Source: Thiohalobacter thiocyanaticus
GTDB lineage: Bacteria > Pseudomonadota > Gammaproteobacteria > Thiohalobacterales > Thiohalobacteraceae
Reading direction: 5' to 3'
NCBI RefSeq assembly: GCF_002356355.1
Contig: NZ_AP018052.1
Location: forward strand, 1,550,001 to 1,614,000
Length of the DNA: 64,000 bases
In this document: positions 1-64,000 of the stretch, piece after piece
Position numbering within the stretch: position 1 is the first letter of the stretch
Layout of the letters: every line of letters begins with the position of its first letter
The notes under the pieces: model-generated
Told to the model about the DNA's origin: nothing
The model's input: the letters and a program-made list of their open reading frames with translations, nothing else
Database searches by the model: none
Program-made: the position numbers and the translations under genes

Positions 1-1
1 C

Positions 2-628
2 CCCCAGATCATGGCCATCGTGCTGTCCTACCTGGACTCGGATCATGCCGCCGAGGTGATTGCCTTCCTGCCCGAGCGGGTGCGGGTCGACGTACTGCTG
101 CGCATCGCCACCCTGGACGGCATCCAGCCGGCCGCGCTGCAGGAACTGGACGAGATCATGGAACGCCAGTTCAGCGGCAATCAGAACACCATCCAGTCCT
201 CGGGGGTGGGCGGCGTGAAGTCCACCGCCGACATTCTGAACTTCATCGACAGTTCGATGGAGGCCGAGATCATGGACATGATCAAGGACGCCGATGCCGA
301 ACTGGGCCAGCAGATCCAGGACCTGATGTTCGTGTTCGACAACCTGGTCGACGTCGACGACATGGGCGTGCAGGCGCTGCTGCGCGAGGTCTCCTCCGAG
401 ACGCTGATCATCGCGCTGAAGGGCGCCGACGAAGGGGTCAAGGAGAAGATCTTCAAGAACATGTCCAAACGCGCCTCCGAGATGCTGCGTGACGACCTGG
501 AGGCCAAGGGCCCGGTACGCATCAGCGAGGTCGAGACCGCGCAGAAGGAGATCCTGGCCATCGCCCGGCGCATGGCCGAGGCCGGCGACATCAGTCTCGG
601 CGGCAAGGGGGCGGAGGAATATGTATAA
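2..628 (+). CDS. fliG: FliG, flagellar motor switch protein (5' end outside window)
   Basis: This is the middle and C-terminal part of FliG, the rotor protein that couples stator force to the C ring and mounts FliM on the MS ring. The reading frame is open from the window edge (Pro-Gln-Ile-Met..., the expected EHPQ-type region). About 208 residues are present out of the usual 330-340, so the N-terminal third lies upstream. The charged torque helix is visible near the end (FKNMSKRASEMLRDDLEAKG), followed by the conserved ISEVETAQKEIL stretch. It is followed by fliH, fliI, fliJ and fliK in the usual order, but a hairpin repeat separates it from fliH. Identification is firm; only the start is missing. 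Confidence 0.96.
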   Translation, partial: PQIMAIVLSYLDSDHAAEVIAFLPERVRVDVLLRIATLDGIQPAALQELDEIMERQFSGNQNTIQSSGVGGVKSTADILNFIDSSMEAEIMDMIKDADAELGQQIQDLMFVFDNLVDVDDMGVQALLREVSSETLIIALKGADEGVKEKIFKNMSKRASEMLRDDLEAKGPVRISEVETAQKEILAIARRMAEAGDISLGGKGAEEYV

Positions 629-639
629 ACGCAGATGCA

Positions 640-722
640 GTAGGATGGGTGAAGCGAAGCGCAACCCATCGCCGGGCGGCATGATGATGGGTTACGGCGC
701 GTTGCGCCTTCACCCATCCTAC
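640..722. repeat. Dispersed hairpin repeat, family R1 (GTAGGATGGGTG / CACCCATCCTAC)
   Basis: Inverted arms GTAGGATGGGTG and CACCCATCCTAC enclose a GC-rich centre. It lies inside the flagellar operon, between fliG and fliH. Four more copies occur in this window (2817, 41368, 49684, 49787). Confidence 0.85.
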
Positions 723-742
723 AGGACGTTTCGGGTACTTTT

Positions 743-1375
743 ATGAGCACCAAGGTCATTCCCAGTGAACAACTTCAGGGCATCGAGGGCTGGTCCCTGC
801 CGGACGTCTCCGACCCGCAGGCCCGCGAGGATGCCGGTACGCCCATGACGGCGCGCCAACTCGAGGAGCTGCAGCGCGAGGCGCAGGCCGAGGGTTTCGA
901 GCAGGGCCGCCGGGAAGGCCTGGCGGCCGGGCAGAAGGAGATCCGGGCGCGGGTGCACGAACTCGGTCATCTGATGCAGACCCTGGCCCGGCCGCTGGAA
1001 CAGCTGGACGAGACGGTGGAGCAGCAGCTGGTCGATCTGGTGGTACTGATCGCCCGCCAGCTGATCCGGCGCGAACTCAGGACCGAGCCGGGCGAGATCC
1101 TGGCCGTGATCCGCGAGGCCATGGCGCTGCTGCCGCTGGCCGCGACCAATGTGCGCCTGCACCTGCATCCGGAGGACGCCGAACTGGTGCGTTCCAATCT
1201 GTCCCTGAGCAGCGAGGAGCAGACCTGGCGGGTGGTCGAGGATCCGGTCATTGCCCGCGGAGGCTGCAAGGTGATGTCGGAGACATCGCAGATCGATGCC
1301 ACGCTCGAGAATCGGATCAATGCCGTGATCGCCCGCCTGCTCGGCGGCGAACGCGCCGACGACGCGGAGCAGTGA
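743..1375 (+). CDS. fliH: FliH, regulator of the flagellar export ATPase
   Basis: FliH binds FliI and keeps the ATPase inactive until it docks at the export gate and C ring (FliN). The 210-residue protein has the usual layout: a variable N-terminus, a Gln/Glu-rich helical part (residues about 35-95, with [17 protein letters not shown]), and a conserved C-terminal domain ([16 protein letters not shown] ... [15 protein letters not shown]). Length fits the family. The stop is one base before the GTG of fliI, which implies translational coupling. The ATG at 743 has only a weak ribosome site because repeat R1 sits immediately upstream. Confidence 0.93.
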
Positions 1376-1376
1376 C

Positions 1377-2750
1377 GTGAGCGTGGCCAGCCTCGATCCC
1401 AACCGCAACCCCCTGTGGCAGCAGCGCCTGGGGCGCTACAGCGAGCGCCTGGGCGAGGGCGTGCCGCTGGTGGTCGAGGGCCGGCTGACGCGCATGGTCG
1501 GCCTGACCCTGGAGGCGGTCGGCTGCCAGACCGCCATCGGCGGGCGCTGCCTCATCGTCAATCCGGACGGCAGCGAGATCGAGGCCGAGGTGGTGGGCTT
1601 CGGCGGCGAGAAGCTCTATCTCATGCCCATCGGCGATCTGCAGGGGCTGGCGCCCAACGCCCGGGTGATTCCGACCAACCGGGCCTGTGAGGCGCCGGTG
1701 GGGCCGCATCTGCTCGGGCGGGTGCTAGACGGCGCCGGCCGGCCGCTGGACGGGCGCGGTCCCTTGCAGGTCGAGGAGCGCATGCCCATCACCGGCCGCT
1801 TGATCAACCCGCTGGCGCGTGCGCCCATCCGCGAGCCGCTGGATGTGGGCGTGCGCTCCATCAACTCGCTGCTTACCGTCGGCCGCGGCCAGCGCATGGG
1901 CCTGTTCGCCGGCTCCGGCGTGGGCAAGAGTGTGCTGCTGAGCATGATGACGCGCTATACCAACGCCGATGTCATTGTGGTGGGTCTGATCGGCGAGCGT
2001 GGCCGCGAAGTGGTGGAATTCGTGCAGAACAACCTGGGCGAGGAGGGCCTGGCCCGCTCGGTGGTGGTCGCCACGCCGGCCGACACCTCGCCGCTGATGC
2101 GCATGCACGGCGCCATGCTCGCCACCAGCATCGCCGAATATTACCGCGACCAGGGCATGCAGGTGCTGCTGCTGATGGATTCGCTCACCCGTTTCGCCCA
2201 GGCCCAGCGCGAGATTGCCCTGGCCATCGGCGAGCCGCCGGCGACCAAGGGGTATCCGCCTTCGGTGTTCGCCAAGCTGCCGCAGCTGGTCGAGCGCGCC
2301 GGCAACGGCAAGCCCGGCGGCGGTTCCATAACAGCGTTTTACACTGTTCTGGCCGAGGGCGATGACCAGAACGACCCCATCGCCGATGCCGCCCGTGCCA
2401 TCCTCGACGGCCACATCGTGCTGTCACGCGAGCTGGGCGAATCCGGGCATTATCCGGCCATCGACATCGAGGCTTCCATCAGCCGCGCCATGACCGAGAT
2501 CACCGACGACACCCACATGCAGACCGCGCGCCGCTTCAAGCAGATATACTCGACCTATCAGCGCAACCGGGATCTGATCAATGTCGGGGCTTACCAGAAG
2601 GGATCGGATCCGCGGGTGGACGAGGCCATCCACTACCATCCGCGGCTGATGCAGTTCCTGCGTCAGGGCATGCACGAGCGGGTCTCGCTGGTGGAAAGCC
2701 TGGACGACCTGGATCAGCTGCTGGGCAATGCCCTGGCCACGACCCAGTAG
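1377..2750 (+). CDS. fliI: FliI, flagellum-specific ATP synthase-like ATPase
   Basis: FliI is the cytoplasmic hexameric ATPase that helps unfold and deliver export substrates to the flagellar type III gate, together with FliH and FliJ. The 457-residue protein carries Walker A GSGVGKS near residue 180, the conserved [13 protein letters not shown] stretch after it, the Walker B region [17 protein letters not shown] near residue 265, and the ATPase C-terminal domain. It is related to the F1 beta subunit. It starts with GTG one base after the fliH stop. Length and motif order are those of canonical FliI. Confidence 0.97.
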
Positions 2751-2803
2751 TCGTTGGGGACGATGTGTTACGCTACCGCTTCACCCAGTCTGCGTGTTAT
2801 GCC

Positions 2804-2819
2804 TGGCACACTGGTTGTA
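2804..2819 (+). promoter_or_regulatory. Possible sigma-54 promoter upstream of fliJ
   Basis: TGGCAC (2804-2809), five bases, then TTGTA (2815-2819). This is one base off the -24/-12 consensus TGGCAC-N5-TTGCA. The -12 element overlaps the left arm of repeat R1, so the match could be chance. Confidence 0.3.
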
Positions 2820-2898
2820 GGATGGGTGGAGGCGCGAGCGCCGTATCCCATCGCCTGGTCCCGCCACGATGGGTTGCGCTGTGCTTCACCCATCCTAC
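2817..2898. repeat. Dispersed hairpin repeat, family R1
   Basis: Second copy of the GTAGGATGGGTG / CACCCATCCTAC repeat, placed between fliI and fliJ. It again separates two genes of the same flagellar operon. Confidence 0.85.
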
Positions 2899-2926
2899 GC
2901 GCTCAACAAAAAACGAATAAGATTCA

Positions 2927-3382
2927 ATGACCCGCTCCAAACGCATCCAACCGGTCGTCGATGTCGCCGAACGCCGGGAACAGGAACAGGCCCGGCGCCT
3001 CGGGGCGGCCCAGCGCGAACTGGAACAGCAGCGTCAGCAACTCGATCAGCTGATCCTGTATCGCGATGAATATGCCCGCCAGTTCGAGCACAGCGGCAAC
3101 ACCGGTCTGTCCGTTGCCCGGCTGCAGGACTATCGCGTCTTTCTCTCCCGCCTCAATCTGGCCATCGATCAACAGCGTGAGCGCATCGCCCGGAGCCAAC
3201 AGGCCTGCGAGGAACAGCGCCGGCACTGGCTGGCCTCGCGCACCCGGGCCCAGGCCCTGGACAAGGTGGCCGACCGCTACCGCGAAGAAGAACACCAGGC
3301 CCGCGAACGCCGGGCCCAGTCCGAAAGCGACGAGTTTGCCCTGCAGCGCCATCAGCGCAACAAGGACCGGGATCGGTCCTGA
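2927..3382 (+). CDS. fliJ: FliJ, flagellar export chaperone/ATPase stalk
   Basis: FliJ is a small antiparallel coiled-coil protein that sits in the FliI ring like the gamma subunit of F1 and links it to FlhA. The 151 residues are rich in Glu, Gln and Arg with heptad-like runs throughout (EQARRLGAAQRELEQQRQQL, then IARSQQACEEQRRHWL), and there is no membrane segment. Length (about 150) and position after fliI fit. Sequence conservation in this family is low, so the call rests on coiled-coil character and synteny. Confidence 0.88.
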   Translation: MTRSKRIQPVVDVAERREQEQARRLGAAQRELEQQRQQLDQLILYRDEYARQFEHSGNTGLSVARLQDYRVFLSRLNLAIDQQRERIARSQQACEEQRRHWLASRTRAQALDKVADRYREEEHQARERRAQSESDEFALQRHQRNKDRDRS

Positions 3383-3387
3383 AGTGC

Positions 3388-3520
3388 AAGAGCGCCACGG
3401 AAAACACGCAATACACAGAAAGGTTTTAACCCAAAAGCTTCGATTTCATCGCCGGGCGCGTAGCGTCATGGCGATGACAAACCAAACTTCCGTGCTTTCC
3501 GTGTATTCCGTGGCGCTCTT
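3388..3520. repeat. Dispersed paired repeat, family R2 (AAGAGCGCCACGG ... CCGTGGCGCTCTT)
   Basis: Left arm with AGCGCCACGGAAAACACG and right arm with GTGTATTCCGTGGCGCTCTT, separated by about 80 unrelated bases. Other pairs lie at 36607, 42518, 58628 (variant) and 60337. Confidence 0.85.
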
Positions 3521-3532
3521 GATCTGACCGGT

Positions 3533-3548
3533 TGGCACGTTACTTGCC
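3533..3548 (+). promoter_or_regulatory. Sigma-54 promoter of fliK
   Basis: TGGCAC (3533-3538), GTTAC, TTGCC (3544-3548) fits the -24/-12 pattern with correct spacing. It lies about 40 bases before fliK, as expected for a FleQ-controlled class of flagellar genes. Confidence 0.75.
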
Positions 3549-3589
3549 CCATGGAGGGGACAAGGTCTGATTAGCCAAGGAGAACGCAC

Positions 3590-4816
3590 ATGGCCGAACT
3601 GCCGGTAACACCCGTCAAGGTTCAGTCCGCCCCCGCCAGGGCCTCCGGCCAGGGCCCGGCGAGGCAGTCGGAAGCCTCTGATTCCGATAATAAATCCACC
3701 AGTTTTTCCAGCGAACTGAACAAGCGCATGGATGCCGGCAAGGCCGAGCGCGACACCGGGGCAAACAACAGCGGCAAGGCCGCAGCGGCAGGGCGGGGGG
3801 AAAGCTCCGACCCCGCCGAGGGCAAGAACTTGCCGGTCGGGGACCGGGCCGGCCAGGCCGGCACCGACGATGCCGAGTCCGGCGATGCGCAGAGGCAGGC
3901 CGGACTGGCCGGCGGCCTGCTGGCCGACGGCGAAGGCCGGACGGCTGCAACCGAAACCGGTGAAGAAACCGAGGTTTCACCGCTGGCCCTGGCCCAGATG
4001 CTGCTTGATGCGGCGCCCGCCAGGGGGGCTGAAGCGGCCGCCACCCGACCGGGCAGGGGCGAGGCCGGCGCTCGCCTGCTCACTCAGCCGGGCGCTCAAC
4101 CGCAGCTTGCCCAGGGTGCGCAGGACGCCCTGCAGGAGGCCGAATTGTCGACTGATCTGTTCCGCCAGTTCCTGGCCCGCGGCGGTGAGCAGCGGTCGGA
4201 GACGGCCGCGGCCCAGCTGGCTCAACTCGCCGCACGCAACCCGGACGCGTCCGGCCTGCAGCGGCTGGCGTCGGCCGAGGTCATGCCCAATCTCACCCCC
4301 TCCGCCCAGGGCATGGTGCAGACCGCCCAGCTGAACCCGACCGCCAGCCAGCCGGCCCTGCCCGGCACCCAGATCCCGCTGCCCATGCAGCATTCGCAGT
4401 GGGGCGATGCCCTGAGCGAGAAGGTGATGTGGGTGGCCAACCAGAAGCTGCAGGGGGCGGAGATCAAGCTCAACCCGCAGCACCTGGGCCCGATCGAGGT
4501 GCGAGTCTCGTTGAACAGTGATTCGGGCCAGTCGCAGGCCCAGGTGCACTTCACCGCCCAGCACGCAATGACGCGCGAGGCACTGGAAGCCGCCATGCCG
4601 CGGCTGCGTGAGATGTTCACTGCCAACGGCATGGATCTGGTCGACGTGAATGTCTCCGACCGTTCCTTCGCCGAACAGGATCAGGCGTCGGCCCAGGCGC
4701 AGCAGCAGCAGTTCATGGCCGGCATGGGCGAGGCGGATGAGGGCGGTCAGAATCCGTCAGGAATGTCGGCAAAAATTACACAATTACCCACTGGAACGCT
4801 GGATCTGTTCGCCTGA
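3590..4816 (+). CDS. fliK: FliK, flagellar hook-length control protein
   Basis: FliK is exported and measures hook length; its C-terminal domain then switches FlhB specificity from hook to filament proteins. The 408 residues show a long low-complexity Ala/Gly/Glu/Gln N-terminal region and a conserved C-terminal domain from about residue 285 to 365, with LNPQHLGPIEVRVSL near residue 294 and LREMFTANGMDLVDVNVSD after it. It follows fliJ and has its own sigma-54 promoter. A second FliK-like gene lies at 34704-36053, so two such proteins exist here. This one is in the canonical operon position and is the likely main hook ruler. Confidence 0.93.
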   Translation: MAELPVTPVKVQSAPARASGQGPARQSEASDSDNKSTSFSSELNKRMDAGKAERDTGANNSGKAAAAGRGESSDPAEGKNLPVGDRAGQAGTDDAESGDAQRQAGLAGGLLADGEGRTAATETGEETEVSPLALAQMLLDAAPARGAEAAATRPGRGEAGARLLTQPGAQPQLAQGAQDALQEAELSTDLFRQFLARGGEQRSETAAAQLAQLAARNPDASGLQRLASAEVMPNLTPSAQGMVQTAQLNPTASQPALPGTQIPLPMQHSQWGDALSEKVMWVANQKLQGAEIKLNPQHLGPIEVRVSLNSDSGQSQAQVHFTAQHAMTREALEAAMPRLREMFTANGMDLVDVNVSDRSFAEQDQASAQAQQQQFMAGMGEADEGGQNPSGMSAKITQLPTGTLDLFA

Positions 4817-4927
4817 CTTCCGGTTGCAGAATGCAATCGGGCGACGGTCAATGCAGAGTGTGCAGGATGGAATAAATGTGATAACTTAAACGTATATCCA
4901 TAATAACAACAACCCGAAGACCAGAAG

Positions 4928-7189
4928 ATGGCCGGAAGCAAAAAGCAGCGGAACAAGACTGCGAATACGCATTCCACCCCGAACGCGCAAGCCGGTTCAC
5001 GGGAACGCGAACTTCGCAAGGACTTCCACTATGTGCTGCAGATGGACAGTGCAGAGTCGGAAGTGCTCCTCCGTTATCAGACCCTGCTCAGCCAGGGCGC
5101 GGCGCAGTTCGCCGAGTCCTACTACAACTATCTGTTCGACAACCCCAGCATCGCCGAGATCCTCTATGCCTTCGAGAACGACGGCGGCGATGTCGGCGAC
5201 CTGGTGCGCAGCCAACTCAACCAGCTGCTGCGCATCATCGGGCCGCTGGAAGACGGCGACCTGATCCGCATCGGCCACCTGCATCAGCAGCGCGGCGTCA
5301 AGCCGGTCTGGCTGATCGGCGCCTACCGGCTGTATCTCAATCATCTGCTCCAACTGATCGCGCACATGCCCGGGCTGGAGCCCGATGAGCGCAATGTCCT
5401 GGAGAGCGCGCTGGTCAAGCGCGTTTTTCTGTTCATGGGCCTGATGATCGAAGGTCATCTGGATCGCCTGCAGCAGACCCGGGAGGCCGAGCGCACGCAG
5501 CAGGACGGCGAGCTCGAACGCATGCAGCAGCTGCTGGCCAACATTCCGCAACAGGTCTGGTCCTATGATGTCACCGCGGCCCAGCTGCACTACCTCAACC
5601 CTGCCGCCAGGGCCCTGTGCAACGGCAACGGCAAGGGCGAGGGGCCGATCCCCTGCCTGATGGCCGTGCACGAGGATGATCGCAGCAAGGCTGAGGCCGC
5701 CTGGCAGCAGGCCCTGGACGGCCGCCCGGCCGAGGTCGAGGTGCGGCTGCAGGGGCGGGGGCAGTCTGAGAGCTGGCGCCGGTTGTCCCTGTATCCCTTC
5801 AAGCAGCGGCGGCGGGTGGTGCGCATCGACGCCATGCTGGAGGATATCAACCGCCAGCATGAGACGCTGGAACGGTTGGAGCACCTGGCCACCACCGACG
5901 AACTGACCGAACTCGCCAACCGCACCCTGTGGCAGGACCGGGTCAACCAGGCCCTGGCCCAGGCCCGGCGCGAGGAGCATCAGGCCGTGGTGCTGATGCT
6001 GCTGGACCTGGATCATTTCAAGACCCTGAACGACACCCTGGGCCACCAGGCCGGGGACGAACTGCTGCGCCAGGTGGCCGAGCGTGTATGCGGCGTACTG
6101 CGTGATTCCGATACCCTGGCCCGGCTGGGCGGGGACGAGTTCGGCGTGCTGATGCCGGCAGTGGAGGATCCGGTCCGCGCCGGCGAACAGGTCGCCGGCA
6201 AGATCCTGGAGTGCTTCAAACGCCCCTATCACTACAATGATCAGCCGCTGTATTTCACCACCTCCATCGGCATAGCCCATGCGCCCCGCCACGGCGGTGA
6301 CTTCGACACCCTGCTCAGCCGGGCCGACATCGCCATGTACGAGGCCAAGCGCAATGAACTGGGGTTTGCCTTCTTCGAGCCCGGCGCGGCCGCTGCCTCC
6401 AGCGCGCACCTGCAGTTCTCCACCCAGCTGCGTCACGCCCTGGAGCGCAACGAGTTCGAACTGCATTATCAGCCCAAGGTGGACATCGCCTCACATGAAC
6501 TGTGCGGCGCCGAGGCGCTGCTGCGCTGGAAGCACCCGGAGCAGGGGCTGGTGCCGCCGGGCGGCTTCCTGGACATGGCCGAGCAGATCGGCCTGATGGT
6601 ACCCATCACCAACTGGGTGCTGGTCACCGCCCTGCGCCAGTGCAAGGCCTGGCAGCAGGCCGGCGTCACCATCCCGGTCTCGGTCAATCTCTCCACCCGC
6701 ACCTTCCAGACCCCGCGACTGCTGGAGCGCATCGAGTGGGCGCTGCAGGAGGCCGGTGTGTCCGGCGACTGCCTGGAAGTGGAGGTCACCGAACAGACCC
6801 TGATGAAGGATCTGGACCACGGCGCCGAACTGCTGCGCAGGCTGCACGATCTCGGCGTGCGCGTGGCCATCGACGACTTCGGCACCGGTTATTCCTCCGT
6901 CTCGCGGCTGCGCCATCTGCCGCTCGACACCCTCAAGATCGACCGCTCCTTCCTCTCCGAACAGGCCGCCCGCGAGGACGACCCCGTCATCGTGCGCTCC
7001 ATCATCGACCTCGGCCACAACCTGGGCCTGCAGGTGCTGGGCGAAGGCGTGGAGAACGACACCGCCTGGAACCTGCTCGAATCCCTCGGCTGCGATGCCG
7101 TGCAGGGCTATCACGTCAGCCAGCCGCTGTCCGATCAGGGCTTCTCCAGCTGGATTCAGGATGGTGGCTGGTCCAACCGTATTCAGTAA
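4928..7189 (+). CDS. Globin-coupled GGDEF-EAL cyclic-di-GMP protein
   Basis: This predicted cytoplasmic protein of 753 residues makes and/or degrades cyclic di-GMP. In order: a globin-like sensor (about 30-185), a short PAS-like region (about 195-305), GGDEF and EAL. In the globin part, HLHQQRG near residue 117-123 aligns with the region of the proximal heme His in DosC-type sensors (candidate His119). The GGDEF motif is intact (RLGGDEFGVL near residue 398), and the product-inhibition motif RDSD sits five residues before it. The EAL half keeps EALLRW (about 528), EVTE, DDFGTGYSS, the LKIDRSF lysine and GEGVEN. Both activities therefore look possible. Next to the flagellar operon, a role in oxygen- or redox-linked motility control is likely but inferred. 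Confidence 0.88.
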   Translation: MAGSKKQRNKTANTHSTPNAQAGSRERELRKDFHYVLQMDSAESEVLLRYQTLLSQGAAQFAESYYNYLFDNPSIAEILYAFENDGGDVGDLVRSQLNQLLRIIGPLEDGDLIRIGHLHQQRGVKPVWLIGAYRLYLNHLLQLIAHMPGLEPDERNVLESALVKRVFLFMGLMIEGHLDRLQQTREAERTQQDGELERMQQLLANIPQQVWSYDVTAAQLHYLNPAARALCNGNGKGEGPIPCLMAVHEDDRSKAEAAWQQALDGRPAEVEVRLQGRGQSESWRRLSLYPFKQRRRVVRIDAMLEDINRQHETLERLEHLATTDELTELANRTLWQDRVNQALAQARREEHQAVVLMLLDLDHFKTLNDTLGHQAGDELLRQVAERVCGVLRDSDTLARLGGDEFGVLMPAVEDPVRAGEQVAGKILECFKRPYHYNDQPLYFTTSIGIAHAPRHGGDFDTLLSRADIAMYEAKRNELGFAFFEPGAAAASSAHLQFSTQLRHALERNEFELHYQPKVDIASHELCGAEALLRWKHPEQGLVPPGGFLDMAEQIGLMVPITNWVLVTALRQCKAWQQAGVTIPVSVNLSTRTFQTPRLLERIEWALQEAGVSGDCLEVEVTEQTLMKDLDHGAELLRRLHDLGVRVAIDDFGTGYSSVSRLRHLPLDTLKIDRSFLSEQAAREDDPVIVRSIIDLGHNLGLQVLGEGVENDTAWNLLESLGCDAVQGYHVSQPLSDQGFSSWIQDGGWSNRIQ

Positions 7190-7282
7190 TACCTCCAATG
7201 AATTTCAGGGCGTGTATCTGCCCACCAATACTGCGAAGTGGTTGTTAAGAAATTTGAAAGTGCGTTATCGGCACATAGCTGA

Positions 7283-7508
7283 CTTACGTACCAGTCCAAA
7301 TGGGATTTTACCTACCATCAATATGTCGCTGAATTAGCCGGTTGGAAGGTAGATTTAGCAGCTTATTACTATTCTGGCTACGCAAGCCAATCAAGGAAAT
7401 ACTGTTGATTCATATATGTTTTTGGGTAAATATAACCAACATAATGCGCCACGATATGCGGAATCGGAAGTATTGCATGATAGGCCGAATCCGCACTATT
7501 GCGAATGA
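7283..7508 (+). pseudogene. Remnant of an unknown coding sequence with one frameshift
   Basis: One frame reads sensible protein from 7283 to about 7393 (SKWDFTYHQYVAELAGWKVD, then LAAYYYSGYASQS). The frame one base earlier continues from 7392 to the stop at 7506-7508 (QGNTVDSYMFLGKYNQHNAP, then RYAESEVLHD). Together they give about 75 residues of aromatic-rich, non-random sequence without a start. I do not recognise the family. It is probably the 3' end of a decayed gene, either a former cassette or a gene cut by the island boundary. The remaining bases 7190-7282 hold nothing I can identify. Confidence 0.45.
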
Positions 7509-7530
7509 TACGAATTCCGCCTAATACACC

Positions 7531-7537
7531 GTTATGC
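7531..7537 (+). other. attC core site (R', GTTATGC), left edge of cassette A
   Basis: GTTATGC; recombination would fall between G and TT. It is complementary to GCATAAC at 8351-8357, the R'' of the same cassette. Only a short stretch of the preceding attC or attI is recognisable. Confidence 0.65.
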
Positions 7538-7566
7538 CAGAGTGGCTTCAGAAGAGACGAGACAAC

Positions 7567-8211
7567 ATGACACTTACAGTTGAAGCATTGAATATTCTAT
7601 TGCTTCTATTGCCGGGATTCCTATCCGGTCAAATATTCTATTCGTGCTTTAGATTTGGAGAAATATCAATATCGCGTAGGATACTAGATGCAATTCTTTT
7701 TACCTTTGTTATCTACCTCGTTGTTTCAACATTTACCGTTTGGGAGCCACTCGCACAAGTTGCATCTACGGAAAGTGGCTTGTCCTTTGATTTCTCTGCT
7801 AGCAAAACCCTAATTTGGTTGTCTTTATCAACTGTAGGGCTTATACCTACGGTCGTCGGATTCATATATTTTAATGACCATGTTCATAAAGTGCTTCGTA
7901 AACTAAAGATCACTACAAAAACGTCTCGTGCCAACACCTGGAATGATACCTTCCAAACACAAGACCGCTACGTGATAGTTACTCTCAAGGATGGGAGGAG
8001 AATCAGAGGTTACCCAACGATGTTTTCTACGGACCCAGAAGAAGGCTTCGTATACCTTTACAACCCTGCTTGGGTGAATGACAACAAATCCGATATAGAA
8101 GAACCCGACTATATCGAGTCGAATTGCCACGGGTTCCTGGTAAATAGAGATAACCTTGATTTGCTTGAATTCACATTGGACCCCGGAGAGACACTTACCG
8201 CCAAGGCGTAG
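7567..8211 (+). CDS. DUF6338 family membrane protein (cassette A)
   Basis: A 214-residue protein of unknown function. The N-terminus is hydrophobic (LNILLLLLPGFLSGQIFYS, residues about 8-26), followed by two more likely membrane segments (about 40-60 and 85-105). The C-terminal soluble part has YVIVTLKDGRRIRGYP and a charged tail. This layout, with LLLLPGFL near the start and a late VTLKDGR-type strand, matches DUF6338 as I know it. I chose ATG 7567 because the earlier in-frame ATG at 7534 lies inside the attC core. Codon use is AT-rich, unlike the flagellar genes. DUF6338 genes occur in variable regions, so a role in defence or stress is possible but unproven. Confidence 0.65.
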   Translation: MTLTVEALNILLLLLPGFLSGQIFYSCFRFGEISISRRILDAILFTFVIYLVVSTFTVWEPLAQVASTESGLSFDFSASKTLIWLSLSTVGLIPTVVGFIYFNDHVHKVLRKLKITTKTSRANTWNDTFQTQDRYVIVTLKDGRRIRGYPTMFSTDPEEGFVYLYNPAWVNDNKSDIEEPDYIESNCHGFLVNRDNLDLLEFTLDPGETLTAKA

Positions 8212-8216
8212 GAGGG
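8210..8216 (+). promoter_or_regulatory. Strong ribosome binding site of the 42-residue ORF
   Basis: AGGAGGG, four bases before ATG 8221, partly overlapping the stop of the upstream gene. It is the best Shine-Dalgarno in the island and argues that the tiny ORF is translated. Confidence 0.65.
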
Positions 8217-8220
8217 ATAT

Positions 8221-8349
8221 ATGAAAGACCCTAAACTAGAAAAACCAGCTGATCCAAGAGATAACGTCAAAAGCGAAGTTAAACCGATACGGTACGAGAA
8301 ACCGAATGAGCGGCCAAAGCCAACACCTAATCCTCCGAAGAAGAAATAA
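8221..8349 (+). CDS. 42-residue Lys/Pro-rich microprotein (cassette A)
   Basis: A short ORF nine bases after the DUF6338 gene, preceded by AGGAGGG. The product is very polar and basic (MKDPKLEKPADPRDNVKSEV at its start, PTPNPPKKK at its end), with no hydrophobic segment and probably disordered. It ends two bases before the R'' site, the typical gene-to-attC spacing, so it lies wholly inside the cassette with DUF6338. No family is recognised. It may be a partner or regulator of the membrane protein; this is inference from coupling only. Confidence 0.55.
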   Translation: MKDPKLEKPADPRDNVKSEVKPIRYEKPNERPKPTPNPPKKK

Positions 8350-8350
8350 G

Positions 8351-8394
8351 GCATAACGAGGCGCGCAACCCGGACGGCTTCGCCGCCGGTTCTG
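8351..8394 (+). other. attC of cassette A, 5' half (3' half lost)
   Basis: R'' is GCATAAC (8351-8357). A hairpin AACCCGGACGGC / GCCGCCGGTT follows, whose two strands match only if extra bases stay unpaired, as in attC sites. The L'/R' side is replaced by the palindromic element that begins at 8395. Confidence 0.65.
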
Positions 8395-8516
8395 GGAATC
8401 CGGGGACAGTATATCTATTTATAGGAATCCGGGGAAAGTATATCTATTTATAGCCATAGGCCATCCCTGGCGCATCATGAGAGTGATATGAATTGAGTAT
8501 ACTGTCCCCGGAATCC
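8395..8516. repeat. Palindromic element R7 copy 1, inserted in attC
   Basis: Left end GGAATCCGGGGACAGTATA and right end TATACTGTCCCCGGAATCC are inverted repeats with two mismatches. The left end is present twice (8395 and 8424). The core (GCCATAGGCCATCC ... GCGCATCATGAGAG) is shared with copy 2 at 10064. Ends with GGGGACAGTATA are, to my knowledge, found near REP-associated tyrosine transposases; no transposase is present here. Confidence 0.75.
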
Positions 8517-8595
8517 ATAACGAGCGGGTCAAAATCGCTCTCTTCGGTCGCTGGGACCTCGCTACTCGCTCGACCCCTTACCCAAAACGTTGGGC
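8517..8595 (+). other. Second attC-like site, ending in GTTGGGC
   Basis: ATAACGAGCGGG at the left resembles an R'' side whose first base was lost to element R7, and GTTGGGC (8589-8595) is a consensus R' (GTTRRRY). Internal GGGTC / GACCC can pair. It may be all that is left of a deleted cassette between A and B. Confidence 0.55.
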
Positions 8596-8625
8596 GCAGT
8601 TGAAACAATCTGTGAGAATTGAACG

Positions 8626-10053
8626 ATGAGACTTGAAGACTTAGGTATAACAATTAAGGATCTCGACTTCGGGGGCGTTGACGCTGAATCGGATCGCCGG
8701 TTAGCAGACTATTTCATTGATACGCCACAAGTAGACGAGGCACTGAGTTTTCGCAGCGCTCACTTCATCGGGCGAAAGGGGTCGGGAAAATCGTCAATAT
8801 TTACACAGCTTCCAAGATTGGCAGTAGAACGGTATGGGCCCGGTTGTCGGGTGAGCTTGATGACCCCCGATCAGTACGCTTGGGGCGCTCTACGTCAATA
8901 TGAAGAGAGAGGTCTGCTGCCTGAACAGGCGCACTCAAACGCTTGGAAATTTACCATTGCTGTAGATGCCGCAGCCGCGGCGCTAGAAACGCCTGTCGAC
9001 TTGCATGATGAAAATGCGCGTAAGGCTCTTGAGCAGATTCGCACCTTTGTGGCCAAAAACTTTGGAGATGACGCGCCGACGCCGACGACTACGGCACAGC
9101 GTTTGCTGAAAGGGTTGGAGGCATTCAATCTTGAGGCTTTCGGATTTGGAGTCGGCTTTGAACGATCAAAGCAGGAGATGCCCCTGACACCACAGGTTAT
9201 TGACTTGCTTCTTAATGCGGTAGAGAAAGTTTGTGGCCGGGTGGGCGTACTTGTTGCAGCAGATAGATTGGATGACTCATGGGATGGCTCCGATGTATCA
9301 CAGAGCCTTCTCATTGGATTGATGAAGGCCACAAAAGAAATCAACGACCGATTTTCTCATCGCGATGGAACGGGGCTTCACGTCGTTACTTTCCTTAGAT
9401 CAGATATCTATCAAGGGCTCCGATTTGACGACAAAGACAAACATCGAGCAGTAGAAGAGGAAATCAGTTGGAATGTTGATCTGCTTAGAGATCTAGTCAA
9501 CGCGCGATTGCCTGATGGTTTAACGGTCGATGATATATTTGAAGAGGGCGATATGCGCGGAAGTATCGCGCCATTCAACTACTTGGTGAAGCGAACTTTT
9601 CTTCGGCCTAGAGAAATAATTCAATTCTTGCAGTTGTGCCAAAAGCGCACGCCCGCAGGGGAAACTGAGATCGCAAAAGATACTATCCGCGACGCGGAAG
9701 AACTATATAGTGCTTGGAAGGTGGATGATTTGAAACAAGAATATCGCCGCGTTTTCTCCGATTTTGATGATTTGCTTGAAGCTCTTAGGCAAACTCAGCA
9801 TCGCTTCGACTCAATTGAAGAATTTTCCGCTGCGTTGAAAGAGAAGGCGCCACGATTGGTTGAATCGCATGGCGATAGAGAATTAGTGCAAAGATTATTT
9901 GATGCGTCAATCATTGGTGTTCGTATGCGTAATGCAGGTGTTGCGCGCTTCCGCTGTGAAGACCCTGATCTTCTGCTTCCCTCCACGGGCTCGGTATACA
10001 TTCATCAGTCTCTGTACAAAGGATTGAACATCAGCGAAAAGCGGGCCTCATAG
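8626..10053 (+). CDS. P-loop ATPase, Sll1717-like family (cassette B)
   Basis: A 475-residue soluble protein. Walker A GRKGSGKSS is at residues 49-57, and a Walker B-like strand VGVLVAADRLDD has Asp at about 213 and 216-217. The N-terminal DYFIDTPQVDEALS, followed by the P-loop about 20 residues later, is typical of the P-loop ATPases annotated as the Sll1717 family, whose function is not known. The rest is helical and charged with no membrane segment. The gene starts 36 bases after the attC core (TTGGGC) and is AT-rich. In such islands these ATPases often accompany defence genes, but no nuclease or other effector domain is visible in this protein. No partner gene lies in the same cassette. 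Confidence 0.65.
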   Translation: MRLEDLGITIKDLDFGGVDAESDRRLADYFIDTPQVDEALSFRSAHFIGRKGSGKSSIFTQLPRLAVERYGPGCRVSLMTPDQYAWGALRQYEERGLLPEQAHSNAWKFTIAVDAAAAALETPVDLHDENARKALEQIRTFVAKNFGDDAPTPTTTAQRLLKGLEAFNLEAFGFGVGFERSKQEMPLTPQVIDLLLNAVEKVCGRVGVLVAADRLDDSWDGSDVSQSLLIGLMKATKEINDRFSHRDGTGLHVVTFLRSDIYQGLRFDDKDKHRAVEEEISWNVDLLRDLVNARLPDGLTVDDIFEEGDMRGSIAPFNYLVKRTFLRPREIIQFLQLCQKRTPAGETEIAKDTIRDAEELYSAWKVDDLKQEYRRVFSDFDDLLEALRQTQHRFDSIEEFSAALKEKAPRLVESHGDRELVQRLFDASIIGVRMRNAGVARFRCEDPDLLLPSTGSVYIHQSLYKGLNISEKRAS

Positions 10054-10063
10054 GAGTCCAGAT

Positions 10064-10155
10064 GAGTCCAGGGACAGTATACCTATTTATAGCCATAGGC
10101 CATCCCTAGCGCATCATGAGAGTGATATGAATTGAGTATACTGTCCCCGGAATCC
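10064..10155. repeat. Palindromic element R7 copy 2
   Basis: The same core and right end (TATACTGTCCCCGGAATCC) as copy 1, in the same orientation. It has a single, more diverged left end (AGTCCAGGGACAGTATA). It starts about ten bases after the ATPase stop, exactly where R'' of cassette B (expected GCCCAAC) should be. Confidence 0.75.
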
Positions 10156-10178
10156 CACACTTAGCTCAGCCGTTATAC
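10156..10178 (+). other. 3' remnant of cassette B attC with core GTTATAC
   Basis: About 16 bases of attC arm followed by GTTATAC (10172-10178). The core is exactly complementary to GTATAAC at 12021, so it marks the start of cassette C. The R''/L'' half of this site is missing and is occupied by element R7. Confidence 0.65.
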
Positions 10179-10196
10179 AAAAGAAGACAAGGAGCT

Positions 10197-12017
10197 ATGA
10201 GAATAAAGTCAATCCATGCGCAAAACACTCAGCCCGTCGAGTTATTCGCCGTCAATGATTTGTCTGATCTTGTCGTAATCGCCGGCCCAAACGGCATTGG
10301 TAAGACGAGATTAATTTCCGCATTTATTGCTTTTTTTCAAAACCCCAATGCAGGACAAATAAAATTTGAAATTCAATCTACATCAAAAGCTGAAGAAGAG
10401 GCATGGGGTAAGCGCTCTTTAAATACAGAAAATGCGCAAGATTCAAATTTACTTCGAACAACGCTGCAACAAAATCGTAGGCGTCGAAATTTTAGCGGAA
10501 GCGTTCTATATTACGAAAGTAACAGAACCATACAGAATATTAAGCCATTGTCCTTTCAGTGGGAAATGGCCGACCCCTGGGAAGAACAAGTATCGTGGAA
10601 TTTCGGATTCGGTGGCTTAGCAGGAAGGTTTCAAGACACGCTGCACGCAATCTTCAAAAAGATACAAAACCAAAAAACTTCAATCGCAAATCGAGCCATT
10701 AGCCTGAGGCAACAGGGGCATGATTCGATGAATCTGGAATTCTCAGATCCGTTAGAGCCGTTTAGAGATGCGTTTTCAAAGCTCTTGGGGCCGAAGGAAC
10801 TAGTCAGGGCAGATCTACAAGCCAACACCCTTAGATTTAGACACAACGATGTCGAGTATGGCATTAACGCATTGTCGTCCGGTGAGCGTGAAGTTTTGAA
10901 TATCGCTTTTGACTTTCTTCTCAGAAGACCGTCAGATTGCATAATATTTTTTGATGAACCTGAGCTTCATCTACATCCCGAGCTATCAACGAAGCTAATA
11001 AGCACGTTGAAAAGCATAGGGGAGAATAATCAGTTTATATTGTGTTCTCATTCTCCAGATATTATCTCATCATCTTTAGATGATACGGTCATATTTTTAA
11101 CACCTAAAAAGGAAGGTCAAGAGAACCAAGCCGTGTTATTAAAGGCGGATGATGAATCAACTGAAGCATTGAACCGACTTGGTCATTCTATCGGCGTTGT
11201 TTCATTAGGTAAGAAAATCGTTTTGATTGAGGGGACAGACGGTAGCTTAGATAAGCAAGCGTATTCCCACATTTTAAAAAATCGCTTTCCGAATCTTGTC
11301 TTACTGCCTAGTGGCGGGAAGGGTAATCTCAGCGCGTTCGACAAAGTGGCGGATTCTGTACTAAATAAGACACTTTGGGGGATCGACTTTTATATGCTGG
11401 CTGACCGTGACAGCATTGTTAACAGTGACGAGTTCGAAGAGAGAGCGCCAGGCAGGTTTAGAACGCTTTCGAAATATCATCTCGAAAACTACTTTCTCGA
11501 CTCGGATGTGCTGGCTGCTGTATTCACCAAGATGGAACCGTCAAATTCTTGGTTATGCGATCCTGTTGCAATAGAGTCAAGGCTCACTGAAATAGCTTTA
11601 AATCATCTCCCGTATGCAGCCACCCTGATTGTCGCAAACGAAAGAAGAAGGATGGCTGGGAATGTCGATATCATGGTCAAAGGTTGCCAAGGAAAGAGCA
11701 AAGATGACTTAATTCAATTTATCCGCGATAAAAGTAATGTAGAAACCATCCGAATCAATGAAGCTCTAAACGGAGATTCACTCGCAGATCACTTGTCCGA
11801 AGTGTTTGATCAGCTAGAAAAGTCAGTTAATGATGGCTCTCAAGCATGGAAGTCAGATATCCCAGGAAAAGCCATCTTTAAAACATTTTGCAGCCAAGCA
11901 AGCATGCCGTCTGGGCGGCTGAAAACTCTTTACATTCAACAAACGGAGGAAATGGATAACAACCCATTTGAAGAACTCGTTGATTTATTTAAGGGGTTTG
12001 CAGAACATGAAGCCTAA
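10197..12017 (+). CDS. AAA/ABC-type ATPase fused to TOPRIM (DUF4435-like) domain; candidate merged PARIS protein
   Basis: A 606-residue soluble protein. The ATPase half has Walker A GPNGIGKT (residues 30-37), an ABC-type signature ALSSGEREVLNIAF (about 223-236), Walker B CIIFFDEPELHLHPE (about 247-261) and a switch His in LCSHSPDIISS (about 283). The second half opens with IVLIEGTDG (acidic residue Glu345), continues to LLPSGGKGN, and has an Asp pair in LADRDS (Asp403, Asp405). Glu plus DxD is the TOPRIM metal site. ATPase plus TOPRIM occurs in OLD nucleases, Gabija GajA and PARIS, where AriA and AriB (DUF4435) can be fused. No helicase gene follows, which argues against Gabija. The anti-phage role is inferred. 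It starts 25 bases after the attC core. Confidence 0.72.
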   Translation: MRIKSIHAQNTQPVELFAVNDLSDLVVIAGPNGIGKTRLISAFIAFFQNPNAGQIKFEIQSTSKAEEEAWGKRSLNTENAQDSNLLRTTLQQNRRRRNFSGSVLYYESNRTIQNIKPLSFQWEMADPWEEQVSWNFGFGGLAGRFQDTLHAIFKKIQNQKTSIANRAISLRQQGHDSMNLEFSDPLEPFRDAFSKLLGPKELVRADLQANTLRFRHNDVEYGINALSSGEREVLNIAFDFLLRRPSDCIIFFDEPELHLHPELSTKLISTLKSIGENNQFILCSHSPDIISSSLDDTVIFLTPKKEGQENQAVLLKADDESTEALNRLGHSIGVVSLGKKIVLIEGTDGSLDKQAYSHILKNRFPNLVLLPSGGKGNLSAFDKVADSVLNKTLWGIDFYMLADRDSIVNSDEFEERAPGRFRTLSKYHLENYFLDSDVLAAVFTKMEPSNSWLCDPVAIESRLTEIALNHLPYAATLIVANERRRMAGNVDIMVKGCQGKSKDDLIQFIRDKSNVETIRINEALNGDSLADHLSEVFDQLEKSVNDGSQAWKSDIPGKAIFKTFCSQASMPSGRLKTLYIQQTEEMDNNPFEELVDLFKGFAEHEA

Positions 12018-12020
12018 TGT

Positions 12021-12101
12021 GTATAACAAGCCCGTAAACTCGGACGTATTTTTCGCTCGCTACGCTCACTGCAAATACGCCGGTTACGGCTGGCGTTAAT
12101 G
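12021..12101 (+). other. Complete attC site of cassette C
   Basis: R'' is GTATAAC (12021-12027) and R' is GTTAATG (12095-12101). Inner arms pair CCGTAA (12032) with TTACGG (12084), CGG with CCG, and CGTATTT (12045) with AAATACG (12073). An A at 12044 and a few others are left unpaired on one strand, the hallmark of an attC hairpin. The loop is about 21 bases. Confidence 0.78.
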
Positions 12102-12315
12102 TTCGCACCAGGTCGGTGGCTGAACTCTCGTTGGTACTATCTTTCACGCTTGAACTCAATTATACTCCCGGCACGTAGCGCCATCCGGTCGGCGCATAGC
12201 TTCGCGGCCGTCTCCCTCCCCGAAAGACTTATCCTCGAACATTCAACCCAATCATGACTCCACCCTGACCGGCCCCGCGGAACCTGCGGGTAGGCTGGAC
12301 CTGGAGCAGATAAAT
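12102..12315. other. Gap after the cassette array, leader of rhlE
   Basis: No gene seen. A -10-like TATACT lies at 12161-12166 without a convincing -35. The start of rhlE is supported by GGAG about nine bases before ATG 12316. Base composition returns from AT-rich to GC-rich in this stretch. Confidence 0.4.
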
Positions 12316-13629
12316 ATGTCATTTGAGACCCTCGGCCTCATGGCCGAACTCCTGCGTGCCATCGATTCGCAGGGCTATACCACCCCGACCCCCATCCAGC
12401 GCCAGGCGGTGCCGGTGATATTGGAAGGCCGCGATGTGCTGGCCGGCGCCCAGACCGGCACCGGCAAGACCGCTGCCTTCACGCTGCCCATGCTGCAGCT
12501 GCTCAGCCAGCGGCCGCGCAAGGGCAGGGCGCCGCGCGCCCTGGTGCTCACTCCCACCCGGGAGCTGGCGGCGCAGGTCGGTGAGAGCGTGGAAACCTAC
12601 GGTGCACACCTGAAGCTGCGCTCCGCCATCATCTTCGGCGGGGTGGGGATCAATCCGCAGATCGAGGCCCTGAAGCGCGGCGTCGACATCCTGGTCGCCA
12701 CGCCGGGCCGGTTGCTGGATCATGCCGGCCAGGGCACGGTGGATCTGTCCGCGATTGAGATCCTGGTGCTGGACGAGGCCGACCGCATGCTGGACATGGG
12801 CTTCATCCACGACATCCGCCGGGTGATGAAGCTGCTGCCGAACAAGCGTCAGAACCTGCTGTTCTCTGCCACCTACTCCAACGAGATCAAGCGTCTGGCC
12901 GACGGCCTGCTGCACCGGCCGGCCCTGATCGAGGTGGCGCGGCGCAATACGGCCGCCGAGACCGTCACCCAGCATGTGTATCGGGTCGACAAGGACGCCA
13001 AGCGCGATCTGCTGATCCACCTCATCGATGCCGGGCAGTGGTCCCAGGTGCTGGTGTTCACCCGTACCAAGCACGGCGCCAACCGTCTGGCCGAGCAACT
13101 CAATCGGGCCGACATCGAAGCGGCCGCCATCCATGGCAACAAGAGCCAGAGTGCCCGCACCCGGGCCCTGGCCGGGTTCAAGGACGGCAGCGTGCGGGTG
13201 CTGGTGGCGACCGACATCGCCGCCCGCGGCCTGGACATCGACCGCCTGCCGCATGTGGTGAATTACGAACTGCCCAATGTGCCGGAAGACTATGTGCACC
13301 GTATCGGCCGTACCGGTCGGGCCGGTGAGGAGGGCGCGGCGATTTCACTGGTCGGCGCCGATGAAGCCAAGCTGCTCAAGGATATCGAGCGGGTTCTGAA
13401 CAAGACCATCCCGGTGCTGCCCATGCCGACGTTCGAGCCGAAGGTGCTGAAAGCGGCCCCCCGACCGGAGCAGAGGTCCAGGGCCACTCCCGGCAATAAG
13501 TCGAAGGTGAAGAAGAAGCCGGCCATCAGCCGTAACGCCGGGTCCCGTGCCGGTGACAAGCCGGCGGACGGCCAGCGCAAGCGGCGCCGGCGCAATCGCC
13601 CGTCCCAGTCCCCCGGCGCTGCCCGGTAA
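12316..13629 (+). CDS. rhlE: DEAD-box RNA helicase, RhlE type
   Basis: An ATP-dependent RNA helicase acting in ribosome assembly and RNA turnover. The 437 residues show all DEAD-box motifs in order: Q motif [10 protein letters not shown], motif [55 protein letters not shown] and [11 protein letters not shown] basic, Pro/Lys/Arg-rich tail of about 70 residues follows, as in RhlE proteins of gammaproteobacteria. The N-terminal FETLGL and length fit RhlE better than CsdA or SrmB. It is a backbone gene directly downstream of the cassette island. Confidence 0.9.
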
Positions 13630-13644
13630 CAGTCTTTCCGCCCC

Positions 13645-14322
13645 GTGCGCCCCTGGACCCTGCTCGACACTGCGCAAATCCCCGGCAACGGCGGCGAGTT
13701 GCAGCTGTATCAGCGCGGCGATGAATTCTCCATCAAGCTGGTGGGGCGGGGCGAGTTGATGAGCAGCCGCGTCCATGGCTCGGAGGAGGCGCTGGCGGCG
13801 CAGACCTGCGCACGACTGGCGGACAGCCAGCGGGCACAGGTGCTGATCGGCGGGCTGGGTATGGGGTTTACCCTGGCCGCGGCGCTGCAGGCGTTGGGCG
13901 CGCAGTCACGGGTCGTGGTCGCGGAACTCGTCCCGGCGGTGGTGGCCTGGAACCGCGGCCCGCTGGCGCATCTGGCCGGGCATCCACTGGACGATGCGCG
14001 GGTGCGTGTGCAGGAGGGCGATATCGCCCGGCTGCTGCAGGCCGGGCCCCGGGCCTGGGATGCCATCCTGCTGGATGTGGACAATGGCCCCGAGGGCCTG
14101 ACCCGTCGGGAGAACGACTGGCTCTACGACACGGAGGGGCTGACGGCGGCCTGTGCTGCATTGCGCCCCGGCGGTGTGCTGGCCGTGTGGTCGGCCGGCC
14201 AGGCGCCGGAGTTTCTGCCGCGGCTGCGCAAGGTGGGCTTCGAGGCGGAGGAGGTACGGGTGCGCGCCCATGGCGCGAAGGGGGCACGCCACGTCCTCTG
14301 GTTCGGCCGGCGGGTGGATTGA
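13645..14322 (+). CDS. Spermidine synthase-like / SAM-dependent methyltransferase-fold protein
   Basis: A 225-residue protein starting at GTG 13645. It has a nucleotide-binding Rossmann motif VLIGGLGMGFTLAAAL (about 68-83), an acidic residue after the next strand (VVVAELVP), and AILLDVDNGPEGL near 135-147, as in the spermidine synthase/MnmC2-like fold. The N-terminal SSRVHGSEEALA also recalls polyamine synthases. The substrate is not clear, and many such proteins are annotated only as methyltransferase-like. It lies 15 bases after rhlE, so the two may be co-transcribed. Confidence 0.7.
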   Translation: MRPWTLLDTAQIPGNGGELQLYQRGDEFSIKLVGRGELMSSRVHGSEEALAAQTCARLADSQRAQVLIGGLGMGFTLAAALQALGAQSRVVVAELVPAVVAWNRGPLAHLAGHPLDDARVRVQEGDIARLLQAGPRAWDAILLDVDNGPEGLTRRENDWLYDTEGLTAACAALRPGGVLAVWSAGQAPEFLPRLRKVGFEAEEVRVRAHGAKGARHVLWFGRRVD

Positions 14323-14383
14323 TCCGCCCACCGCTCGGATATACTTGCACATACATGAATCAGGCAATACAGAGGCAGGACCG

Positions 14384-14932
14384 ATGGGCAATTCATTCGG
14401 CGATCAGTTGCTCAAGGCCGGGCTGGTGGACAAGTCCCGGCTGGAAAAGGCGAACAAGTCCAAACGCAAGCAGCAGAAGCTGAAACAGAAGCAGAAGGTC
14501 GAGGTGGTCGACGAGGCCGCCGTGGCCGCCGGGGCGGCGCGCAAGGCCGCGGCGGAGGCGGCGGAACGCGATCGTGAGCTCAATCGCCAGCGCAAGGCGG
14601 CCGCCGAGCGCCGGGCGATCCAGGCCCAGGTCCGCCAACTGGTGGATCAGAACCGGCTGGCGGATGCCGAGGGGGAGGTTGCCTACAACTTCCAGGACGG
14701 TACCCTGATCAAGACCCTGCATGTCACCGAGACCGTCCGCGACCGGCTGGCGCGCGGCCAGCTGGTCATCGTCCGCTTCGACGCGGGCTACGCGCTGGTC
14801 TCCGCGGGGGTGGCGGAGAAGATCGGGCAGCGCGATGCCGCCTGCATCGTCAGCCGGGCCGGGGACCGGCCGCAGGAGGACGCCGACGACCCCTATGCGG
14901 AGTACCAGGTGCCCGATGACCTGATGTGGTAG
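14384..14932 (+). CDS. DUF2058 family protein (YaiL-like)
   Basis: A 182-residue cytoplasmic protein of unknown function. The N-terminus MGNSFGDQLLKAGLVDKSRL and the long Lys/Gln/Ala-rich helix that follows (KSKRKQQKLKQKQK) are characteristic of DUF2058, as is the C-terminal part with YNFQDGTLIKTLHVTE and YAEYQVPDDLMW. ATG 14384 is chosen because homology begins there; the frame is open further upstream. The function is not established, and the basic helix could bind nucleic acid. Confidence 0.82.
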   Translation: MGNSFGDQLLKAGLVDKSRLEKANKSKRKQQKLKQKQKVEVVDEAAVAAGAARKAAAEAAERDRELNRQRKAAAERRAIQAQVRQLVDQNRLADAEGEVAYNFQDGTLIKTLHVTETVRDRLARGQLVIVRFDAGYALVSAGVAEKIGQRDAACIVSRAGDRPQEDADDPYAEYQVPDDLMW

Positions 14933-15170
14933 CGCTCAGTCCGGGAGCACCGTCCCGGGCCCTGATCACCTGAAATTCCGACTGCAACCTGCCCGCAACG
15001 CGGGCACCGGGTGCAACCGTCCCATTTGCTTCCCCGCTCATTCCACTTCCATTGATCCGGTGCCGGGAAACCGGCTGGAGGCGCGACGGAATAACGTCAA
15101 GTCTCTGTCGACCCCGGATTTTCCATTTCCAACCAATTGAATATAAATAACTAATTTTTCTTCCTGGCCG

Positions 15171-15186
15171 TGGCACAGGACTTGCT
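15171..15186 (+). promoter_or_regulatory. Sigma-54 promoter of the fliL operon
   Basis: TGGCAC (15171-15176), AGGAC, TTGCT (15182-15186): a near-perfect -24/-12 pair 38 bases before fliL, preceded by an AT-rich stretch. It most likely drives fliL to flhB under a FleQ-type activator. The rest of the gap 14933-15170 holds nothing recognisable. Confidence 0.88.
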
Positions 15187-15224
15187 TTTGCCTGTGCAGA
15201 CATTCACAGGCACAAGGTACCGGC

Positions 15225-15773
15225 ATGGCAGAAGAAGATCTCGATCTGGACGTGGATACCGCGGAGGCGGAATCCGGCGGCGGGCTGAAAATCGTCATCA
15301 TCGCCGCTGTCGTGGTGCTGCTGCTCTCCAGTGCCGTGCTGGCCGGACTCTATTTCATGGGCATGCTGGGCGGGAGCGAGTCGGCCGCCGGACAGCCGGC
15401 GGCCGCCGCAGAAGGGGCCGCGGCCGAAACCGCCGCGCCTGCAACCAGCGGCGGCCCGCTCATCTACCAGCCGCTGGAACCTCCCTTCGTCGTGAATTTC
15501 GGCCGTGAAGCCGACGTGCGCTTCATGCAGATCACCATTCAGGTGGCCGACCGCGATCCGGCCGTGATCGAGCGGATCAAGGAACACAACCCGGCCATCC
15601 GCAATGGCCTGGTGATGCTGTTCAGCAGCCAGGATCCCGAGGTGCTCAATACCCGTGAGGGCAAGGAGCAGCTGCGCCAGGACGCGCTGGAGGAAGTGCG
15701 CAGCGTGCTCGAGCAGATGACCGGCCGGGGTCGGCTGGAAAATCTGTACTTCACCAGCTTTGTCATGCAATAG
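15225..15773 (+). CDS. fliL: FliL, flagellar basal body-associated protein
   Basis: FliL is an inner-membrane protein that surrounds stator units and supports torque. The 182 residues have a short acidic cytoplasmic N-terminus, one membrane segment (about 25-50, with IVIIAAVVVLLLSSAVLAG), an Ala-rich linker (about 52-75), and the periplasmic FliL domain beginning LIYQPLEPPFVVNF, ending in NLYFTSFVMQ. Length and ending are typical. It is the first gene after the sigma-54 promoter and lies nine bases before fliM. Confidence 0.94.
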   Translation: MAEEDLDLDVDTAEAESGGGLKIVIIAAVVVLLLSSAVLAGLYFMGMLGGSESAAGQPAAAAEGAAAETAAPATSGGPLIYQPLEPPFVVNFGREADVRFMQITIQVADRDPAVIERIKEHNPAIRNGLVMLFSSQDPEVLNTREGKEQLRQDALEEVRSVLEQMTGRGRLENLYFTSFVMQ

Positions 15774-15782
15774 GGGTACTGC

Positions 15783-16790
15783 GTGAACGATCTGCTCTCA
15801 CAGGAAGAAATCGACGCGCTCCTGCACGGGGTCGGCAGCGGTGATATCGAGACCGAATCCGACGACGGCGGCGGTGACGGCGAGGCACAGAACTACGACT
15901 TCACCAGCCAGGACCGCATTGTCCGCGGGCGCATGCCCACGCTGGAGATGATCAACGAGCGCTTCGCCCGTTATTTCCGCATTTCGCTGTTCAACATGCT
16001 GCGCCGCCAGGGCGAGATCTCGGTCGGCGGCGTGCAGATGCTCAAGTTCGGCGAGTACATCCACAGCCTGTTCGTCCCGACCAGCCTGAACCTGGTCAAG
16101 ATCAATCCGCTGCGCGGCACCGCCCTGTTCGTGTTCGATCCCAAACTGGTGTTCAGCGCGGTGGACAACTACTTCGGCGGCGACGGGCGCTTCCACACCA
16201 AGATCGAGGGCCGCGAGTTCACGCCCACCGAGCAGCGCGTCATCCAGCGCATGCTGGACCGGGCCTTCGACGATCTGTTCCAGGCCTGGCGCCCGGTGCT
16301 GCCGGTCGAGTTCGAGTATCAGACCCACGAGGTCAATCCGCAGTTCGCCAACATCGTCAGTCCCACCGAGGTGGTGGTGGTCTCCACCTTCCACATCGAA
16401 CTGGAAGGCGGCGGCGGCGCGCTGCATATCACCCTGCCGTATTCCATGGTCGAGCCCATTCGCGATCTGCTGGATGCCGGCGTGCAGAGCGATCGCAGCG
16501 ACGTGGACGAGCGCTGGCGCATCGCCATCAAGGAAGAGATGAAGGATGCCGAGGTCGAGCTGTCCTCGCAGCTGGCCGAGACCACCATCACCTTCCGCGA
16601 GCTGATGGAAATGCAGATTGGGGACGTGATTCCCATCGACATGCCGGAGACCATTCTGCTGCGTTCGCAGGACATCCCGCTGTTCCGCGGCCGGCTGGGC
16701 AGCGCCAATGGCAACAAGGCAGTCAAGATCATCGACAAGGTGAACCAGAACGCGATGGTTCCCCTATCCAATGTAATTGAAAAGAACTGA
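15783..16790 (+). CDS. fliM: FliM, flagellar motor switch protein
   Basis: FliM is the C-ring protein that binds phosphorylated CheY and passes the switch signal to FliG. The 335 residues start with the CheY-binding peptide LLSQEEIDALLHG, an acidic linker follows, then the middle domain from about residue 40 and the C-terminal SpoA domain with the GDVIPIDMPETILL strand. The start is GTG 15783. Length is canonical. Confidence 0.97.
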   Translation: MNDLLSQEEIDALLHGVGSGDIETESDDGGGDGEAQNYDFTSQDRIVRGRMPTLEMINERFARYFRISLFNMLRRQGEISVGGVQMLKFGEYIHSLFVPTSLNLVKINPLRGTALFVFDPKLVFSAVDNYFGGDGRFHTKIEGREFTPTEQRVIQRMLDRAFDDLFQAWRPVLPVEFEYQTHEVNPQFANIVSPTEVVVVSTFHIELEGGGGALHITLPYSMVEPIRDLLDAGVQSDRSDVDERWRIAIKEEMKDAEVELSSQLAETTITFRELMEMQIGDVIPIDMPETILLRSQDIPLFRGRLGSANGNKAVKIIDKVNQNAMVPLSNVIEKN

Positions 16791-16810
16791 GTGCGTGACG
16801 GGAGACAGTA

Positions 16811-17245
16811 ATGAGTGACGATCAGGAAAACCTGGACCAGGATGCGATGGCCGACGAGTGGGCCGCCGCCCTGGCCGAACAGGACGACACCGGCGGCGGT
16901 GACGGCCAGGCCGAAGTTGCGGCTCAGGTGTCCAAGCCGGAACTCGATCAGTTCGAGAGCGCCACGGTGCCGGCCGGCAGCGATGAAGCCAATCTCGATC
17001 TGATCCTGGACATCCCGGTCACCATCGCGATGGAAATCGGCCGCACCCGGATCAGTATCCGCAACCTGCTGCAGCTCAACCAGGGGTCGGTGGTGGAACT
17101 GGACCGGCTGGCGGGGGAGCCGATGGACGTGCTGGTCAACGGCACCCTGGTGGCGCACGGCGAGGTGGTGGTGGTCAACGAGAAGTTCGGTATCCGCCTG
17201 ACCGACGTGGTCAGTCCGGCGGAACGGGTGAAGAAGCTGAAATGA
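16811..17245 (+). CDS. fliN: FliN, flagellar motor switch protein
   Basis: FliN forms the lower C ring with FliM and docks FliH-FliI at the export gate. The 144 residues have an acidic variable N-terminus (about 1-60) and a C-terminal SpoA domain (about 62-140) with [20 protein letters not shown] and [20 protein letters not shown]. The last four bases overlap the start of fliO. Confidence 0.96.
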
Positions 17246-17682
17246 TGTCGTTTCCCGCACGCATCACGGTGACGCTGGCGCTGCTGTGGCCGCTGACGCT
17301 GCAGGCATCCGAGGGCCGGCAGGCCGCCGAGTCCCTGAACGATCCCATGGCCTGGTCCAACCTGCTGCAGGTCCTGCTGGGCCTGGTGGCGGTGATCGTC
17401 CTCATGTTGATCTTTGCCTGGCTGATGCGGCGCATGTCCGGTTTCCAGGGCGGCGTGCCCGGGGCCATGCGCGTGCTCGGCGGCCTGTCCATGGGCGCGC
17501 GCGAGAAGGTGGTGCTGATCCAGGTCGGCGAGACCCAGCTGGTGCTGGGCGTGGCGCCGGGTCGGGTCCAGACCCTGCATGTGCTGGAGGAGAAGATCGA
17601 GACCCCGGTGCGCGAGGGCGCCGGCATGAACAGCTTCGCCCGCAATCTGCAGCAGGCACTGAGCCGGGGAGACAGGTCATGA
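17242..17682 (+). CDS. fliO: FliO, flagellar export-gate assembly protein
   Basis: FliO helps assemble the FliP ring of the export gate. The 146 residues have a signal-like N-terminus, one membrane segment (about 37-57, with [20 protein letters not shown]), and a small cytoplasmic domain with [27 protein letters not shown] split by short turns. ATG 17242 overlaps the fliN stop. The family is weakly conserved, but the operon position is decisive. Confidence 0.92.
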
Positions 17683-18425
17683 GACTGCGCGGCCTGATCA
17701 GCCTGCTGCTGCTGTTGCTGCCGGTGGCCTCGCTGGCCGAACCGGGCATTGCGGCCTTCCGCATGGAGAACAATCCGGACGGCAGCGAGACCTATTCCAT
17801 CAGTATCCAGGTGCTCGCCATCATGACGGCGATCACCTTCCTGCCGGCGGCGCTGATGATGATGACCTCCTTCACCCGCATCCTGATCGTGCTGTCCATC
17901 CTGCGCCAGGCGCTGGGCACCATGCAGACGCCTTCGACCCAGATCCTGATCGGTCTGTCGCTGTTCCTGACCTTCTTCATCATGGTGCCGGTGTTCGACG
18001 AGGTCTACACCGAGGCGGTCAAGCCCTATCTCAACGAGGAACTGGCGCCGGACGAGGCGCTGGCACGCGCCGCCGAGCCGTTCCATGCCTTCATGCTGGC
18101 GCAGACGCGCGAATCCGATCTGGAGACCTTCTCCGACATTGCCCGGGCCGAGCCGGTCGAACGCGCCGAGGACATTCCCTTCTCGCTGCTGCTGCCCTCG
18201 TTCGTCACCAGCGAACTGAAGACGGCCTTCCAGATCGGGTTTCTGATCATGATCCCGTTCCTGGTCATCGATCTGGTCATCGCCAGCCTGCTGATGTCCA
18301 TGGGCATGATGATGCTCTCGCCCATGATCATATCGCTGCCGTTCAAGATCATGCTGTTCGTGCTGGTCGATGGCTGGTCGCTGATCATGGGCACGCTCGC
18401 CTCCAGTTTCTACATTGCGAGTTAG
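17679..18425 (+). CDS. fliP: FliP, flagellar type III export-gate protein
   Basis: FliP forms the pentameric core of the export channel with FliQ and FliR. The 248-residue protein has a cleavable signal peptide ([20 protein letters not shown]), a periplasmic loop and four membrane segments, with the conserved [20 protein letters not shown] and [16 protein letters not shown]. The start ATG 17679 overlaps the fliO stop (ATGA); the frame is open further upstream, but the signal peptide begins here. Confidence 0.96.
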
Positions 18426-18434
18426 GAGCCACGC

Positions 18435-18704
18435 ATGACACCCGATACCGTCATCACCATCGGCGAGCAGGCCATGTACATCACCGTGCTGCTGGCCGGG
18501 CCGCTGCTGATCGCCTCGCTGGCGGTGGGCCTGGTCATCGCCATGTTCCAGGCCGCGACCCAGATCAACGAGATGACGCTCACCTTCATCCCCAAGCTGG
18601 CCGCGATCGTGCTGGTGCTGCTGCTGGCCGGGCCCTGGCTGCTGCGCAGCCTGCTCGATTTCACCATCAACCTGTATACCAGCATCCCCGGCCTGATCGG
18701 CTGA
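18435..18704 (+). CDS. fliQ: FliQ, flagellar type III export-gate protein
   Basis: An 89-residue inner-membrane protein with two hydrophobic hairpin helices (about 15-40 and 52-76) and the conserved ATQINEMTLTFIPKL between them. Four copies pack around FliP5-FliR1 in the export gate. It lies nine bases after fliP and nine before fliR. Confidence 0.96.
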   Translation: MTPDTVITIGEQAMYITVLLAGPLLIASLAVGLVIAMFQAATQINEMTLTFIPKLAAIVLVLLLAGPWLLRSLLDFTINLYTSIPGLIG

Positions 18705-18713
18705 GGCGCAACC

Positions 18714-19499
18714 ATGGCTACGCCGCTGCTCCTCACCACCAGTCAGATTGCCGGATGGGTCGGCGAGTTCATGTGGCCCTTCATGCGCATCGGCATGATG
18801 CTGATGGTGATGCCGGTGTTCGGCGGTCGGCTGGTGCCGGAGCGGGTGCGGATCCTGACTGCCGTGGTGATCGCCGCTATCCTGGTGCCGGTGATCCCGC
18901 CGGTGCCGGCGGTGGACCCGCTCAGCGCCGAGTCGGTGGCGATCTCGGCCCAGCAGCTGGCCATCGGCATGGTGATGGGATTCATGCTGCAGCTGGTCTT
19001 CGGGGCCCTGGTCATCGGCGGCCACGCCATCGCCATGAGCATGGGCCTGGGCTTCGCCTCCATGGTCGACCCCCAGAATGGCGTGAATGTACCGGTGATC
19101 GGCCAGTACTACGTCACCCTGGCCACGCTGCTGTTCCTGGTGCTGGACGGGCACCTGATCCTGATCAGCGTACTGGCCGAGAGTTTCCACCAGTTGCCCA
19201 TCGCCGCCCACGGTCTGACGCGCGACACCTTCCTGACCCTGGCCCACTGGGGCACACAGATGTTCGCCGGCGGGGTGTTGATTGCAGTGCCGGCGTTGAT
19301 TGCGCTGATGCTGACCAACATCGCCTTCGGTGTGGTCTCGCGCGCCGCGCCGCAGCTCAATATCTTCGGCGTGGGCTTCCCGGTAACGCTGACCTTCGGC
19401 TTCGTGGTCATCTACCTGACCCTGTCCAACCTGGTGCCGCAGTTCCAGGTGCTGCTGCATGACGCCTTCACCCTGCTGGGCAGTCTGGGGGCGGACTGA
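18714..19499 (+). CDS. fliR: FliR, flagellar type III export-gate protein
   Basis: FliR is the single-copy subunit that closes the FliP5 ring. The 261 residues hold six membrane segments, with FMRIGMMLMVMPVFGGRLVP near residue 22-41, MGLGFASMVDPQNG near 105-118, and APQLNIFGVGFPVTL near 212-226. Its stop overlaps the flhB start (TGATG). Confidence 0.96.
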   Translation: MATPLLLTTSQIAGWVGEFMWPFMRIGMMLMVMPVFGGRLVPERVRILTAVVIAAILVPVIPPVPAVDPLSAESVAISAQQLAIGMVMGFMLQLVFGALVIGGHAIAMSMGLGFASMVDPQNGVNVPVIGQYYVTLATLLFLVLDGHLILISVLAESFHQLPIAAHGLTRDTFLTLAHWGTQMFAGGVLIAVPALIALMLTNIAFGVVSRAAPQLNIFGVGFPVTLTFGFVVIYLTLSNLVPQFQVLLHDAFTLLGSLGAD

Positions 19500-20641
19500 T
19501 GGCGGAGAACGAGAACGGACAGGAACGCACTGAAGAGCCGACCACCAAACGGCTTGATGATGCCCGCCGCAAGGGCCAGATTCCGCGTTCACGCGAACTC
19601 AATACCCTGACCATGCTGATGCTGGGCGCACTGACCTTCCTGATCATCGGCGAGACCATGATCGATCAGTTCTCCCAGCTCATGCACATGGGGCTGTCGT
19701 TCGAACGGCGCGACGTATTCAACGTCGAGGCCATGTTCCAGGCCATGAAGGTCGCGCTCGGCACGGGACTGACCCTGGTACTGCCGTTTCTGCTGGTGAG
19801 CCTGCTGGCGGCGATCGCCTCCTCCATCGCCCTGGGCGGCCTGTCCTTCAGCCTGGAGGCAATGACCCCCAAGCTGGAGAAGCTCGATCCCATCAAGGGG
19901 ATGAAGCGCCTGCTCGGGGTCAAGGGCCTGGTGGAACTGGGCAAGGCCGTGGGCAAGCTGCTGCTGGTCACCCTGGTGGCGCTGATTCTGTTCAACGCCT
20001 TTTTCGACGAGATGCTCTACCTGGGCCGGCAGACCCCGAAACAGGCCATGGCCAACGGCGGCGAGATCCTGCTCTGGTGTTTTCTGTTTCTCAGCCTGGG
20101 GCTGATCTTCGTCGCCGCCATCGATGTGCCGTTCCAGCTCTGGGATCACAAGCGCCAGCTCAAGATGACCAGGCAGGAGGTCAAGGACGAGATGAAGGAC
20201 ACCGAGGGCAAGCCCGAGGTGAAGCGACGCATCAAGCAGGCCCAGTACGAGATCGCCTCGCGCCGCATGATGGAGGCCGTGCCGGAGGCCGACGTGGTCA
20301 TCACCAACCCGACCCATTTCGCCGTGGCCCTGAAGTACGACGATTCGGCCATGCGGGCGCCGCGCGTGGTGGCCAAGGGCCGTGGAGTGGTGGCCGCCGA
20401 GATCCGCAAGCGTGCGCTGGAGCACAACGTGGCCCTGTTCCAGGCGCCGCCGCTGGCGCGTGCGCTCTATTTCAGCACCGATCTCGACCGGGAGATCCCG
20501 GCCGGGCTGTATTACGCCGTCGCCCAGGTGCTCGCCTATGTGTTCCAGCTGCGCACCGCGACCGCCTACGGCGGCGCGCGGCCGCCGAAGCCGGGCGATA
20601 TCGAGGTGCCGGACGAGTATTACCATCCGCCGGCGGAGTGA
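19499..20641 (+). CDS. flhB: FlhB, flagellar export-gate switch protein
   Basis: FlhB controls the change from rod/hook to filament export. The 380 residues have four membrane segments in the first 215, then a cytoplasmic domain with the self-cleavage motif NPTH (TNPTHFAVALKYD) near residue 270, and the usual RALYFSTDLDREIP stretch. A second, soluble FlhB-like protein lies at 34429-34707. Confidence 0.97.
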   Translation: MAENENGQERTEEPTTKRLDDARRKGQIPRSRELNTLTMLMLGALTFLIIGETMIDQFSQLMHMGLSFERRDVFNVEAMFQAMKVALGTGLTLVLPFLLVSLLAAIASSIALGGLSFSLEAMTPKLEKLDPIKGMKRLLGVKGLVELGKAVGKLLLVTLVALILFNAFFDEMLYLGRQTPKQAMANGGEILLWCFLFLSLGLIFVAAIDVPFQLWDHKRQLKMTRQEVKDEMKDTEGKPEVKRRIKQAQYEIASRRMMEAVPEADVVITNPTHFAVALKYDDSAMRAPRVVAKGRGVVAAEIRKRALEHNVALFQAPPLARALYFSTDLDREIPAGLYYAVAQVLAYVFQLRTATAYGGARPPKPGDIEVPDEYYHPPAE

Positions 20642-20658
20642 TGGGGGCCGTGGATTCC

Positions 20659-20742
20659 GTCATTGCGAGGCGCGCAGCGCCGTGGCAATCCCGTACCTCA
20701 AACGGTGCATTACGAGATTGCCACGCTGCGCTCGCAATGACG
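20659..20742. repeat. Dispersed hairpin repeat, family R3 (GTCATTGCGAG / CTCGCAATGAC)
   Basis: Arms GTCATTGCGAG and CTCGCAATGAC with inner GTGGCAATC / GATTGCCAC. It lies between flhB and the flhA promoter. Other copies are at 25877 and 53889. Confidence 0.85.
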
Positions 20743-20757
20743 AATGATTGGACAAAT

Positions 20758-20773
20758 TGGTAAGAAGGTTGCA
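20758..20773 (+). promoter_or_regulatory. Sigma-54 promoter of flhA
   Basis: TGGTAA (20758-20763), GAAGG, TTGCA (20769-20773), followed by T. The -12 is perfect and the -24 keeps the invariant GG with exact spacing. It lies just after repeat R3, which separates flhA from the fliL-flhB operon. Confidence 0.6.
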
Positions 20774-20815
20774 TAGCCTTCTGTCAACGACTGAAACCGG
20801 ACGCAGCGAGACGCA

Positions 20816-22924
20816 ATGGAACAGGTACTGAACACGATGAAGGAACTGGGCCGCAACGGCCTGGGCGCGCCGGTGCTGCTGGTGCTGATGCTGGCCATGG
20901 TGGTGGTACCGCTGCCGCCGCTGGGGCTGGACATGCTGTTCACCTTCAACATCTCGCTGTCGCTGATCGTGCTGATGGTCACCATCTATGCCATGCGGCC
21001 GCTGGATTTCGGCATCTTTCCCACGGTGCTGCTGATCGCCACCCTGATGCGCCTGGCGCTCAATATCGCCTCCACCCGCGTGGTGCTGCTGGAAGGCCAC
21101 ACCGGCACCGACGCCGCGGGCAAGGTCATCGAGGCCTTCGGCGAATTCGTCATCGGCGGCAACTACGCCGTCGGTCTGGTGGTGTTCGCCATCCTGGTGA
21201 TCATCAACTTCGTGGTGGTGACCAAGGGCGCGGGGCGCGTCTCCGAAGTCAGCGCCCGCTTCACCCTGGACGCCATGCCCGGCAAGCAGATGGCCATCGA
21301 CGCCGATCTCAATGCCGGCCTGATCAGTCAGGACGAGGCCCGCAACAAGCGCGAGGAGATCACCGCCGAGGCCGATTTCTACGGCTCCATGGACGGTGCC
21401 AGCAAGTTCGTCCGCGGGGATGCCATCGCCGGCATCCTGATCCTGTTCATCAACATCCTCGGCGGCCTGGGTATCGGCATGCTCCAGCACGACATGGCTT
21501 TCGCTGACGCCATGCGCAACTACACCCTGTTGACCATCGGCGACGGCCTGGTCGCGCAGATCCCCTCGCTGGTGCTGTCCACCGCCACCGCCATCATCGT
21601 CACCCGGGTCAACAGTTCGCAGAACATGAGCAGCCAGGTGCTCTCGCAACTGTTCGAGAACCCGGCCTCGCTGGGCGTGACCTCCGCCGTGATCGGTCTG
21701 CTGGGCCTGATCCCGGGCATGCCCAACTTCGCCTTCCTCACCCTGGCGGCCATCGGCGGCGCCGCCACCTGGTGGCTGAGCCAGCGCCGGCGCCAGCCGG
21801 TGGCCGAGGAGGCCCCGCCGGAGGAGCCCGAGACGCCGCCGGAGGCGCGCGACCTGAGTTGGGACGATGTCGCCCCGGTGGACATCATCGGCCTTGAGGT
21901 CGGCTACCGCCTGATCCCGCTGGTGGATCGCAACCAGGGCGGACAGCTCATGGACCGCATCAAGGGCGTGCGCAAGAAGCTGTCGCAGGAACTGGGCTTC
22001 CTGATTCAGCCCGTGCATATCCGCGACAACCTGGATCTGGGCCCCAGCGCCTATCGCATCACGCTCAACGGCGTGCCGGTGGGCGAGGGCGACATCCAGC
22101 CCGAACGCGAACTGGCCATCAACCCGGGCCAGGTCTACGGCAGTGTGCCCGGCACCGCCACCACCGAGCCGGCCTTCGGTCTGGAGGCGGTATGGATCGA
22201 CCCGGATCAGCACGACAACGCCCAGACCCTGGGCTACACCGTGGTCGACGCCAGCACCGTGGTGGCCACCCACCTCAGCAGCCTGCTGCAGCAGCATGCC
22301 AGCGAACTGCTCGGTCACGAGGAGGTGCAGCAGCTGCTCGACACCCTGGCCCGGACCTCGCCCAAGCTGGTCGAGGATCTGGTGCCCAACACCCTGCCGC
22401 TGGGCACGGTGGTCAAGGTGCTGCAGAACCTGCTCGAGGAGCGCATCCCCATTCGCGACATGCGCAGCATCGCCGAGACGCTGGCGGAGCATGCCGGCCG
22501 GACCCAGGATGCCGGTAATTTGACAGCTTCGGTGCGGGTCGCCCTGGGTCGTTCCATCGTCCAGCATATCAATGGATTGCAGCATGAACTTCCAGTGATT
22601 GCGCTGGATCCTTCGCTGGAACAGATATTGCTACAGTCCCTTCAGGGCACCCAGGAAGGGGGCGCCGGTTTCGAGCCGGGACTGGCGGAACACCTGCACC
22701 AGGCCCTGGCCAACCGGACCCAGCAGCAGGAGATGAACGGACAGCCGGCCGTGCTGCTGGTGGCACCGCCGGTGCGCAACTGGCTGGCGCGGCTGTTCCG
22801 GCACAGCATCCCGGGCCTGCATGTGCTGGCCTATGACGAGGTGCCGGACAACAAGCAGATCAAGGTGGTCGCCACCGTGGGCCAGGCCCCGGCGGGACTG
22901 CAGCAGCAGGCGGCACCGGCCTGA
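20816..22924 (+). CDS. flhA: FlhA, flagellar export-gate protein
   Basis: FlhA is the nine-subunit gate component that receives chaperone-substrate complexes. The 702 residues have eight membrane segments in roughly the first 320, with the conserved FPTVLLIATLMRLALNIAST near residue 65 and the loop with MPGKQMAIDADLNAGLI near 160. A cytoplasmic domain follows, with PEPETP-like linker and VDIIGLEVGYRLIPLVD near residue 360. Length is canonical. It is followed by flhF after 45 bases. Confidence 0.97.
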   Translation: MEQVLNTMKELGRNGLGAPVLLVLMLAMVVVPLPPLGLDMLFTFNISLSLIVLMVTIYAMRPLDFGIFPTVLLIATLMRLALNIASTRVVLLEGHTGTDAAGKVIEAFGEFVIGGNYAVGLVVFAILVIINFVVVTKGAGRVSEVSARFTLDAMPGKQMAIDADLNAGLISQDEARNKREEITAEADFYGSMDGASKFVRGDAIAGILILFINILGGLGIGMLQHDMAFADAMRNYTLLTIGDGLVAQIPSLVLSTATAIIVTRVNSSQNMSSQVLSQLFENPASLGVTSAVIGLLGLIPGMPNFAFLTLAAIGGAATWWLSQRRRQPVAEEAPPEEPETPPEARDLSWDDVAPVDIIGLEVGYRLIPLVDRNQGGQLMDRIKGVRKKLSQELGFLIQPVHIRDNLDLGPSAYRITLNGVPVGEGDIQPERELAINPGQVYGSVPGTATTEPAFGLEAVWIDPDQHDNAQTLGYTVVDASTVVATHLSSLLQQHASELLGHEEVQQLLDTLARTSPKLVEDLVPNTLPLGTVVKVLQNLLEERIPIRDMRSIAETLAEHAGRTQDAGNLTASVRVALGRSIVQHINGLQHELPVIALDPSLEQILLQSLQGTQEGGAGFEPGLAEHLHQALANRTQQQEMNGQPAVLLVAPPVRNWLARLFRHSIPGLHVLAYDEVPDNKQIKVVATVGQAPAGLQQQAAPA

Positions 22925-22969
22925 TACCGGTTCGGCACAGAGACTTAAAGCGGGCGTGAGGACACCAAC

Positions 22970-24268
22970 ATGAAGATAAAACGATTCTTCGCTCAGGACA
23001 TGCGGCATGCCATCCGCAAGGTGCGCGAGGAGTTGGGCGCGGATGCCGTCATCCTGTCCAACCGCAAGCTGGATCAGGGGATTGAGATCATCGCCGCCAT
23101 CGACTACGACGAATCGCTGGTCGGCGGCGGTGCCGACGCGGTGCCCGAGGCCGCTGCGGCACAACCTGGCGCCCCGGCACCCGAGACGGCCGGAACCTAT
23201 GACGCCCGCGCCCGCTACAGCGAGGCACCCGTTCAAGCGCAGGCTGACGCACCGGCGCAGCCGGCCACGGCGAGCGCCGGATCCCAAACCCGGGCCCGCA
23301 ACCCGCTGGCCGACATCGAATGGGACCACGACCCGGCCATCATCGAGATGCGGCGCGAGATTCAGGAGATGCGTGGCCTGTTGGAGAATCAACTCGCGCA
23401 CCTGGCCTGGGGCGAACTCAACCGCCGGCGTCCGGCCGAGGCCGGTATCCTGCGCCGGCTGAGTGCGCTGGGCCTGCCGTCCGCACTGTGCACCGAACTG
23501 GCTCAGGCCGCCGGCGAGACCGCCGACCCGGAGCAGGGCTGGCGCCGGGCGCTCGCACTGCTGGCCCAGCGCCTGCCGGTGACCGACGACGACATTCTAA
23601 GCCAGGGCGGCATCGTCGCCCTGGTCGGCTCCACCGGCGTGGGCAAGACCACCACCGTGGCCAAGCTGGCCGCCCGCTATGCCCTGCGCCACGGCCCACG
23701 CAGCGTGGCCCTGGTGACCACCGACAGCTATCGCATCGGGGCCCATGAGCAGCTGTTCACCTACGGCCGCATCCTGGGCGTACCGGTGCAGGTGGCGGGC
23801 GATCACAACGAACTGCACAACGCCCTGCAGAGCCTGCGCGACAAGCGTCTGGTACTGATCGATACCGCCGGCATGAGCCAGCGCGATCTGCGCCTGAGCG
23901 AGCAGTTCACCACCCTGCGCGAGGCCGGTCTGCCGATCCGCAGTTACCTGGTCATGTCGGCCACCACCCAGGCCGGGGTGCTGGAGGAGGCGGTGCGCGC
24001 CTTCAATCAGGGCCGGCTGGATGGCTGCATCCTGACCAAGGTCGACGAGGCCGCCGCCCTCGGCGGCGCAATTTCCATTATCGCCGGGCACCAGTTGCCG
24101 CTCGCCTATGTCGGCGACGGTCAGCGCGTGCCCGAGGATCTACACCCCGCACGGGCCCAGAACCTGGTCAACCGTGCGCTTTCCCTCCAACAACAAGCCG
24201 GACAGGAAACCCATGACGATACCCTTGCAGAACGTTTCGGCGCTATCGCAGCCAGCGGCCGTGTCTAG
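22970..24268 (+). CDS. flhF: FlhF, SRP-type GTPase setting flagellar position
   Basis: FlhF marks the cell pole where the flagellum is built. The 432 residues begin with MKIKRFFAQDMRHAIRKVRE, have an Ala/Pro-rich linker (about 55-110), an N domain, and a GTPase G domain with VGSTGVGKTTTVAKLA near residue 222-237, DTAGMSQRD near 300, and LTKVDEAAALGG near 353. Its last 56 bases overlap the start of fleN. Confidence 0.96.
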   Translation: MKIKRFFAQDMRHAIRKVREELGADAVILSNRKLDQGIEIIAAIDYDESLVGGGADAVPEAAAAQPGAPAPETAGTYDARARYSEAPVQAQADAPAQPATASAGSQTRARNPLADIEWDHDPAIIEMRREIQEMRGLLENQLAHLAWGELNRRRPAEAGILRRLSALGLPSALCTELAQAAGETADPEQGWRRALALLAQRLPVTDDDILSQGGIVALVGSTGVGKTTTVAKLAARYALRHGPRSVALVTTDSYRIGAHEQLFTYGRILGVPVQVAGDHNELHNALQSLRDKRLVLIDTAGMSQRDLRLSEQFTTLREAGLPIRSYLVMSATTQAGVLEEAVRAFNQGRLDGCILTKVDEAAALGGAISIIAGHQLPLAYVGDGQRVPEDLHPARAQNLVNRALSLQQQAGQETHDDTLAERFGAIAASGRV

Positions 24269-25136
24269 AATGGATCAGGCGGCCGGACTGCGCAGTATGA
24301 CTCAGCCCAAACCGGTTCGGGTGATTGCGGTGACCAGCGGCAAAGGCGGCGTGGGCAAGACCAATGTCTCGGTCAACCTCGCCGTGGCCCTGGCGGACAG
24401 CGGCCGGAACGTGATGCTGATGGATGCCGACCTGGGTCTGGCCAACGTCGATGTCATGCTCGGGCTGCATCCCGAATACGATCTTTCCCATGTCATCGAC
24501 GGCAGCCGTACCCTGGAAGAGGTCATCGTGCCCGGCCCGGCCGGGCTGCAGATCGTGCCGGCGGCCAGCGGTACCCAGCAGATGGCCCAGCTCAGCCCGG
24601 CCGAGCATGCCGGCGTGATCCGCGCCTTCAGCGAACTGAGCCAGCCGCTGGATACCCTGATCGTGGATACCGCCGCCGGCATCGCCGACAGCGTGGTCAG
24701 CTTCGTGCGCGCCTCGCAGGAGGTGATCGTGGTGGTGTGCGACGAACCGGCCTCGATCACCGACGCCTATGCCCTGATCAAGGTGCTCAACCGCGACCAC
24801 GGCGCCCAGCGCTTCCGGGTGCTGGCCAACATGGCGCACAGCGCCCAGGAGGGCCGCGACCTGTTCAACAAGATCTCGCGGGTGACCGAGCGCTACCTCG
24901 ACGTCACCCTCGAGTTCATGGGGGCGGTGCCCTACGACGATTATCTGCGCAAGGCCATCAAGCGCCAGAAGCCGGTGGTGGACGCCTACCCGCGTTCGCG
25001 CGCCGCGATGGCCTTCAAGAATCTCGCCCAGAAGGCTGACAACTGGCCGATCCCGACCGGGGCGGCCGGCCATCTGGAGTTCTTTGTGGAACGATTGATT
25101 ACCTCCAGCAGTGGACAGATGGAGGTCCTGCCATGA
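24213..25136 (+). CDS. fleN: FleN (FlhG), ParA/MinD-type ATPase limiting flagellar number
   Basis: FleN counteracts FlhF and the activator FleQ, keeping flagellar number low. The 307 residues have a deviant Walker A (VTSGKGGVGKTNVS near residue 37-50), DADLGLANVDVMLG, and the DTAAGIADSVVSF region near 150. I chose ATG 24213 because an AGGA site precedes it, even though it overlaps flhF by 56 bases. ATG 24270, just after the flhF stop, is the alternative and has no good ribosome site. Its stop overlaps fliA (ATGA). Confidence 0.94.
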   Translation: MTIPLQNVSALSQPAAVSRMDQAAGLRSMTQPKPVRVIAVTSGKGGVGKTNVSVNLAVALADSGRNVMLMDADLGLANVDVMLGLHPEYDLSHVIDGSRTLEEVIVPGPAGLQIVPAASGTQQMAQLSPAEHAGVIRAFSELSQPLDTLIVDTAAGIADSVVSFVRASQEVIVVVCDEPASITDAYALIKVLNRDHGAQRFRVLANMAHSAQEGRDLFNKISRVTERYLDVTLEFMGAVPYDDYLRKAIKRQKPVVDAYPRSRAAMAFKNLAQKADNWPIPTGAAGHLEFFVERLITSSSGQMEVLP

Positions 25137-25861
25137 ACGGAGCCGCCATGTACGCAACAACACAGGAACGTGGACAGGACGAGCTGGTCACCCAGCATGC
25201 GCCCCTGGTCAAACGGATCGCCTATCACCTGATGAGCCGGCTGCCGCCCAGCGTGCAGGCCGACGACCTGATCCAGGCCGGCATGATCGGCCTGCTGGAG
25301 GCGGCCAAGAACTACGACCCCTCGCAGGGTGCGAGCTTCGAGACCTATGCCGGTATCCGTATCCGCGGCGCCATGCTCGACGAGATCCGCCGTACCGACT
25401 GGACCCCGCGTTCGGTGCACCGCAAGGCGCGCCAGGTGGCCGAGGCGGTGCGCGAGATCGAGAACGCCATGGGCCGCGATGCCCGCGATCACGAGGTGGC
25501 CCAGGCGCTGGGCATCGGTCTGGACGAGTATCACCGCATCCTGCAGGACGCGACCGGCGCACGCATGTTCAGTTTCGAGGACCCGGGCGCGCTCGGCGAC
25601 GAGCAGGAAGTGCGCGGGCTGGAGCAGCCCAACGAGCCGCTGGACAACCTGCAGCACGAGGATTTCCAGGGCGCGCTGGCCGACGCCATCGCCGGCCTGC
25701 CGGAGCGCGAGCGCCTGGTGATGTCGCTGTACTACGACGAGGAACTGAACCTGCGCGAGATCGGCGAGGTGCTGGGGGTGTCCGAGTCGCGCGTGTGCCA
25801 GATCCACGGCCAGGCCCTGATCCGGCTGCGCGCCCGCATGGGTGAGTGGGTTCAGAGTTGA
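25133..25861 (+). CDS. fliA: FliA, sigma-28 of flagellar late genes
   Basis: FliA directs RNA polymerase to late flagellar and chemotaxis promoters and is held back by FlgM until the hook is complete. The 242 residues show region 2 (DDLIQAGMIGLLEAAKNYDP, and GASFETYAGIRIRGAMLDEI), region 3 (VHRKARQVAEAVREIEN) and region 4 helix-turn-helix (LNLREIGEVLGVSESRVCQI). ATG 25133 overlaps the fleN stop; ATG 25148 is a possible second start. Confidence 0.97.
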   Translation: MNGAAMYATTQERGQDELVTQHAPLVKRIAYHLMSRLPPSVQADDLIQAGMIGLLEAAKNYDPSQGASFETYAGIRIRGAMLDEIRRTDWTPRSVHRKARQVAEAVREIENAMGRDARDHEVAQALGIGLDEYHRILQDATGARMFSFEDPGALGDEQEVRGLEQPNEPLDNLQHEDFQGALADAIAGLPERERLVMSLYYDEELNLREIGEVLGVSESRVCQIHGQALIRLRARMGEWVQS

Positions 25862-25876
25862 CGGCGCAGCGCGCCC

Positions 25877-26010
25877 GTCATTGCGATGCCCAGACCCGAA
25901 GGGTGGGGTACCCATGATGAAGCCCGAAGGGATTCTATGGGGCGTGGCAATCTCCAAACGGCTCAGGCTGCGTTAAGAGATTGCCGCGGCGCTTCGCGCC
26001 TCGCAATGAC
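25877..26010. repeat. Dispersed hairpin repeat, family R3
   Basis: CGTCATTGCGA at the left and TCGCAATGAC at the right, with inner GTGGCAATCTCC / AGAGATTGCCGC-type arms and some extra sequence in the centre. It separates fliA from cheY. Confidence 0.75.
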
Positions 26011-26115
26011 GAGAGTAACTAAGCAAATCGCCGTACCGGCCGCTATGGCCAACAGGATGAAAACGGGCTGAATGCCGCGGCGGCGGCAGCCGCCGGCAGC
26101 AACTGGACGACTATC

Positions 26116-26121
26116 GGGAGG
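26116..26121 (+). promoter_or_regulatory. Ribosome binding site deciding the cheY start
   Basis: GGGAGG lies five bases before TTG 26127 but only two bases before GTG 26124, so TTG is the more likely start. ATG 26139 would cut into the first beta strand. Confidence 0.5.
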
Positions 26122-26126
26122 TCGTG

Positions 26127-26519
26127 TTGGACAAGAACATGAAGATCTTGATCGTGGACGATTTTTCCACGATGCGACGGATCATCAAGAACCTGCTTCG
26201 GGATCTTGGGTACAACAATACCCACGAGGCGGACGATGGCACCACCGGGCTGCCCATGCTGCAGTCGGGCGATTATGAATTCCTGATCACCGACTGGAAC
26301 ATGCCGGGCATGACCGGCATCGATCTGCTCAAGGCCGTGCGCGCCGATCCCAAGCTCGCCAGCCTCCCGGTGCTGATGGTGACGGCCGAGGCCAAGAAGG
26401 AGCAGATCGTCGAGGCCGCCCAGGCCGGCGTGAACGGCTATATCGTCAAGCCCTTCACCGCCGTGACGCTCAAGGAGAAGATCGAGAAGATCTTCGAGCG
26501 CCTCGGTACTTCGGCCTGA
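26127..26519 (+). CDS. cheY: CheY, chemotaxis response regulator
   Basis: CheY, when phosphorylated by CheA, binds FliM and changes motor rotation. The 130 residues begin (from TTG) [20 protein letters not shown], aligning end to end with E. coli CheY. The acidic pair is Asp11-Asp12, the phospho-acceptor is Asp56 in LITDWNMPG, the switch Thr is in VTAEAKKEQ, and the Lys is in YIVKPF. It is a single receiver domain, with cheZ 21 bases downstream. Confidence 0.96.
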
Positions 26520-26540
26520 GCAGATCGGCGGGGAATATAA

Positions 26541-27296
26541 ATGACAGAACAGAACATGATGGCCGATCCGGAAACCATCGCCATGGCCCGCGAACTGGTC
26601 AGCGAACTGGAGGCCGGCAACGAACTGGCGGTCAACGACCTGCTGGATACCCTGTCGCGCAAGCGGGAAGAGGGGTTGTTCGTGGAGTTGGGCAAACTGA
26701 CCCGCGAACTGCACGAGGCGCTTAACAACTTTCAGATCGACTCGCGCATCGCGAGTCTGACCGAGTCCGACATCCCGGATGCCAAGGAACGGCTCAATCA
26801 CGTCATCAGCATGACCGAGGAATCGGCGCACAAGACGCTCAACGCCGTCGATCAGAGCCTGCCGATCGCCGAGGAACTGCAGCAGCGCGCCACCGATCTG
26901 CATGACAAGTGGAGCCGGTTCCGGCAGAAGAATATGGAGTTGGAGGAGTTCCGGGCCCTGGTCCCGGAGATCGACAGCTTCCTCGAACTGACCCATCGCC
27001 ATGCCGGCACGCTCAACGCCAGTCTCTCGGAAGTAATGATGGCGCAGGGGTTCCAGGATCTTACCGGCCAGATCATCCGCCGGGTGATCAACCTGGTCAC
27101 CGAGGTGGAGGACAACCTGGTCCACCTGATCCGTATCTCCGGCCAGCATTTCAAGGACACCGTTCCCGAGGAGGCCGACAGGGACAAGGACATGTCCAGG
27201 GGCTATGGCCCGCAGGTGCCCGGGGTTGATGCCGGCACGGAGGTGGTCAACAGCCAGGATGACGTGGATGAACTGCTCTCCAGCCTGGGCTTTTGA
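26541..27296 (+). CDS. cheZ: CheZ, CheY-P phosphatase
   Basis: CheZ removes the phosphate from CheY. The 251 residues are almost all helical. The catalytic helix region MMAQGFQDLTGQIIRRVINL (about 158-177) contains the catalytic Gln. The C-terminal peptide DVDELLSSLGF is the CheY-binding tail. It lies 21 bases after cheY and 40 before cheA. Confidence 0.95.
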   Translation: MTEQNMMADPETIAMARELVSELEAGNELAVNDLLDTLSRKREEGLFVELGKLTRELHEALNNFQIDSRIASLTESDIPDAKERLNHVISMTEESAHKTLNAVDQSLPIAEELQQRATDLHDKWSRFRQKNMELEEFRALVPEIDSFLELTHRHAGTLNASLSEVMMAQGFQDLTGQIIRRVINLVTEVEDNLVHLIRISGQHFKDTVPEEADRDKDMSRGYGPQVPGVDAGTEVVNSQDDVDELLSSLGF

Positions 27297-27336
27297 GCCG
27301 CCAGTGCAAGGACAGGAAGGCTGAAGGAATATTGCT

Positions 27337-29442
27337 ATGAGTCTCGATCCCAACGACGACATACTCCAGGACTTCCTGGTCGAGGCGGGCGAACTGCTGG
27401 AACAACTCAACGAGCAGCTGATCCAGCTCGAGCGCAGTCCCCAGGACAAGGACCTGCTCAATGCGGTGTTCCGCAGTTTTCACACCATCAAGGGCGGAGC
27501 GAGTTTCCTCGGTCTGGATAACCTGGTCACCATCTGCCACACCTCGGAGGATGTGTTCAATATCCTGCGCAACGGCGAGCGCATCGCCGACGCCACCCTG
27601 ATGGATGCCGTGCTCAAGGCCGTGGACGTGGTCAACGGCATGTTCGCCGAGATCCAGGGCGGTGAGGAGCCGGGCGCCGCCGACCCGGCGCTGGTCACGC
27701 TGCTCAACTCCTATGCCAAGCCCCAGTCCGAGGATGCCGCGCCGTCGACGCCCGCAGCCCCGGCCGGCGTCAGTGATGCCGGGGGCGATGCCGCGGACGA
27801 TGAGTTCGAGGCCATGCTCGATGCCGCCCGTGCCGGTTCCGAGGCCGGGTCTGACACGACCGCTGCTGCCGAACCGGCGGCCGGCGAGCAGACCGCCGGC
27901 GGCGACGAGATCAGTGAAGAGGAATTCGAGGCCCTGCTGGACCAGCTGCACGGCGCCAAAGGCGCGCCGGGCAAGGGCGAAAGCCAGGCACCGGCTGCGC
28001 CCCCTGCGGCTGCCGCCAGTGCTGACGGTGAAGCTGCGCCTGCCGGCGGCGGGGAACTGATTACCGACGATGAATTCGAGGCCCTGCTGGATCAGCTGCA
28101 TGGCCAGGGCGCCGCCCCTGCCGGCGGTGGCGATGCCGCCGTGGCCAGCGCCCCGGCGGCTGCCGCCCCGGCAGCGAAACAGGAGCGCCCGGCACCTGCC
28201 GCGAAGGCCGAGGAGCGTTCCGCGCCGGCCAAAGCCCCGGCGCCCCAGGCCGAGACCTCGGTGCGCGTGGACACCCGCCGCCTGGACGAGATCATGAATC
28301 TGGTCGGCGAACTGGTGCTGGTGCGCAACCGCCTGGCCACGCTCAAACAGAACCTGGGCCAGGAAAAGGCCGCCAGCAACGAGGAGATCAGCAAGGCCGT
28401 GGCCAATCTGGACGTGGTCACCGCCGATCTGCAGACCTCGGTGATGAAGACCCGCATGCAGCCGATCAAGAAGGTGTTCGGCCGCTTCCCGCGCGTGGTG
28501 CGCGACCTGGCCCGGGCCATGGAGAAGGAAATCAATCTGGAGATGCAGGGCGAGGAGACCGACCTGGACAAGAACCTGGTCGAGGCCCTGGCCGATCCGC
28601 TGGTGCACCTGGTGCGCAACGCCGTGGACCACGGCATCGAATCGCCAGAGGAGCGCGAGGCCGCCGGCAAGCCACGCGCCGGCACCGTGATCCTGGCCGC
28701 CGAGCAGGAGGGTGACCACATCCTGCTGTCCATTGAGGACGACGGCAAGGGCATGGACCCCGACGCGCTGCGGCGCAAGGCGGTGGAGAAGGGGCTGATG
28801 GACGAGGAGGCGGCCGCCCGGCTGGACGACCACGAGGCCTACAACCTGATCTTCGCCCCCGGTTTCTCCACCAAGACCGAGATCTCCGATATCTCCGGCC
28901 GCGGCGTGGGCATGGACGTCGTCAAGACCCGCATCGGCCAGCTCAACGGCAGCGTGGAGATCGACTCGCGCCTGGGCCGCGGCTCGCGCCTGAGCATCCG
29001 GGTACCGCTGACCCTGGCCATCATGCCGACCCTGATGGTGGTGCTGGGCGACCAGCCCTTCGCCCTGCCGTTGGCCAGCGTGATCGAGATCTTCGATCTG
29101 GACATCAAGCAGACCAACGTGGTCGACGGCCAGCTGGTGGTGCGCATGCGCGAGAAGGCCATCCCGCTGTTCTACCTGCGTACCTGGCTGGTCAAGGACT
29201 GTTACAGCCTGAGTGAAGAGGAGAAGGGCCAGGGGCATGTGGTGCTGGTCAACGTCGGCAGCCAGCGGGTCGGTTTTGTCGTCGATGAACTCATCGGTCA
29301 GGAGGAAGTGGTGATCAAGCCGCTGACCGCCATGCTCAACGGTATGCCCGGCTTTGCCGGTGCGACCATCACCGGCGACGGCCGCATCGCCCTGATCCTG
29401 GATGTGCCCAGTCTGATGCGCAAATACGCCAGCCGGTTCTGA
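27337..29442 (+). CDS. cheA: CheA, chemotaxis sensor histidine kinase
   Basis: CheA phosphorylates CheY and CheB in response to MCP receptors through CheW. The 701 residues hold an HPt domain with His49 in FHTIKGGASFLG, then a long Ala/Gly/Pro-rich linker (about 130-305), then dimerisation, HATPase (NAVDHGIESPEER, DDGKGMDPD, GRGVGMDVVK) and CheW-like domains. The linker has two near-identical short motifs (EEEFEALLDQLHG and DDEFEALLDQLHG), plus a weaker third (DDEFEAMLDAA). In Vibrio the CheA linker carries a docking region for ParP, so these could be docking sites (inference). Confidence 0.96.
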   Translation: MSLDPNDDILQDFLVEAGELLEQLNEQLIQLERSPQDKDLLNAVFRSFHTIKGGASFLGLDNLVTICHTSEDVFNILRNGERIADATLMDAVLKAVDVVNGMFAEIQGGEEPGAADPALVTLLNSYAKPQSEDAAPSTPAAPAGVSDAGGDAADDEFEAMLDAARAGSEAGSDTTAAAEPAAGEQTAGGDEISEEEFEALLDQLHGAKGAPGKGESQAPAAPPAAAASADGEAAPAGGGELITDDEFEALLDQLHGQGAAPAGGGDAAVASAPAAAAPAAKQERPAPAAKAEERSAPAKAPAPQAETSVRVDTRRLDEIMNLVGELVLVRNRLATLKQNLGQEKAASNEEISKAVANLDVVTADLQTSVMKTRMQPIKKVFGRFPRVVRDLARAMEKEINLEMQGEETDLDKNLVEALADPLVHLVRNAVDHGIESPEEREAAGKPRAGTVILAAEQEGDHILLSIEDDGKGMDPDALRRKAVEKGLMDEEAAARLDDHEAYNLIFAPGFSTKTEISDISGRGVGMDVVKTRIGQLNGSVEIDSRLGRGSRLSIRVPLTLAIMPTLMVVLGDQPFALPLASVIEIFDLDIKQTNVVDGQLVVRMREKAIPLFYLRTWLVKDCYSLSEEEKGQGHVVLVNVGSQRVGFVVDELIGQEEVVIKPLTAMLNGMPGFAGATITGDGRIALILDVPSLMRKYASRF

Positions 29443-29459
29443 GTCCGGGGAGGCACAGG

Positions 29460-30545
29460 GTGTCGCTCGCCAACAAGGAAAATACCGCTTCCCGCCTGCG
29501 CGTCCTGGTGGTGGACGACTCGGGTTTCTTCCGCCGCCGCATCGTGGAGATCCTGGAGGGGGATGCCAAGCTCGAGGTCGTCGGCACTGCCGCCAACGGC
29601 CAGGAGGCCGTGCGCCAGGTGCTGGCGCTCAAGCCCGACGTGGTCACCATGGACATCGAGATGCCGGTGATGGACGGCATCACGGCGGTGCGGCGCATCA
29701 TGGCGCTGCGGCCCACCGCCGTGCTGATGTTCTCCTCGCTCACTTACGAGGGCGCCCAGGCCACCCTGAATGCGCTCGAGGCCGGTGCGCTGGATTTTCT
29801 GCCCAAGCGCTTCGACGAATTCTCCCGGGACAAGGAAGAGGCCAAGCGCACCCTGCGCAACCGGGTGCGGGCCATCGGCCTGGAGGGGCTGCGCATGCAG
29901 CAGGCCCCGGCGGCACGCCCGGCCGTCGCCCGCCCGGCGGCGCCGGCCGCGCCGCGGCTGCAGCCTGCGGCGCGCAAGGGCGACTTCCGGCTGATCGCCA
30001 TCGGCAGTTCGACCGGCGGGCCGGTGGCATTGCAGCAGGTGCTGGGTCGTCTGCCCGCGAGTTTTCCGCTGCCGCTGCTGCTGATCCAGCACATGCCCGC
30101 CAGCTTCACCCCGGCCTTCGCCGAGCGGTTGAACCAGCAGTGCAGTATCCAGGTCAAGGAGGCCGAGGACGGCGAGGCGCTGCAGCCGGGCGTGGCCTAT
30201 CTCGCCCCGGGCGGCCGGCAGCTGGCAGTGGAGAGCCAGGGACCGCGGGTCTGCCTGCGGGTCTATGACGACCCGGCTCAGCATTACCGGCCCTGCGTGG
30301 ACCTGGCCTTCGAATCCGTGGCCCGGGTCTTTCACGCCAGGGCGCTGGCGATCGTGCTGACCGGCATGGGTGCCGACGGTCGCGAGGGCGCGCGCGCGCT
30401 GAAGCAGGGCGGGGCCAGCGTCTGGACCCAGGACGAGGCGAGTTGCGTTATCTACGGCATGCCGGGCGCAGTGGCCGATGCCGGCCTGGCCGACGAGGTA
30501 CTGTCGCTGGGACAGATCGGTCCGCATCTTGCAAGTTCTGTATAA
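29460..30545 (+). CDS. cheB: CheB, chemotaxis methylesterase
   Basis: CheB removes methyl groups from receptors during adaptation. The 361 residues have a receiver domain (Asp65 in VVTMDIEMPVMDG), an Ala/Pro-rich linker (about 145-172), and the CheB catalytic domain with Ser183 in IAIGSSTGGPVA, the active His in LLIQHMP and Asp in LTGMGADGREG. It starts at GTG 29460 after a GGGGAGG site. No cheR is present in the window. Confidence 0.95.
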   Translation: MSLANKENTASRLRVLVVDDSGFFRRRIVEILEGDAKLEVVGTAANGQEAVRQVLALKPDVVTMDIEMPVMDGITAVRRIMALRPTAVLMFSSLTYEGAQATLNALEAGALDFLPKRFDEFSRDKEEAKRTLRNRVRAIGLEGLRMQQAPAARPAVARPAAPAAPRLQPAARKGDFRLIAIGSSTGGPVALQQVLGRLPASFPLPLLLIQHMPASFTPAFAERLNQQCSIQVKEAEDGEALQPGVAYLAPGGRQLAVESQGPRVCLRVYDDPAQHYRPCVDLAFESVARVFHARALAIVLTGMGADGREGARALKQGGASVWTQDEASCVIYGMPGAVADAGLADEVLSLGQIGPHLASSV

Positions 30546-30569
30546 GGCAAGGGTCGACCTTGCGCCATC

Positions 30570-30639
30570 GTCATCCCGGCGCAGGCCGGGATCCAGATAC
30601 CGCAGTGGTTGATGGATTCCGGCCTGCGCCGGAATGACG
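30570..30639. repeat. Dispersed hairpin repeat, family R4 (GTCATCCCGGCGCAGGCCGGGATCC type)
   Basis: Left arm TCATCCCGGCGCAGGCCGGG, itself a hairpin, and right arm ATTCCGGCCTGCGCCGGAAT, also a hairpin, about 25 bases apart. It lies between cheB and parC. Confidence 0.85.
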
Positions 30640-30707
30640 GAAGAATTCAAAGGTCGGATGACCGTCAACCGGGTTTTCCGAAATTCCGGCAACTGGAAAC
30701 CAGGGCA

Positions 30708-31532
30708 ATGAAAAAGATCTGGGCCGTCGCCAATCAGAAGGGCGGGGTGGGCAAGACCACCACCGCCGTCACCCTGGCCGGACAGCTGTCCGGCGAGGGC
30801 GAGCGGGTATTGCTCATCGATCTGGACCCGCATGGCTCGCTGACCACCTATTTCGGGCAGGACCCGGACGGCATCGAGTTGTCGGTCTACACCCTGTTCA
30901 AGGATCGCGCCGACAAGCGCCCCGAGCCGCGCTACGACCAGGTGCTGCTCGAGACCGGGTTCGAGAATCTTTCCCTGCTGCCGGCATCGACCGCCCTGGC
31001 CACCCTGGACCGGCAGCTCGGCGCGGAGGAGGGCATGGGCCTGGTCATCGCCCGCGCCCTGCAGGACCTGGACGCGCGTTTCGATTACGTGTTCATGGAC
31101 TGTCCGCCCATGCTGGGGGTGCTGATGGTCAATGCGCTGGCCGCCTGCGATCAGCTGCTCATCCCGGTGCAGTGCGAGTTCCTGGCCCTGAAGGGGCTGG
31201 AGCGCATGCTGCATACCCTCAAGATGATCGCCCGCGCCCGCGGCGAGAGCCCGGCGCACCTGATCGTGCCGACCATGTACGACCGTCGCACCCGTGCCTC
31301 GGGCGAGGCCCTGGACGTACTGCGCCAGCGTTATCCCGAGCGGTTGTGGTCGGAGGTGATTCCGGTCGACACCCAGTTCCGCGAGGCCAGCAAGGCCGGC
31401 AAACCGTTGTCATTGTCCCAGCGCAGCGCCCGCGGCGCCCGCGCCTATGTCCGGCTGCTGGATCATCTGCTGCAGCGCGACGGCGAGGCGGCCGTTCCCC
31501 ATCCCCCGGTACAGGACCAGGCATGGGCATGA
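30708..31532 (+). CDS. parC: ParC, ParA-like ATPase for polar chemotaxis arrays
   Basis: A ParA-type ATPase that recruits and partitions chemotaxis arrays at the cell pole. The 274 residues begin MKKIWAVANQKGGVGKTTTA (deviant Walker A), with LIDLDPHGSLTTYFG near residue 39-53 and VFMDCPPMLGVLMVNAL near 128. Position between cheB and a CheW-domain protein is the same as for Vibrio parC-parP. Its end overlaps parP by ten bases. Confidence 0.92.
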   Translation: MKKIWAVANQKGGVGKTTTAVTLAGQLSGEGERVLLIDLDPHGSLTTYFGQDPDGIELSVYTLFKDRADKRPEPRYDQVLLETGFENLSLLPASTALATLDRQLGAEEGMGLVIARALQDLDARFDYVFMDCPPMLGVLMVNALAACDQLLIPVQCEFLALKGLERMLHTLKMIARARGESPAHLIVPTMYDRRTRASGEALDVLRQRYPERLWSEVIPVDTQFREASKAGKPLSLSQRSARGARAYVRLLDHLLQRDGEAAVPHPPVQDQAWA

Positions 31533-32275
31533 AACCATCCACCCAGAGCCGGGTCCGGACCCGTACGGCGGAAGAGAACCTGGTCATGCTCGACCAGCAA
31601 CTCGCGCTCGGGGCCTATCTGAACGCGCTGCTGACCCCGGCGCCCGAAGTCGAAACCGCACCCGAGCCGCAACCGCAGCCCGAGGCCCGCGCCGTGCCGG
31701 CGCCGGCTCCCGCTGCGCCGGCCGCACCTTCACCCGCACCGGCCGCGCCGGAGGTCGAGCCGGCGCCCGTTCCGGAAGTCGCAGCGCAACCCGCTGCAGC
31801 GGCGCACCCCGACTGGGCCGGGGGCGAGTTCCAGTGTCTGCTGTTCCAGGTCGCCGGCCTGACCCTGGCGGTGCCGCTGGCCCGTCTCAGCGGAGTGGCG
31901 ACCTGGGACGATGCGGCCCTGACCGAAATGCCCAATCACAGTCCCTTGTTCCTGGGCCTGCGTGAGTATCATGGCCTGCGGGCCCGGCTGGTCGACGTGG
32001 CCGCCATCGTCCTGCCGCCGGCGCAGTATGCGCAGCTGGCGCCGGCGGACAGCGGCCGCCTGGGCAAGGTGGTGATGATCGACGACAACCGCTGGGGCCT
32101 GGCCTGTGACGCGGTCGGCGACGTGATCACACTCAGCCGCGACGACGTGAAGTGGCGGACCGGGAACGGCAGGCGGCCCTGGCTGGCCGGAACCGTCATC
32201 GAGCACATGTGCGCCCTGCTGGATACCGATGCCCTGGCGGGCATGCTGACCGAGGAAGGGCCGGAGACGGCCTGA
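31523..32275 (+). CDS. parP: ParP-like CheW-domain protein
   Basis: The 250-residue protein has a short N-terminal helix region (about 12-36), a very Ala/Pro/Glu-rich linker (about 37-95), and a C-terminal CheW-like domain beginning EFQCLLFQVAGLTLAVPLAR. In Vibrio, ParP binds CheA and ParC and keeps arrays at the pole. ATG 31523 overlaps the parC stop; ATG 31529 is equally possible. The CheW domain is diverged, so a normal CheW role is unlikely. Confidence 0.88.
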   Translation: MGMKPSTQSRVRTRTAEENLVMLDQQLALGAYLNALLTPAPEVETAPEPQPQPEARAVPAPAPAAPAAPSPAPAAPEVEPAPVPEVAAQPAAAAHPDWAGGEFQCLLFQVAGLTLAVPLARLSGVATWDDAALTEMPNHSPLFLGLREYHGLRARLVDVAAIVLPPAQYAQLAPADSGRLGKVVMIDDNRWGLACDAVGDVITLSRDDVKWRTGNGRRPWLAGTVIEHMCALLDTDALAGMLTEEGPETA

Positions 32276-32354
32276 TTGCGGGGTGTGGCCACGAAGACGC
32301 ACGGAATTACTCGGAAAAAAATGAACGCCAGGGGTGCTCCGGGGCACCCTTGCC

Positions 32355-32424
32355 GTCATTCCCGCGCAGGCGGGAACCCTTAAACCGCCGCGGCTGCTGG
32401 ATCCCCGCCTGCGCGGGGATGACG
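32355..32424. repeat. Dispersed hairpin repeat, family R4
   Basis: GTCATTCCCGCGCAGGCGGGAA at the left (split here as GTCATTCCCGCG and CAGGCGGGAA) and ATCCCCGCCTGCGCGGGGAT at the right. It lies between parP and the cheW promoter. Confidence 0.85.
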
Positions 32425-32450
32425 TGATTGAAGGTAAGGTTGGCTGTGGC

Positions 32451-32466
32451 TGGCACGATTTCTGCA
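32451..32466 (+). promoter_or_regulatory. Possible sigma-54 promoter of cheW
   Basis: TGGCAC (32451-32456), GATTT, CTGCA (32462-32466): one mismatch in the -12 element, correct spacing, about 83 bases before cheW. Confidence 0.5.
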
Positions 32467-32548
32467 AATTCAAGTTATGGGTCAATTGTGACGACTGAAG
32501 ATTGACAGCCCCGGTCCCGCCCGGGGGAATCCGAATCAGAGGCGAACC

Positions 32549-33025
32549 ATGAACCAGGCAGCTCAGAGCGTTGACGACAAGCATTTCCAGTGTGTGACCT
32601 TCCGCCTGGCGGATGAGGTCTATGGCATCAATGTGATGCTGGTCCAGGAGGTCCTGCGCTGGACTGAGATCGCGCCCGTGCCCGGTGCCCCGGACTATGT
32701 GCTGGGCATCATCAACCTGCGCGGCAATGTGGTCACCGTTATCGATACCCGCCTGCGCCTGGGCCTGCCGCCGCGCGAACCCGACGACTCCTCGCGCATC
32801 GTGATCATCGAGGCCGAGCGCCAGGTGGTCGGCATCCTGGTCGATTCCGTGGCCGAGGTGATGGATCTGAACAGCGCCGAAATCGACTCGGCCCCCAACG
32901 TGGGCAATGACGAGAGCTCCAAGTACATCCAGGGCGTTGCCAGCCGCGATGGCAACCTGCTCATCCTGATCGATCTGAACAAGCTGCTGACCGATGAGGA
33001 ATGGATGGAGCTGATGGCCTTGTAG
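32549..33025 (+). CDS. cheW: CheW, chemotaxis coupling protein
   Basis: CheW links CheA to chemoreceptors in the signalling array. The 158 residues are a single CheW domain with FQCVTFRLADEVYGINVMLV, the conserved GIINLRGNVVTVIDTRLRLG, and the C-terminal LLILIDLNKLLTDEE. Length is typical. A small basic ORF and a DUF2802 gene follow, as in Pseudomonas chemotaxis clusters. Confidence 0.95.
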   Translation: MNQAAQSVDDKHFQCVTFRLADEVYGINVMLVQEVLRWTEIAPVPGAPDYVLGIINLRGNVVTVIDTRLRLGLPPREPDDSSRIVIIEAERQVVGILVDSVAEVMDLNSAEIDSAPNVGNDESSKYIQGVASRDGNLLILIDLNKLLTDEEWMELMAL

Positions 33026-33035
33026 CACGGGATGA

Positions 33036-33221
33036 ATGAAGATGGCGGACATTGGAAGGCTTCCATCTCCGTCGCCGTTCGAGCGGGTGCAGCCCGGCGA
33101 GCGGATCAAGGAACGTGACGGCTCGGGCAAGCGCCGCGACAAGAACGCAAACCGTTCGCGGGACAAACAGGACAGGCGTCGCGACGGCGACGACGGACAC
33201 CGGATAGACGAATACGCATGA
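33036..33221 (+). CDS. 61-residue basic protein between cheW and DUF2802
   Basis: A short ORF with a very charged sequence (ERVQPGERIKERDGSGKRRD near the middle, then many Arg, Lys and Asp) and an end HRIDEYA. No membrane segment and no recognised family. Its stop overlaps the start of the next gene by four bases (ATGA), which argues for translation, and it starts 11 bases after cheW. ATG 33042 is a second possible start. Probably disordered; it may be a flagellar or chemotaxis accessory protein, but this is inference from position. Confidence 0.55.
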   Translation: MKMADIGRLPSPSPFERVQPGERIKERDGSGKRRDKNANRSRDKQDRRRDGDDGHRIDEYA

Positions 33222-33622
33222 ACATCGAAATCGGCATCGGCATTCTCGCGCTGCTCTGGGCGGTCTCCCTGATCGGGCTGATCCGTGCCCAGCGGCGCCA
33301 GCGACGTGAACTGCAGACCCTGCAGGAACGGCTGGCCGGGCGGGAATCCGACCTGAGCGCGCTGCAGGGTGATCTGGCCGCCCTGACCCGCGCCTCGGTC
33401 GGTGCCGGCGAGCATCTGGTGCAGGTCGAGAACCGGGTCCGCCGGTTGAGCGAGCGTCAGAGCCAGACCGAAATGCGCGCGGGCGGCGACCGGCCCTACC
33501 AGCAGGCCATCCAGCTGGTGCAGGGCGGGGCCGATGCCGAGGCGCTGATCCGCCAGTGCGGTCTGACCCGCGGCGAGGCCGATCTGCTCGTGATGCTGCA
33601 CGGCGTGGCCCGCGCCGGCTGA
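33218..33622 (+). CDS. DUF2802 family membrane-anchored protein
   Basis: A 134-residue protein of unknown function found at the end of chemotaxis clusters. It has an N-terminal membrane anchor (about 5-22), a coiled-coil region (about 24-80 with RQRRELQTLQERLAGRESDL), and a C-terminal part (YQQAIQLVQGGADAEALIRQ, then CGLTRGEADLLVMLHG) that looks like a small helix-turn-helix-like fold. It overlaps the preceding small ORF by four bases. A structural role at the array or pole is plausible but unproven. Confidence 0.8.
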   Translation: MNIEIGIGILALLWAVSLIGLIRAQRRQRRELQTLQERLAGRESDLSALQGDLAALTRASVGAGEHLVQVENRVRRLSERQSQTEMRAGGDRPYQQAIQLVQGGADAEALIRQCGLTRGEADLLVMLHGVARAG

Positions 33623-33663
33623 ACTCGCTCATACCTCTCCTGCCGGGTTCAGCAACGCCTGTA

Positions 33664-33690
33664 CGTCATTCCGGCGCAGGTCGGAATCCA
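33664..33690. repeat. Family R4 half-copy
   Basis: CGTCATTCCGGCGCAGG and TCGGAAT form a hairpin; only the left arm of the R4 pair is present, directly before an R5 repeat. Confidence 0.55.
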
Positions 33691-33694
33691 GTTC

Positions 33695-33776
33695 CGTAGG
33701 TCGGGTTAGCCTGATAGGGCGTAACCCGACATCATCTGCAGCACTGTCGGGTTACGCTTCGCTAACCCGACCTACG
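33695..33776. repeat. Dispersed hairpin repeat, family R5 (CGTAGGTCGGGTTAGC / GCTAACCCGACCTACG)
   Basis: Arms CGTAGGTCGGGTTAGC and GCTAACCCGACCTACG, with inner GCGTAACCCGAC / GTCGGGTTACGC. It lies between convergent genes and could act as a terminator. A second copy is at 60395. Confidence 0.85.
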
Positions 33777-33786
33777 TGACTGCCTC

Positions 33787-34272
33787 TCAGGCCGCCGTGT
33801 CGTCCAGCTTGAACAGCTGCCAGCCCGGATGGCGGCCGCGGTAGGTGCGCTTGAGCGCATAGCCGCCCTGCAGCTTGCCGCCTTCCAGCCAGATCTGCAC
33901 CAGCCCGTCCTGCACCGACTGGCGCATGGAGCGTCCGTCGCTGCGCAGGTTGCGGTAATGGCCGGTATCCCACACCAGTACTGCGGGGTCCGGCGTGTCC
34001 GGTGCGGGCAGGGGGCCGCGGAACACACTCTGGTCGAGCGGCTGATCTCCGGTCTGGATGGCGAGGCGGCGGTCGTCGGGTTCGGTGGACACCCCTTTGG
34101 GCACGGCCCAGGAGACCATGACGTCGCCGATCTCCAGCCGCAGGTCATAGTGCCAGGGACTGCCGGGATGGCGCTGGACGATGAAGCGGTGCAGACCGGA
34201 GGCGCCCGGCTCGCCGGGGGAGGTGGCGGGAGCCTGTGGGGAAAGCTCGGTCCTGAGCGGCTTGTTCCTCAT
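33787..34272 (-). CDS. Stand-alone LigD 3'-phosphoesterase domain protein
   Basis: A 161-residue protein made of one domain, the 3'-phosphoesterase that in bacterial LigD cleans 3' ends for end joining. Active-site motif HYDLRLEIGDVMVSWAVPKG is at about residue 40-59, with the ending GWQLFKLDD typical of the family. ATG 34272 is chosen because homology starts soon after; ATG 34308 is possible. No ligase, polymerase or Ku gene is nearby, so it may work alone on damaged 3' ends. It is the last gene in a minus-strand group after FlhX and FliK2, an odd neighbour for DNA repair. Confidence 0.82.
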   Translation of the reverse strand: MRNKPLRTELSPQAPATSPGEPGASGLHRFIVQRHPGSPWHYDLRLEIGDVMVSWAVPKGVSTEPDDRRLAIQTGDQPLDQSVFRGPLPAPDTPDPAVLVWDTGHYRNLRSDGRSMRQSVQDGLVQIWLEGGKLQGGYALKRTYRGRHPGWQLFKLDDTAA

Positions 34273-34428
34273 GCGGCGGCCCCCCGTCAGTGAGTCAAGC
34301 GGCTGCATGCCCGGGGCATGCGCGAGAGGGCGGATTCTTTCATCCACTGCCCGCCTTGTCCAGTGTGAATGCAGGCGCCGGCCTGCAGACCGCGATAAGC
34401 GCGGCCTTCCCCGCACGCTGCCTGACAA

Positions 34429-34707
34429 CTATTGGGGTGCCTTGCCGCTGATGTAATAGGCGAAGGCGATGATCTCGGCCACGGCCAGATACAGCGCCGG
34501 CGGGATCTCTTCACCCAGTTCCAGTTTCGACAGCAACTCCACCATGGGGGCGTTCTCCTGCAGCGGCACCTCATGCTCGCGCGCCAGGGCGATGATCTGC
34601 TCGGCCAGTTCGCCAGTGCCCTTGGCAGTGACCCGCGGCGCCCGCTCCCCGTCGTACTGCAGGGCCACAGCCAGTTCCGGTTTCGGTGTGGTGTCGTCCC
34701 GGCTCAT
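34429..34707 (-). CDS. FlhB C-terminal-domain protein (FlhX/FlhB2)
   Basis: A 92-residue soluble protein matching the end of the FlhB cytoplasmic domain: ALQYDGERAPRVTAKGTGEL, then VPLQENAPMVELLSKLELGE, then IPPALYLAVAEIIAFAY. The membrane part and the NPTH cleavage motif are missing, so it resembles the free C-terminal fragment of cleaved FlhB. Such FlhX proteins can partly replace that fragment. Its start overlaps the stop of the FliK-like gene (ATGA), so the two are co-translated. Confidence 0.9.
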   Translation of the reverse strand: MSRDDTTPKPELAVALQYDGERAPRVTAKGTGELAEQIIALAREHEVPLQENAPMVELLSKLELGEEIPPALYLAVAEIIAFAYYISGKAPQ

Positions 34708-36053
34708 GCCTGGTCGTCCAGGATGGGGCCGCGAGGTGGCGGTGCCGGTGGTTCGCGCAGACGGCCGCGCTTGACGTCCAGGTCCTGTACCACCAGTCCG
34801 GATTGCTCCAGCCGGGCGCGCAGCCGGGGCAGGTGTTCGCTCAGCCGGCGCAGGGGCTCGCCCTGTTCACTCAGGAAGCGGGTGCTGATTTGGCGTTCCC
34901 CGCTCAGACTGACGCGGGCCTGCACCGGCCCCAGTCCGGGCAGGTCGAAGGCCAGCATTACGGTCCAGCCGGCGCCGTTCCGGGCAGTCTCGCTGTCGCT
35001 GCGGCCGCCCTCGCGGCGCAGGCGCAGGCCCCAGACATCAATCGCATCCTCGCCACGGCGCACCGGCAGTTCCACCAGCCATTCCGGCGGCTGCTGGCGT
35101 TCCTGCGGCAGCGAGGCCAGCTGGTTGAGCTTGACTCGTGACAGGGCCGACTCCACCTGCTGCAGCAAGCCCCCGCGCTGCAGCAGCTGGGCCAGGTCCA
35201 GCCGCAGCGTGCGGCCGTCGACCCCGGCCTGCGGCCGCGGCGGCATGCCGGGACGCAGGGACGCCAGGCTCTCCAGGGCCGGCAGTGGCGCGGCCTTGCC
35301 GACCGCCGCAGCCAGGGCCGCCGCCAGGGGCGGCGCACCCGCCGTCAGCGGCGATACCGGGGGCGCCGGACTGCCGGCAGCGGCAGGGGGGCGGGCTGAA
35401 CCGGTGGTAACGGCGGCCTGGCGCAGCCCGGCGGCCAGCTGCAGCAGGCCGGCCTTGAAATCCCCCTGGACGGCGGTCTGCGCCGGCAGTGGCGATTGCC
35501 CGGCGGCCGCGCGGGCATTGCCGGCCTGGGCGGCGGCGCGGGCCAGCTTGCCTTCCAGGAACAGGCCGCTGTTGGTCAGGGCCTGGCGCAGGCCCTCGGG
35601 GGTGCCGACCCGGGCCGGGTCGGGCAGCTGCTGGATGACGCTGCGCACCAGCCGGGAGAGTTGCGGTGCGCTGCGGGCAGCATCGGGCAGCGCCGCCAGC
35701 TGGTTCAGCAGTGTCAGCGCCTGGGGCAGCGGCCGCTGGGCCGGCAGCGCCTGGCGCAGGGCCTGGCTGACCGTGTCCTGACGCAGGGTGTCGAGCAGGC
35801 GCAGTACCGGCAGGTCGCGGCTCAGGCTGACCACTTCCAGGCGCAGCGGCTGGCCCGGACTGAGTTGCAGACTGCCGGTGCGCGCCTGGACCAGCTGGCG
35901 TCCGATCTGCAGCGGGGTCTGGCCCTGGCTGGATTCGCGCACCACCAGGCCCTGCAGCACCTGGCCGACCCGCCAGGTCGCGGCCGTGGCGGCGGCCTTC
36001 GTTCCCGACGGGGCCGGGGGCAGGGGCGGGAGTCCGGGGCCGGTGGGTTGCAT
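34704..36053 (-). CDS. Second FliK-like hook-length control domain protein
   Basis: A 449-residue protein with a very long Ala/Gln/Leu/Pro-rich body and a C-terminal FliK-like region: WTVMLAFDLPGLGPVQARVS followed by LRARLEQSGLVVQDLDVKRG. The frame is open to 36176, but ATG 36053 begins the MQPTGPGLPPLPP region. It is coupled to the FlhX gene downstream. A FliK-like plus FlhB-like pair suggests a second or modified substrate switch; the interpretation is inferred. Confidence 0.82.
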   Translation of the reverse strand: MQPTGPGLPPLPPAPSGTKAAATAATWRVGQVLQGLVVRESSQGQTPLQIGRQLVQARTGSLQLSPGQPLRLEVVSLSRDLPVLRLLDTLRQDTVSQALRQALPAQRPLPQALTLLNQLAALPDAARSAPQLSRLVRSVIQQLPDPARVGTPEGLRQALTNSGLFLEGKLARAAAQAGNARAAAGQSPLPAQTAVQGDFKAGLLQLAAGLRQAAVTTGSARPPAAAGSPAPPVSPLTAGAPPLAAALAAAVGKAAPLPALESLASLRPGMPPRPQAGVDGRTLRLDLAQLLQRGGLLQQVESALSRVKLNQLASLPQERQQPPEWLVELPVRRGEDAIDVWGLRLRREGGRSDSETARNGAGWTVMLAFDLPGLGPVQARVSLSGERQISTRFLSEQGEPLRRLSEHLPRLRARLEQSGLVVQDLDVKRGRLREPPAPPPRGPILDDQA

Positions 36054-36081
36054 AAGTCGATTCCTTGAAGCCTGTCTCAAT

Positions 36082-36089
36082 ATATCGGC
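36082..36089 (-). promoter_or_regulatory. Possible sigma-28 -10 element upstream of fliK2
   Basis: On the minus strand GCCGATAT is one base off the FliA -10 consensus GCCGATAA, about 30 bases before the start. The -35 (CCAATTTA at the right distance) matches poorly. Confidence 0.35.
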
Positions 36090-36144
36090 CGGCGGCCCGC
36101 TAAATTGGGGAGCAGGCCCTGGAACAGAGAGTAAGCCTACCCCG

Positions 36145-36570
36145 ATGACAGCGTCCACCGAACAGTTCTGGTTCACCCGCCGTGCCGGCCAGGTGCGGGG
36201 CCCCTATCAGGGGGGCGAAATCAGCCGTTATATCCTGCTCGGCCGGCTGCGGGAGGCCGACGAAATCAGCCCCGACCGCCATCACTGGCGGCAGCTGGGG
36301 GATCATCCTGAACTGATCCCCGAGGTGATGCGCGACGCGGACAGCGAGGCCGGACGCCGGCGGCTGGCCGCGGCCCGGGCTGAGGCCGATGAACGCAGCA
36401 CTGCCAGAGTCCAGCCCCGGCGGCTGGATCCGCCCTGCATCGAGCGCCGCAACGGCCAGCGCCGGGTCGTCATGCCGCTGATGCATCCACAGGCCGGAGC
36501 CGTGCGGCGGCCGCTGGCGACCGCGGCCCTGATGTTCGGTCTGACCGGACTGGCGCTGCTGCTGGTTTGA
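36145..36570 (+). CDS. GYF-like domain protein with C-terminal membrane anchor
   Basis: A 141-residue protein. The N-terminal part FWFTRRAGQVRGPYQGGEIS, followed by ILLGRLREADEISPD and a Trp soon after, resembles GYF_2/DUF4339-type modules (W-x-GP-x-GPY pattern). A charged middle and one C-terminal hydrophobic helix (about 121-141) follow. ATG 36145 is chosen because the domain starts there; the open frame extends upstream only through the antisense of fliK2. Function unknown, perhaps a membrane-tethered peptide-binding adaptor. Confidence 0.7.
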   Translation: MTASTEQFWFTRRAGQVRGPYQGGEISRYILLGRLREADEISPDRHHWRQLGDHPELIPEVMRDADSEAGRRRLAAARAEADERSTARVQPRRLDPPCIERRNGQRRVVMPLMHPQAGAVRRPLATAALMFGLTGLALLLV

Positions 36571-36606
36571 GCCGTCGGCGGGCGGCTTGGTAAGATAAAG
36601 AGCCTG

Positions 36607-36733
36607 AAGAGCGCCACGGAATACACGGAAAACACGGACAAACCCATGACTACAGGCATTGTCATTGGCTGGCGCGAAGCGCCATGCCCAATGACAATAA
36701 GATTTCCGTGCTTTCCGTGTATTCCGTGGCGCA
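36607..36733. repeat. Dispersed paired repeat, family R2
   Basis: AAGAGCGCCACGGAATACAC at the left and GTGTATTCCGTGGCGC at the right, about 80 bases apart, in the gap before the DUF2452 gene. Confidence 0.85.
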
Positions 36734-36765
36734 TTTGATTTTTCCCACTACCCAATCCTGTAACC

Positions 36766-37341
36766 ATGGACAAGACCCCCAATCCCCAGGGCAAGGGCCT
36801 GGTGCCGGTGCTCGAGAGCCTGGCGGCGAGCCGGGCCGCCATCGCGGTGCCGCCCAAACGCATCGACCAGATCTCCAGTGAACTGTTCACTTCCCTGTTC
36901 GTGCTGGAAAGCGATTTCAAGTTCCGGCCCGTGGTCGGTCACAGCTACTGGCTCTACCGCAAGGGCGAGCGCTTCTGGTTGTCCATGCTGGCCCCGCATG
37001 AGTGGTCGGCCGCCGCCCACGGGCAGGTGATCGGCGAGTGCACCCTGCAGGATGACATCACCTGGACCCTGACCCTGGACGCGGCCGCGGCACAGGACAC
37101 GGCCCTGCTGCGCCTGATCGAGGCGAAGAAGCTGGCCTTCGAACAGCGGCTGGAGAATGCCGGGACGGTCGATGAGGCCCTGCCGGTGTTCGATGCATCC
37201 CTGCCTTTCTATCAGCGGGTGTGCGCCTCCGCGCTGGCGGCCTCGCTGCGGGTATCCATGCAGAAAAGCGGCATCGAGGGTCTGAGCTACGACGAGGCCC
37301 GCGGTCTGCTGGCCGCCCCCGAGGCCGATACCCGCGATTGA
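36766..37341 (+). CDS. DUF2452 family protein
   Basis: A 191-residue soluble protein of unknown function. The conserved region FKFRPVVGHSYWLYRKGERF and LSMLAPHEW matches DUF2452 as I know it. The last third is helical. Between it and the TetR gene there are only 32 bases, which contain a TetR operator, so it is probably an independent transcript. Confidence 0.72.
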   Translation: MDKTPNPQGKGLVPVLESLAASRAAIAVPPKRIDQISSELFTSLFVLESDFKFRPVVGHSYWLYRKGERFWLSMLAPHEWSAAAHGQVIGECTLQDDITWTLTLDAAAAQDTALLRLIEAKKLAFEQRLENAGTVDEALPVFDASLPFYQRVCASALAASLRVSMQKSGIEGLSYDEARGLLAAPEADTRD

Positions 37342-37347
37342 CATACG

Positions 37348-37361
37348 GGACTGATCGGTCC
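37348..37361. promoter_or_regulatory. Operator of the TetR regulator (autoregulation site)
   Basis: GGAC TGATCG GTCC, a palindrome 13 bases before the tetR start. It shares GGACTGA-N-CGGTCC with the stronger palindrome at 37976, so both are probably bound by the TetR protein encoded between them. Confidence 0.65.
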
Positions 37362-37373
37362 AGTATTCTTCGC

Positions 37374-37961
37374 ATGCCCGCCGGAAGACCCCTTGAATTC
37401 GATCCCGACGCCGCCCTGGAGGCGGCGATGCAGCTGTTCTGGCGCCAGGGCTATGAAGCCACTTCGCTGCAGGATCTGCTGCGCGAGATGCGGCTGTCCA
37501 AAAGCAGTTTCTATCAGGCCTTCGGCAGCAAACATGCGTTGTTCGGCCGCTGCATCGATCACTACCGCGACAGTCTGGCGCGCGGTATGCAGCAGCAGCT
37601 GGAGGCCGCGCCGCGGGCATGGGACTTCATTGCCGGCATGCTCGACTCGGTGGCCGGGGAGGTGCAGGGCGAGGATGCCCGCCGTGGCTGCCTGGTCATG
37701 AATACCGCCAGCGAGTTCGGGCAGAGCGATGCCGAAGTGGCCGCGCGGGTCAAGGCTGGAACCGCACGCTTTCGCAAGGTGTTCCTGCAGGCCATCAAGC
37801 GGGCGCAGGCCGAGGGCGACATCCCCGCCGAGCGGGATGCCGGCCTGCTGGCCGACTATCTGGTCACCAACATGAGCGGTCTGCGCAGCCTGACCAAGGC
37901 CGGCGCCAGCGCAGCCGCGATCCGGCGCATTGCCGGCGTGACCCTGTCGGCACTGCGCTGA
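37374..37961 (+). CDS. TetR family transcriptional regulator
   Basis: A 195-residue DNA-binding repressor. The N-terminal helix-turn-helix is clear (FWRQGYEATSLQDLLREMRL, then SKSSFYQAFGSKHALF, residues about 23-58). The C-terminal ligand domain has a Cys in RRGCLVMNTASEF near residue 106, as in several regulators that sense electrophiles (NemR/AcuR-like); the ligand is not known. Operator-like palindromes flank the gene, and an AhpD-like gene follows downstream, which suggests control of an oxidative or electrophile response. Confidence 0.88.
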   Translation: MPAGRPLEFDPDAALEAAMQLFWRQGYEATSLQDLLREMRLSKSSFYQAFGSKHALFGRCIDHYRDSLARGMQQQLEAAPRAWDFIAGMLDSVAGEVQGEDARRGCLVMNTASEFGQSDAEVAARVKAGTARFRKVFLQAIKRAQAEGDIPAERDAGLLADYLVTNMSGLRSLTKAGASAAAIRRIAGVTLSALR

Positions 37962-37975
37962 AAAAATTTTCGCCA

Positions 37976-37999
37976 AATATGGACTGAACGGTCCATATT
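37976..37999. promoter_or_regulatory. Operator palindrome downstream of tetR, upstream of the AhpD-like gene
   Basis: Perfect 9-base arms AATATGGAC and GTCCATATT with spacer TGAACG. The core GGACTGAACGGTCC matches the palindrome before tetR except at one base. Confidence 0.75.
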
Positions 38000-38027
38000 A
38001 CTCAGGGGCCGGAATCGATGGCTGCAG

Positions 38028-38133
38028 TTACCGCGCAGGCGGTGATCCAGCAGCCTCGACGGTTCATGGATTCCCGCTTGCGCGGGAATGACCATGCCTG
38101 GTTAATCCGTCATGCCGGCTTCGCCGGTATGAC
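38028..38133. repeat. Family R4 repeat, partly degenerate
   Basis: A degenerate left arm (CGCGCAGGCGGTGATCCA), a clear right hairpin ATTCCCGCTTGCGCGGGAAT, and a further hairpin ATGCCGGCTTCGCCGGTAT at 38112. It occupies the leader of the AhpD-like gene. Confidence 0.65.
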
Positions 38134-38185
38134 AAAAGGGAATCAATCAGAGTTTTCTTGAAGCAACCCAACATGGAGATCCGTC

Positions 38186-38746
38186 ATGAGCTATACCCTC
38201 CACGACAGGCAAACTGCGCCGGAAGCCTCGCGCGGGATCCTGGAGCAGGCCGAACAGGCCTACGGTTTCGTGCCCAACCTGTTCGGAGTGCTGGCCGAGT
38301 CGCCGGCCGCGCTGCGGGCCTATGCGGCCGTTACCGATATCCTCCAGCACGCCGGGCTGGACCCAGTGGAGCAGCAGGTGGTGATGCTCACGGTCAGCGC
38401 CGACAACGGCTGTACCTATTGTGTCGGGGCGCACTCGGCGCTGGCGCAGAGGGTGAAGATGGACCCGGCAGTGCTGGAAGCCCTGCGTGCGCAAGGCGAA
38501 CTGCCCGATGCGAAGCTGGAGGCACTGCGCCGCTTCACCCTGGCGGTCATGTCGCACCGCGGCTGGGTACCGGAGGCGGAGTTGCAGGCGTTTCACGACG
38601 CCGGTTATGGGCAGCGGGAGGTGCTGGATGTGATCACCATCGTCGCGCTCAAGACCTTGAGCAACTACACCAACCACATCGCCGCAACCCCGCTGGATAC
38701 GGCCTTCGCGGGCCAGGCGTGGGAGCCGGGGCGGACGACGGGCTGA
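38186..38746 (+). CDS. Carboxymuconolactone decarboxylase family (AhpD-like) protein
   Basis: A 186-residue protein of the AhpD fold. The redox motif CTYCVGAH (CxxC plus His three residues later) is at about residue 72-79, with EQQVVMLTVSADNGCTYC leading into it. Such proteins reduce peroxides or act in electrophile metabolism; here the CxxC argues for a redox role rather than decarboxylation. It is probably controlled by the TetR protein through the palindrome at 37976. Confidence 0.85.
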   Translation: MSYTLHDRQTAPEASRGILEQAEQAYGFVPNLFGVLAESPAALRAYAAVTDILQHAGLDPVEQQVVMLTVSADNGCTYCVGAHSALAQRVKMDPAVLEALRAQGELPDAKLEALRRFTLAVMSHRGWVPEAELQAFHDAGYGQREVLDVITIVALKTLSNYTNHIAATPLDTAFAGQAWEPGRTTG

Positions 38747-38765
38747 GGTGCAGCGCAATGCCGGT

Positions 38766-39338
38766 TCAGCCGAAGCTCTCGGTGGTGTAGCGGCTGATCC
38801 GCAGCCGGTCCGACCAGTAATCGGGCGGCAGCCCGGCCTTGCGCTTGAGTTCGGCCAGAAAATCGGCCGGTTCCGGCAGGGACGCCCAGACCGTGGGCAG
38901 GAAGGTGCCGCGGCGGCCATCCGCCTCCAGAATCAGGCCGTCGATGCCCGGCCGCAGCTGGCGCAGCAGGTCGGCCTCGTGGCTGAACTCCAGCGGTTCG
39001 CTCGGGCCGAGCACGGAAATGGACACTTCCAGGTCCGGATATTCACCCCGGGTCAGCGGCGGGAAGCGCGGATCCCGGAACGCCGCCGCGTAGGCGTTGT
39101 GGCTGATTTCCTCGACCAGCGGCTGGCGCGGCTCCAAGCTGCCGATGCAGCCGCGCAGGGCGGCGTCACGATGCAGGGTGACGAAGGCCGCCCCGGGTTC
39201 GCGCAGGTCAGGATCGAAGCTCTGCGGGTCCACCGGCAGCGGCCGGCCATGATCCAGCCCGTGACGGATGGAGGCCCGCGCCAGGTCGATCAGGGCGCGG
39301 CGCTGCTCAGCGCTGAAGCGGGATTCAGTCGATGGCAT
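38766..39338 (-). CDS. amrA: AmmeMemoRadiSam system protein A (AMMECR1 domain)
   Basis: A 190-residue AMMECR1-domain protein. The signature LRGCIGSLEPRQPL is at about residue 60-73, followed by NAYAAAFRDPRFPPLT. Human AMMECR1 is linked to a syndrome, but the biochemical role is unknown. ATG 39338 overlaps the end of amrB by 14 bases. With amrB and the divergent amrS it forms the conserved three-part AmmeMemoRadiSam set. Confidence 0.9.
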   Translation of the reverse strand: MPSTESRFSAEQRRALIDLARASIRHGLDHGRPLPVDPQSFDPDLREPGAAFVTLHRDAALRGCIGSLEPRQPLVEEISHNAYAAAFRDPRFPPLTRGEYPDLEVSISVLGPSEPLEFSHEADLLRQLRPGIDGLILEADGRRGTFLPTVWASLPEPADFLAELKRKAGLPPDYWSDRLRISRYTTESFG

Positions 39339-40116
39339 AGGCCCCGTATCCGACCACCTGGTTGCGCGGTCCGGCGGTATCTCCCGAGTTGCGCAGGTCC
39401 AGGGTGTGGGCGTGCAGGCCACGGGCGCGGGCGGCCAGCAGCAGCCCCCCGACCGGGGTGCGGCCGCAGGCGTGGTCGTAGTCGATGCGTTCCGGGGCCA
39501 GCGCCTCGATGGCCACCGAGGTGGCCCGGTCCAGGGCGCGGGCGGTGTCGTAGTCGTGATAATGGCTGAGGTCCGAACTGATCACGATCAGGGTCTCGTC
39601 CCCGCCCCAGAGGTGGTCCAGCACCTCTCTCACCTCGGCATAGCCGGCATCCCCCACCACCAGCGGGATCAGCTTGAACTCACCCAGCACGGTCTGCAGG
39701 AAGGGCAGCTGTACCTCCAGGCTGTGCTCCCAGGCGTGGGCGTCGTCACGGACCTGCACCTGGGGAAATCCGCTCAGCCCGGCGATGGCCTCGGTATCCA
39801 GCGGGACGTCGCCCAGGGGCGTGCGGAAGGCCTCGTTGCTGGGCGCGGCCAGCCCATGGAAGGGCACCCGGTGCGAAGGCCCGAGCAGCACCACCCGCCG
39901 GATGCGGTCGCGGGCGGGCGCCAGCCGGCCGTAGACGCTGGCGGCCACCGGTCCGGAGTACACATAACCGGCATGGGGCGCGATGATCGCCTTGGGGGCG
40001 GGGCCGGTGGCGGCGGCTTCGGCTTCGGTCAGCAGTGCCTGGATCTGCCGACGCAGCGTGGCCGGGTCATCGGGATAGAACATGCCGGCAACGGCGGGTT
40101 CTCGGAGCTTGTGCAT
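39325..40116 (-). CDS. amrB: AmmeMemoRadiSam system protein B (Memo family)
   Basis: A 263-residue Memo-family protein, structurally related to class III nonheme dioxygenases. Visible motifs: AIIAPHAGYVYSGPVAASVY (first metal His), VVLLGPSHRVPF, EHSLEVQLPFLQ and VISSDLSHYHDYDTA. ATG 40116 fits the family start MHKLREPAVAGMFYP. Reaction unknown. It is divergent from amrS across a 138-base gap. Confidence 0.92.
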   Translation of the reverse strand: MHKLREPAVAGMFYPDDPATLRRQIQALLTEAEAAATGPAPKAIIAPHAGYVYSGPVAASVYGRLAPARDRIRRVVLLGPSHRVPFHGLAAPSNEAFRTPLGDVPLDTEAIAGLSGFPQVQVRDDAHAWEHSLEVQLPFLQTVLGEFKLIPLVVGDAGYAEVREVLDHLWGGDETLIVISSDLSHYHDYDTARALDRATSVAIEALAPERIDYDHACGRTPVGGLLLAARARGLHAHTLDLRNSGDTAGPRNQVVGYGAYAID

Positions 40117-40170
40117 CGGAATTTCCTCCCCGGCAACCGGCTTGATGCAGATCATCGCATTCGCACTGAC

Positions 40171-40215
40171 GCAAGCGCATGCTTGCATTCCGTTCGCGCG
40201 GACACTATCTACAAT
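40171..40215 (+). promoter_or_regulatory. Divergent promoter region of the AmmeMemoRadiSam genes
   Basis: GCAAGC GCAT GCTTGC (40171-40186) is a palindrome. TTCCGT (40188-40193), 16 bases, then TACAAT (40210-40215) is a possible sigma-70 promoter for amrS. Only moderate matches. Confidence 0.3.
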
Positions 40216-40254
40216 AATAGTAGAAACGATACGCACCCGGATGCAAGGGACACA

Positions 40255-41349
40255 ATGTCGGAGCAATTACAGGACGGCGTGGTAAAGACCCGCTACTGGC
40301 ACCGCCTGGAAGACGGCCGGGTACAGTGCGATCTGTGCCCGCGCTACTGCAAACTCAAGGACGGCCAGCGAGGTTTGTGCTTCGTGCGCGCCAACCAGGG
40401 CGGCGAGGTGGTGCTGACCACCTATGGCCGCTCCAGCGGCTACTGCATCGATCCGATCGAGAAGAAGCCGTTGAACCACTTTCTGCCGGGGACCCCGGTG
40501 CTGTCATTCGGTACCGCCGGCTGCAACCTGGCCTGCAAATTCTGCCAGAACTGGGATATCAGCAAGTCGCGCGAGATCGACACCCTGGCCGACCAGGCCA
40601 GTCCCGAGACCATTGCCCGCGCGGCGGAGGAACTGGGTTGCCGTAGCGTGGCCTATACCTACAATGATCCGGTGATCTTCCATGAATATGCCATCGACGT
40701 GGCCCGTGCCTGCCACGAGCGCGGGATCAAATCGGTGGCCGTGACTGCCGGCTATGTCACCGCCGAGCCGCGCCGGGAGTTCTACCAGTACATGGACGCG
40801 GCCAACGTTGACCTCAAGGCCTTCACCGAGGATTTCTACTGGAAGATCACCGGCGGCCACCTGCAGCCGGTGCTCGATACCCTGCTGTATCTCAAGCAGG
40901 AGACGGATGTCTGGTTCGAGCTCACCACGCTGCTGATACCCGATCACAATGACTCCGATCGGGAACTCGACGAGATGACCCGCTGGGTGGTGGAAAACCT
41001 GGGCCCGGATGTACCCATGCACTTCACTGCCTTTCATCCGGACTGGAAGATGCAGGACGTACCGCCCACGCCGCTGGAGACCCTGACACGGGCGCGGCGT
41101 ATCGCCATGAACAACGGCGTGCGCTATGCCTACACCGGCAATGTGCATGACAGGGAGGGCGAGAGCACCTACTGCCACAGTTGCGGCAACCGGCTGATCG
41201 GACGCGACTGGTATGTGCTGAGTGACTGGAACATCACCCCCGAAGGGAACTGCAATCAGTGCGGCACGAAGGTGGCGGGCGTGTTCGAGGCCGGGCCGGG
41301 TCACTGGGGCTCGCGTCGCCAGCCGGTACGGCTGGCCGATTATGCCTGA
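40255..41349 (+). CDS. amrS: AmmeMemoRadiSam system radical SAM enzyme
   Basis: A 364-residue radical SAM enzyme. An N-terminal Cys cluster (CDLCPRYCKLKDGQRGLC, about 24-41) precedes the radical SAM site CNLACKFC (about 90-97), which binds the 4Fe-4S cluster. The C-terminus has two CxxC knuckles (YCHSCG and CNQCG), suggesting a bound metal. ATG 40255 is chosen since homology starts there; the frame is open far upstream as antisense of amrB. Substrate unknown. The family resembles pyruvate-formate-lyase-activating enzymes in the core fold. Confidence 0.93.
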   Translation: MSEQLQDGVVKTRYWHRLEDGRVQCDLCPRYCKLKDGQRGLCFVRANQGGEVVLTTYGRSSGYCIDPIEKKPLNHFLPGTPVLSFGTAGCNLACKFCQNWDISKSREIDTLADQASPETIARAAEELGCRSVAYTYNDPVIFHEYAIDVARACHERGIKSVAVTAGYVTAEPRREFYQYMDAANVDLKAFTEDFYWKITGGHLQPVLDTLLYLKQETDVWFELTTLLIPDHNDSDRELDEMTRWVVENLGPDVPMHFTAFHPDWKMQDVPPTPLETLTRARRIAMNNGVRYAYTGNVHDREGESTYCHSCGNRLIGRDWYVLSDWNITPEGNCNQCGTKVAGVFEAGPGHWGSRRQPVRLADYA

Positions 41350-41367
41350 GTCAGACTGAGACAGAGT

Positions 41368-41449
41368 GTAGGATGGGTGGAGGCGGATCGCGCCGTAACC
41401 CATCGTCAACCCGGGCATGATGGGTTGCGCTTCGCTTCACCCATCCTAC
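41368..41449. repeat. Dispersed hairpin repeat, family R1
   Basis: GTAGGATGGGTGGAGGCG at the left and CTTCACCCATCCTAC at the right, between amrS and the small minus-strand gene; may act as a terminator. Confidence 0.85.
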
Positions 41450-41491
41450 GGAAGGCCTGCAGTCCAGCCGACTGGAGAGTGGATTGATCAG

Positions 41492-41653
41492 CTACAGATG
41501 CCCGCGCAACCCCACCGAGACCACCGCATAGGTGACGATCGCCATCCCCGCCGTGGCGATCAATGCCTGGCGGCGCCAGCCGTACAGATACAGCAGCACC
41601 ACGATGGTCCAGCCCATCAGCAGCGGCCAGTAGCGAACCTCACCCGTGAACAC
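41492..41653 (-). CDS. Small two-helix membrane protein
   Basis: A 53-residue ORF from GTG 41653, behind a GGGGGG stretch. It has two hydrophobic helices: YWPLLMGWTIVVLLYLYG and ALIATAGMAIVTYAVVSVGL. Codon use matches neighbours. A longer reading from ATG 41716 overlaps the end of the DUF3108 gene by 31 bases. No family recognised; probably co-transcribed with DUF3108. Confidence 0.5.
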   Translation of the reverse strand: MFTGEVRYWPLLMGWTIVVLLYLYGWRRQALIATAGMAIVTYAVVSVGLRGHL

Positions 41654-41685
41654 GCGCCCCCCCTTCGGTCGGCTTGGATATGACG

Positions 41686-42480
41686 CTATTGTGAACCTTC
41701 CTGCAGTCGTTCGCACATCAGTCCCCGGCTGGGCGTGGTGATGGCCTGGTTGTATATCCCGGTGAGTTCGCTGATGACCTTGCCGTACCTGACCCGGCTT
41801 TCCATGCGCACCGGCAGATGACGGGCATCGTCAGTGAGCCAGAGATACATTTCGCCGCTGCGCTTGAATACCCCCTCGCTTTGCAGGCGCGGGTGGATCT
41901 TGACCGTCGGGGTGTCGTCGCCGAGCAGGGTGTCCAGGCGCTCGCGCCCGAGCACGTCGATGCTGAGGGTATAGTGCCGGTCCTTGTCCACCACCGGCAG
42001 ATGGTAGGTCTCGCCGGGGTGCAGCGGCAGGGCGCGGGTGGTAAAGAAGGCAGACACCATGTCCAGGGTGCCGGGAGCGACTTCGAAGGCCTGCGTGGTC
42101 GTGGCCAGATGATCGGTCAGCCGTACCCGGCCGGGTTCCAGGAAATCCAATGTCAGGGCGTTGCGGTGCCGGCCCTCGTGTTGTCGGAACCGGTAGCCCA
42201 GTGATTGCAGACCGCGGTCGGTGCGCAGGCTTTCGACCCGGATCAGGTCGCGCACCCGGTAGACCAGGTCGACGGCGGCGTTGGAGCAGGCCTCGAGCCG
42301 GAAGCGCGCGCGCCCGGGCGCAGGGCTGCGGGCCTCGAGGATGGCCATGCCGGCCGGAACGAACAGCCAGTGGATGCTGAAGTGCAGGCGTTCGTAGCTC
42401 CCGTCCCAGCCGCGGGATTCCGCGCGAGCGGCTGTAATACACAGGCAGCATAGCAGCAGGCAGAGGAATGCCGGTTTCAT
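41686..42480 (-). CDS. DUF3108 family exported protein
   Basis: A 264-residue protein with a signal peptide (MKPAFLCLLLCCLCITAARA). The mature part has the DUF3108 pattern: a beta-rich body with RARFRLEACSNAAVDLVYRV near residue 80, GLQSLGYRFRQHEGRHRNAL near 112, and the late PVRMESRVRYGKVISELTGI. ATG 42480 is chosen because the signal peptide starts there. Likely periplasmic; function unknown. Confidence 0.82.
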   Translation of the reverse strand: MKPAFLCLLLCCLCITAARAESRGWDGSYERLHFSIHWLFVPAGMAILEARSPAPGRARFRLEACSNAAVDLVYRVRDLIRVESLRTDRGLQSLGYRFRQHEGRHRNALTLDFLEPGRVRLTDHLATTTQAFEVAPGTLDMVSAFFTTRALPLHPGETYHLPVVDKDRHYTLSIDVLGRERLDTLLGDDTPTVKIHPRLQSEGVFKRSGEMYLWLTDDARHLPVRMESRVRYGKVISELTGIYNQAITTPSRGLMCERLQEGSQ

Positions 42481-42517
42481 GCGAACGTTCCGGTTTGAAT
42501 CGATTGGGTCAAAGATC

Positions 42518-42826
42518 AAGAGCGCCACGGAATACACGGAAAGCACGGAAATAAAAACGAGAAACCTGGTTGTTGCCGTTCGGCCCTCTCGTCATCCCCG
42601 CGCAGGCGGGGATCCAGGTGACCGCTGCGGCTTCTGGGTCACTCGCGCTTCGCTCGCCCTTCTACCCATAGGGCATAAAGGGCCGTCCTGCGGACGTTCA
42701 ACGCGCTCCGCGCTTTTGTCCTGCCTGCGCGGGAATGACGGGAAAATACGGGGAAACAACAACCTGTTTCATACTTTTAGTTTTTTCCGTGTTTTCCGTG
42801 TATTCCGTGTATTCCGTGGCGCTCTT
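42518..42826. repeat. Family R2 pair with a nested R4 pair, filling the 351-base gap before glgB
   Basis: Outer arms AAGAGCGCCACGGAATACAC and GTGTATTCCGTGGCGCTCTT. Nested inside (42591-42740) is an R4 pair (GTCATCCCCGCGCAGGCGGG and CCTGCGCGGGAATGAC). The right outer arm has an extra GTGTATTCC unit. No gene seen between 42481 and 42831. Confidence 0.85.
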
Positions 42827-42831
42827 GAACT

Positions 42832-45024
42832 CTACTCCCGCACCAGGATCAGCCCGGCCAGCGGCGGCAGGGTCAGTTCGATGGAATACGGATGTCCCAT
42901 CCAGGGGGTGGCCTCGGCGCTCATGCCGTCCTCGCCCAGGTTGCTGCCGCCGTAGAAGGTCGAATCGGAATTCAGCCGCACCCGGTACCAGCCGGGCTCG
43001 GGCACGCCCAGCCGGTAGCGTTCGCGCACCAGCGGGGTGAAATTGAGTACCACCACGGCGAAGGCCTCGCCGGCGCGGCGCTGGTAGCTGATCACCGACT
43101 GGTCGGCGTCGTGACAGTCGATCCAGTCGAAGCCGTCGGCGCTGAACTCGTGGGTATGCAGGGCGGGCAGTTCGCGGTACAGATGATTGAGGTCGCGTAC
43201 CAGCGCCTGCACGCCGGCATGCGGTGGGTAGTCGAGCGCGTTCCATTCCAGCGGGGCGTCGAATTTCCATTCCGAGCGCTGACCGAACTCCTGACCCATG
43301 AACAGCAGCTTCTTGCCCGGATAGCTCCACATGTAGGTGTAGAGCAGACGCAGGTTGGCGAACTGCTGCCACTCGTCGCCGGGCAGCTTGTGCAGCATGG
43401 AGCCCTTGCCGTGCACCACCTCGTCATGGGAGAAGGGCAGGACGAAGTTCTCGGTGAAGGCATAGAGCAGGCCGAAGGTGAGCTGGTCGTGATGGAAGTG
43501 GCGGTGCACCGGATCCTTACTCATGTAGAGCAGGGTGTCGTGCATCCAGCCCATGTTCCACTTCATGGAAAAGCCCAGGCCGCCCACCCACACCGGGCGT
43601 GTGACCTGCGGCCAGGCGGTGGATTCCTCGGCGATCATCAGGGTGCCCGGGTGCTGGCCATGGGTGATCTGGTTGAGCTCGCGCAGGAAGTCGATCGCCT
43701 CCAGGTTCTCGTTGCCGCCGTAGATGTTGGGGATCCAGTCGCCTTCCTCGCGCGAGTAGTTCAGGTACAGCATGGAGGCGACGGCGTCGACCCGCAGGCC
43801 GTCGATGTGGAATTCCTCCAGCCAGTAGACGGCGCTGGCCAGCAGGAAGTTCTTCACCTCGTTGCGGCCGTAGTTGAAGATGTAGGTGCCCCAGTCGCGG
43901 TGCTCGCCGCGGCGCGGGTCCGCGTGTTCGTACAGGGGGCTGCCGTCGAAGCGGGCCAGGGCGGTCTCGTCCTTGGGGAAGTGCCCCGGGGCCCAGTCGA
44001 GGATCACCCCGATGCCGTGCTGGTGGCAGCGGTCGACGAAGGCGCGGAAGCCGTCCGGCTCGCCGAAACGGCTGGTGGGTGCGAAGTAACCGGTGGTCTG
44101 GTAGCCCCAGGAGGCATCCAGCGGATGCTCGGTGACGGGCAGCAGTTCGATATGGGTAAAGCCCTGCTCGACCACGTAGGGGATCAGCCGCTCGGCCAGC
44201 GTCTCGTAGCTGAGAAAGCCGCCGTCCTCGCTGCGCTGCCAGGAGGCCAGGTGGGCCTCGTAGATGGCCATGGGCGCGGCCTGCCAGTCGGCTTGGCGAC
44301 GCTGCTGCATCCAGTCCCCGTCGCCCCAGGCATAGCCGCTGGTCTCCAAAGCCCGGGCGGCGGTGCCGGGACGCAGTTCGAAGGCTTGGCCGTAGGGGTC
44401 GGTCCTGACGTGGATGCTGCCGCGTTCGCGGTTGCGGATTTCGTACTTGTACAGGGCGCCGGGCGCCAGGTCGGGGATGAACAGTTCCCAGACCCCGCTG
44501 CCCCCGCGCGCCCGCATGGGATGACGGCGGCCGTCCCAGCGGTTGAAATCGCCGATGACGCTGACGCGCTCGGCATTGGGCGCCCAGACCGCGAAGCGCA
44601 GTCCGTGGATGCCGTCGACCTCGTGCGGATGGGCGCCGAGGAAACGATAGGCATGCCAGTGGCGGCCCTCGCCGAACAGGTGCAGGTCGAAATCGCCCAG
44701 CTGGGGGGCGAAGCAGTAGGGATCGTACGCCAGGTGTTCCTGCCCGCCGGCGTCCCGCCAGGCGATGCGGTAATGGGCCGGCAGGCTGCCGGGCGCACCG
44801 CGCCAGAGGAAAAAACCTTCCCGGTCCAGCGGCTGCAGCGGGGCATCCGCCTCGACCAGCCGGGCGGCGGCGGCGCCGGGGAGGTAGGCCAGAACCCGTG
44901 CCTGTTCACCCTCGCCATGCCGCCCGAGCACGGCAAAGGGGTCGTGATGCCGGGCTTCGGCGATGCGGCCAAGTTCGGCGGCGGACGGGAGTCCCGCAGA
45001 CCGTGTGATATCGATGGTGTTCAC
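42832..45024 (-). CDS. glgB: GlgB, 1,4-alpha-glucan branching enzyme
   Basis: GlgB makes the alpha-1,6 branches of glycogen. The 730 residues have N-terminal beta-sandwich domains (CBM48, with [20 protein letters not shown] near residue 145) and a GH13 barrel: [20 protein letters not shown], catalytic Asp in [16 protein letters not shown] (about 405), Glu in [11 protein letters not shown] (about 460), and Asp in [12 protein letters not shown] (about 528). It diverges from glgC. Confidence 0.96.
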
Positions 45025-45204
45025 CTGCAGCTACACTTGATTCAGTGACAGGGGCGCGGGGTGACGGATGTCATTATTCCCACTTAGATTCGATGTTAAC
45101 ATGGAACCAGCTGGATCGGGGTATGTCGTATCCGGGCGGGCGGAGTTGCCCATGTGGCCGCCTCGCCGGATACGGCCGCACAGGACGAATAACAAGGAGA
45201 GATT

Positions 45205-46473
45205 ATGTACACCGCGCCCACGCGTCGTTTTGTCAGCCGTCTGACGCGCAATACGCTGGCCCTGATCCTGGCCGGCGGCCGCGGCTCGCGCCTGAAGTTC
45301 CTCACCCTCTGGCGGGCCAAGCCGGCCGTACCCTTCGGTGGCAAGTTCCGCATCATCGATTTTCCCTTGTCCAACTGCATGAATTCCGGCATCCGCAGCG
45401 TCGGCGTCCTGACCCAGTACAAGGCCCATTCCCTGATCCAGCATATCTACCGCGGCTGGAACTTCCTGCGCGGCGAGTTCGGCGAGTTCGTCGAACTGCT
45501 GCCCGCGCAGCAGCGCATCGAGACCTCCTGGTACCAGGGCACGGCCGACGCCGTCTATCAGAACCTGGACATCCTGCGCGCCCATTCCCCGGATTATGTG
45601 CTGATCCTGGCCGGCGACCATGTCTACAAGATGGATTACGGCCCCATGATCGCCGAGCACGTCGAGCGCAAGGCCGACATGACGGTGGGCTGTCTGGAGG
45701 TGAGCCTGGAGGAGGCCAGATCCTTCGGCGTGATGTCCATCGACGAGGCCGGCTGGATCAAGGACTTTACGGAAAAGCCCGAGCACCCTGATCCCATGCC
45801 GGATCAGCCCGAGCGGGCGATGGCCTCGATGGGCATTTATGTCTTCAATACCCGGTTTCTCTTTGAGCAGCTGATCCGTGATGCTGATGCCGATGATTCC
45901 GAACACGATTTCGGCAAGAACATCATTCCCTATGTCATCGACAAGTACCGGGTGCTGGCGTATCCGTTCCGGGATCCGACCAGCGGCAAGCAGGGCTACT
46001 GGCGCGACGTGGGCACGGTGGACGCCTTCTGGGAAGCCAACCTGGAACTGTGCGGTATCACCCCCGAACTCAATCTCTACGACGAGGACTGGCCCATCTG
46101 GACCTACCAGGAACAGCTGCCGCCGGCCAAGTTCGTGTTCGACGACGAGGACCGGCGCGGCATGGCGGTCGATTCCATGGTCTCGGGGGGCTGCATCATC
46201 TCCGGGGCGAAGGTGCGTCACTCGCTGCTGTTCTCCAATGTCAAGGTCCACACCGGCGCGATGCTGCAGGACGCCGTGGTGCTGCCCGATGTGGATGTGG
46301 GCAAGGGGGCACGCATCACCCGGGCTGTCGTGGACAAGGGCTGCAACATTCCGCCCGGAATGGTGATCGGGGAGGATCCCCAGGCCGATGCCGAACGCTT
46401 TTATGTCTCGCCGAAAGGCGTGGTTCTGGTGACGCCCGACATGCTCGGGCAGGAGCTGCATCATGTCAGATAA
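45205..46473 (+). CDS. glgC: GlgC, glucose-1-phosphate adenylyltransferase
   Basis: GlgC makes ADP-glucose for glycogen synthesis and is usually the regulated step. The 422 residues have the nucleotidyltransferase start [47 protein letters not shown], and a C-terminal left-handed beta-helix part. Length is normal. Its end overlaps the GH57 gene by 11 bases. No glgA is present in the window, so the synthase must be encoded elsewhere. Confidence 0.96.
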
Positions 46474-48181
46474 GGCACCGATCAATGTGGTCATCTGCTG
46501 GCACATGCACCAGCCGCAGTATCACGATCTGGGCAGCGGCCGCTATTTCCAGCCCTGGACCTACCTGCACGCCATCAAGGACTATGTCGACATGGCCGCG
46601 CACCTGGAGCAGGTGCCCGCGGCGCGCGCCGTGGTCAATTTCGCCCCCATCCTGCTGGAGCAGCTCGACGACTACCGGCGCCAGGTCGCCGCCTTCAATG
46701 ACGGTACGGCCATGAGCATCAGCGATCCGCTGCTCGAAGCCCTGGGTTCGACCGTCCTTCCGGCCGATGAGGAGGCCCGCATGCAGCTGATCCATGCCTG
46801 TCTGCGGGCCAACCAGGAGCGCCTGATCGACCGCTTCCCGGCCTACAAGCTGCTGGCCAGGGTCGCCCGCTGGATGCTCAAGCATCCGGCCGCGCTGGGT
46901 TATCTGGATGACCAGTTCCTGATCGACCTGCTGGTCTGGTACCACCTGGCCTGGACCGGCGAGACGGTGCGGCGCCAGGATCTGCGCATCCAGCGACTGC
47001 AGGACAAGGGCCATCATTTCAGTCTGCAGGATCGGCGCGAACTGATGCAGGTCATCGGCGAGATCCTCGACGGCCTGCTGCCGCGCTACCGGGCACTGGC
47101 CGAGGCCGGCCGGTTGGAGCTTGCCTTCAGCCCCTATGCCCATCCCATCGTGCCGCTGCTGCTGGAGATGGAGTCGGCGCGCCAGGCGATGCCCGAGGCG
47201 CCGCTGCCCGACGGCCAGGGCTACCCCGGCGGCGAGGCGCGTGCCGTCTGGCATATCCGCAAGGGGAAGGAGGTGTTCGAACGCTTCTTCGGCTTCGTCC
47301 CCGCCGGCTGCTGGCCTTCAGAGGGCGGTGTCAGTGACGCCACCCTGCGGCTGCTGGAGCGAGAGGGCATCCGCTGGGCCGCCACCGGCGAGTCGGTTCT
47401 GCGCAACAGCCTGCAGCACGATGACCAGCACAGGGAGGACACCCGGGAGACGGCCCTGTTCCAGCCCTGGCGTCTGCCCGACGGCGAGTTGGCCTGTTTC
47501 TTCCGTGACGACGGCCTGTCGGATGCCGTCGGTTTCAATTATTCCGACTGGCATGCCGATGATGCCGTGGCCAACCTGGTCCATCACCTGGAGAACATCG
47601 CAGCCGCCTCCCCGGATCCGCAGCGGCATGTGGTCAGCATCATTCTCGATGGAGAGAACGCCTGGGAATATTATCCGGAGAACGGTTTCTACTTTCTCCA
47701 TGCGCTCTACTCGCAGCTGGCGGCGCATCCCGACATCAACCTGACCACCTTCAGCGACTGTCTGGAGCGCGATGTCGAGGTGAGCGAACTGCAATCCCTG
47801 GTGGCGGGCAGCTGGGTCTACGGCAGTTTCTCCACCTGGATCGGCGATCCGGACAAGAACCGCGGCTGGGACATGCTGATCGAGGCCAAGGAGGCGGTGG
47901 ACCGGGTACTGGCCGGGGGCGGGCCGAGTCCGGAGCAGCGGGAGAAGATTGAACTGCAACTGGCGATCTGCGAGGGTTCCGACTGGTTCTGGTGGTTCGG
48001 CGACTACAATCCCTCGGACTCGGTGCAGGACTTCGACTCCCTGTTCCGGCTGCAGCTGGCCAACCTCTACCAGCTGCTGGGCGAGACGCCGCCGGAGTAC
48101 CTGGCCCATGCCTTTTCCTTCGGTGCACGCGACGGCGAGGGCCCGGCCCGCGGCGGGGTGATGCGCCAGGGCCAGCAGTAA
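46463..48181 (+). CDS. Glycoside hydrolase family 57 protein
   Basis: A 572-residue GH57 enzyme, predicted to act on alpha-glucans (amylase/branching-like). The N-terminal HMHQPQYHD is the typical GH57 start, followed by [20 protein letters not shown]. The nucleophile Glu is in [20 protein letters not shown] (about residue 285-304) and the acid/base Asp in [18 protein letters not shown] (about 347-364). No signal peptide, so cytoplasmic. The start overlaps glgC, and malQ follows after 15 bases, so it belongs to the glycogen operon. The exact bond cleaved cannot be told from sequence. Confidence 0.9.
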
Positions 48182-48196
48182 CGCCGACGCCCGGGC

Positions 48197-49678
48197 ATGA
48201 GACAGATACAGCATCCCATCGAAACGCGCCGCCGCGCCGGCGTGCTGCTGCATCCGACCTCACTGCCCGGCGGCAGCGGTTCCGGCGATCTGGGCCCGGC
48301 GGCCTTTCACTTCATCGACTTCATGGTCGACTGCGGCCTGTCGGTGTGGCAGGTGCTGCCGCTGGGGCCGACCCATGAGGACCGTTCACCCTACCAGACC
48401 ACTTCGGTGCATGCCGGGGCGCCGGAGTTGATCAGCCTGGAACTGCTGTATCGCTGGGGCTGGCTGGACGCGGCGCCCGAGGCCGATCCCGTCGATCCCG
48501 AAGCCAATCGGTTCGCATGCCTGCGTCAGGCCCGCGCGGGTTTTATGCGCCATGCCCGCGATGCCGACCGGGAGGCGCTGCGCGAGTTCGTTGATGGCCA
48601 CGCCTCCTGGCTGCCCGACTTCTCCTGCTATCAGGCCATTAAAGACACCCGGGACGGGGCGGCCTGGCTGGACTGGCCGGGGCCGCTGCGTGATCGTGAA
48701 CCGCGGGCATTGGAACAGTTTCGCGCCGAGCACCGGGAGGCCATCGACCAGGTCGTGTTCGAGCAGTTCGTCTTCTTTCGCCAGTGGCACGATCTGCGCC
48801 GCTATGCCAACGAGCGGGATATCCTGCTGTTCGGCGATATTCCCATTTTCGTTGCTCACGACAGCGCCGATGTCTGGGCCAACCGCGAGGGGTTCCTGCT
48901 GCAGGAAGACGGTTACCCGAGAGTGGTGGCCGGCGTGCCGCCGGATTATTTCTCCGAGACCGGACAGCGCTGGGGCAATCCGCTGTATGACTGGGCGCAG
49001 ATGGCTGCGACCGGCTACAGTTGGTGGTGGGAACGCATCCATACCCAGCGGGATCTGTTCGACCTGATCCGTATCGATCATTTCCGCGGCTTCGAAGCCT
49101 ACTGGGAGATCCCGGCCGCGGCCGAGACCGCCATCGATGGCCGCTGGGTGGAAGGGCCGGGGGCGGAGTTCTTCGAGCACATGCTGGCGCGCTTCGGCGA
49201 CCTGCCGCTGGTGGCCGAGGACCTGGGCACCATCGACGCGGCGGTGGAGCGGCTGCGTGACGATTTCCATCTGCCGGGAATGAAGATCCTGCAGTTCGCC
49301 TTCGGCGGCGGCGCGGATAATCCCTACCTGCCGCACAACCATGTTCCGCTCAGTCTGGTCTACACCGGTACTCACGACAACGACACCACCCTGGGCTGGT
49401 ACGCCAGTCTGGATGAGAACGCGCATGAACATCTGGCCGCTTATCTCGGGCCGGAGGCAACGGACATGCCCTGGGCGCTGAATCGGGCGGCGATAGCCTC
49501 GGTGGCCCATTTGAGTGTGATTCCGCTGCAGGACTGGCTGGGTCTGGACGGCGCGCACCGCATGAATCAGCCCGGTGTGCGCGAAGGCAACTGGCAGTGG
49601 CGCTTCGAGTGGGACTGGATCGACGCGGAACTGCCGGGGCGCATCCGCGCGCTGCTGGAACTCTACGGCCGGGCCTGA
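48197..49678 (+). CDS. malQ: MalQ, 4-alpha-glucanotransferase
   Basis: MalQ transfers glucan chains, recycling short oligosaccharides left by phosphorylase and debranching. The 493 residues are GH77: GVLLHPTSLPGGSGSGDLGP near the start, nucleophile Asp in LIRIDHFRGFEAYWE (about 295), acid Glu in LVAEDLGTID (about 342), and Asp in YTGTHDNDTT (about 396). It follows the GH57 gene. Confidence 0.95.
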   Translation: MRQIQHPIETRRRAGVLLHPTSLPGGSGSGDLGPAAFHFIDFMVDCGLSVWQVLPLGPTHEDRSPYQTTSVHAGAPELISLELLYRWGWLDAAPEADPVDPEANRFACLRQARAGFMRHARDADREALREFVDGHASWLPDFSCYQAIKDTRDGAAWLDWPGPLRDREPRALEQFRAEHREAIDQVVFEQFVFFRQWHDLRRYANERDILLFGDIPIFVAHDSADVWANREGFLLQEDGYPRVVAGVPPDYFSETGQRWGNPLYDWAQMAATGYSWWWERIHTQRDLFDLIRIDHFRGFEAYWEIPAAAETAIDGRWVEGPGAEFFEHMLARFGDLPLVAEDLGTIDAAVERLRDDFHLPGMKILQFAFGGGADNPYLPHNHVPLSLVYTGTHDNDTTLGWYASLDENAHEHLAAYLGPEATDMPWALNRAAIASVAHLSVIPLQDWLGLDGAHRMNQPGVREGNWQWRFEWDWIDAELPGRIRALLELYGRA

Positions 49679-49683
49679 GGGCA

Positions 49684-49764
49684 AGGATGGGTGAGGGCGC
49701 ACTGCGCCGAACCCCGTCAGCCTGGCTCGGTGCGATGGGTTGCGCTGCGCTCCACCCATCCTAC
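49684..49764. repeat. Family R1 repeat, first of a tandem pair
   Basis: AAGGATGGGTGAGGGCGC and CTCCACCCATCCTAC, slightly degenerate at the left end; between malQ and glgP, which converge. Confidence 0.8.
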
Positions 49765-49786
49765 CCGATTACGGCCAGACCTGAAG

Positions 49787-49870
49787 GTAGGATGGGTGAA
49801 GGCGCCCTGCGCCGCAACCCATCAGCGGATCCTGATGCGATGGGTTGCGCTTCGCTGCACCCATCCTGCA
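49787..49870. repeat. Family R1 repeat, second of a tandem pair
   Basis: GTAGGATGGGTGAAGGCGCC and CTGCACCCATCCTGC. Two copies 22 bases apart between convergent genes could act as a strong bidirectional terminator. Confidence 0.82.
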
Positions 49871-49873
49871 CGA

Positions 49874-52435
49874 TTACAACCAGATCATCCGGCCCACCTC
49901 CAACGGATGACTGAGCAGCCAGTGCGAGGGATAGAGCCGGATCTTGTAGAACTGCAGCCCGGCCAGCGGCGGCTTGAAGTTCAGGCTGAACACGGACTCG
50001 CCCTGCTGGTTGGCACCTGCCGGCTCGAACTCGTAGCAGGCATAGGAGCTGAACTCGCCGTGCTCGTCCTCGGTGCCCACCACGCATTCGACCTTGATGT
50101 CGATGGGGGCCAGGCCGTTGAGATTGACCGCCACCTTGATGTCGCAGGTCTCGCCGGAGGCGATGGCTTCGGCCGCCGCGTCGACGCGGCGTGCGGCCAC
50201 CTTGTCCCAGCGTGACAGGATCTTCTGCTTCCAGGCCGCGAGATCGCGCGCGCCCTTGAACTCCTCTTCCGCGAGCTTGCGGCACTGGCGCGCGGCCGGG
50301 GCGTAGAAGTCGCGCACATAGTCCATCACCATGCGCTGGGAATTGAACTGCGGCATGATGGACTTGATCGAGGCCTTGGACATCCGCACCCAGCCCTCGG
50401 AATAGCCGTGGCCGTTGCGGGCGTAGTAGAGCGGAATGACCTGGTGTTCCAGCAGGTCCAGCAACTCGTTGCTTTCCTCCTGGTCGCGATAGGCGGCGTC
50501 GTACTGGGGTCCGTGCGGTGTGATGGCCCAGCCGTTCTCGCCGTTGTAGCCCTCGCCCCACCAGCCGTCGAGCACGCTCAGGTTGATCACGCCGTTGATG
50601 CCGGCCTTCTGGCCCGAGGTGCCGCTGGCCTCCATCGGATACTCGGGGGTGTTCAACCAGACATCCACCCCGGTGACCAGTTTGCGTGCCAGCGCCATAT
50701 CGTAGCCTTCGACCATGACGATGCGCCCGGCGAACTCCGGCCGGCGCGAGAACTCGTTGATCACCTGGATCAGGTGCTGGCCCGGCTGATCGTTGGGGTG
50801 TGCCTTGCCGGCGAACAGCAGCACCATCGGGCGCTGCGGATCGTTGAGCAGGCGCGCCAGCCGCTCGGGATCGGAGAACAGCAGGGCGGCGCGCTTGTAG
50901 GTGGCGAAGCGCCGGGCAAAGCCGATGGTGAGGATATCCGTTTCCTGCGGCAGCAGGTACTGGGTCAGCCGATCGATCTGGGCGTCGGACAGGCCGTTGC
51001 GCTTGTGCTGGATGGTCATGCGCCGGCGCACGTCGCTCATCAGTTCCGACTTCATGCTCTGGCGCAGGCTCCAGAAGCTGTGGTCGGGAATGGCGTCGAT
51101 GCGTTCCCAGTAGTCCACGTTGAGCAGTTCGTTGCGCCAGCCGCGGCCGAAGCGCATATCGTAGAGATTGGCCCAGTCGCTGGCCAGGAAGGTCGGGACA
51201 TGGACGCCGTTGGTGACGTAGCGCACCGGGCTTTCCGCCGGCGGCACCTGGGGCCAGATGTAGCTTTCCATGTGTGAGGCCACGCCGCCGTGAATGCGGC
51301 TGACCCCGTTGTGGAACCGCGAGGCGCGCAGCGCCAGCGCGGTCTGGTTGAAGCCGTGGTGGTTGTTGGGGCTGTCGCCGAGGGCGAGAAACTCGTCCAG
51401 ATTCAGGCCCAGGTCCTTCACATAGTCGCTGAAGTAGGTCTTCATCAACTGATGATCGAAGATGTCGTGCCCGGCCGGCACCGGCGTATGGGTGGTGAAC
51501 ACGGTGCCGGCAGCGACCTGTTCCAGTGCGCTGTGGAAATCCATGTCGTTCTGACGGGTCATCTCCCGGCAGCGTTCCAGTACCTGGAAGGCGGCATGGC
51601 CCTCGTTGATGTGCCAGACCGTCGGGTGCAGATCCAGGGCGCGCAGCGCGCGCACCCCGCCGATGCCCAGCACGATCTCCTGCTGGATGCGGGTGGTGAT
51701 GTCGCCGCCGTAGAGCTGGTAGGTGATGGCGCGGTCGGCCTCCTGGTTCTCCGGCAGGTCGGAGTCGAGCAGATACAGGGTGATGTGACCGGCCTTGGCC
51801 TCCCACACCTTGAGCATCACCCGCCGCCCCGGCAGATCGACGAACACATGCAGCTCCTGGGCGTTGACCAGGGCCGGGCGCAGCGGCAGGTTCTCGAACC
51901 GGGTCGGGGTGTAGTGGGCGATCTGGTTGCCGTGGGCGTCGATGGTCTGGTTGAAGTAGCCCTGGCGGTAGAGCATGCCCACCGCCACGAAGGGGATGCC
52001 CAGGTCGCTGGCGGCCTTGCAGTGATCGCCGGCCAGGATGCCCAGGCCGCCGGAGTAGATGGGCAGCGACTCATGCAGCCCGAACTCGGCGCAGAAATAG
52101 GCCACCAGTTCGTTCTGTTCCGGATCCAGGTACTTTTTGATCTCCTTGCGCGGTGCCTCGCTGTTGTAGCTGTCGTAGGCCGACAGGGTGCGGGCATAGT
52201 CCTCCATGTACACCCGGTCCTCGGCGGCGGCGTCCAGGCGCTCCTGGGCCACCCGGCGCAGGAACAGCTTGGGGTTGTGGCCGCAGTCATCCCACAGCTG
52301 CGGATCCAGCCGGTAGTACAGGCCGCGCACCGGCCGGTCCCAGCTGTAGAACAGATCGTCGGCGAGCTCCTGCAGCCGCGCCAGGCGTTTGGGCAGGGTG
52401 GGTTGGACTTCGATCGAGTAGCGCGTTCCAGCCAT
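49874..52435 (-). CDS. glgP: GlgP, alpha-glucan phosphorylase
   Basis: GlgP releases glucose-1-phosphate from glycogen. The 853 residues belong to the shorter phosphorylase type with an N-terminal DUF3417-like region (LARLQELADDLFYSWDRPVR), then YFCAEFGLHESLPIYSGGLG, VTNGVHVPTF, and the pyridoxal-phosphate lysine in SGTSGQKAGINGV (about residue 600-612). No signal peptide. It is convergent with malQ and completes the breakdown side of the pathway. Confidence 0.94.
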   Translation of the reverse strand: MAGTRYSIEVQPTLPKRLARLQELADDLFYSWDRPVRGLYYRLDPQLWDDCGHNPKLFLRRVAQERLDAAAEDRVYMEDYARTLSAYDSYNSEAPRKEIKKYLDPEQNELVAYFCAEFGLHESLPIYSGGLGILAGDHCKAASDLGIPFVAVGMLYRQGYFNQTIDAHGNQIAHYTPTRFENLPLRPALVNAQELHVFVDLPGRRVMLKVWEAKAGHITLYLLDSDLPENQEADRAITYQLYGGDITTRIQQEIVLGIGGVRALRALDLHPTVWHINEGHAAFQVLERCREMTRQNDMDFHSALEQVAAGTVFTTHTPVPAGHDIFDHQLMKTYFSDYVKDLGLNLDEFLALGDSPNNHHGFNQTALALRASRFHNGVSRIHGGVASHMESYIWPQVPPAESPVRYVTNGVHVPTFLASDWANLYDMRFGRGWRNELLNVDYWERIDAIPDHSFWSLRQSMKSELMSDVRRRMTIQHKRNGLSDAQIDRLTQYLLPQETDILTIGFARRFATYKRAALLFSDPERLARLLNDPQRPMVLLFAGKAHPNDQPGQHLIQVINEFSRRPEFAGRIVMVEGYDMALARKLVTGVDVWLNTPEYPMEASGTSGQKAGINGVINLSVLDGWWGEGYNGENGWAITPHGPQYDAAYRDQEESNELLDLLEHQVIPLYYARNGHGYSEGWVRMSKASIKSIMPQFNSQRMVMDYVRDFYAPAARQCRKLAEEEFKGARDLAAWKQKILSRWDKVAARRVDAAAEAIASGETCDIKVAVNLNGLAPIDIKVECVVGTEDEHGEFSSYACYEFEPAGANQQGESVFSLNFKPPLAGLQFYKIRLYPSHWLLSHPLEVGRMIWL

Positions 52436-52577
52436 GGCTTGGTATCAGTTCCTGTATCGGTCGGGGACGATGGGCTGCACCGAAGTGGCGCAAAAAGGCG
52501 TCGCTCCGGTGACGATTATTGGGTATGTGCAGCAACTATGCCAGATCCGCATCGGGTCAGGGTTGGCAAGGGGGGTG

Positions 52578-52664
52578 TGGTGCCGGGAGAGAGACTCGAA
52601 CTCTCACAGTGTTGCCACCGGGGGATTTTGAGTCCCCTGCGTCTACCAATTCCGCCATCCCGGC
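52578..52664 (-). tRNA. tRNA-Leu (anticodon CAA), with encoded CCA end
   Basis: On the minus strand the acceptor stem GCCGGGA (from 52664) pairs with TCCCGGC, followed by A and then CCA at 52578-52580. The anticodon loop reads CTCAAAA with anticodon CAA, which decodes UUG. A long variable arm (GGTGGCAACACTG) and the T arm GAGAGTTCGAGTCTCTC are present. Length 87 with CCA. Confidence 0.95.
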
Positions 52665-52804
52665 AGGGCGTCCGGCGCTAGCCGGAAGGGCGTAGTATAC
52701 GGCATCGGCCAGTCGGGGCAACACGGCCTGAAGCCGGGCTGCGGGCATACAGACCGTGCTGCTGTCGGTCTGGAGAACGACGGGCTGTGGTACCATGCCG
52801 CGCC

Positions 52805-53857
52805 ATGCAACGCAGTGATTTCCACTACCTTCTCCCCAGCCAGCTGATCGCGCAGTCGCCATTGGCCGAGCGCGGCGGCAGTCGCCTGCTCGTCCTCGAT
52901 GGCGCCAGCGGCCGCTGCCGGGATGCCGGTTTTGCCGGGTTGCCGGACTATCTGCGCCCGGGCGACCTGCTGGTGATCAATGACACCCGGGTCATCCCGG
53001 CCCGGCTGCACGGCACCAAGGCCAGCGGCGGCCGGGTGGAGGTGCTGATCGAGCGCGTGGTTGACGCCCGCACCGCCCTGGCCCATGTGCGGGCCAGCAA
53101 GTCGCCGAAACCGGGCGGACGGCTGCAGCTGGAAGCGGGGCTGGAGGTCGAGGTGCTGGACCGGGAGGGCGAACTGTTCCGGTTGCGCTTCCCGACCGGG
53201 CGCACGGTGATGGAGTGGCTGGAGGTCCATGGCCATGTGCCGCTGCCGCCCTATATCCAGCGGCCCGATGCCGCCGAGGATCGCGAGCGTTACCAGACCC
53301 TGTTCGCGCGGGTGCCCGGCGCGGTGGCCGCGCCCACGGCCGGCCTGCACTTCGATGCGGCGATGCTGGAGCGCCTGGCCAGGGCCGGGGTGGAGACCGC
53401 GCGGGTCACGCTGCATGTGGGGGCCGGTACCTTCCAGCCGGTGCGGGTCGACGATCTCAGTCGCCACCACATGCATGCCGAGTATGTCGAGGTCGGGCAG
53501 GAGGCGGTCGACCAGGTGCGGGCAGCGCATGCGCGCGGCGCCCGGGTGCTGGCCGTGGGCACCACTGTGGTGCGCAGCCTGGAGGCCGCGGCCGCGAGCG
53601 GGCAGCTGCAGCCCTTCGCCGGCGATACCCGGCTGTTCATCACGCCGGGCTATGAATTCAAGGTCGTGGATCTGCTGCTGACCAATTTTCACCTGCCGGA
53701 GTCGACCCTGCTGATGCTGGTATGCGCCTTCGCCGGCTATGAGCCCGTGATGCAGGCCTACCGCCATGCGGTGGAACAGGAGTACCGCTTCTTCAGCTAC
53801 GGCGATGCGATGCTGCTCAGCCGGGAGGGGCTGGCGCTGGAGCATTCAAAAAGATGA
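52805..53857 (+). CDS. queA: QueA, S-adenosylmethionine:tRNA ribosyltransferase-isomerase
   Basis: QueA adds the cyclopentane ring in queuosine synthesis on tRNA. The 350 residues show [70 protein letters not shown] and [16 protein letters not shown], the family pattern. ATG 52805 is chosen since [11 protein letters not shown] begins the homology. tgt follows. Confidence 0.96.
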
Positions 53858-53870
53858 GCTGCGAAGGACA

Positions 53871-54025
53871 CAGAGAAGAACAACGCCCGTCATTGCGAGC
53901 GCAAGCGAAGCAATCTCTTTCCGTAGCGCGGAACGCCGAACGAGATTGCCGCGGCACTTCGTGCCTCGCAATGACGGATGAATCAGGAATTTTCTCTTCG
54001 TGCCCCTGTGTCCTTGGTGGCGAAG
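53871..54025. repeat. Paired repeat R6 with nested R3 hairpin, between queA and tgt
   Basis: Outer arms GAAGGACACAGAGAAGAA and TTCTCTTCGTGCCCCTGTG with TCCTTGG following. Nested at 53889-53975 is an R3 copy (GTCATTGCGAG ... CTCGCAATGAC). The pair is longer than usual and splits the queA-tgt operon. Confidence 0.8.
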
Positions 54026-54035
54026 ATTTTCATGA

Positions 54036-55169
<1,134 letters not shown>

Positions 55170-55233
55170 TGCGCGCGGTTTTGTCCCCTTTGGGGGGGCG
55201 CAGCCGATTCATAACCGCAACAGGGATTTACAG

Positions 55234-55575
55234 ATGGATACTCTGCTCGATTTCTTCATCAGCCCGGCCTGGGCCCAGGAGGCCCCGGCGGGTCAGCCCG
55301 ATCCCCTGATGAGCTTTCTGCCGCTGATCCTGATCTTCGTGGTGTTCTGGTTCCTGCTCATCCGTCCGCAGCAGAAGAAGGTCAAGGAACACAAGGCCAT
55401 GGTCGAGGCCCTGGGCAAGGGCGACGAGGTGGTCACCAACGGCGGCGTGCTGGGCAGGATCACCGAGGTGGGCGACAACTTCGTCACCCTGAAGATCGCC
55501 GACAATGTCGAGATCAAGGTGCAGCGTCATGCCGTGGCCTCGCTGATGCCCAAGGGCACTGTTAAGGACGCCTGA
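55234..55575 (+). CDS. yajC: YajC, preprotein translocase accessory subunit
   Basis: A 113-residue inner-membrane protein associated with SecDF. It has one membrane helix (about 24-44, FLPLILIFVVFWFLLIRPQQ), then KKVKEHKAMVEALGKGDEVV and NGGVLGRITEVGDNFVTLKI as in YajC. ATG 55234 fits. It is the first of yajC-secD-secF but is separated from secD by 215 bases with a repeat. Confidence 0.95.
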   Translation: MDTLLDFFISPAWAQEAPAGQPDPLMSFLPLILIFVVFWFLLIRPQQKKVKEHKAMVEALGKGDEVVTNGGVLGRITEVGDNFVTLKIADNVEIKVQRHAVASLMPKGTVKDA

Positions 55576-55645
55576 TCCGGTGCCGTGTCGGAACTGTCAA
55601 CTTAGAAAAATCCGGATCAGTGCCTGATAATCATTTCCCCAGGTT

Positions 55646-55714
55646 GTCATTCCGGCGCTGGCCGGAATCCATGGACCGCAGTGGTTTCCGGATCCCGGCA
55701 CTCACCGGGATGAC
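55646..55714. repeat. Family R4 repeat between yajC and secD
   Basis: GTCATTCCGGCGCTGGCCGG at the left and GATCCCGGCACTCACCGGGA at the right, each a hairpin. It lies inside the yajC-secD-secF operon. Confidence 0.82.
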
Positions 55715-55790
55715 GAGGGGCTCCAGGCACTTATACAAGTCTCAATAATACAACTGCGCTGCAAGCAGTTCCCGAGGATGACCCTGTTCC

Positions 55791-57656
55791 ATGATTAACC
55801 GCTATCCGCTCTGGAAGTATCTGCTGATACTGGTCATCGCCCTGGTGGGCGTGATCTACGCCCTGCCGAATCTCTATGGCGAGGATCCGGCGATCCAGGT
55901 TTCCGCAAGCCGCAGCGAGCAGGTGGATGCGGGCATTGCCGATCTGGTGCGCACCACGCTCAGGGAGGAGGGCATCGAGCCCAAATCGGTTGAGGTGCTC
56001 GATGAGCGGCTGCTGGTGCGCTTCCGCCGCACCGAGGAGCAGCTGGAGGCGGCCGATCTGGTGCAGGTGGCGCTGGGCGGTGATTTCGTCGTAGCGTTGA
56101 ATCTGGCCAGCGCGGAACCGGAATGGCTGACCGCGCTCAATGCCAAGCCCATGTACCTGGGGCTGGATCTGCGCGGCGGTGTCCACTTCCTGTTGGAAGT
56201 GGACATGGAGGCGGCCGTGGCCCAGGCCGAGCAGCGTTATGTCGACGATTTCCGCGGCTTCCTGCGCCGGCTCGACGACCCCATCCGCTACATCACCATC
56301 GGGCGCAAGGACGATACGATCGTCGCGCGCTTCCGCACGGCCGGGGAGCAGCAGGCCGCGCTGAGCGAACTCGAGGACGAGTTCGGCGATCTGGACTTCA
56401 CCGCCGAAACCAGCGGCGAGGACCACCAGGTGGTGGCTCGCATTCCCGAGGCCCAGCTGCGCGAGATCCGCAATTTCGCCCTGCAGCAGAACATCACCAC
56501 CCTGCGCAACCGCGTCAACGAACTGGGCGTGGCCGAGCCGGTGATCCAGCAGCAGGGCGACCGGCGCATCGTGGTGCAGCTGCCGGGCGTGCAGGACACC
56601 GCCCGGGCCAAGGAGATCCTGGGCGCGACCGCCACCCTGGAATTCCGGCTGGTGGACGAGAAGCACGATCCCTACGATGCCGCCGAGACCGGCCGTGCGC
56701 CGATCGGCACCGAACTCTACCGCACCCGCGACGGCCAGCCGGTGCTGCTGGAACGCCGCGTGATCGTCACCGGCGACCGCATCACCAACGCCTCCTCGGG
56801 CTTCGATCAGGATACCGGCGGCTCGGCCGTGTTCATCAATCTGGACGGCGCCGGCGCCAACCAGATGCAGGCCGCCACCCGCGACAACATCGGCCGGCCG
56901 ATGGCGGTGCTGTTCATCGAGAACAAGGTCGATACCCGCGAGGTCGACGGCGAACTGGTCAAGGAAAAGCGCACCATCAAGGAAGTGATCAATATCGCCA
57001 CCATTCGCGACCAGCTCAGCCGCCGCTTCCAGATCACCGGCCTGGACAGTACCAACGAGGCACGCGACCTGGCCCTGCTGCTGCGCGCCGGCGCGCTGGC
57101 CGCCCCCATCGAGATCATCGAGGAACGCACCGTCGGCCCCAGCATGGGCCGCGAGAACGTCGAGCAGGGGCAGCTGTCGGTGCTGATCGGCTTTGTCTGT
57201 GTGCTGATCTTCATGGCCATCTACTACAAGGCATTCGGCCTGGTCGCCAACGTGGCCCTGACGCTCAACCTGGTGCTGATCGTGGCCGTGTTGTCCATGC
57301 TGCAGGCCACCCTGACCCTGCCGGGTATCGCCGGCATCGTGCTCACCGTGGGCATGGCGGTGGACGCCAACGTGCTCATCTACGAGCGCATCCGCGAGGA
57401 GATCCGCAACGGCAACAGCCCGCAGTCCAGCATCCACTCGGGCTACGAGAAGGCCTTCTCGACCATCGCCGATGCCAACATCACCACCCTGATCGCGGCC
57501 ATCGTGCTGTTCAGCTTCGGCACCGGACCGGTGAAGGGCTTCGCCGTGACCCTGTCCATCGGCATCGTGACCTCAATGTTCACGGCCATCATGGGCACCC
57601 GGGCGCTGGTCAACCTGGTCTACGGCAGCCGCCGGCTGCAGAAACTCTCCATATAA
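55791..57656 (+). CDS. secD: SecD, protein translocase subunit
   Basis: SecD with SecF uses the proton gradient to help pull proteins across the inner membrane. The 621 residues have an N-terminal membrane segment, a periplasmic region with GLDLRGGVHFLLEVDMEAAV near residue 124, and five C-terminal membrane segments with VGMAVDANVLIYERIREEIR near 525. It is followed by secF after nine bases. Confidence 0.96.
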   Translation: MINRYPLWKYLLILVIALVGVIYALPNLYGEDPAIQVSASRSEQVDAGIADLVRTTLREEGIEPKSVEVLDERLLVRFRRTEEQLEAADLVQVALGGDFVVALNLASAEPEWLTALNAKPMYLGLDLRGGVHFLLEVDMEAAVAQAEQRYVDDFRGFLRRLDDPIRYITIGRKDDTIVARFRTAGEQQAALSELEDEFGDLDFTAETSGEDHQVVARIPEAQLREIRNFALQQNITTLRNRVNELGVAEPVIQQQGDRRIVVQLPGVQDTARAKEILGATATLEFRLVDEKHDPYDAAETGRAPIGTELYRTRDGQPVLLERRVIVTGDRITNASSGFDQDTGGSAVFINLDGAGANQMQAATRDNIGRPMAVLFIENKVDTREVDGELVKEKRTIKEVINIATIRDQLSRRFQITGLDSTNEARDLALLLRAGALAAPIEIIEERTVGPSMGRENVEQGQLSVLIGFVCVLIFMAIYYKAFGLVANVALTLNLVLIVAVLSMLQATLTLPGIAGIVLTVGMAVDANVLIYERIREEIRNGNSPQSSIHSGYEKAFSTIADANITTLIAAIVLFSFGTGPVKGFAVTLSIGIVTSMFTAIMGTRALVNLVYGSRRLQKLSI

Positions 57657-57665
57657 GGCATTGCC

Positions 57666-58598
57666 ATGCGACTGTTGAGCGGACAGACAAAGATCGATTT
57701 CATGGGCAAGCGCAAGCTGGCCTTTGCCTTCTCGCTGCTGCTGATCCTGGTGGCCATCGGCTCGCTCGCCACCCGCGGGCTGAGTCTCGGGATCGACTTC
57801 ACCGGCGGCACCCTGGTCGAGGTCGGTTATCCCCAGCCCCAGGAACTGGAGCCGATCCGCAGCGTGCTGCAGGAGGGCGGTTTCGAGGCCGCGCAGGTGC
57901 AGTACTTCGGCTCCTCGCGCGAGGTGCTGATCCGGCTGGCCCCGCGCGCGGAGAGCCAGGCCGAGCTGAGCAGCCGGCTGCTGGGTCTGCTGCAGCAGCA
58001 CAATGCGGGGGTGGAGATGCGCCGGGTGGAGTTCGTCGGCGCCCAGGTCGGCGAGGAACTGATCGAGAAGGGGGGGCTGGCCATGCTCTATGCCCTGATC
58101 GGCATCCTGGTCTACGTCACCCTGCGCTTCGAGTACCGCTTCTCGGTCGGCGCGGTGGTCGCGCTGATCCATGACGTGACCATCACCCTGGGCATGTTCT
58201 CGGTCACGCAGATGGAGTTCGATCTCACCGTGCTGGCCGCACTGCTGGCCATCATCGGCTACTCGCTCAACGACACCATCGTGGTGTTCGACCGCATCCG
58301 CGAGAACTTCCGCAAGATCCGCAAGCAGAGCCCGACCGGGGTGGTGAACACCTCCATCAACCAGACCCTGTCGCGCACCCTGATGACCTCGCTGACCACC
58401 CTGCTGGTGGTGGTCGCCCTGTTCGTGCTGGGCGGCGAGGTCATCCATGCCTTCGCCTTCGCGCTGCTGGTGGGCATCCTCGTCGGTACCTATTCCTCCA
58501 TCTATGTCGCCAGTACCGTGGCCCTGCTGCTCGGGGTGAGCAAGCAGGACCTGATGCCGGTCAAGAAGGAAGGCGCGCAGGTCGACGACCAGCCGTAG
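57666..58598 (+). CDS. secF: SecF, protein translocase subunit
   Basis: SecF is the partner of SecD. The 310 residues have an N-terminal membrane segment, a periplasmic part with LGIDFTGGTLVEVGYPQPQE near residue 40, and membrane segments with YSLNDTIVVFDRIRENFRKI near 200. It ends the operon. Confidence 0.96.
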   Translation: MRLLSGQTKIDFMGKRKLAFAFSLLLILVAIGSLATRGLSLGIDFTGGTLVEVGYPQPQELEPIRSVLQEGGFEAAQVQYFGSSREVLIRLAPRAESQAELSSRLLGLLQQHNAGVEMRRVEFVGAQVGEELIEKGGLAMLYALIGILVYVTLRFEYRFSVGAVVALIHDVTITLGMFSVTQMEFDLTVLAALLAIIGYSLNDTIVVFDRIRENFRKIRKQSPTGVVNTSINQTLSRTLMTSLTTLLVVVALFVLGGEVIHAFAFALLVGILVGTYSSIYVASTVALLLGVSKQDLMPVKKEGAQVDDQP

Positions 58599-58627
58599 AC
58601 TGGCCTGAGTATAGAATTTATACAAAA

Positions 58628-58798
58628 ATAGCCACGGAAAACACGGAAAGCACGGACGTTATTCTGTCTAAGGCTGATCCTCTTTAATGATATTTCTTCA
58701 TTCCGGCGAAGGCCGGAATGACGGATCTCAAGCCAGGCGGAGCCGCTTTACGCACTTGCTCTTATATTTTCCGTGCTTTCCGTGTTTTCCGTGGCTAT
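58628..58798. repeat. Variant family R2 pair with a nested R4 hairpin, after secF
   Basis: Arms ATAGCCACGGAAAACACGG and CCGTGTTTTCCGTGGCTAT, a variant of R2 with TAGCC in place of AGCGCC. A hairpin ATTCCGGCGAAGGCCGGAAT (R4 half) lies inside at about 58701. Confidence 0.8.
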
Positions 58799-58813
58799 GT
58801 TTCAGTATCTGAT

Positions 58814-59428
58814 TCAGGCCGCGGCGTGCAGTTCCCGCCGGGCCGAGGCGATCACGCCCGAGCCCGAACGCAGCAGAAAGATCACCAGCGCGAGTGCCAC
58901 CAGTGTGTCCGGCCAACCGGTGCCGGTGAGCCAGACCCCGCCGGCGGCGGCGAACACCGACAGGTTGGACACGATGTCGTTGCGCGAGCATTCCCACACC
59001 GAACTCATGTTCACGTCCTCGTGACGGTGACGCCAGAGCAGGTACAGGCACAGGGAGTTGGCTGCCAGCCCCAGCAGGCTGAAGGCGCCCATGACCTCGA
59101 ACAGGGGCAGACCGGGAACGAAGATGCGATAGACAACCTGGACCAGCACCACGCCGCCCGCCAGCACGATCAGCCAGCCCTTGAACAGCGCCACCCGTGC
59201 CTTGGTTGCCGCCCCGCGGCTGACGGCATACAGGCTCAGGCCGTAGGTCAGCGCGTCACCCAGGTTGTCCAGGCTGTCAGCCAGCAGTGCCGATGAGCCG
59301 CCATACAGGGCGGCGCCCGCGATCACCAGGAACATCAGCGCATTGATGCCGAGCACGATCCGCAGCGTGCGGCGCTGCCGTGTCTGTCGGGCATCCAGGG
59401 AACAATCGTTGTCGCAGCAGCCACTCAT
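58814..59428 (-). CDS. Cation diffusion facilitator-type transporter lacking the C-terminal domain
   Basis: A 204-residue membrane protein with six likely membrane helices. LLADSLDNLGDALTYGLSLY (about 48-67) and CSRNDIVSNLSVF (about 147-159) resemble the two metal-site helices of CDF exporters. The usual cytoplasmic C-terminal domain of about 80 residues is absent. The N-terminus is Cys-rich (MSGCCDNDCSLD), perhaps a metal-capture segment. Substrate could be zinc, cobalt or another divalent metal. A cysteine-rich membrane protein lies just upstream on the same strand. Confidence 0.78.
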   Translation of the reverse strand: MSGCCDNDCSLDARQTRQRRTLRIVLGINALMFLVIAGAALYGGSSALLADSLDNLGDALTYGLSLYAVSRGAATKARVALFKGWLIVLAGGVVLVQVVYRIFVPGLPLFEVMGAFSLLGLAANSLCLYLLWRHRHEDVNMSSVWECSRNDIVSNLSVFAAAGGVWLTGTGWPDTLVALALVIFLLRSGSGVIASARRELHAAA

Positions 59429-59531
59429 CGTGCAGGACGGTCAGGCAAGCGGCAGGCATCCCTGCCGGGTGTGGCCGCAGGTTGGCAGAAGGGTGGGGCG
59501 GTTGCAATCCGTCCCGGGGACGATGCCCGGC

Positions 59532-59867
59532 TCAGCGCGCCTTGCGCACCTCGTCCATGGGGTCGTGTTCGTCCAGGCCGGGCAGGATCTTGCTGCACAG
59601 GGTGCTGCTGCGATTCTGGCACTTGTCCTCGTCGGCACCGCGGATGGTCAACGCGGCCCAGACCGAGGCCAGTATCCACAGGCCCAGTCCGAGCAGGGCG
59701 GTCTGGCCGCCGCTGCCCTCGGTCGGCCCGCCCCAGATCAGGCCATAGAGAATGCCGACGATGCCGGCGATCCAGAATACGCCGATGGGTGCGGCGCAGC
59801 AGCCGGCACAGCCGTAACGGCAGGCGGCAAAGGGTGGGGTGAACAGCACCAGCAGTGTTTTTTTCAT
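59532..59867 (-). CDS. Small cysteine-rich membrane protein
   Basis: A 111-residue protein. N-terminal CRYGCAGCC (about 16-24) is followed by two hydrophobic segments (about 27-47 and 55-75), and a tail with two more Cys (DKCQNRSSTLC). No family recognised with certainty. It sits upstream of the CDF-type transporter on the same strand, so a metal-related role is possible; this is inference. Confidence 0.55.
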   Translation of the reverse strand: MKKTLLVLFTPPFAACRYGCAGCCAAPIGVFWIAGIVGILYGLIWGGPTEGSGGQTALLGLGLWILASVWAALTIRGADEDKCQNRSSTLCSKILPGLDEHDPMDEVRKAR

Positions 59868-59951
59868 CGTGTCCCCTCGCGTTGCGTGGATTTATATGCT
59901 GATCCCGTGTCATGCACGGGAATTGATATCCACTTGCAACCTGTATAACAC

Positions 59952-59976
59952 AAAAAACCCGCAGGCGAAACGGGCA
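59952..59976 (-). terminator. Candidate intrinsic terminator (minus strand)
   Basis: On the minus strand CCCG (59971-59974) pairs with CGGG (59958-59961), followed by six T (59957-59952). It lies about 55 bases after the stop of the 77-residue gene. The stem is short, so only moderate. Confidence 0.45.
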
Positions 59977-60031
59977 TATAAAACATGGGGTTATTGCGAT
60001 GACAGGGCGATGGCCCTGCTGAGGGGACGAC

Positions 60032-60265
60032 TCAGGCGCTGCGGCGGAAGGGCAGTATGCAGGGGGCGTTTACCGGTTCGGCCGTCGCAGCCTGGGCCTC
60101 CACGGCGGGCGGCTCGATGGACAGGATCTCCATGCCGCAGTCGCTGAAAGCCAGTGCCTCGCTGGTGTAGATCTCCTCCATGCCGGCCAACATGTCGCGC
60201 AGGGTCAGTTCCAGTTCCAGGTTCCGGGGATCGGTATGGTAGCGGGGGGAGACGGAGACTTTCAT
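60032..60265 (-). CDS. 77-residue hypothetical protein
   Basis: A short minus-strand ORF, MKVSVSPRYHTDPRNLELEL at the start, followed by TLRDMLAGMEEIYTSEALAF and a Cys in SDCGMEIL. No membrane segment. Codon use matches the backbone, and a terminator-like hairpin follows. No family recognised. It is flanked by repeats and is probably a single-gene unit. Confidence 0.55.
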   Translation of the reverse strand: MKVSVSPRYHTDPRNLELELTLRDMLAGMEEIYTSEALAFSDCGMEILSIEPPAVEAQAATAEPVNAPCILPFRRSA

Positions 60266-60336
60266 CGCGGCCGGTTTCCATTGTCTGCGGGACTTGTCCC
60301 TCAGATCGGCCCGAGCGGGCGGAACTTGAATGTTTC

Positions 60337-60533
60337 AAGAGCGCCACGGAATACACGGAAAGCACGGAACAATGATATTTCGATGATGGCAACCCGTAGG
60401 TCGGGTTAGCCCGCAGGGCGTAACCCGACACTGGCGCCGTACCTGTCGGGTTACGCTGCGCTAACCCGACCTACGGATTGCTCAGCCTTGATTCAATCAT
60501 GTCCGTGCTTTCCGTGTATTCCGTGGCGCTCTT
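60337..60533. repeat. Family R2 pair with a nested R5 hairpin
   Basis: Outer arms AAGAGCGCCACGGAATACAC and GTGTATTCCGTGGCGCTCTT. A full R5 copy (CGTAGGTCGGGTTAGC ... GCTAACCCGACCTACG, 60395-60475) lies inside. It separates suhB from the 77-residue gene. Confidence 0.85.
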
Positions 60534-60553
60534 AAGCTCTTATGCCCCCGGCC

Positions 60554-61354
60554 TCAGCCCATTTCAGGGGTCAGATGCGGCCGGAGCTTCTTGACGATGG
60601 CGGCGAAGACCTTGGGGTTGCCCGCGACCACATTGCCGCTCTGCATGAACCGGTGCCCGCCGGTGAAGTCGCCGACGATGCCGCCGGCCTCCTGGATCAG
60701 CAGCACGCCGGCGGCCATGTCCCAGGGATTGAGCTTGAGTTCCCAGAAACCGTCCAGGCGGCCGGCGGCGACATAGGCCAGGTCCAGCGCGGCCGAGCCC
60801 GGTCGGCGGATGCCGGAGGTCTCCAGCAGCAGGTCGCGGAACATCCCCAGATAGGCCTCCAGATGTTCGTGGGTCTTGAACGGAAAGCCGGTGCCGAGCA
60901 GGGCGCCTTCCAGGCCCTTGCGCTGGGCCACGCGCAGGCGGCGGTTGTTGAGCTGGGCACCGCTGCCGCGGCTGGCGGTGAACAGCTCCTGACGCAGGGG
61001 GTCGTAGACCACGCCCTGTTCCAGCCGGCCCTTGTGGCTCAGGGCAATGGAGACCGCAAACTGGGGAAAGCCGTGCAGGAAGTTGGTGGTGCCGTCCAGC
61101 GGGTCGATGATCCACTGGTATTCGTCATTGCTGCCGGCCTGGGTTCCGGACTCCTCGGCCAGGATGCCGTGGTCGGGATAGGCCTTGCGCAGGATGCGGA
61201 TGATGGCGTCCTCGGCCCGGCGGTCGACCTCGGAGACGTAGTCGTTGCGCTCCTTGCTGGCGACGTTGAGCTCATCCAGGCGGTCGACGTAGCGAACAAT
61301 AATATCGCCGGCGGCGCGCGCTGCGCGCGTCGCGATGTTGAGCATGGGATGCAT
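60554..61354 (-). CDS. suhB: SuhB, inositol-1-monophosphatase family protein
   Basis: SuhB hydrolyses inositol monophosphate and also works as an rRNA transcription/ribosome assembly factor in enterobacteria. The 266 residues show LAEESGT, the metal site WIIDPLDGTTNFLHGFPQFA (about 81-100), and a second metal site LNPWDMAAGVLLIQEAGG (about 210-227). ATG 61354 gives the full N-terminus MHPMLNIATRAARAAGDII; ATG 61345 is a possible start. Confidence 0.95.
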   Translation of the reverse strand: MHPMLNIATRAARAAGDIIVRYVDRLDELNVASKERNDYVSEVDRRAEDAIIRILRKAYPDHGILAEESGTQAGSNDEYQWIIDPLDGTTNFLHGFPQFAVSIALSHKGRLEQGVVYDPLRQELFTASRGSGAQLNNRRLRVAQRKGLEGALLGTGFPFKTHEHLEAYLGMFRDLLLETSGIRRPGSAALDLAYVAAGRLDGFWELKLNPWDMAAGVLLIQEAGGIVGDFTGGHRFMQSGNVVAGNPKVFAAIVKKLRPHLTPEMG

Positions 61355-61409
61355 AACTGCCGGGCCTGTTGCGTGCGGTTTCGATGTGGCGGCACAGGAT
61401 ACCAGATTT

Positions 61410-62294
61410 TTACCGCAACTGCCCGAGCGCCTCGCCCATGCGCAGGTGCCGGCCGGGGCGGAGGTCGGCGGTCCAGTCGATCCGTCCCGGGGGAGACAGG
61501 AGGATGACGGTCGAGCCCATGTTGAAGCGGCCCATCTCGGCCCCGCGCGCCAGTTCCACCGGCGGGTTGTCCGGGGCCGGCTTGGTACGGATGCGGTGGC
61601 CGTGCGGCGGTGTGACCACGCCGGCCCAGACGGTCTCGATGCAGGCCACGAACAGGGCGCCGACCAGGATCATGGCCAGCGGACCGGCCGGGGTGTCGAA
61701 CAGGCACACCAGACGCTCGTTGCGGGCGAACAGGCGCGGGACGCTGCGCACCGTGTAGGGGGCGACACTGAACAGGCGACCCGGGACGTAGATCGTCCTC
61801 AGCAGACGCCCCTCGAGTGGCATGTGGATGCGGTGATAGTCGCGCGGTGACAGATACAGGGTGGCGAAGTCGCCATCGGCGAAGGTCCGGGCCAGTTCGA
61901 TGTCGCCGCCCAGCAGGGTCTCCAGGGTGAAGCGACGGCCCTTGGCCTGGAGCAGCCGGTTGACCTCGATGCGCCCGGCCTGGCTGACGGTGCCGTCGAC
62001 CGGGGAGATCAGGGTGGCGTCGTCGCCCGCCAGCGGCCGGGCGTCGGGACGCAGGGCGCGGGTGAAGAAGGCGTTGAAGCTGGGATAGGCGTACGGGTCG
62101 GGCTGGACCGCGTCCCGGATGTCGATGCGGAAGTGATGCCGCATGCGGTTGATGATCAGGTTCTTCACCCAGGGCGTGCGCACCCGGGTCAGGCGTAGCA
62201 TCAGCCGTGACAGCGCGTGGTGCGGCAGCAGGTACTGGGGCAGGGCGCGCAGATGGTCCCAGGCGCCGGCCTGACGGTCGATGTCCCTGGCCAT
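61410..62294 (-). CDS. psd: Psd, phosphatidylserine decarboxylase
   Basis: Psd converts phosphatidylserine to phosphatidylethanolamine in the inner membrane. The 294 residues include YPSFNAFFTRALRPDARPLA, SPVDGTVSQAGRIE, DYHRIHMPLEGRL, and the self-cleavage site MGST (FNMGSTVILLSP), where Ser261 becomes the pyruvoyl group. The start overlaps the end of the copper-chaperone gene by one base (TGATG), so it is translationally coupled to it. Confidence 0.95.
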   Translation of the reverse strand: MARDIDRQAGAWDHLRALPQYLLPHHALSRLMLRLTRVRTPWVKNLIINRMRHHFRIDIRDAVQPDPYAYPSFNAFFTRALRPDARPLAGDDATLISPVDGTVSQAGRIEVNRLLQAKGRRFTLETLLGGDIELARTFADGDFATLYLSPRDYHRIHMPLEGRLLRTIYVPGRLFSVAPYTVRSVPRLFARNERLVCLFDTPAGPLAMILVGALFVACIETVWAGVVTPPHGHRIRTKPAPDNPPVELARGAEMGRFNMGSTVILLSPPGRIDWTADLRPGRHLRMGEALGQLR

Positions 62295-62761
62295 CAGTCG
62301 TGATGATGGTGCGTGTGGTCGGCGTCCCGGCCGCCCGGCAGGCGGACCGTGGCACGGACATTCAGGACCTGGCCCGCCGCATCGTGCAGACTCAACTCCA
62401 CCGGGTCACCGGGCTGCAGCGGGGCGAGCGGATCGAACAGCATCAGGTGGTAGCCCCCCGGGGTCAGTTCCAGCCGGCCGCCGGCCGGTACCCGCAGCGC
62501 CTCCTGCGGGATCATGCGTGCCATGCCATCCTCGATCCGGCTCAGGTGCAGTTCCACCCGCGCGAAGGCCGGGCTGGTGACGCGCACGATCTCGCGCTCG
62601 CGGGCGCCGCTGTTGTACAGGGTCATGTAGCCGGCCATGACCCGTGCCGTGGGCGGCCCGGCGCGAACCCACGGATCCTCCACCCGCAGTTGATCGGCCT
62701 GGACGGCGGCGACAGGGGCCAGCAGGCACAGCAGAACCAGGGAGTGCAGCAGCGACTTCAT
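62294..62761 (-). CDS. PCu(A)C-type periplasmic copper chaperone
   Basis: A 155-residue exported protein (signal peptide LHSLVLLCLLAPVAAVQA). It has VEDPWVRAGPPTARVMAGYM and a GYHLMLFDPL region; the Met/His set resembles PCu(A)C metal ligands that deliver Cu(I) to cytochrome c oxidase. A His-rich C-terminal tail (DADHTHHHHD) is extra. It overlaps the SCO gene by four bases and psd by one. Confidence 0.88.
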   Translation of the reverse strand: MKSLLHSLVLLCLLAPVAAVQADQLRVEDPWVRAGPPTARVMAGYMTLYNSGAREREIVRVTSPAFARVELHLSRIEDGMARMIPQEALRVPAGGRLELTPGGYHLMLFDPLAPLQPGDPVELSLHDAAGQVLNVRATVRLPGGRDADHTHHHHD

Positions 62762-63420
62762 GAACTTTCCTTGAAATAACGGGCCAACTCGCGGTAGTCC
62801 GCAGCCATGGTGTCGGGGTTGTGCGGCGATGTGAAAATCGCCTCCAGCCGACCGTCGGGATTGAGCAGCAGGATCGAGGCCGTGTGATCGACCAGATAAT
62901 TGTCCGGATTGTCGGGGTTGGGCACCTTCACCGCCAGGCTGCTGAGTTGGCTGCTGAGCTGGTCAAGCTGGTCCTGCGGGCCGGTCACCCCGATGAAGTC
63001 GGGATTGAAGTAGGGCACGAAGCGGGCCAGCTGTGCCGGCGTGTCGCGCTCGGGGTCGGCGGTCACGAACACCACCTGCGGCGGTTCCACGGCCGGTTCG
63101 GCGGCCGCCACCGCTTCCAGTGTGCGTTTCAGGTCCAGCATGGCGGTGGGGCAGACATCCGGGCAGTGGGTATAGCCGAAGAAGACGAAACTCCACTGGC
63201 CCTGGAAGCGTGCCAGGGTAAAGGGCCGTTCATGATGATCGATCAGCGCAAAGTCCGCGATCGGCCGCGGCTGCGGCAGGCGGGTGACCTGGTCGCTGAG
63301 CCGGGGCGGGGCGGGCGGCGCGAACTGCTGCCAGCCCAGGTACAGGCCGCCGGCCAGCACGGCCAGGAGCAGCAACAGGAACAGCGGGCGGTGGTGCAGT
63401 GCAGGATTGGAGTCGGACAT
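62758..63420 (-). CDS. SCO1/SenC family copper-binding protein
   Basis: A 220-residue membrane-anchored periplasmic protein of the thioredoxin fold, involved in assembling the CuA site of cytochrome c oxidase. It has an anchor (about 14-31), the CxxxC motif in [16 protein letters not shown] (about 84-99), and the copper His in [15 protein letters not shown] (about 180). ATG 63420 is chosen because the anchor starts soon after. Its stop overlaps the next gene. Confidence 0.93.
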
Positions 63421-63526
63421 GGCAGGAATTATCCCACAGCGGCCCCAAAAGGGAACAGGCGCAGTGAGAAATGCCGTTCGCCATGGGGTATCATCGCGGC
63501 CTGATCGAGACACCGGGAGGTCCGGC

Positions 63527-64000
63527 ATGGACAACGCCGAATCCATTATCACCACCCTCACCCGGGTGCGTGACTACATCCGCTGGGCTGCCAGCCGCTT
63601 CGAGGAGCACGAGTTGTGCTTCGGCCACGGGACCGACAACGCCCTGGACGAGGCCGCCTACCTGGTGCTCAACGCCCTGCGGCTGCCGCCTGACCTGCCG
63701 CCGGCCTACCTGGATGCGGTGCTGGCGGAGGATGAGCGCCACCGGGTCCTGGAGCTGCTGCGCAAGCGTTACCTCGAACGCATCCCGGTGCCCTACCTGG
63801 TGGAGCAGGCCTGGTTCGCCGGCCTGTCCTTCCACGTCGACGAACGGGTACTGATTCCGCGCTCACCCATCGCCGAGTTGATCGAGACCGGTTTCGAGCC
63901 CTGGATTCCGGCCGAGTCGGTCGAACGGGTCCTGGACCTGTGCACCGGCAGCGGCTGCATTGCCATCGCCAGCGCCCATTACCTCGAGGATGCCCGGGTC
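63527..64000 (+). CDS. prmB: PrmB, ribosomal protein L3 glutamine methyltransferase (3' end outside window)
   Basis: The N-terminal part of an HemK/PrmB-type enzyme that methylates a Gln of ribosomal protein L3. About 158 residues are visible out of about 300: a helical N-domain ([40 protein letters not shown]), then [16 protein letters not shown] and the SAM-binding motif [14 protein letters not shown]. The catalytic NPPY lies beyond the window. RSPIAELI is the PrmB form of this stretch, where PrmC usually has RPDTE. Confidence 0.93.

Follow-up and report, generated by a model that had tools for sequence, protein, structure and literature searches.

DUF6338 membrane proteins are paired with proline-rich microproteins on mobile genetic elements

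Genes encoding DUF6338 membrane proteins are typically accompanied by a small gene for a proline-rich, basic microprotein and, judged from comparison of loci, the two are conserved as a unit. The pair is carried by prophages, plasmids, a Tn7-like element and integron cassettes. The original prediction concerned one DUF6338 gene coupled to a 42-residue ORF; that observation is confirmed and is broader than first described. Our preferred reading, to which we give a probability of roughly 0.45, is that DUF6338 and the microprotein make up a mobile two-part membrane module, in which the microprotein would be a ligand and control subunit and which would serve as an accessory defence or exclusion device.

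The window (the whole stretch of DNA analysed, 64,000 nucleotides) is positions 1,550,001-1,614,000 of the 3.23-Mb single-contig genome of Thiohalobacter thiocyanaticus. Positions 7190-8349 are AT-rich (42.2% G+C compared with 64.1% in the whole window), and the AT-rich island, flanked by a GGDEF/EAL gene and a DEAD-box-like ORF (the latter by ORF reading), has DUF6338 and the 42-codon ORF as its first pair. From ORF reading, used here in place of profiles, the island seems to split a flagellar cluster within positions 1-20000 of the window, with FliG/H/I/J/K-like ORFs before it and FliL/M/N/P/Q/R/FlhB-like ORFs after it. Features of the locus, numbered from the first letter of the window, are:

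7531-7537, + strand: GTTATGC, R'-like left cassette boundary (direct reading; GTTATGC also lies 5' of the gene in the relatives L002 and L003)
7567-8211, + strand: gene for the DUF6338 membrane protein, 214 aa (PF19865, 59.2 bits; the start fits the family alignment)
8210-8216, + strand: AGGAGGG ribosome site overlapping the DUF6338 stop (direct reading; TAGGAG is kept in L002 and L003)
8221-8349, + strand: gene for the Lys/Pro microprotein of 42 aa that partners DUF6338 (conservation in L002 and L003; pN against pS; family-wide counterpart)
8352-8358, + strand: CATAACG, R''-like right boundary, a left half-site followed by the repeat insertion (direct reading)
8425-8516, + strand: 92-bp repeat past the cassette end (a second copy at 10064-10155 is 95% identical)

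The match to PF19865 lies well over the cut-off (26.5 bits) and joins residues 3-206 to profile positions 3-203 of 205; by score and full coverage, the 214-aa protein is a member of DUF6338. Its stop codon (TAG, 8209-8211, direct reading) is separated by nine bases from the ATG of the microprotein ORF, which runs for 42 codons to a TAA ending at 8349. The spacing originally given for the small ORF was borne out throughout: AGGAGGG stands four bases before the ATG, the ORF begins nine bases past DUF6338 and it ends two bases before the R''-like core. A promoter and terminator scan of 7190-8630 gave no excess of sites over shuffles. Stop-codon read-through, producing a fusion as the main form, was considered and rejected: a separate ribosome site and start are present for the small ORF, and its counterparts at most other loci overlap DUF6338 or are in a different frame.

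A scan of genome contigs gave two close relatives, one in a gammaproteobacterial MAG (L002) and one in a Desulforudis MAG (L003). Their DUF6338 proteins show 79% and 66% identity, respectively, to that of the window. Each is followed, nine bases past the stop, by a 42-aa ORF, with the same TAGGAG overlap of stop and ribosome site and with R''-like and R'-like cores on both sides. The microproteins show 81% (L002) and 62% (L003) identity to that of the window, and 23 of the 42 columns, including ERPKPTPNPPK, are invariant among the three. In the small ORF, 17.5 differences between the window and L002 are synonymous and 8.5 are non-synonymous (pS 0.64, pN 0.09, dN/dS 0.06); L002 and L003 give a dN/dS of 0.18, and between the window and L003 synonymous sites are saturated. 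On these codon comparisons, the small ORF is under purifying selection at the protein level.

DUF6338 scored over the Pfam cut-off in 5/185, 20/398, 8/48 and 24/298 genomes of the same phylum, in sets that overlap. The typical partner is a proline-rich, basic ORF of 40-70 aa with few hydrophobic residues, whose start lies within about 60 bases of the DUF6338 stop on either side. With a fixed criterion, a proline-rich small ORF was found after 34 of 45 DUF6338 genes and after 2 of 118 control ORFs from the same loci, a comparison for which a Fisher value overstates independence because loci within the sets are related. Before counting, matches that scored too low for Pfam (L009-L011, L031-L036, L061-L066) and the second fragments of broken genes (L037, L038) were dropped, as were two broken or partial DUF6338 genes (L024, L025) before the 45 were assembled. 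By eye, nearly every DUF6338 gene has a microprotein and some have two to five; in genomes there are four in tandem in L046, three in L054 and two in L039. Inspected in the same way, seven of the 11 misses have a clear small ORF beyond the fixed limits (L016, L018, L020, L021, L023, L027, L040), two combine a frameshifted DUF6338 with a microprotein (L008, L060) and one runs on (L028); L022 is the sole miss for which a clear microprotein candidate was not found. Pairing is also seen in a planctomycete and in plasmids of alphaproteobacteria. Just after DUF6338 in the actinobacterial loci L163, L188 and L189, a clear microprotein was not seen. DUF6338 is rare in E. coli (5 of 5426 genomes for the query used), and the gene in the viral locus L094 had no match in a close-match E. 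coli search.

Scans of IMG/VR added 83 DUF6338 loci (37 and 46), from which two at contig ends (L083, L116) and nine with identical proteins were removed to leave 72 prophage loci. The strict criterion picked a partner at 43 of these, compared with 2/262 controls, and the relaxed criterion at 65, compared with 23/262. Among the seven relaxed misses, L124 exceeds the length limits, L154 does so with a shortened DUF6338, and L088, L105, L107 and L155 have a broken DUF6338. The seventh is L152, where the prophage copy after position 3566 has a microprotein with a premature stop beside an apparently intact DUF6338. Five microproteins stand in tandem in L084, four in L076 and L110, and three in L081, L111, L139 and L146. 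A three-sequence alignment had found no close DUF6338 relatives in viral contigs, and broader alignments then gave matches. The window protein had a single match among phages and plasmids, on one planctomycete plasmid, and the L084 protein had none among phage records. Overall, the two strict counts (34/45 against 2/118 and 43/72 against 2/262) strongly support the predicted pairing; the opposite outcome, other DUF6338 loci standing without any small ORF, was checked for and did not occur.

GC-rich DNA yields proline-rich ORFs easily, and the relaxed criterion does pick up some controls (23/262), as would be expected if the small ORF were open by chance or reflected nothing more than low-complexity DNA composition. 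The probability of this is negligible: it is contradicted by the strict controls and by a pN far under pS, low-GC loci also have the small ORF (the microprotein gene of the window is 42.6% G+C), and the products of a similar operon are reported to have been detected by mass spectrometry (PMC10433244).

That operon is from P. stutzeri ATCC 14405, where mass spectrometry found three proline-rich proteins of <50 aa, with 44 to 114 spectra, in an operon with DUF6338 (PMC10433244). There the three proteins are termed unconserved past the species and possible de novo genes; here we read them as one case of a family-wide partner, and partners throughout the family challenge the published view of them as new genes. 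Genome G750 (L054) has DUF6338 followed by three proline-rich small ORFs and is likened to the P. stutzeri operon by its layout. In our literature search, DUF6338 was named in PMC10433244 alone, and the pairing was not found reported elsewhere. The Pfam family name covers neither the partner microprotein nor the Sm-like domain described below. PMC10433244 also raises antimicrobial roles as a possibility and mentions DUF6338 domains in biosynthetic clusters, which would suit secreted or antimicrobial proline-rich peptides, or modified-peptide precursors, with DUF6338 as their exporter or immunity protein. The microproteins are indeed proline-rich and basic, with tandem variants resembling peptide arrays. 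However, no exporter, protease or modifying enzyme is prominent at the annotated loci, Cys is scarce in the microproteins (9 of 5067 residues) and the C-terminal motif is the conserved part in many of them, so we consider a peptide role very unlikely.

Two types of microprotein can be distinguished, one with GYxP repeats and one without, both tending toward PPPKK-like tails. Among 100 distinct microproteins, 75 have PP and then K or R within two residues, in the last 12, and K or R occurs among the final four residues of 91. By sequence class, the two types track two clades of DUF6338: clade A has 54 microproteins without GYxP and none with it, and clade B has 43 with GYxP and five without, in classes defined by regular expressions written after the sequences had been seen. 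Outside these counts are 10 distinct loci, comprising four in clade A, two in clade B and one unclassed at which no microprotein was picked, and three more that are unclassed. The description of the ORF as a small basic partner holds as far as it goes, but what the microproteins have in common is less their charge than their proline-rich motifs (GYxP repeats or ..RPxxPxAPPPPKK).

Profiles of the microproteins, which cover some subtypes only, gave 103 matches in 10,016 ORFs of 143 loci. By rule, 100 of these are close to the DUF6338 stop, and the remaining matches (L090, L111, L115) are on the same strand as DUF6338 and start 94-124 bases ahead of its stop. The two larger profiles have 31 of the 143 loci as rows. 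Of the 112 loci outside them, 57 matched, three of which (window, L002, L003) are the rows of the third profile. One profile searched against 298 Pseudomonadaceae genomes gave 18 matches, 15 at known DUF6338 genes (11 of these being rows of the profile itself), one at a DUF6338 ORF truncated where the locus ends and two elsewhere (E 4e-4 and 5e-4). The first of these last two (L181) is a tail resembling that of a microprotein, VRPKAPIAPPPLKN, from a genome in which no DUF6338 gene was detected, and is a possible orphan or remnant. Pfam and NCBIfam held no family for ten and eight microproteins, PHROGs gave no match for five DUF6338 proteins and one microprotein, and the microprotein alone gave no tblastn match among plasmids under the low-complexity filter.

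Broken genes bear on a toxin-antitoxin reading, in which DUF6338 would be a membrane toxin and the microprotein would neutralise it by binding its cytoplasmic domain. A small, coupled and mobile two-gene unit is what this predicts, and DUF6338 is frameshifted or shortened beside a readable microprotein in L008, L060, L088, L090, L104, L105, L107, L154 and L155, as expected if the microprotein alone is harmless. However, more breaks would be expected in DUF6338 anyway because it is about four times longer, and L152 shows the reverse case of a stop-cut microprotein with an apparently intact partner. Moreover, no known antitoxin fold was found in the microproteins with Pfam or NCBIfam, and antitoxins do not usually occur in tandem arrays of two to five. 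We regard this reading as unlikely.

Surroundings of the viral loci include an antiterminator Q-like gene, holin, endolysin and NinB (L076, L084), a single-strand binding protein and a PAPS reductase/methyltransferase (L094) and a nearby minor tail protein (L108). In L076, L081 and L084 the pair is on the other strand from its Q, lysis and recombination neighbours, a placement like that of morons. DUF6338 also lies near prophage genes in E. coli GF131, SC477 and Combat13F7 and in Pantoea pESL4.2, and is carried by Klebsiella phage pJN2-26.

Defence genes adjoin DUF6338 in seven of 18 annotated regions (L012, L156-L164 and L183-L190, with L188 devoid of annotation), a raw count given without a background rate. 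In Tn7-like cargo of Proteus penneri (L161), DUF6338 lies beside a ThsB-type TIR gene and a caspase gene. In Mesorhizobium (L186), it follows a CBASS cyclase and a 2TM SLATT effector by 10 nt. Three related Acinetobacter operons (L184, L185, L190) contain E1/E2 and/or JAB genes (by annotation in L190), with MBL and E1/E2/JAB-type genes 14 nt upstream of DUF6338. PDC-S64 is 20 nt upstream in E. coli Combat13F7 (L183) and, by annotation, a type I restriction endonuclease gene adjoins DUF6338 in Gordonia (L189). Defence neighbours were not seen in L159, L160, L163, L164 and L012, and PADLOC 2.0.0 had no family for DUF6338 or the microprotein at E up to 1. The pairs adjoin CBASS/2TM SLATT, E1/E2/JAB and TIR/caspase genes in the same direction; they are no fixed part of these systems, as most pairs stand without them. 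Positions 499-6096 of the Acinetobacter locus L190 encode, in order, a WYL protein, a metallohydrolase, a long Mov34/MPN protein, DUF6338 and microproteins, beside TniB, an arrangement suggestive of a complete ubiquitin-like defence operon with the pair as part of it.

Several loci without a defence neighbour, together with the tight coupling and near-universal pairing, would also suit a microprotein that is an assembly or stability factor, or a constitutive subunit, of a membrane complex serving the mobile element with no role in defence. Set against the patchy spread on mobile elements and the recurrence of defence systems as neighbours, this is quite unlikely. A role of the module against phages is possible, with both binding and function conjectural, and the term 'membrane effector' used in the original prediction is plausible from the three predicted helices and the defence-gene neighbours.

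Integron cassettes are one of the settings in which such a role would be reasonable, as a review (PMC12409362) reports anti-phage activity for at least 16 of 179 integron cassettes of V. cholerae. Genes for a SIR2 protein and for a NucC-like nuclease occupy the next cassettes in L002 and L003, and in the window an AriAB-like gene (10197-12017) is a further defence-type gene near the pair. Of the four sites flanking the pairs of L002 and L003, three fold as single strands at z -3.1 to -4.4, the upstream site of L003 folding poorly (z +0.74). In contrast, the attC-like flanks of the window, including 8348-8395, fold no better than shuffles (z -0.15 to -1.28), and the 92-bp repeat lies past the left half-site at the downstream site. 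The claim that the pair fills one cassette exactly thus rests mainly on L002 and L003. A cassette is only one carrier of the pair among several (prophages, plasmids and the Tn7-like element being others). The genome has an integron integrase gene (TIGR02249, 432 bits) at 2686320-2687255, about 1.07 Mb from the window, so the cassettes of the window lie away from it. The ends of the 92-bp repeat are nearly inverted (GGGGAMAGTATA and GTATACTGTCCCC); its two full copies genome-wide are both in the island, and a 23-bp piece lies about 14 kb from the integron integrase.

AlphaFold2 was applied to the window protein (28 rows, mean pLDDT 69.6) and to a homologue of the GYxP type (44 rows, 74.8). Both models have three long helices and a C-terminal barrel, with moderate pLDDT in the barrel region. 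Predicted domains of the window protein are:

7570-7872, + strand: three predicted membrane helices, residues 2-28, 35-67 and 78-102 (AlphaFold2 secondary structure)
7927-8181, + strand: predicted Sm/LSm-fold domain, residues 121-205 (VIA-align to 1i5l_B)

Insertion of the helices into the membrane is probable from their length and hydrophobicity. Compared by VIA-align with 954 of the 1000 PDB chains ranked highest by Foldseek, residues 121-205 aligned with 72 of 73 residues of 1i5l_B (Z 9.7, rmsd 1.9), and only Sm/LSm chains, at 8-25% identity, were among the 50 matches listed. The second model gave a VIA-align Z of 8.9 and a Foldseek E of 4.0e-4; a sequence search of PDB found no relative. 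DUF6338 is thus predicted to consist of three membrane helices and an Sm/LSm-fold domain. Like archaeal SmAP, spliceosomal Sm and Lsm1-8 proteins, residues 121-205 form a helix and a five-stranded barrel in the model, but in DUF6338, unlike those proteins, the barrel is joined to three membrane helices. The Sm1 and Sm2 motifs of Sm/LSm proteins contain RNA-binding residues, and these were not evident in DUF6338 alignments read by eye. In MscS-type channels, too, three membrane helices lead into a beta domain with an Sm-like fold, a possible resemblance to DUF6338, which has no alpha/beta vestibule domain. No MscS chain was among the structural matches listed, the beta domain having filled those lists. 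Both AlphaFold2 models read DUF6338 and microprotein as one chain through the intervening stops and gave no confident docking, with a pLDDT of about 36-60 for the microprotein part; with 28 and 44 rows, few of them paired, this counts neither for nor against binding.

For the two-part defence or exclusion module, we envisage that the Sm-like domain of DUF6338 is on the cytoplasmic side, possibly assembled as a ring. Its partner, the microprotein, would be a disordered chain of short motifs, either GYxP repeats or a C-terminal RPxxPxAPPPPKK, that binds the Sm-like domain and sets its state, and tandem microproteins would provide several such ligands. At the inner membrane, the module might then serve in accessory defence or exclusion, being set off when the microprotein-bound state is altered by infection. 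A more elaborate and rather improbable version makes DUF6338 a bacterial Sm-like ring that is anchored in the membrane and might be a minimal channel. Multivalent disordered microproteins with GYxP and PPPPKK motifs would hold and gate its cytoplasmic barrels. Tandem variants would be interchangeable sensors or clips for a common membrane output traded among prophages, integron cassettes, Tn7-like cargo, CBASS and ubiquitin-like operons.

The pairing gives a family so far lacking a function a predicted fold and a place in a two-part system that can be tested, and defines a class of microproteins, mostly unannotated, whose partner looks obligate. If the defence role is true, annotation pipelines miss half of a widespread module of phages, plasmids and integrons.

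Two further genes of the island may be recorded. At 8626-10053 of the window, an ORF for a 475-aa protein with sub-cut-off matches to ORC-CDC6-like and AAA_16 begins shortly past a GTTGGGC core, like a second cassette gene. At 10197-12017, a 606-aa AAA_15-type ATPase matches the PADLOC AriAB model (E 1.3e-62) and is a single-gene PARIS-like candidate.

Follow-up and report, generated by a model that had tools for sequence, protein, structure and literature searches.

Which kind of system is encoded by a single gene that joins an ABC-type ATPase to a TOPRIM domain, and why does it sit in what appears to be an array of integron cassettes? Both questions are raised by a gene in Thiohalobacter thiocyanaticus, located at 10197–12017 (+ strand) of a 64,000-nucleotide stretch of contig NZ_AP018052.1 (positions 1,550,001 to 1,614,000), referred to here as the window. 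A preliminary description made from the sequence had proposed that the gene encodes a merged PARIS anti-phage protein moving as an integron cassette. PARIS is usually described as a two-gene system in which AriB leaves AriA in order to act. Judged from its sequence, predicted structure and surroundings, the gene is probably a compact single-gene PARIS-type anti-phage module, with AriA and AriB fused, that is carried as a gene cassette.

Domain organization and catalytic motifs

The gene encodes a fused AriA-AriB (PARIS-like) protein of 606 aa in a frame without internal stops. It has its own Shine-Dalgarno-like sequence (AAGGAG, 10189–10194, + strand), and its start methionine is common to all full-length homologues. 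The ABC-type, AriA-like ATPase domain spans aa 1–305 (10197–11111, + strand), and the first half of the protein is recognized in Pfam as AAA_15 (PF13175; 2.1e-21, 77.5 bits, cut-off 32.1) and AAA_21 (PF13304; 4.2e-17, 63.6 bits, cut-off 27). The ABC motifs lie where they had been placed before: the Walker A motif GPNGIGKT at aa 30–37 (K36; 10284–10307), the signature LSSGE at aa 226–230 (10872–10886), and the Walker B/E motif CIIFFDEPE at aa 248–256 (D253 and E254; about 10938–10964), previously given as near residue 247, all on the + strand.

The TOPRIM core occupies aa 338–407 (11208–11417, + strand), displaying a beta-alpha-beta pattern in the AlphaFold2 model together with matches to AriB and OLD TOPRIM domains. 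Its set of metal residues, as the preliminary description gave it, consists of E345 (11229), D403 (11403) and D405 (11409). In an alignment of 11 homologues, D403 and D405 are invariant, while E345, the serines and glycine of LSSGE, and the D253-E254 pair are nearly so. The remaining C-terminal part (aa 427–606; 11475–12014, + strand) is helical and carries the motif YHLENYFLD, which is almost fully conserved across the family and can be compared with YH[IL]ENYLL in fused AriAB and GHSIENYIF in AriB.

Profile evidence for the identity of the fusion

No Pfam family reaches its cut-off in the second half of the protein, and the TOPRIM assignment consequently leans on PADLOC models and the predicted fold. 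A Pfam match to RRM_9 at residues 490–516 (0.001) was taken as chance, being below its cut-off and present in one homologue half only, and searching the PDB by sequence profile gave no useful match for the C-terminal half. The DUF4435 model (PF14491) has no Pfam match in the window protein and appears in one of the 11 homologue halves at 0.1; however, it is an unreliable delimiter of this group, because two high-scoring AriAB fusions from PADLOC fail it as well (L042, at 0.017 and below cut-off, with AriAB at 656 bits; L046, without a match, with AriAB at 348 bits).

Among the PADLOC models, the top match of the whole protein is the fused AriAB PDLC02981 (210.4 bits, E 1.3e-62), with aa 155–592 aligned to positions 243–682 of the 694-position profile; the other AriAB model, PDLC02982, gives 63.2 bits, and the runner-up is PtuA with 110 bits. 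On the ATPase half alone, AriAB (112.4 bits) and PtuA (110.6 bits) are equal. The whole-protein ranking could therefore stem from the ATPase alone, for which reason the C-terminal half was scored separately. This half is matched by AriAB (1e-25) and by the single-gene AriB model PDLC02983 (8.4e-6), the latter over residues 34–262 of the half and nearly the whole model, and the corresponding halves of the homologues match AriAB in 11 of 11 cases and AriB in 8 of 11. The equality on the ATPase half would suit a Septu/PtuA-like ATPase joined to an unrelated nuclease half, but such a chimera is very improbable: the protein has no HNH (PtuB) half, no PtuB gene is found among its neighbours, and its C-terminal half matches AriB and TOPRIM.

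A more serious competitor is a class 1 OLD-like nuclease, that is, a lone ATPase-TOPRIM protein degrading or nicking DNA without the trigger logic of PARIS, which would have the same domain order and single-gene layout as the window protein. The profiles argue against it, since no OLD or GajA (Gabija) model is among the PADLOC matches of the C-terminal half, which AriB and AriAB do match. The P2 Old protein, used as a control, scored 712 bits with Old and about 108 bits with GajA in PADLOC, and 1.2e-17 with the Pfam family OLD-like_TOPRIM (PF20469); in contrast, PF20469 is absent from the window protein and occurs in one of the 11 homologue halves, weakly (0.043). Moreover, the ENY motif common to the window protein and AriB is missing from P2 Old. 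We accordingly consider an OLD-like nuclease unlikely.

The fused-PARIS assignment nevertheless concerns a distant relative. Core fused AriABs score 656–676 bits on PDLC02981 and 348–582 bits on PDLC02982, compared to 210 bits for the window protein and 174–212 bits (AriAB) for the relatives tested, so the window family constitutes a divergent branch. A published rule for detecting fused PARIS sets profile thresholds of 80 and 20 (PMC9122126), which the 210 and 63 bits found here surpass, assuming that the AriAB models of PADLOC are those profiles. With fused AriAB as top PADLOC model, and with the C-terminal half assigned to AriAB and AriB in PADLOC and to AriB in the fold search described below, the merged PARIS identity advanced earlier is supported. 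The window protein is likely a divergent fused-PARIS homologue and an atypical member of that group, and not a protein of Gabija or of OLD class 1.

Predicted structure

AlphaFold2 models were built on 11 sequences, and the full model is of moderate quality (pLDDT 77, pTM 0.57). Because the VIA comparison of the full model spanned the ATPase half only, a second model was made for the C-terminal half (pLDDT 80). The nearest structures to the ATPase half in VIA are PtuA, SMC heads and AriA (8v46_B, Z 16.0); PtuA chains head the list for the full model, the other point that would speak for a Septu-like ATPase. The Foldseek ranking of the full model, led by retron Eco8, GajA and PtuA, was set aside, as it consisted mostly of long alignments with an rmsd of about 10–20.

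For the C-terminal half, Foldseek returned two PDB matches at E<0.001, both of them E. coli PARIS AriB chains (8ux9_A, 6.4e-5; 8v46_D, 3.2e-4). In VIA, AriB again came first (Z 9.7, 220 residues, rmsd 6.2), and the next match was the OLD TOPRIM domain (6nk8, Z 8.6, 166 residues), which gives the OLD-like alternative its structural footing. The Z scores of the two are a near tie, the TM is only 0.39, and AriB is favoured over OLD through coverage and profiles, not through Z alone. The model supports a TOPRIM fold for the C-terminal half. The refuting outcome named at the outset, a second half with a fold other than TOPRIM, thus did not occur.

Distribution and divergence of the family

The family was found at 11 loci among 84,980 species (GTDB), with identities of 38–74%, a count that is a lower bound since the search was pattern-based. 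The hosts include Alpha-, Beta- and Gammaproteobacteria, Desulfobacterales and one Parcubacteria MAG, and one further relative lies on a metagenomic IMG/VR contig (L018). Three loci (L005, L006 and L007) encode an identical protein sequence. No real orthologue was detected in 56 related genomes, nor, except for the window genome's own, in 398 genomes drawn from the phylum. Two loci (L001 and L009) diverge or stop early, and a third (L010) is split into two frames.

The family is rare, patchily distributed and compact. Complete members measure 586–620 aa with or without neighbouring attC-like sites, so their small size is a family-wide feature, not an adaptation to the cassette. The fused AriABs represented by PDLC02981 (Kovacikia WP_224346761.1 and Lichenicola WP_171837336.1) resemble the window protein in their single chain running from ATPase to TOPRIM and in their YH[IL]ENY motif, and fused AriAB is the top profile for all members of the window family tested. 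In contrast, the window protein is shorter (606 versus 698–720 aa), lacking in the alignment an insert of roughly 60 aa that follows Walker A in the 698- and 720-aa fusions, and its family scores far below the value of about 660 bits and clusters separately in the tree. This tree divides the window family from the two fusion types of PADLOC, with unsupported deep forks; P2 Old and the two-gene row form very long branches in it, and it therefore does not bear on origin. The placement of the two-gene row inside the window group was read as a long-branch effect.

The cassette array and its relation to the genome's integron

Over roughly 7.2–12.1 kb of the window, the GC content drops from about 66% to 42–50%. 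An attI-like site at 7455–7533 (+ strand) would mark the start of the array; about 79 nt of it align with the sequence close to intI in the genome's own integron (score 71, against at most 38 among 200 shuffles). The first cassette gene encodes a DUF6338 protein of 225 aa (7534–8211, + strand; PF19865, 6.3e-16), after which the ORF list contains a 42-aa ORF (8221–8349). An attC-like site (8515–8595, + strand; covariance model R1, 21.0 bits, E 0.0011 in 5.3 kb) lies between the first cassette or cassettes and the next, which carries a P-loop ATPase of the Sll1717 family (8626–10053, + strand, 475 aa; NF047389, 270 bits, cut-off 75). This neighbour has no PADLOC match and is possibly another defence gene.

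At the 3′ end of the fusion cassette, a further attC-like site (12021–12102, + strand; R1, 14.0 bits, E 0.047 in 5.3 kb) begins 4 nt past the stop codon. Its bottom strand forms one long imperfect hairpin that is no better than shuffles (z -1.05). The site at 8515–8595 would stand alone, whereas that at 12021–12102 would not and gains weight from its nearness to the stop codon. Both were scored with a covariance model trained on ten attC sites that belong to the genome's own integron, a weak model with 6 base pairs. A previous scan by regular expression was dropped owing to many false matches inside genes, and an Rfam search of 7000–12400 gave no matches.

Two copies of a 92-bp repeat, 95% identical and inverted at their ends (GGGGACAGTATA ... 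TATACTGTCCCC), are present at 8425–8516 and 10064–10155. They are the only full ones in the genome, both located at broken attC sites, and the repeat may target attC sites. The attC preceding the fusion gene retains a 3′ remnant (10157–10178, + strand, ending in GCCGTTATAC), and excision of the fusion cassette alone is doubtful because the repeat replaces the 5′ half of this site.

No integrase adjoins the window array. The genome's integron integrase gene, intI, lies at 2.686 Mb (IntI, 432 bits), about 1.1 Mb from it. The genome thus holds two attI-like sites about 1.1 Mb apart, one in the window and one at 2.686 Mb (L038), only the latter being beside intI. The window array resembles an integron whose integrase has been lost, or one seeded from the genome's other integron. 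At L038, two near-identical tandem copies of a transposase-like gene (about 16060–18750, minus strand) separate the intI-side attI from the first cassette of the genome's main integron.

A decayed array of this kind might carry the fusion gene as a silent passenger, with its frame intact but with little or no expression, which would be compatible with a PARIS identity. The distance of the nearest intI and the upstream attC broken by the repeat are consistent with silence, as is the usually poor expression of cassettes far from the array promoter (PMC12409362). Conversely, the gene retains an uninterrupted frame, its catalytic residues and an SD-like sequence of its own, and just two gene-bearing cassettes precede it; a silent gene is accordingly rather unlikely, though less so than the OLD-like alternative.

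The reading as a PARIS-type cassette draws further on the relative on L018 (47% identical), which sits alone between attC-like sites and thereby defines a cassette unit of one gene. A clear attC lies directly 3′ of it (E 0.0007 over 102 kb, hairpin z -4.5), and a weaker attC-like end, GTTAGGC, lies upstream. Apparently, members of the family have existed as one-gene cassettes in two settings or more. Together with the attI-like and attC-like sites of the window, this relative agrees with the cassette location put forward in the preliminary description; movement of the window cassette is inferred, and the window copy may no longer be excised alone. On the same contig, a second possible cassette ORF (2399–3196) is found beyond the relative's attC, and a gene on the opposite strand (4348–6045) resembles large serine recombinases; the contig may be a mobile element, not a phage.

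Proposed mechanism

In two-gene PARIS, Ocr and other anti-restriction proteins are detected by AriA, whereupon a dimer of AriB is set free and cleaves tRNA (PMC9122126, PMC12409363). By analogy, the fusion protein would share the function in phage defence, the trigger and the cleavage of tRNA, the last of which we consider slightly favoured. The ATPase heads would associate with ATP into a multimeric scaffold holding the TOPRIM half inactive, until the ATPase is bound by a phage protein, in the classical case a DNA mimic that counters restriction, such as T7 Ocr. Next, the TOPRIM halves would pair and, with two metal ions (E345, D403 and D405), cut the anticodon stem-loops of host tRNA, halting translation before phage release. 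Because the chain is fused, release would have to be a rearrangement inside the complex, not a free dissociation of AriB, and this step is the likeliest point of difference from the E. coli system. Tentatively, the family could represent a third, compact fused-PARIS lineage that spreads as integron cassettes and senses and cuts tRNA in one complex without a free AriB dimer. Elsewhere in the genome there is an HsdR-like gene, below its model's cut-off, which might belong to a restriction system that PARIS could guard.

Relation to known defence systems

Compared with the E. coli two-gene system (AriA 8ux9_B, AriB 8ux9_A), the ATPase half resembles AriA and the C-terminal half has AriB as its best match, but the window holds one gene instead of two, and identity in the structural alignments is about 11–23%. 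The OLD class 1 (P2 Old) and class 2 (GajA of Gabija) proteins have the ATPase and TOPRIM architecture of the window protein, yet their models fail to recognize its C-terminal half. Gabija had previously been discounted for want of its separate helicase, and indeed the ORFs at 7534–13629 encode the DUF6338 protein, the Sll1717-family ATPase, the fusion and a DEAD-box RNA helicase identified by sequence motifs (12316–13629), with no UvrD-type GajB.

Fused AriAB is already known (PMC9122126), and its relation to OLD class 1 has been called unresolved (PMC10568477). Likewise known are the defence cassettes of chromosomal and mobile integrons, which, like the window gene, are small self-contained defence genes in arrays (reviewed in PMC12409362). 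The literature searched contained no report of PARIS as an integron cassette, although primary integron-defence studies may already mention PARIS cassettes. The new elements are a compact branch that belongs to neither of the PADLOC fusion types and the occurrence of PARIS in cassette settings, the latter of which may have been noted already; the window gene is a new branch of a known PARIS kind, not a new kind of system. A compact fusion working alone would reveal whether the release of AriB is needed and would provide structural studies with a small target. Carried in a cassette, it would also lengthen the list of abortive systems that integrons store and deploy, including one that combines sensor and effector in one gene. 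A separate observation concerns a Paraburkholderia sabiae plasmid (L040, 1–4248), where an AAA ATPase and DUF4435 gene pair is directly followed by a fused AriAB, placing two PARIS-like systems side by side.
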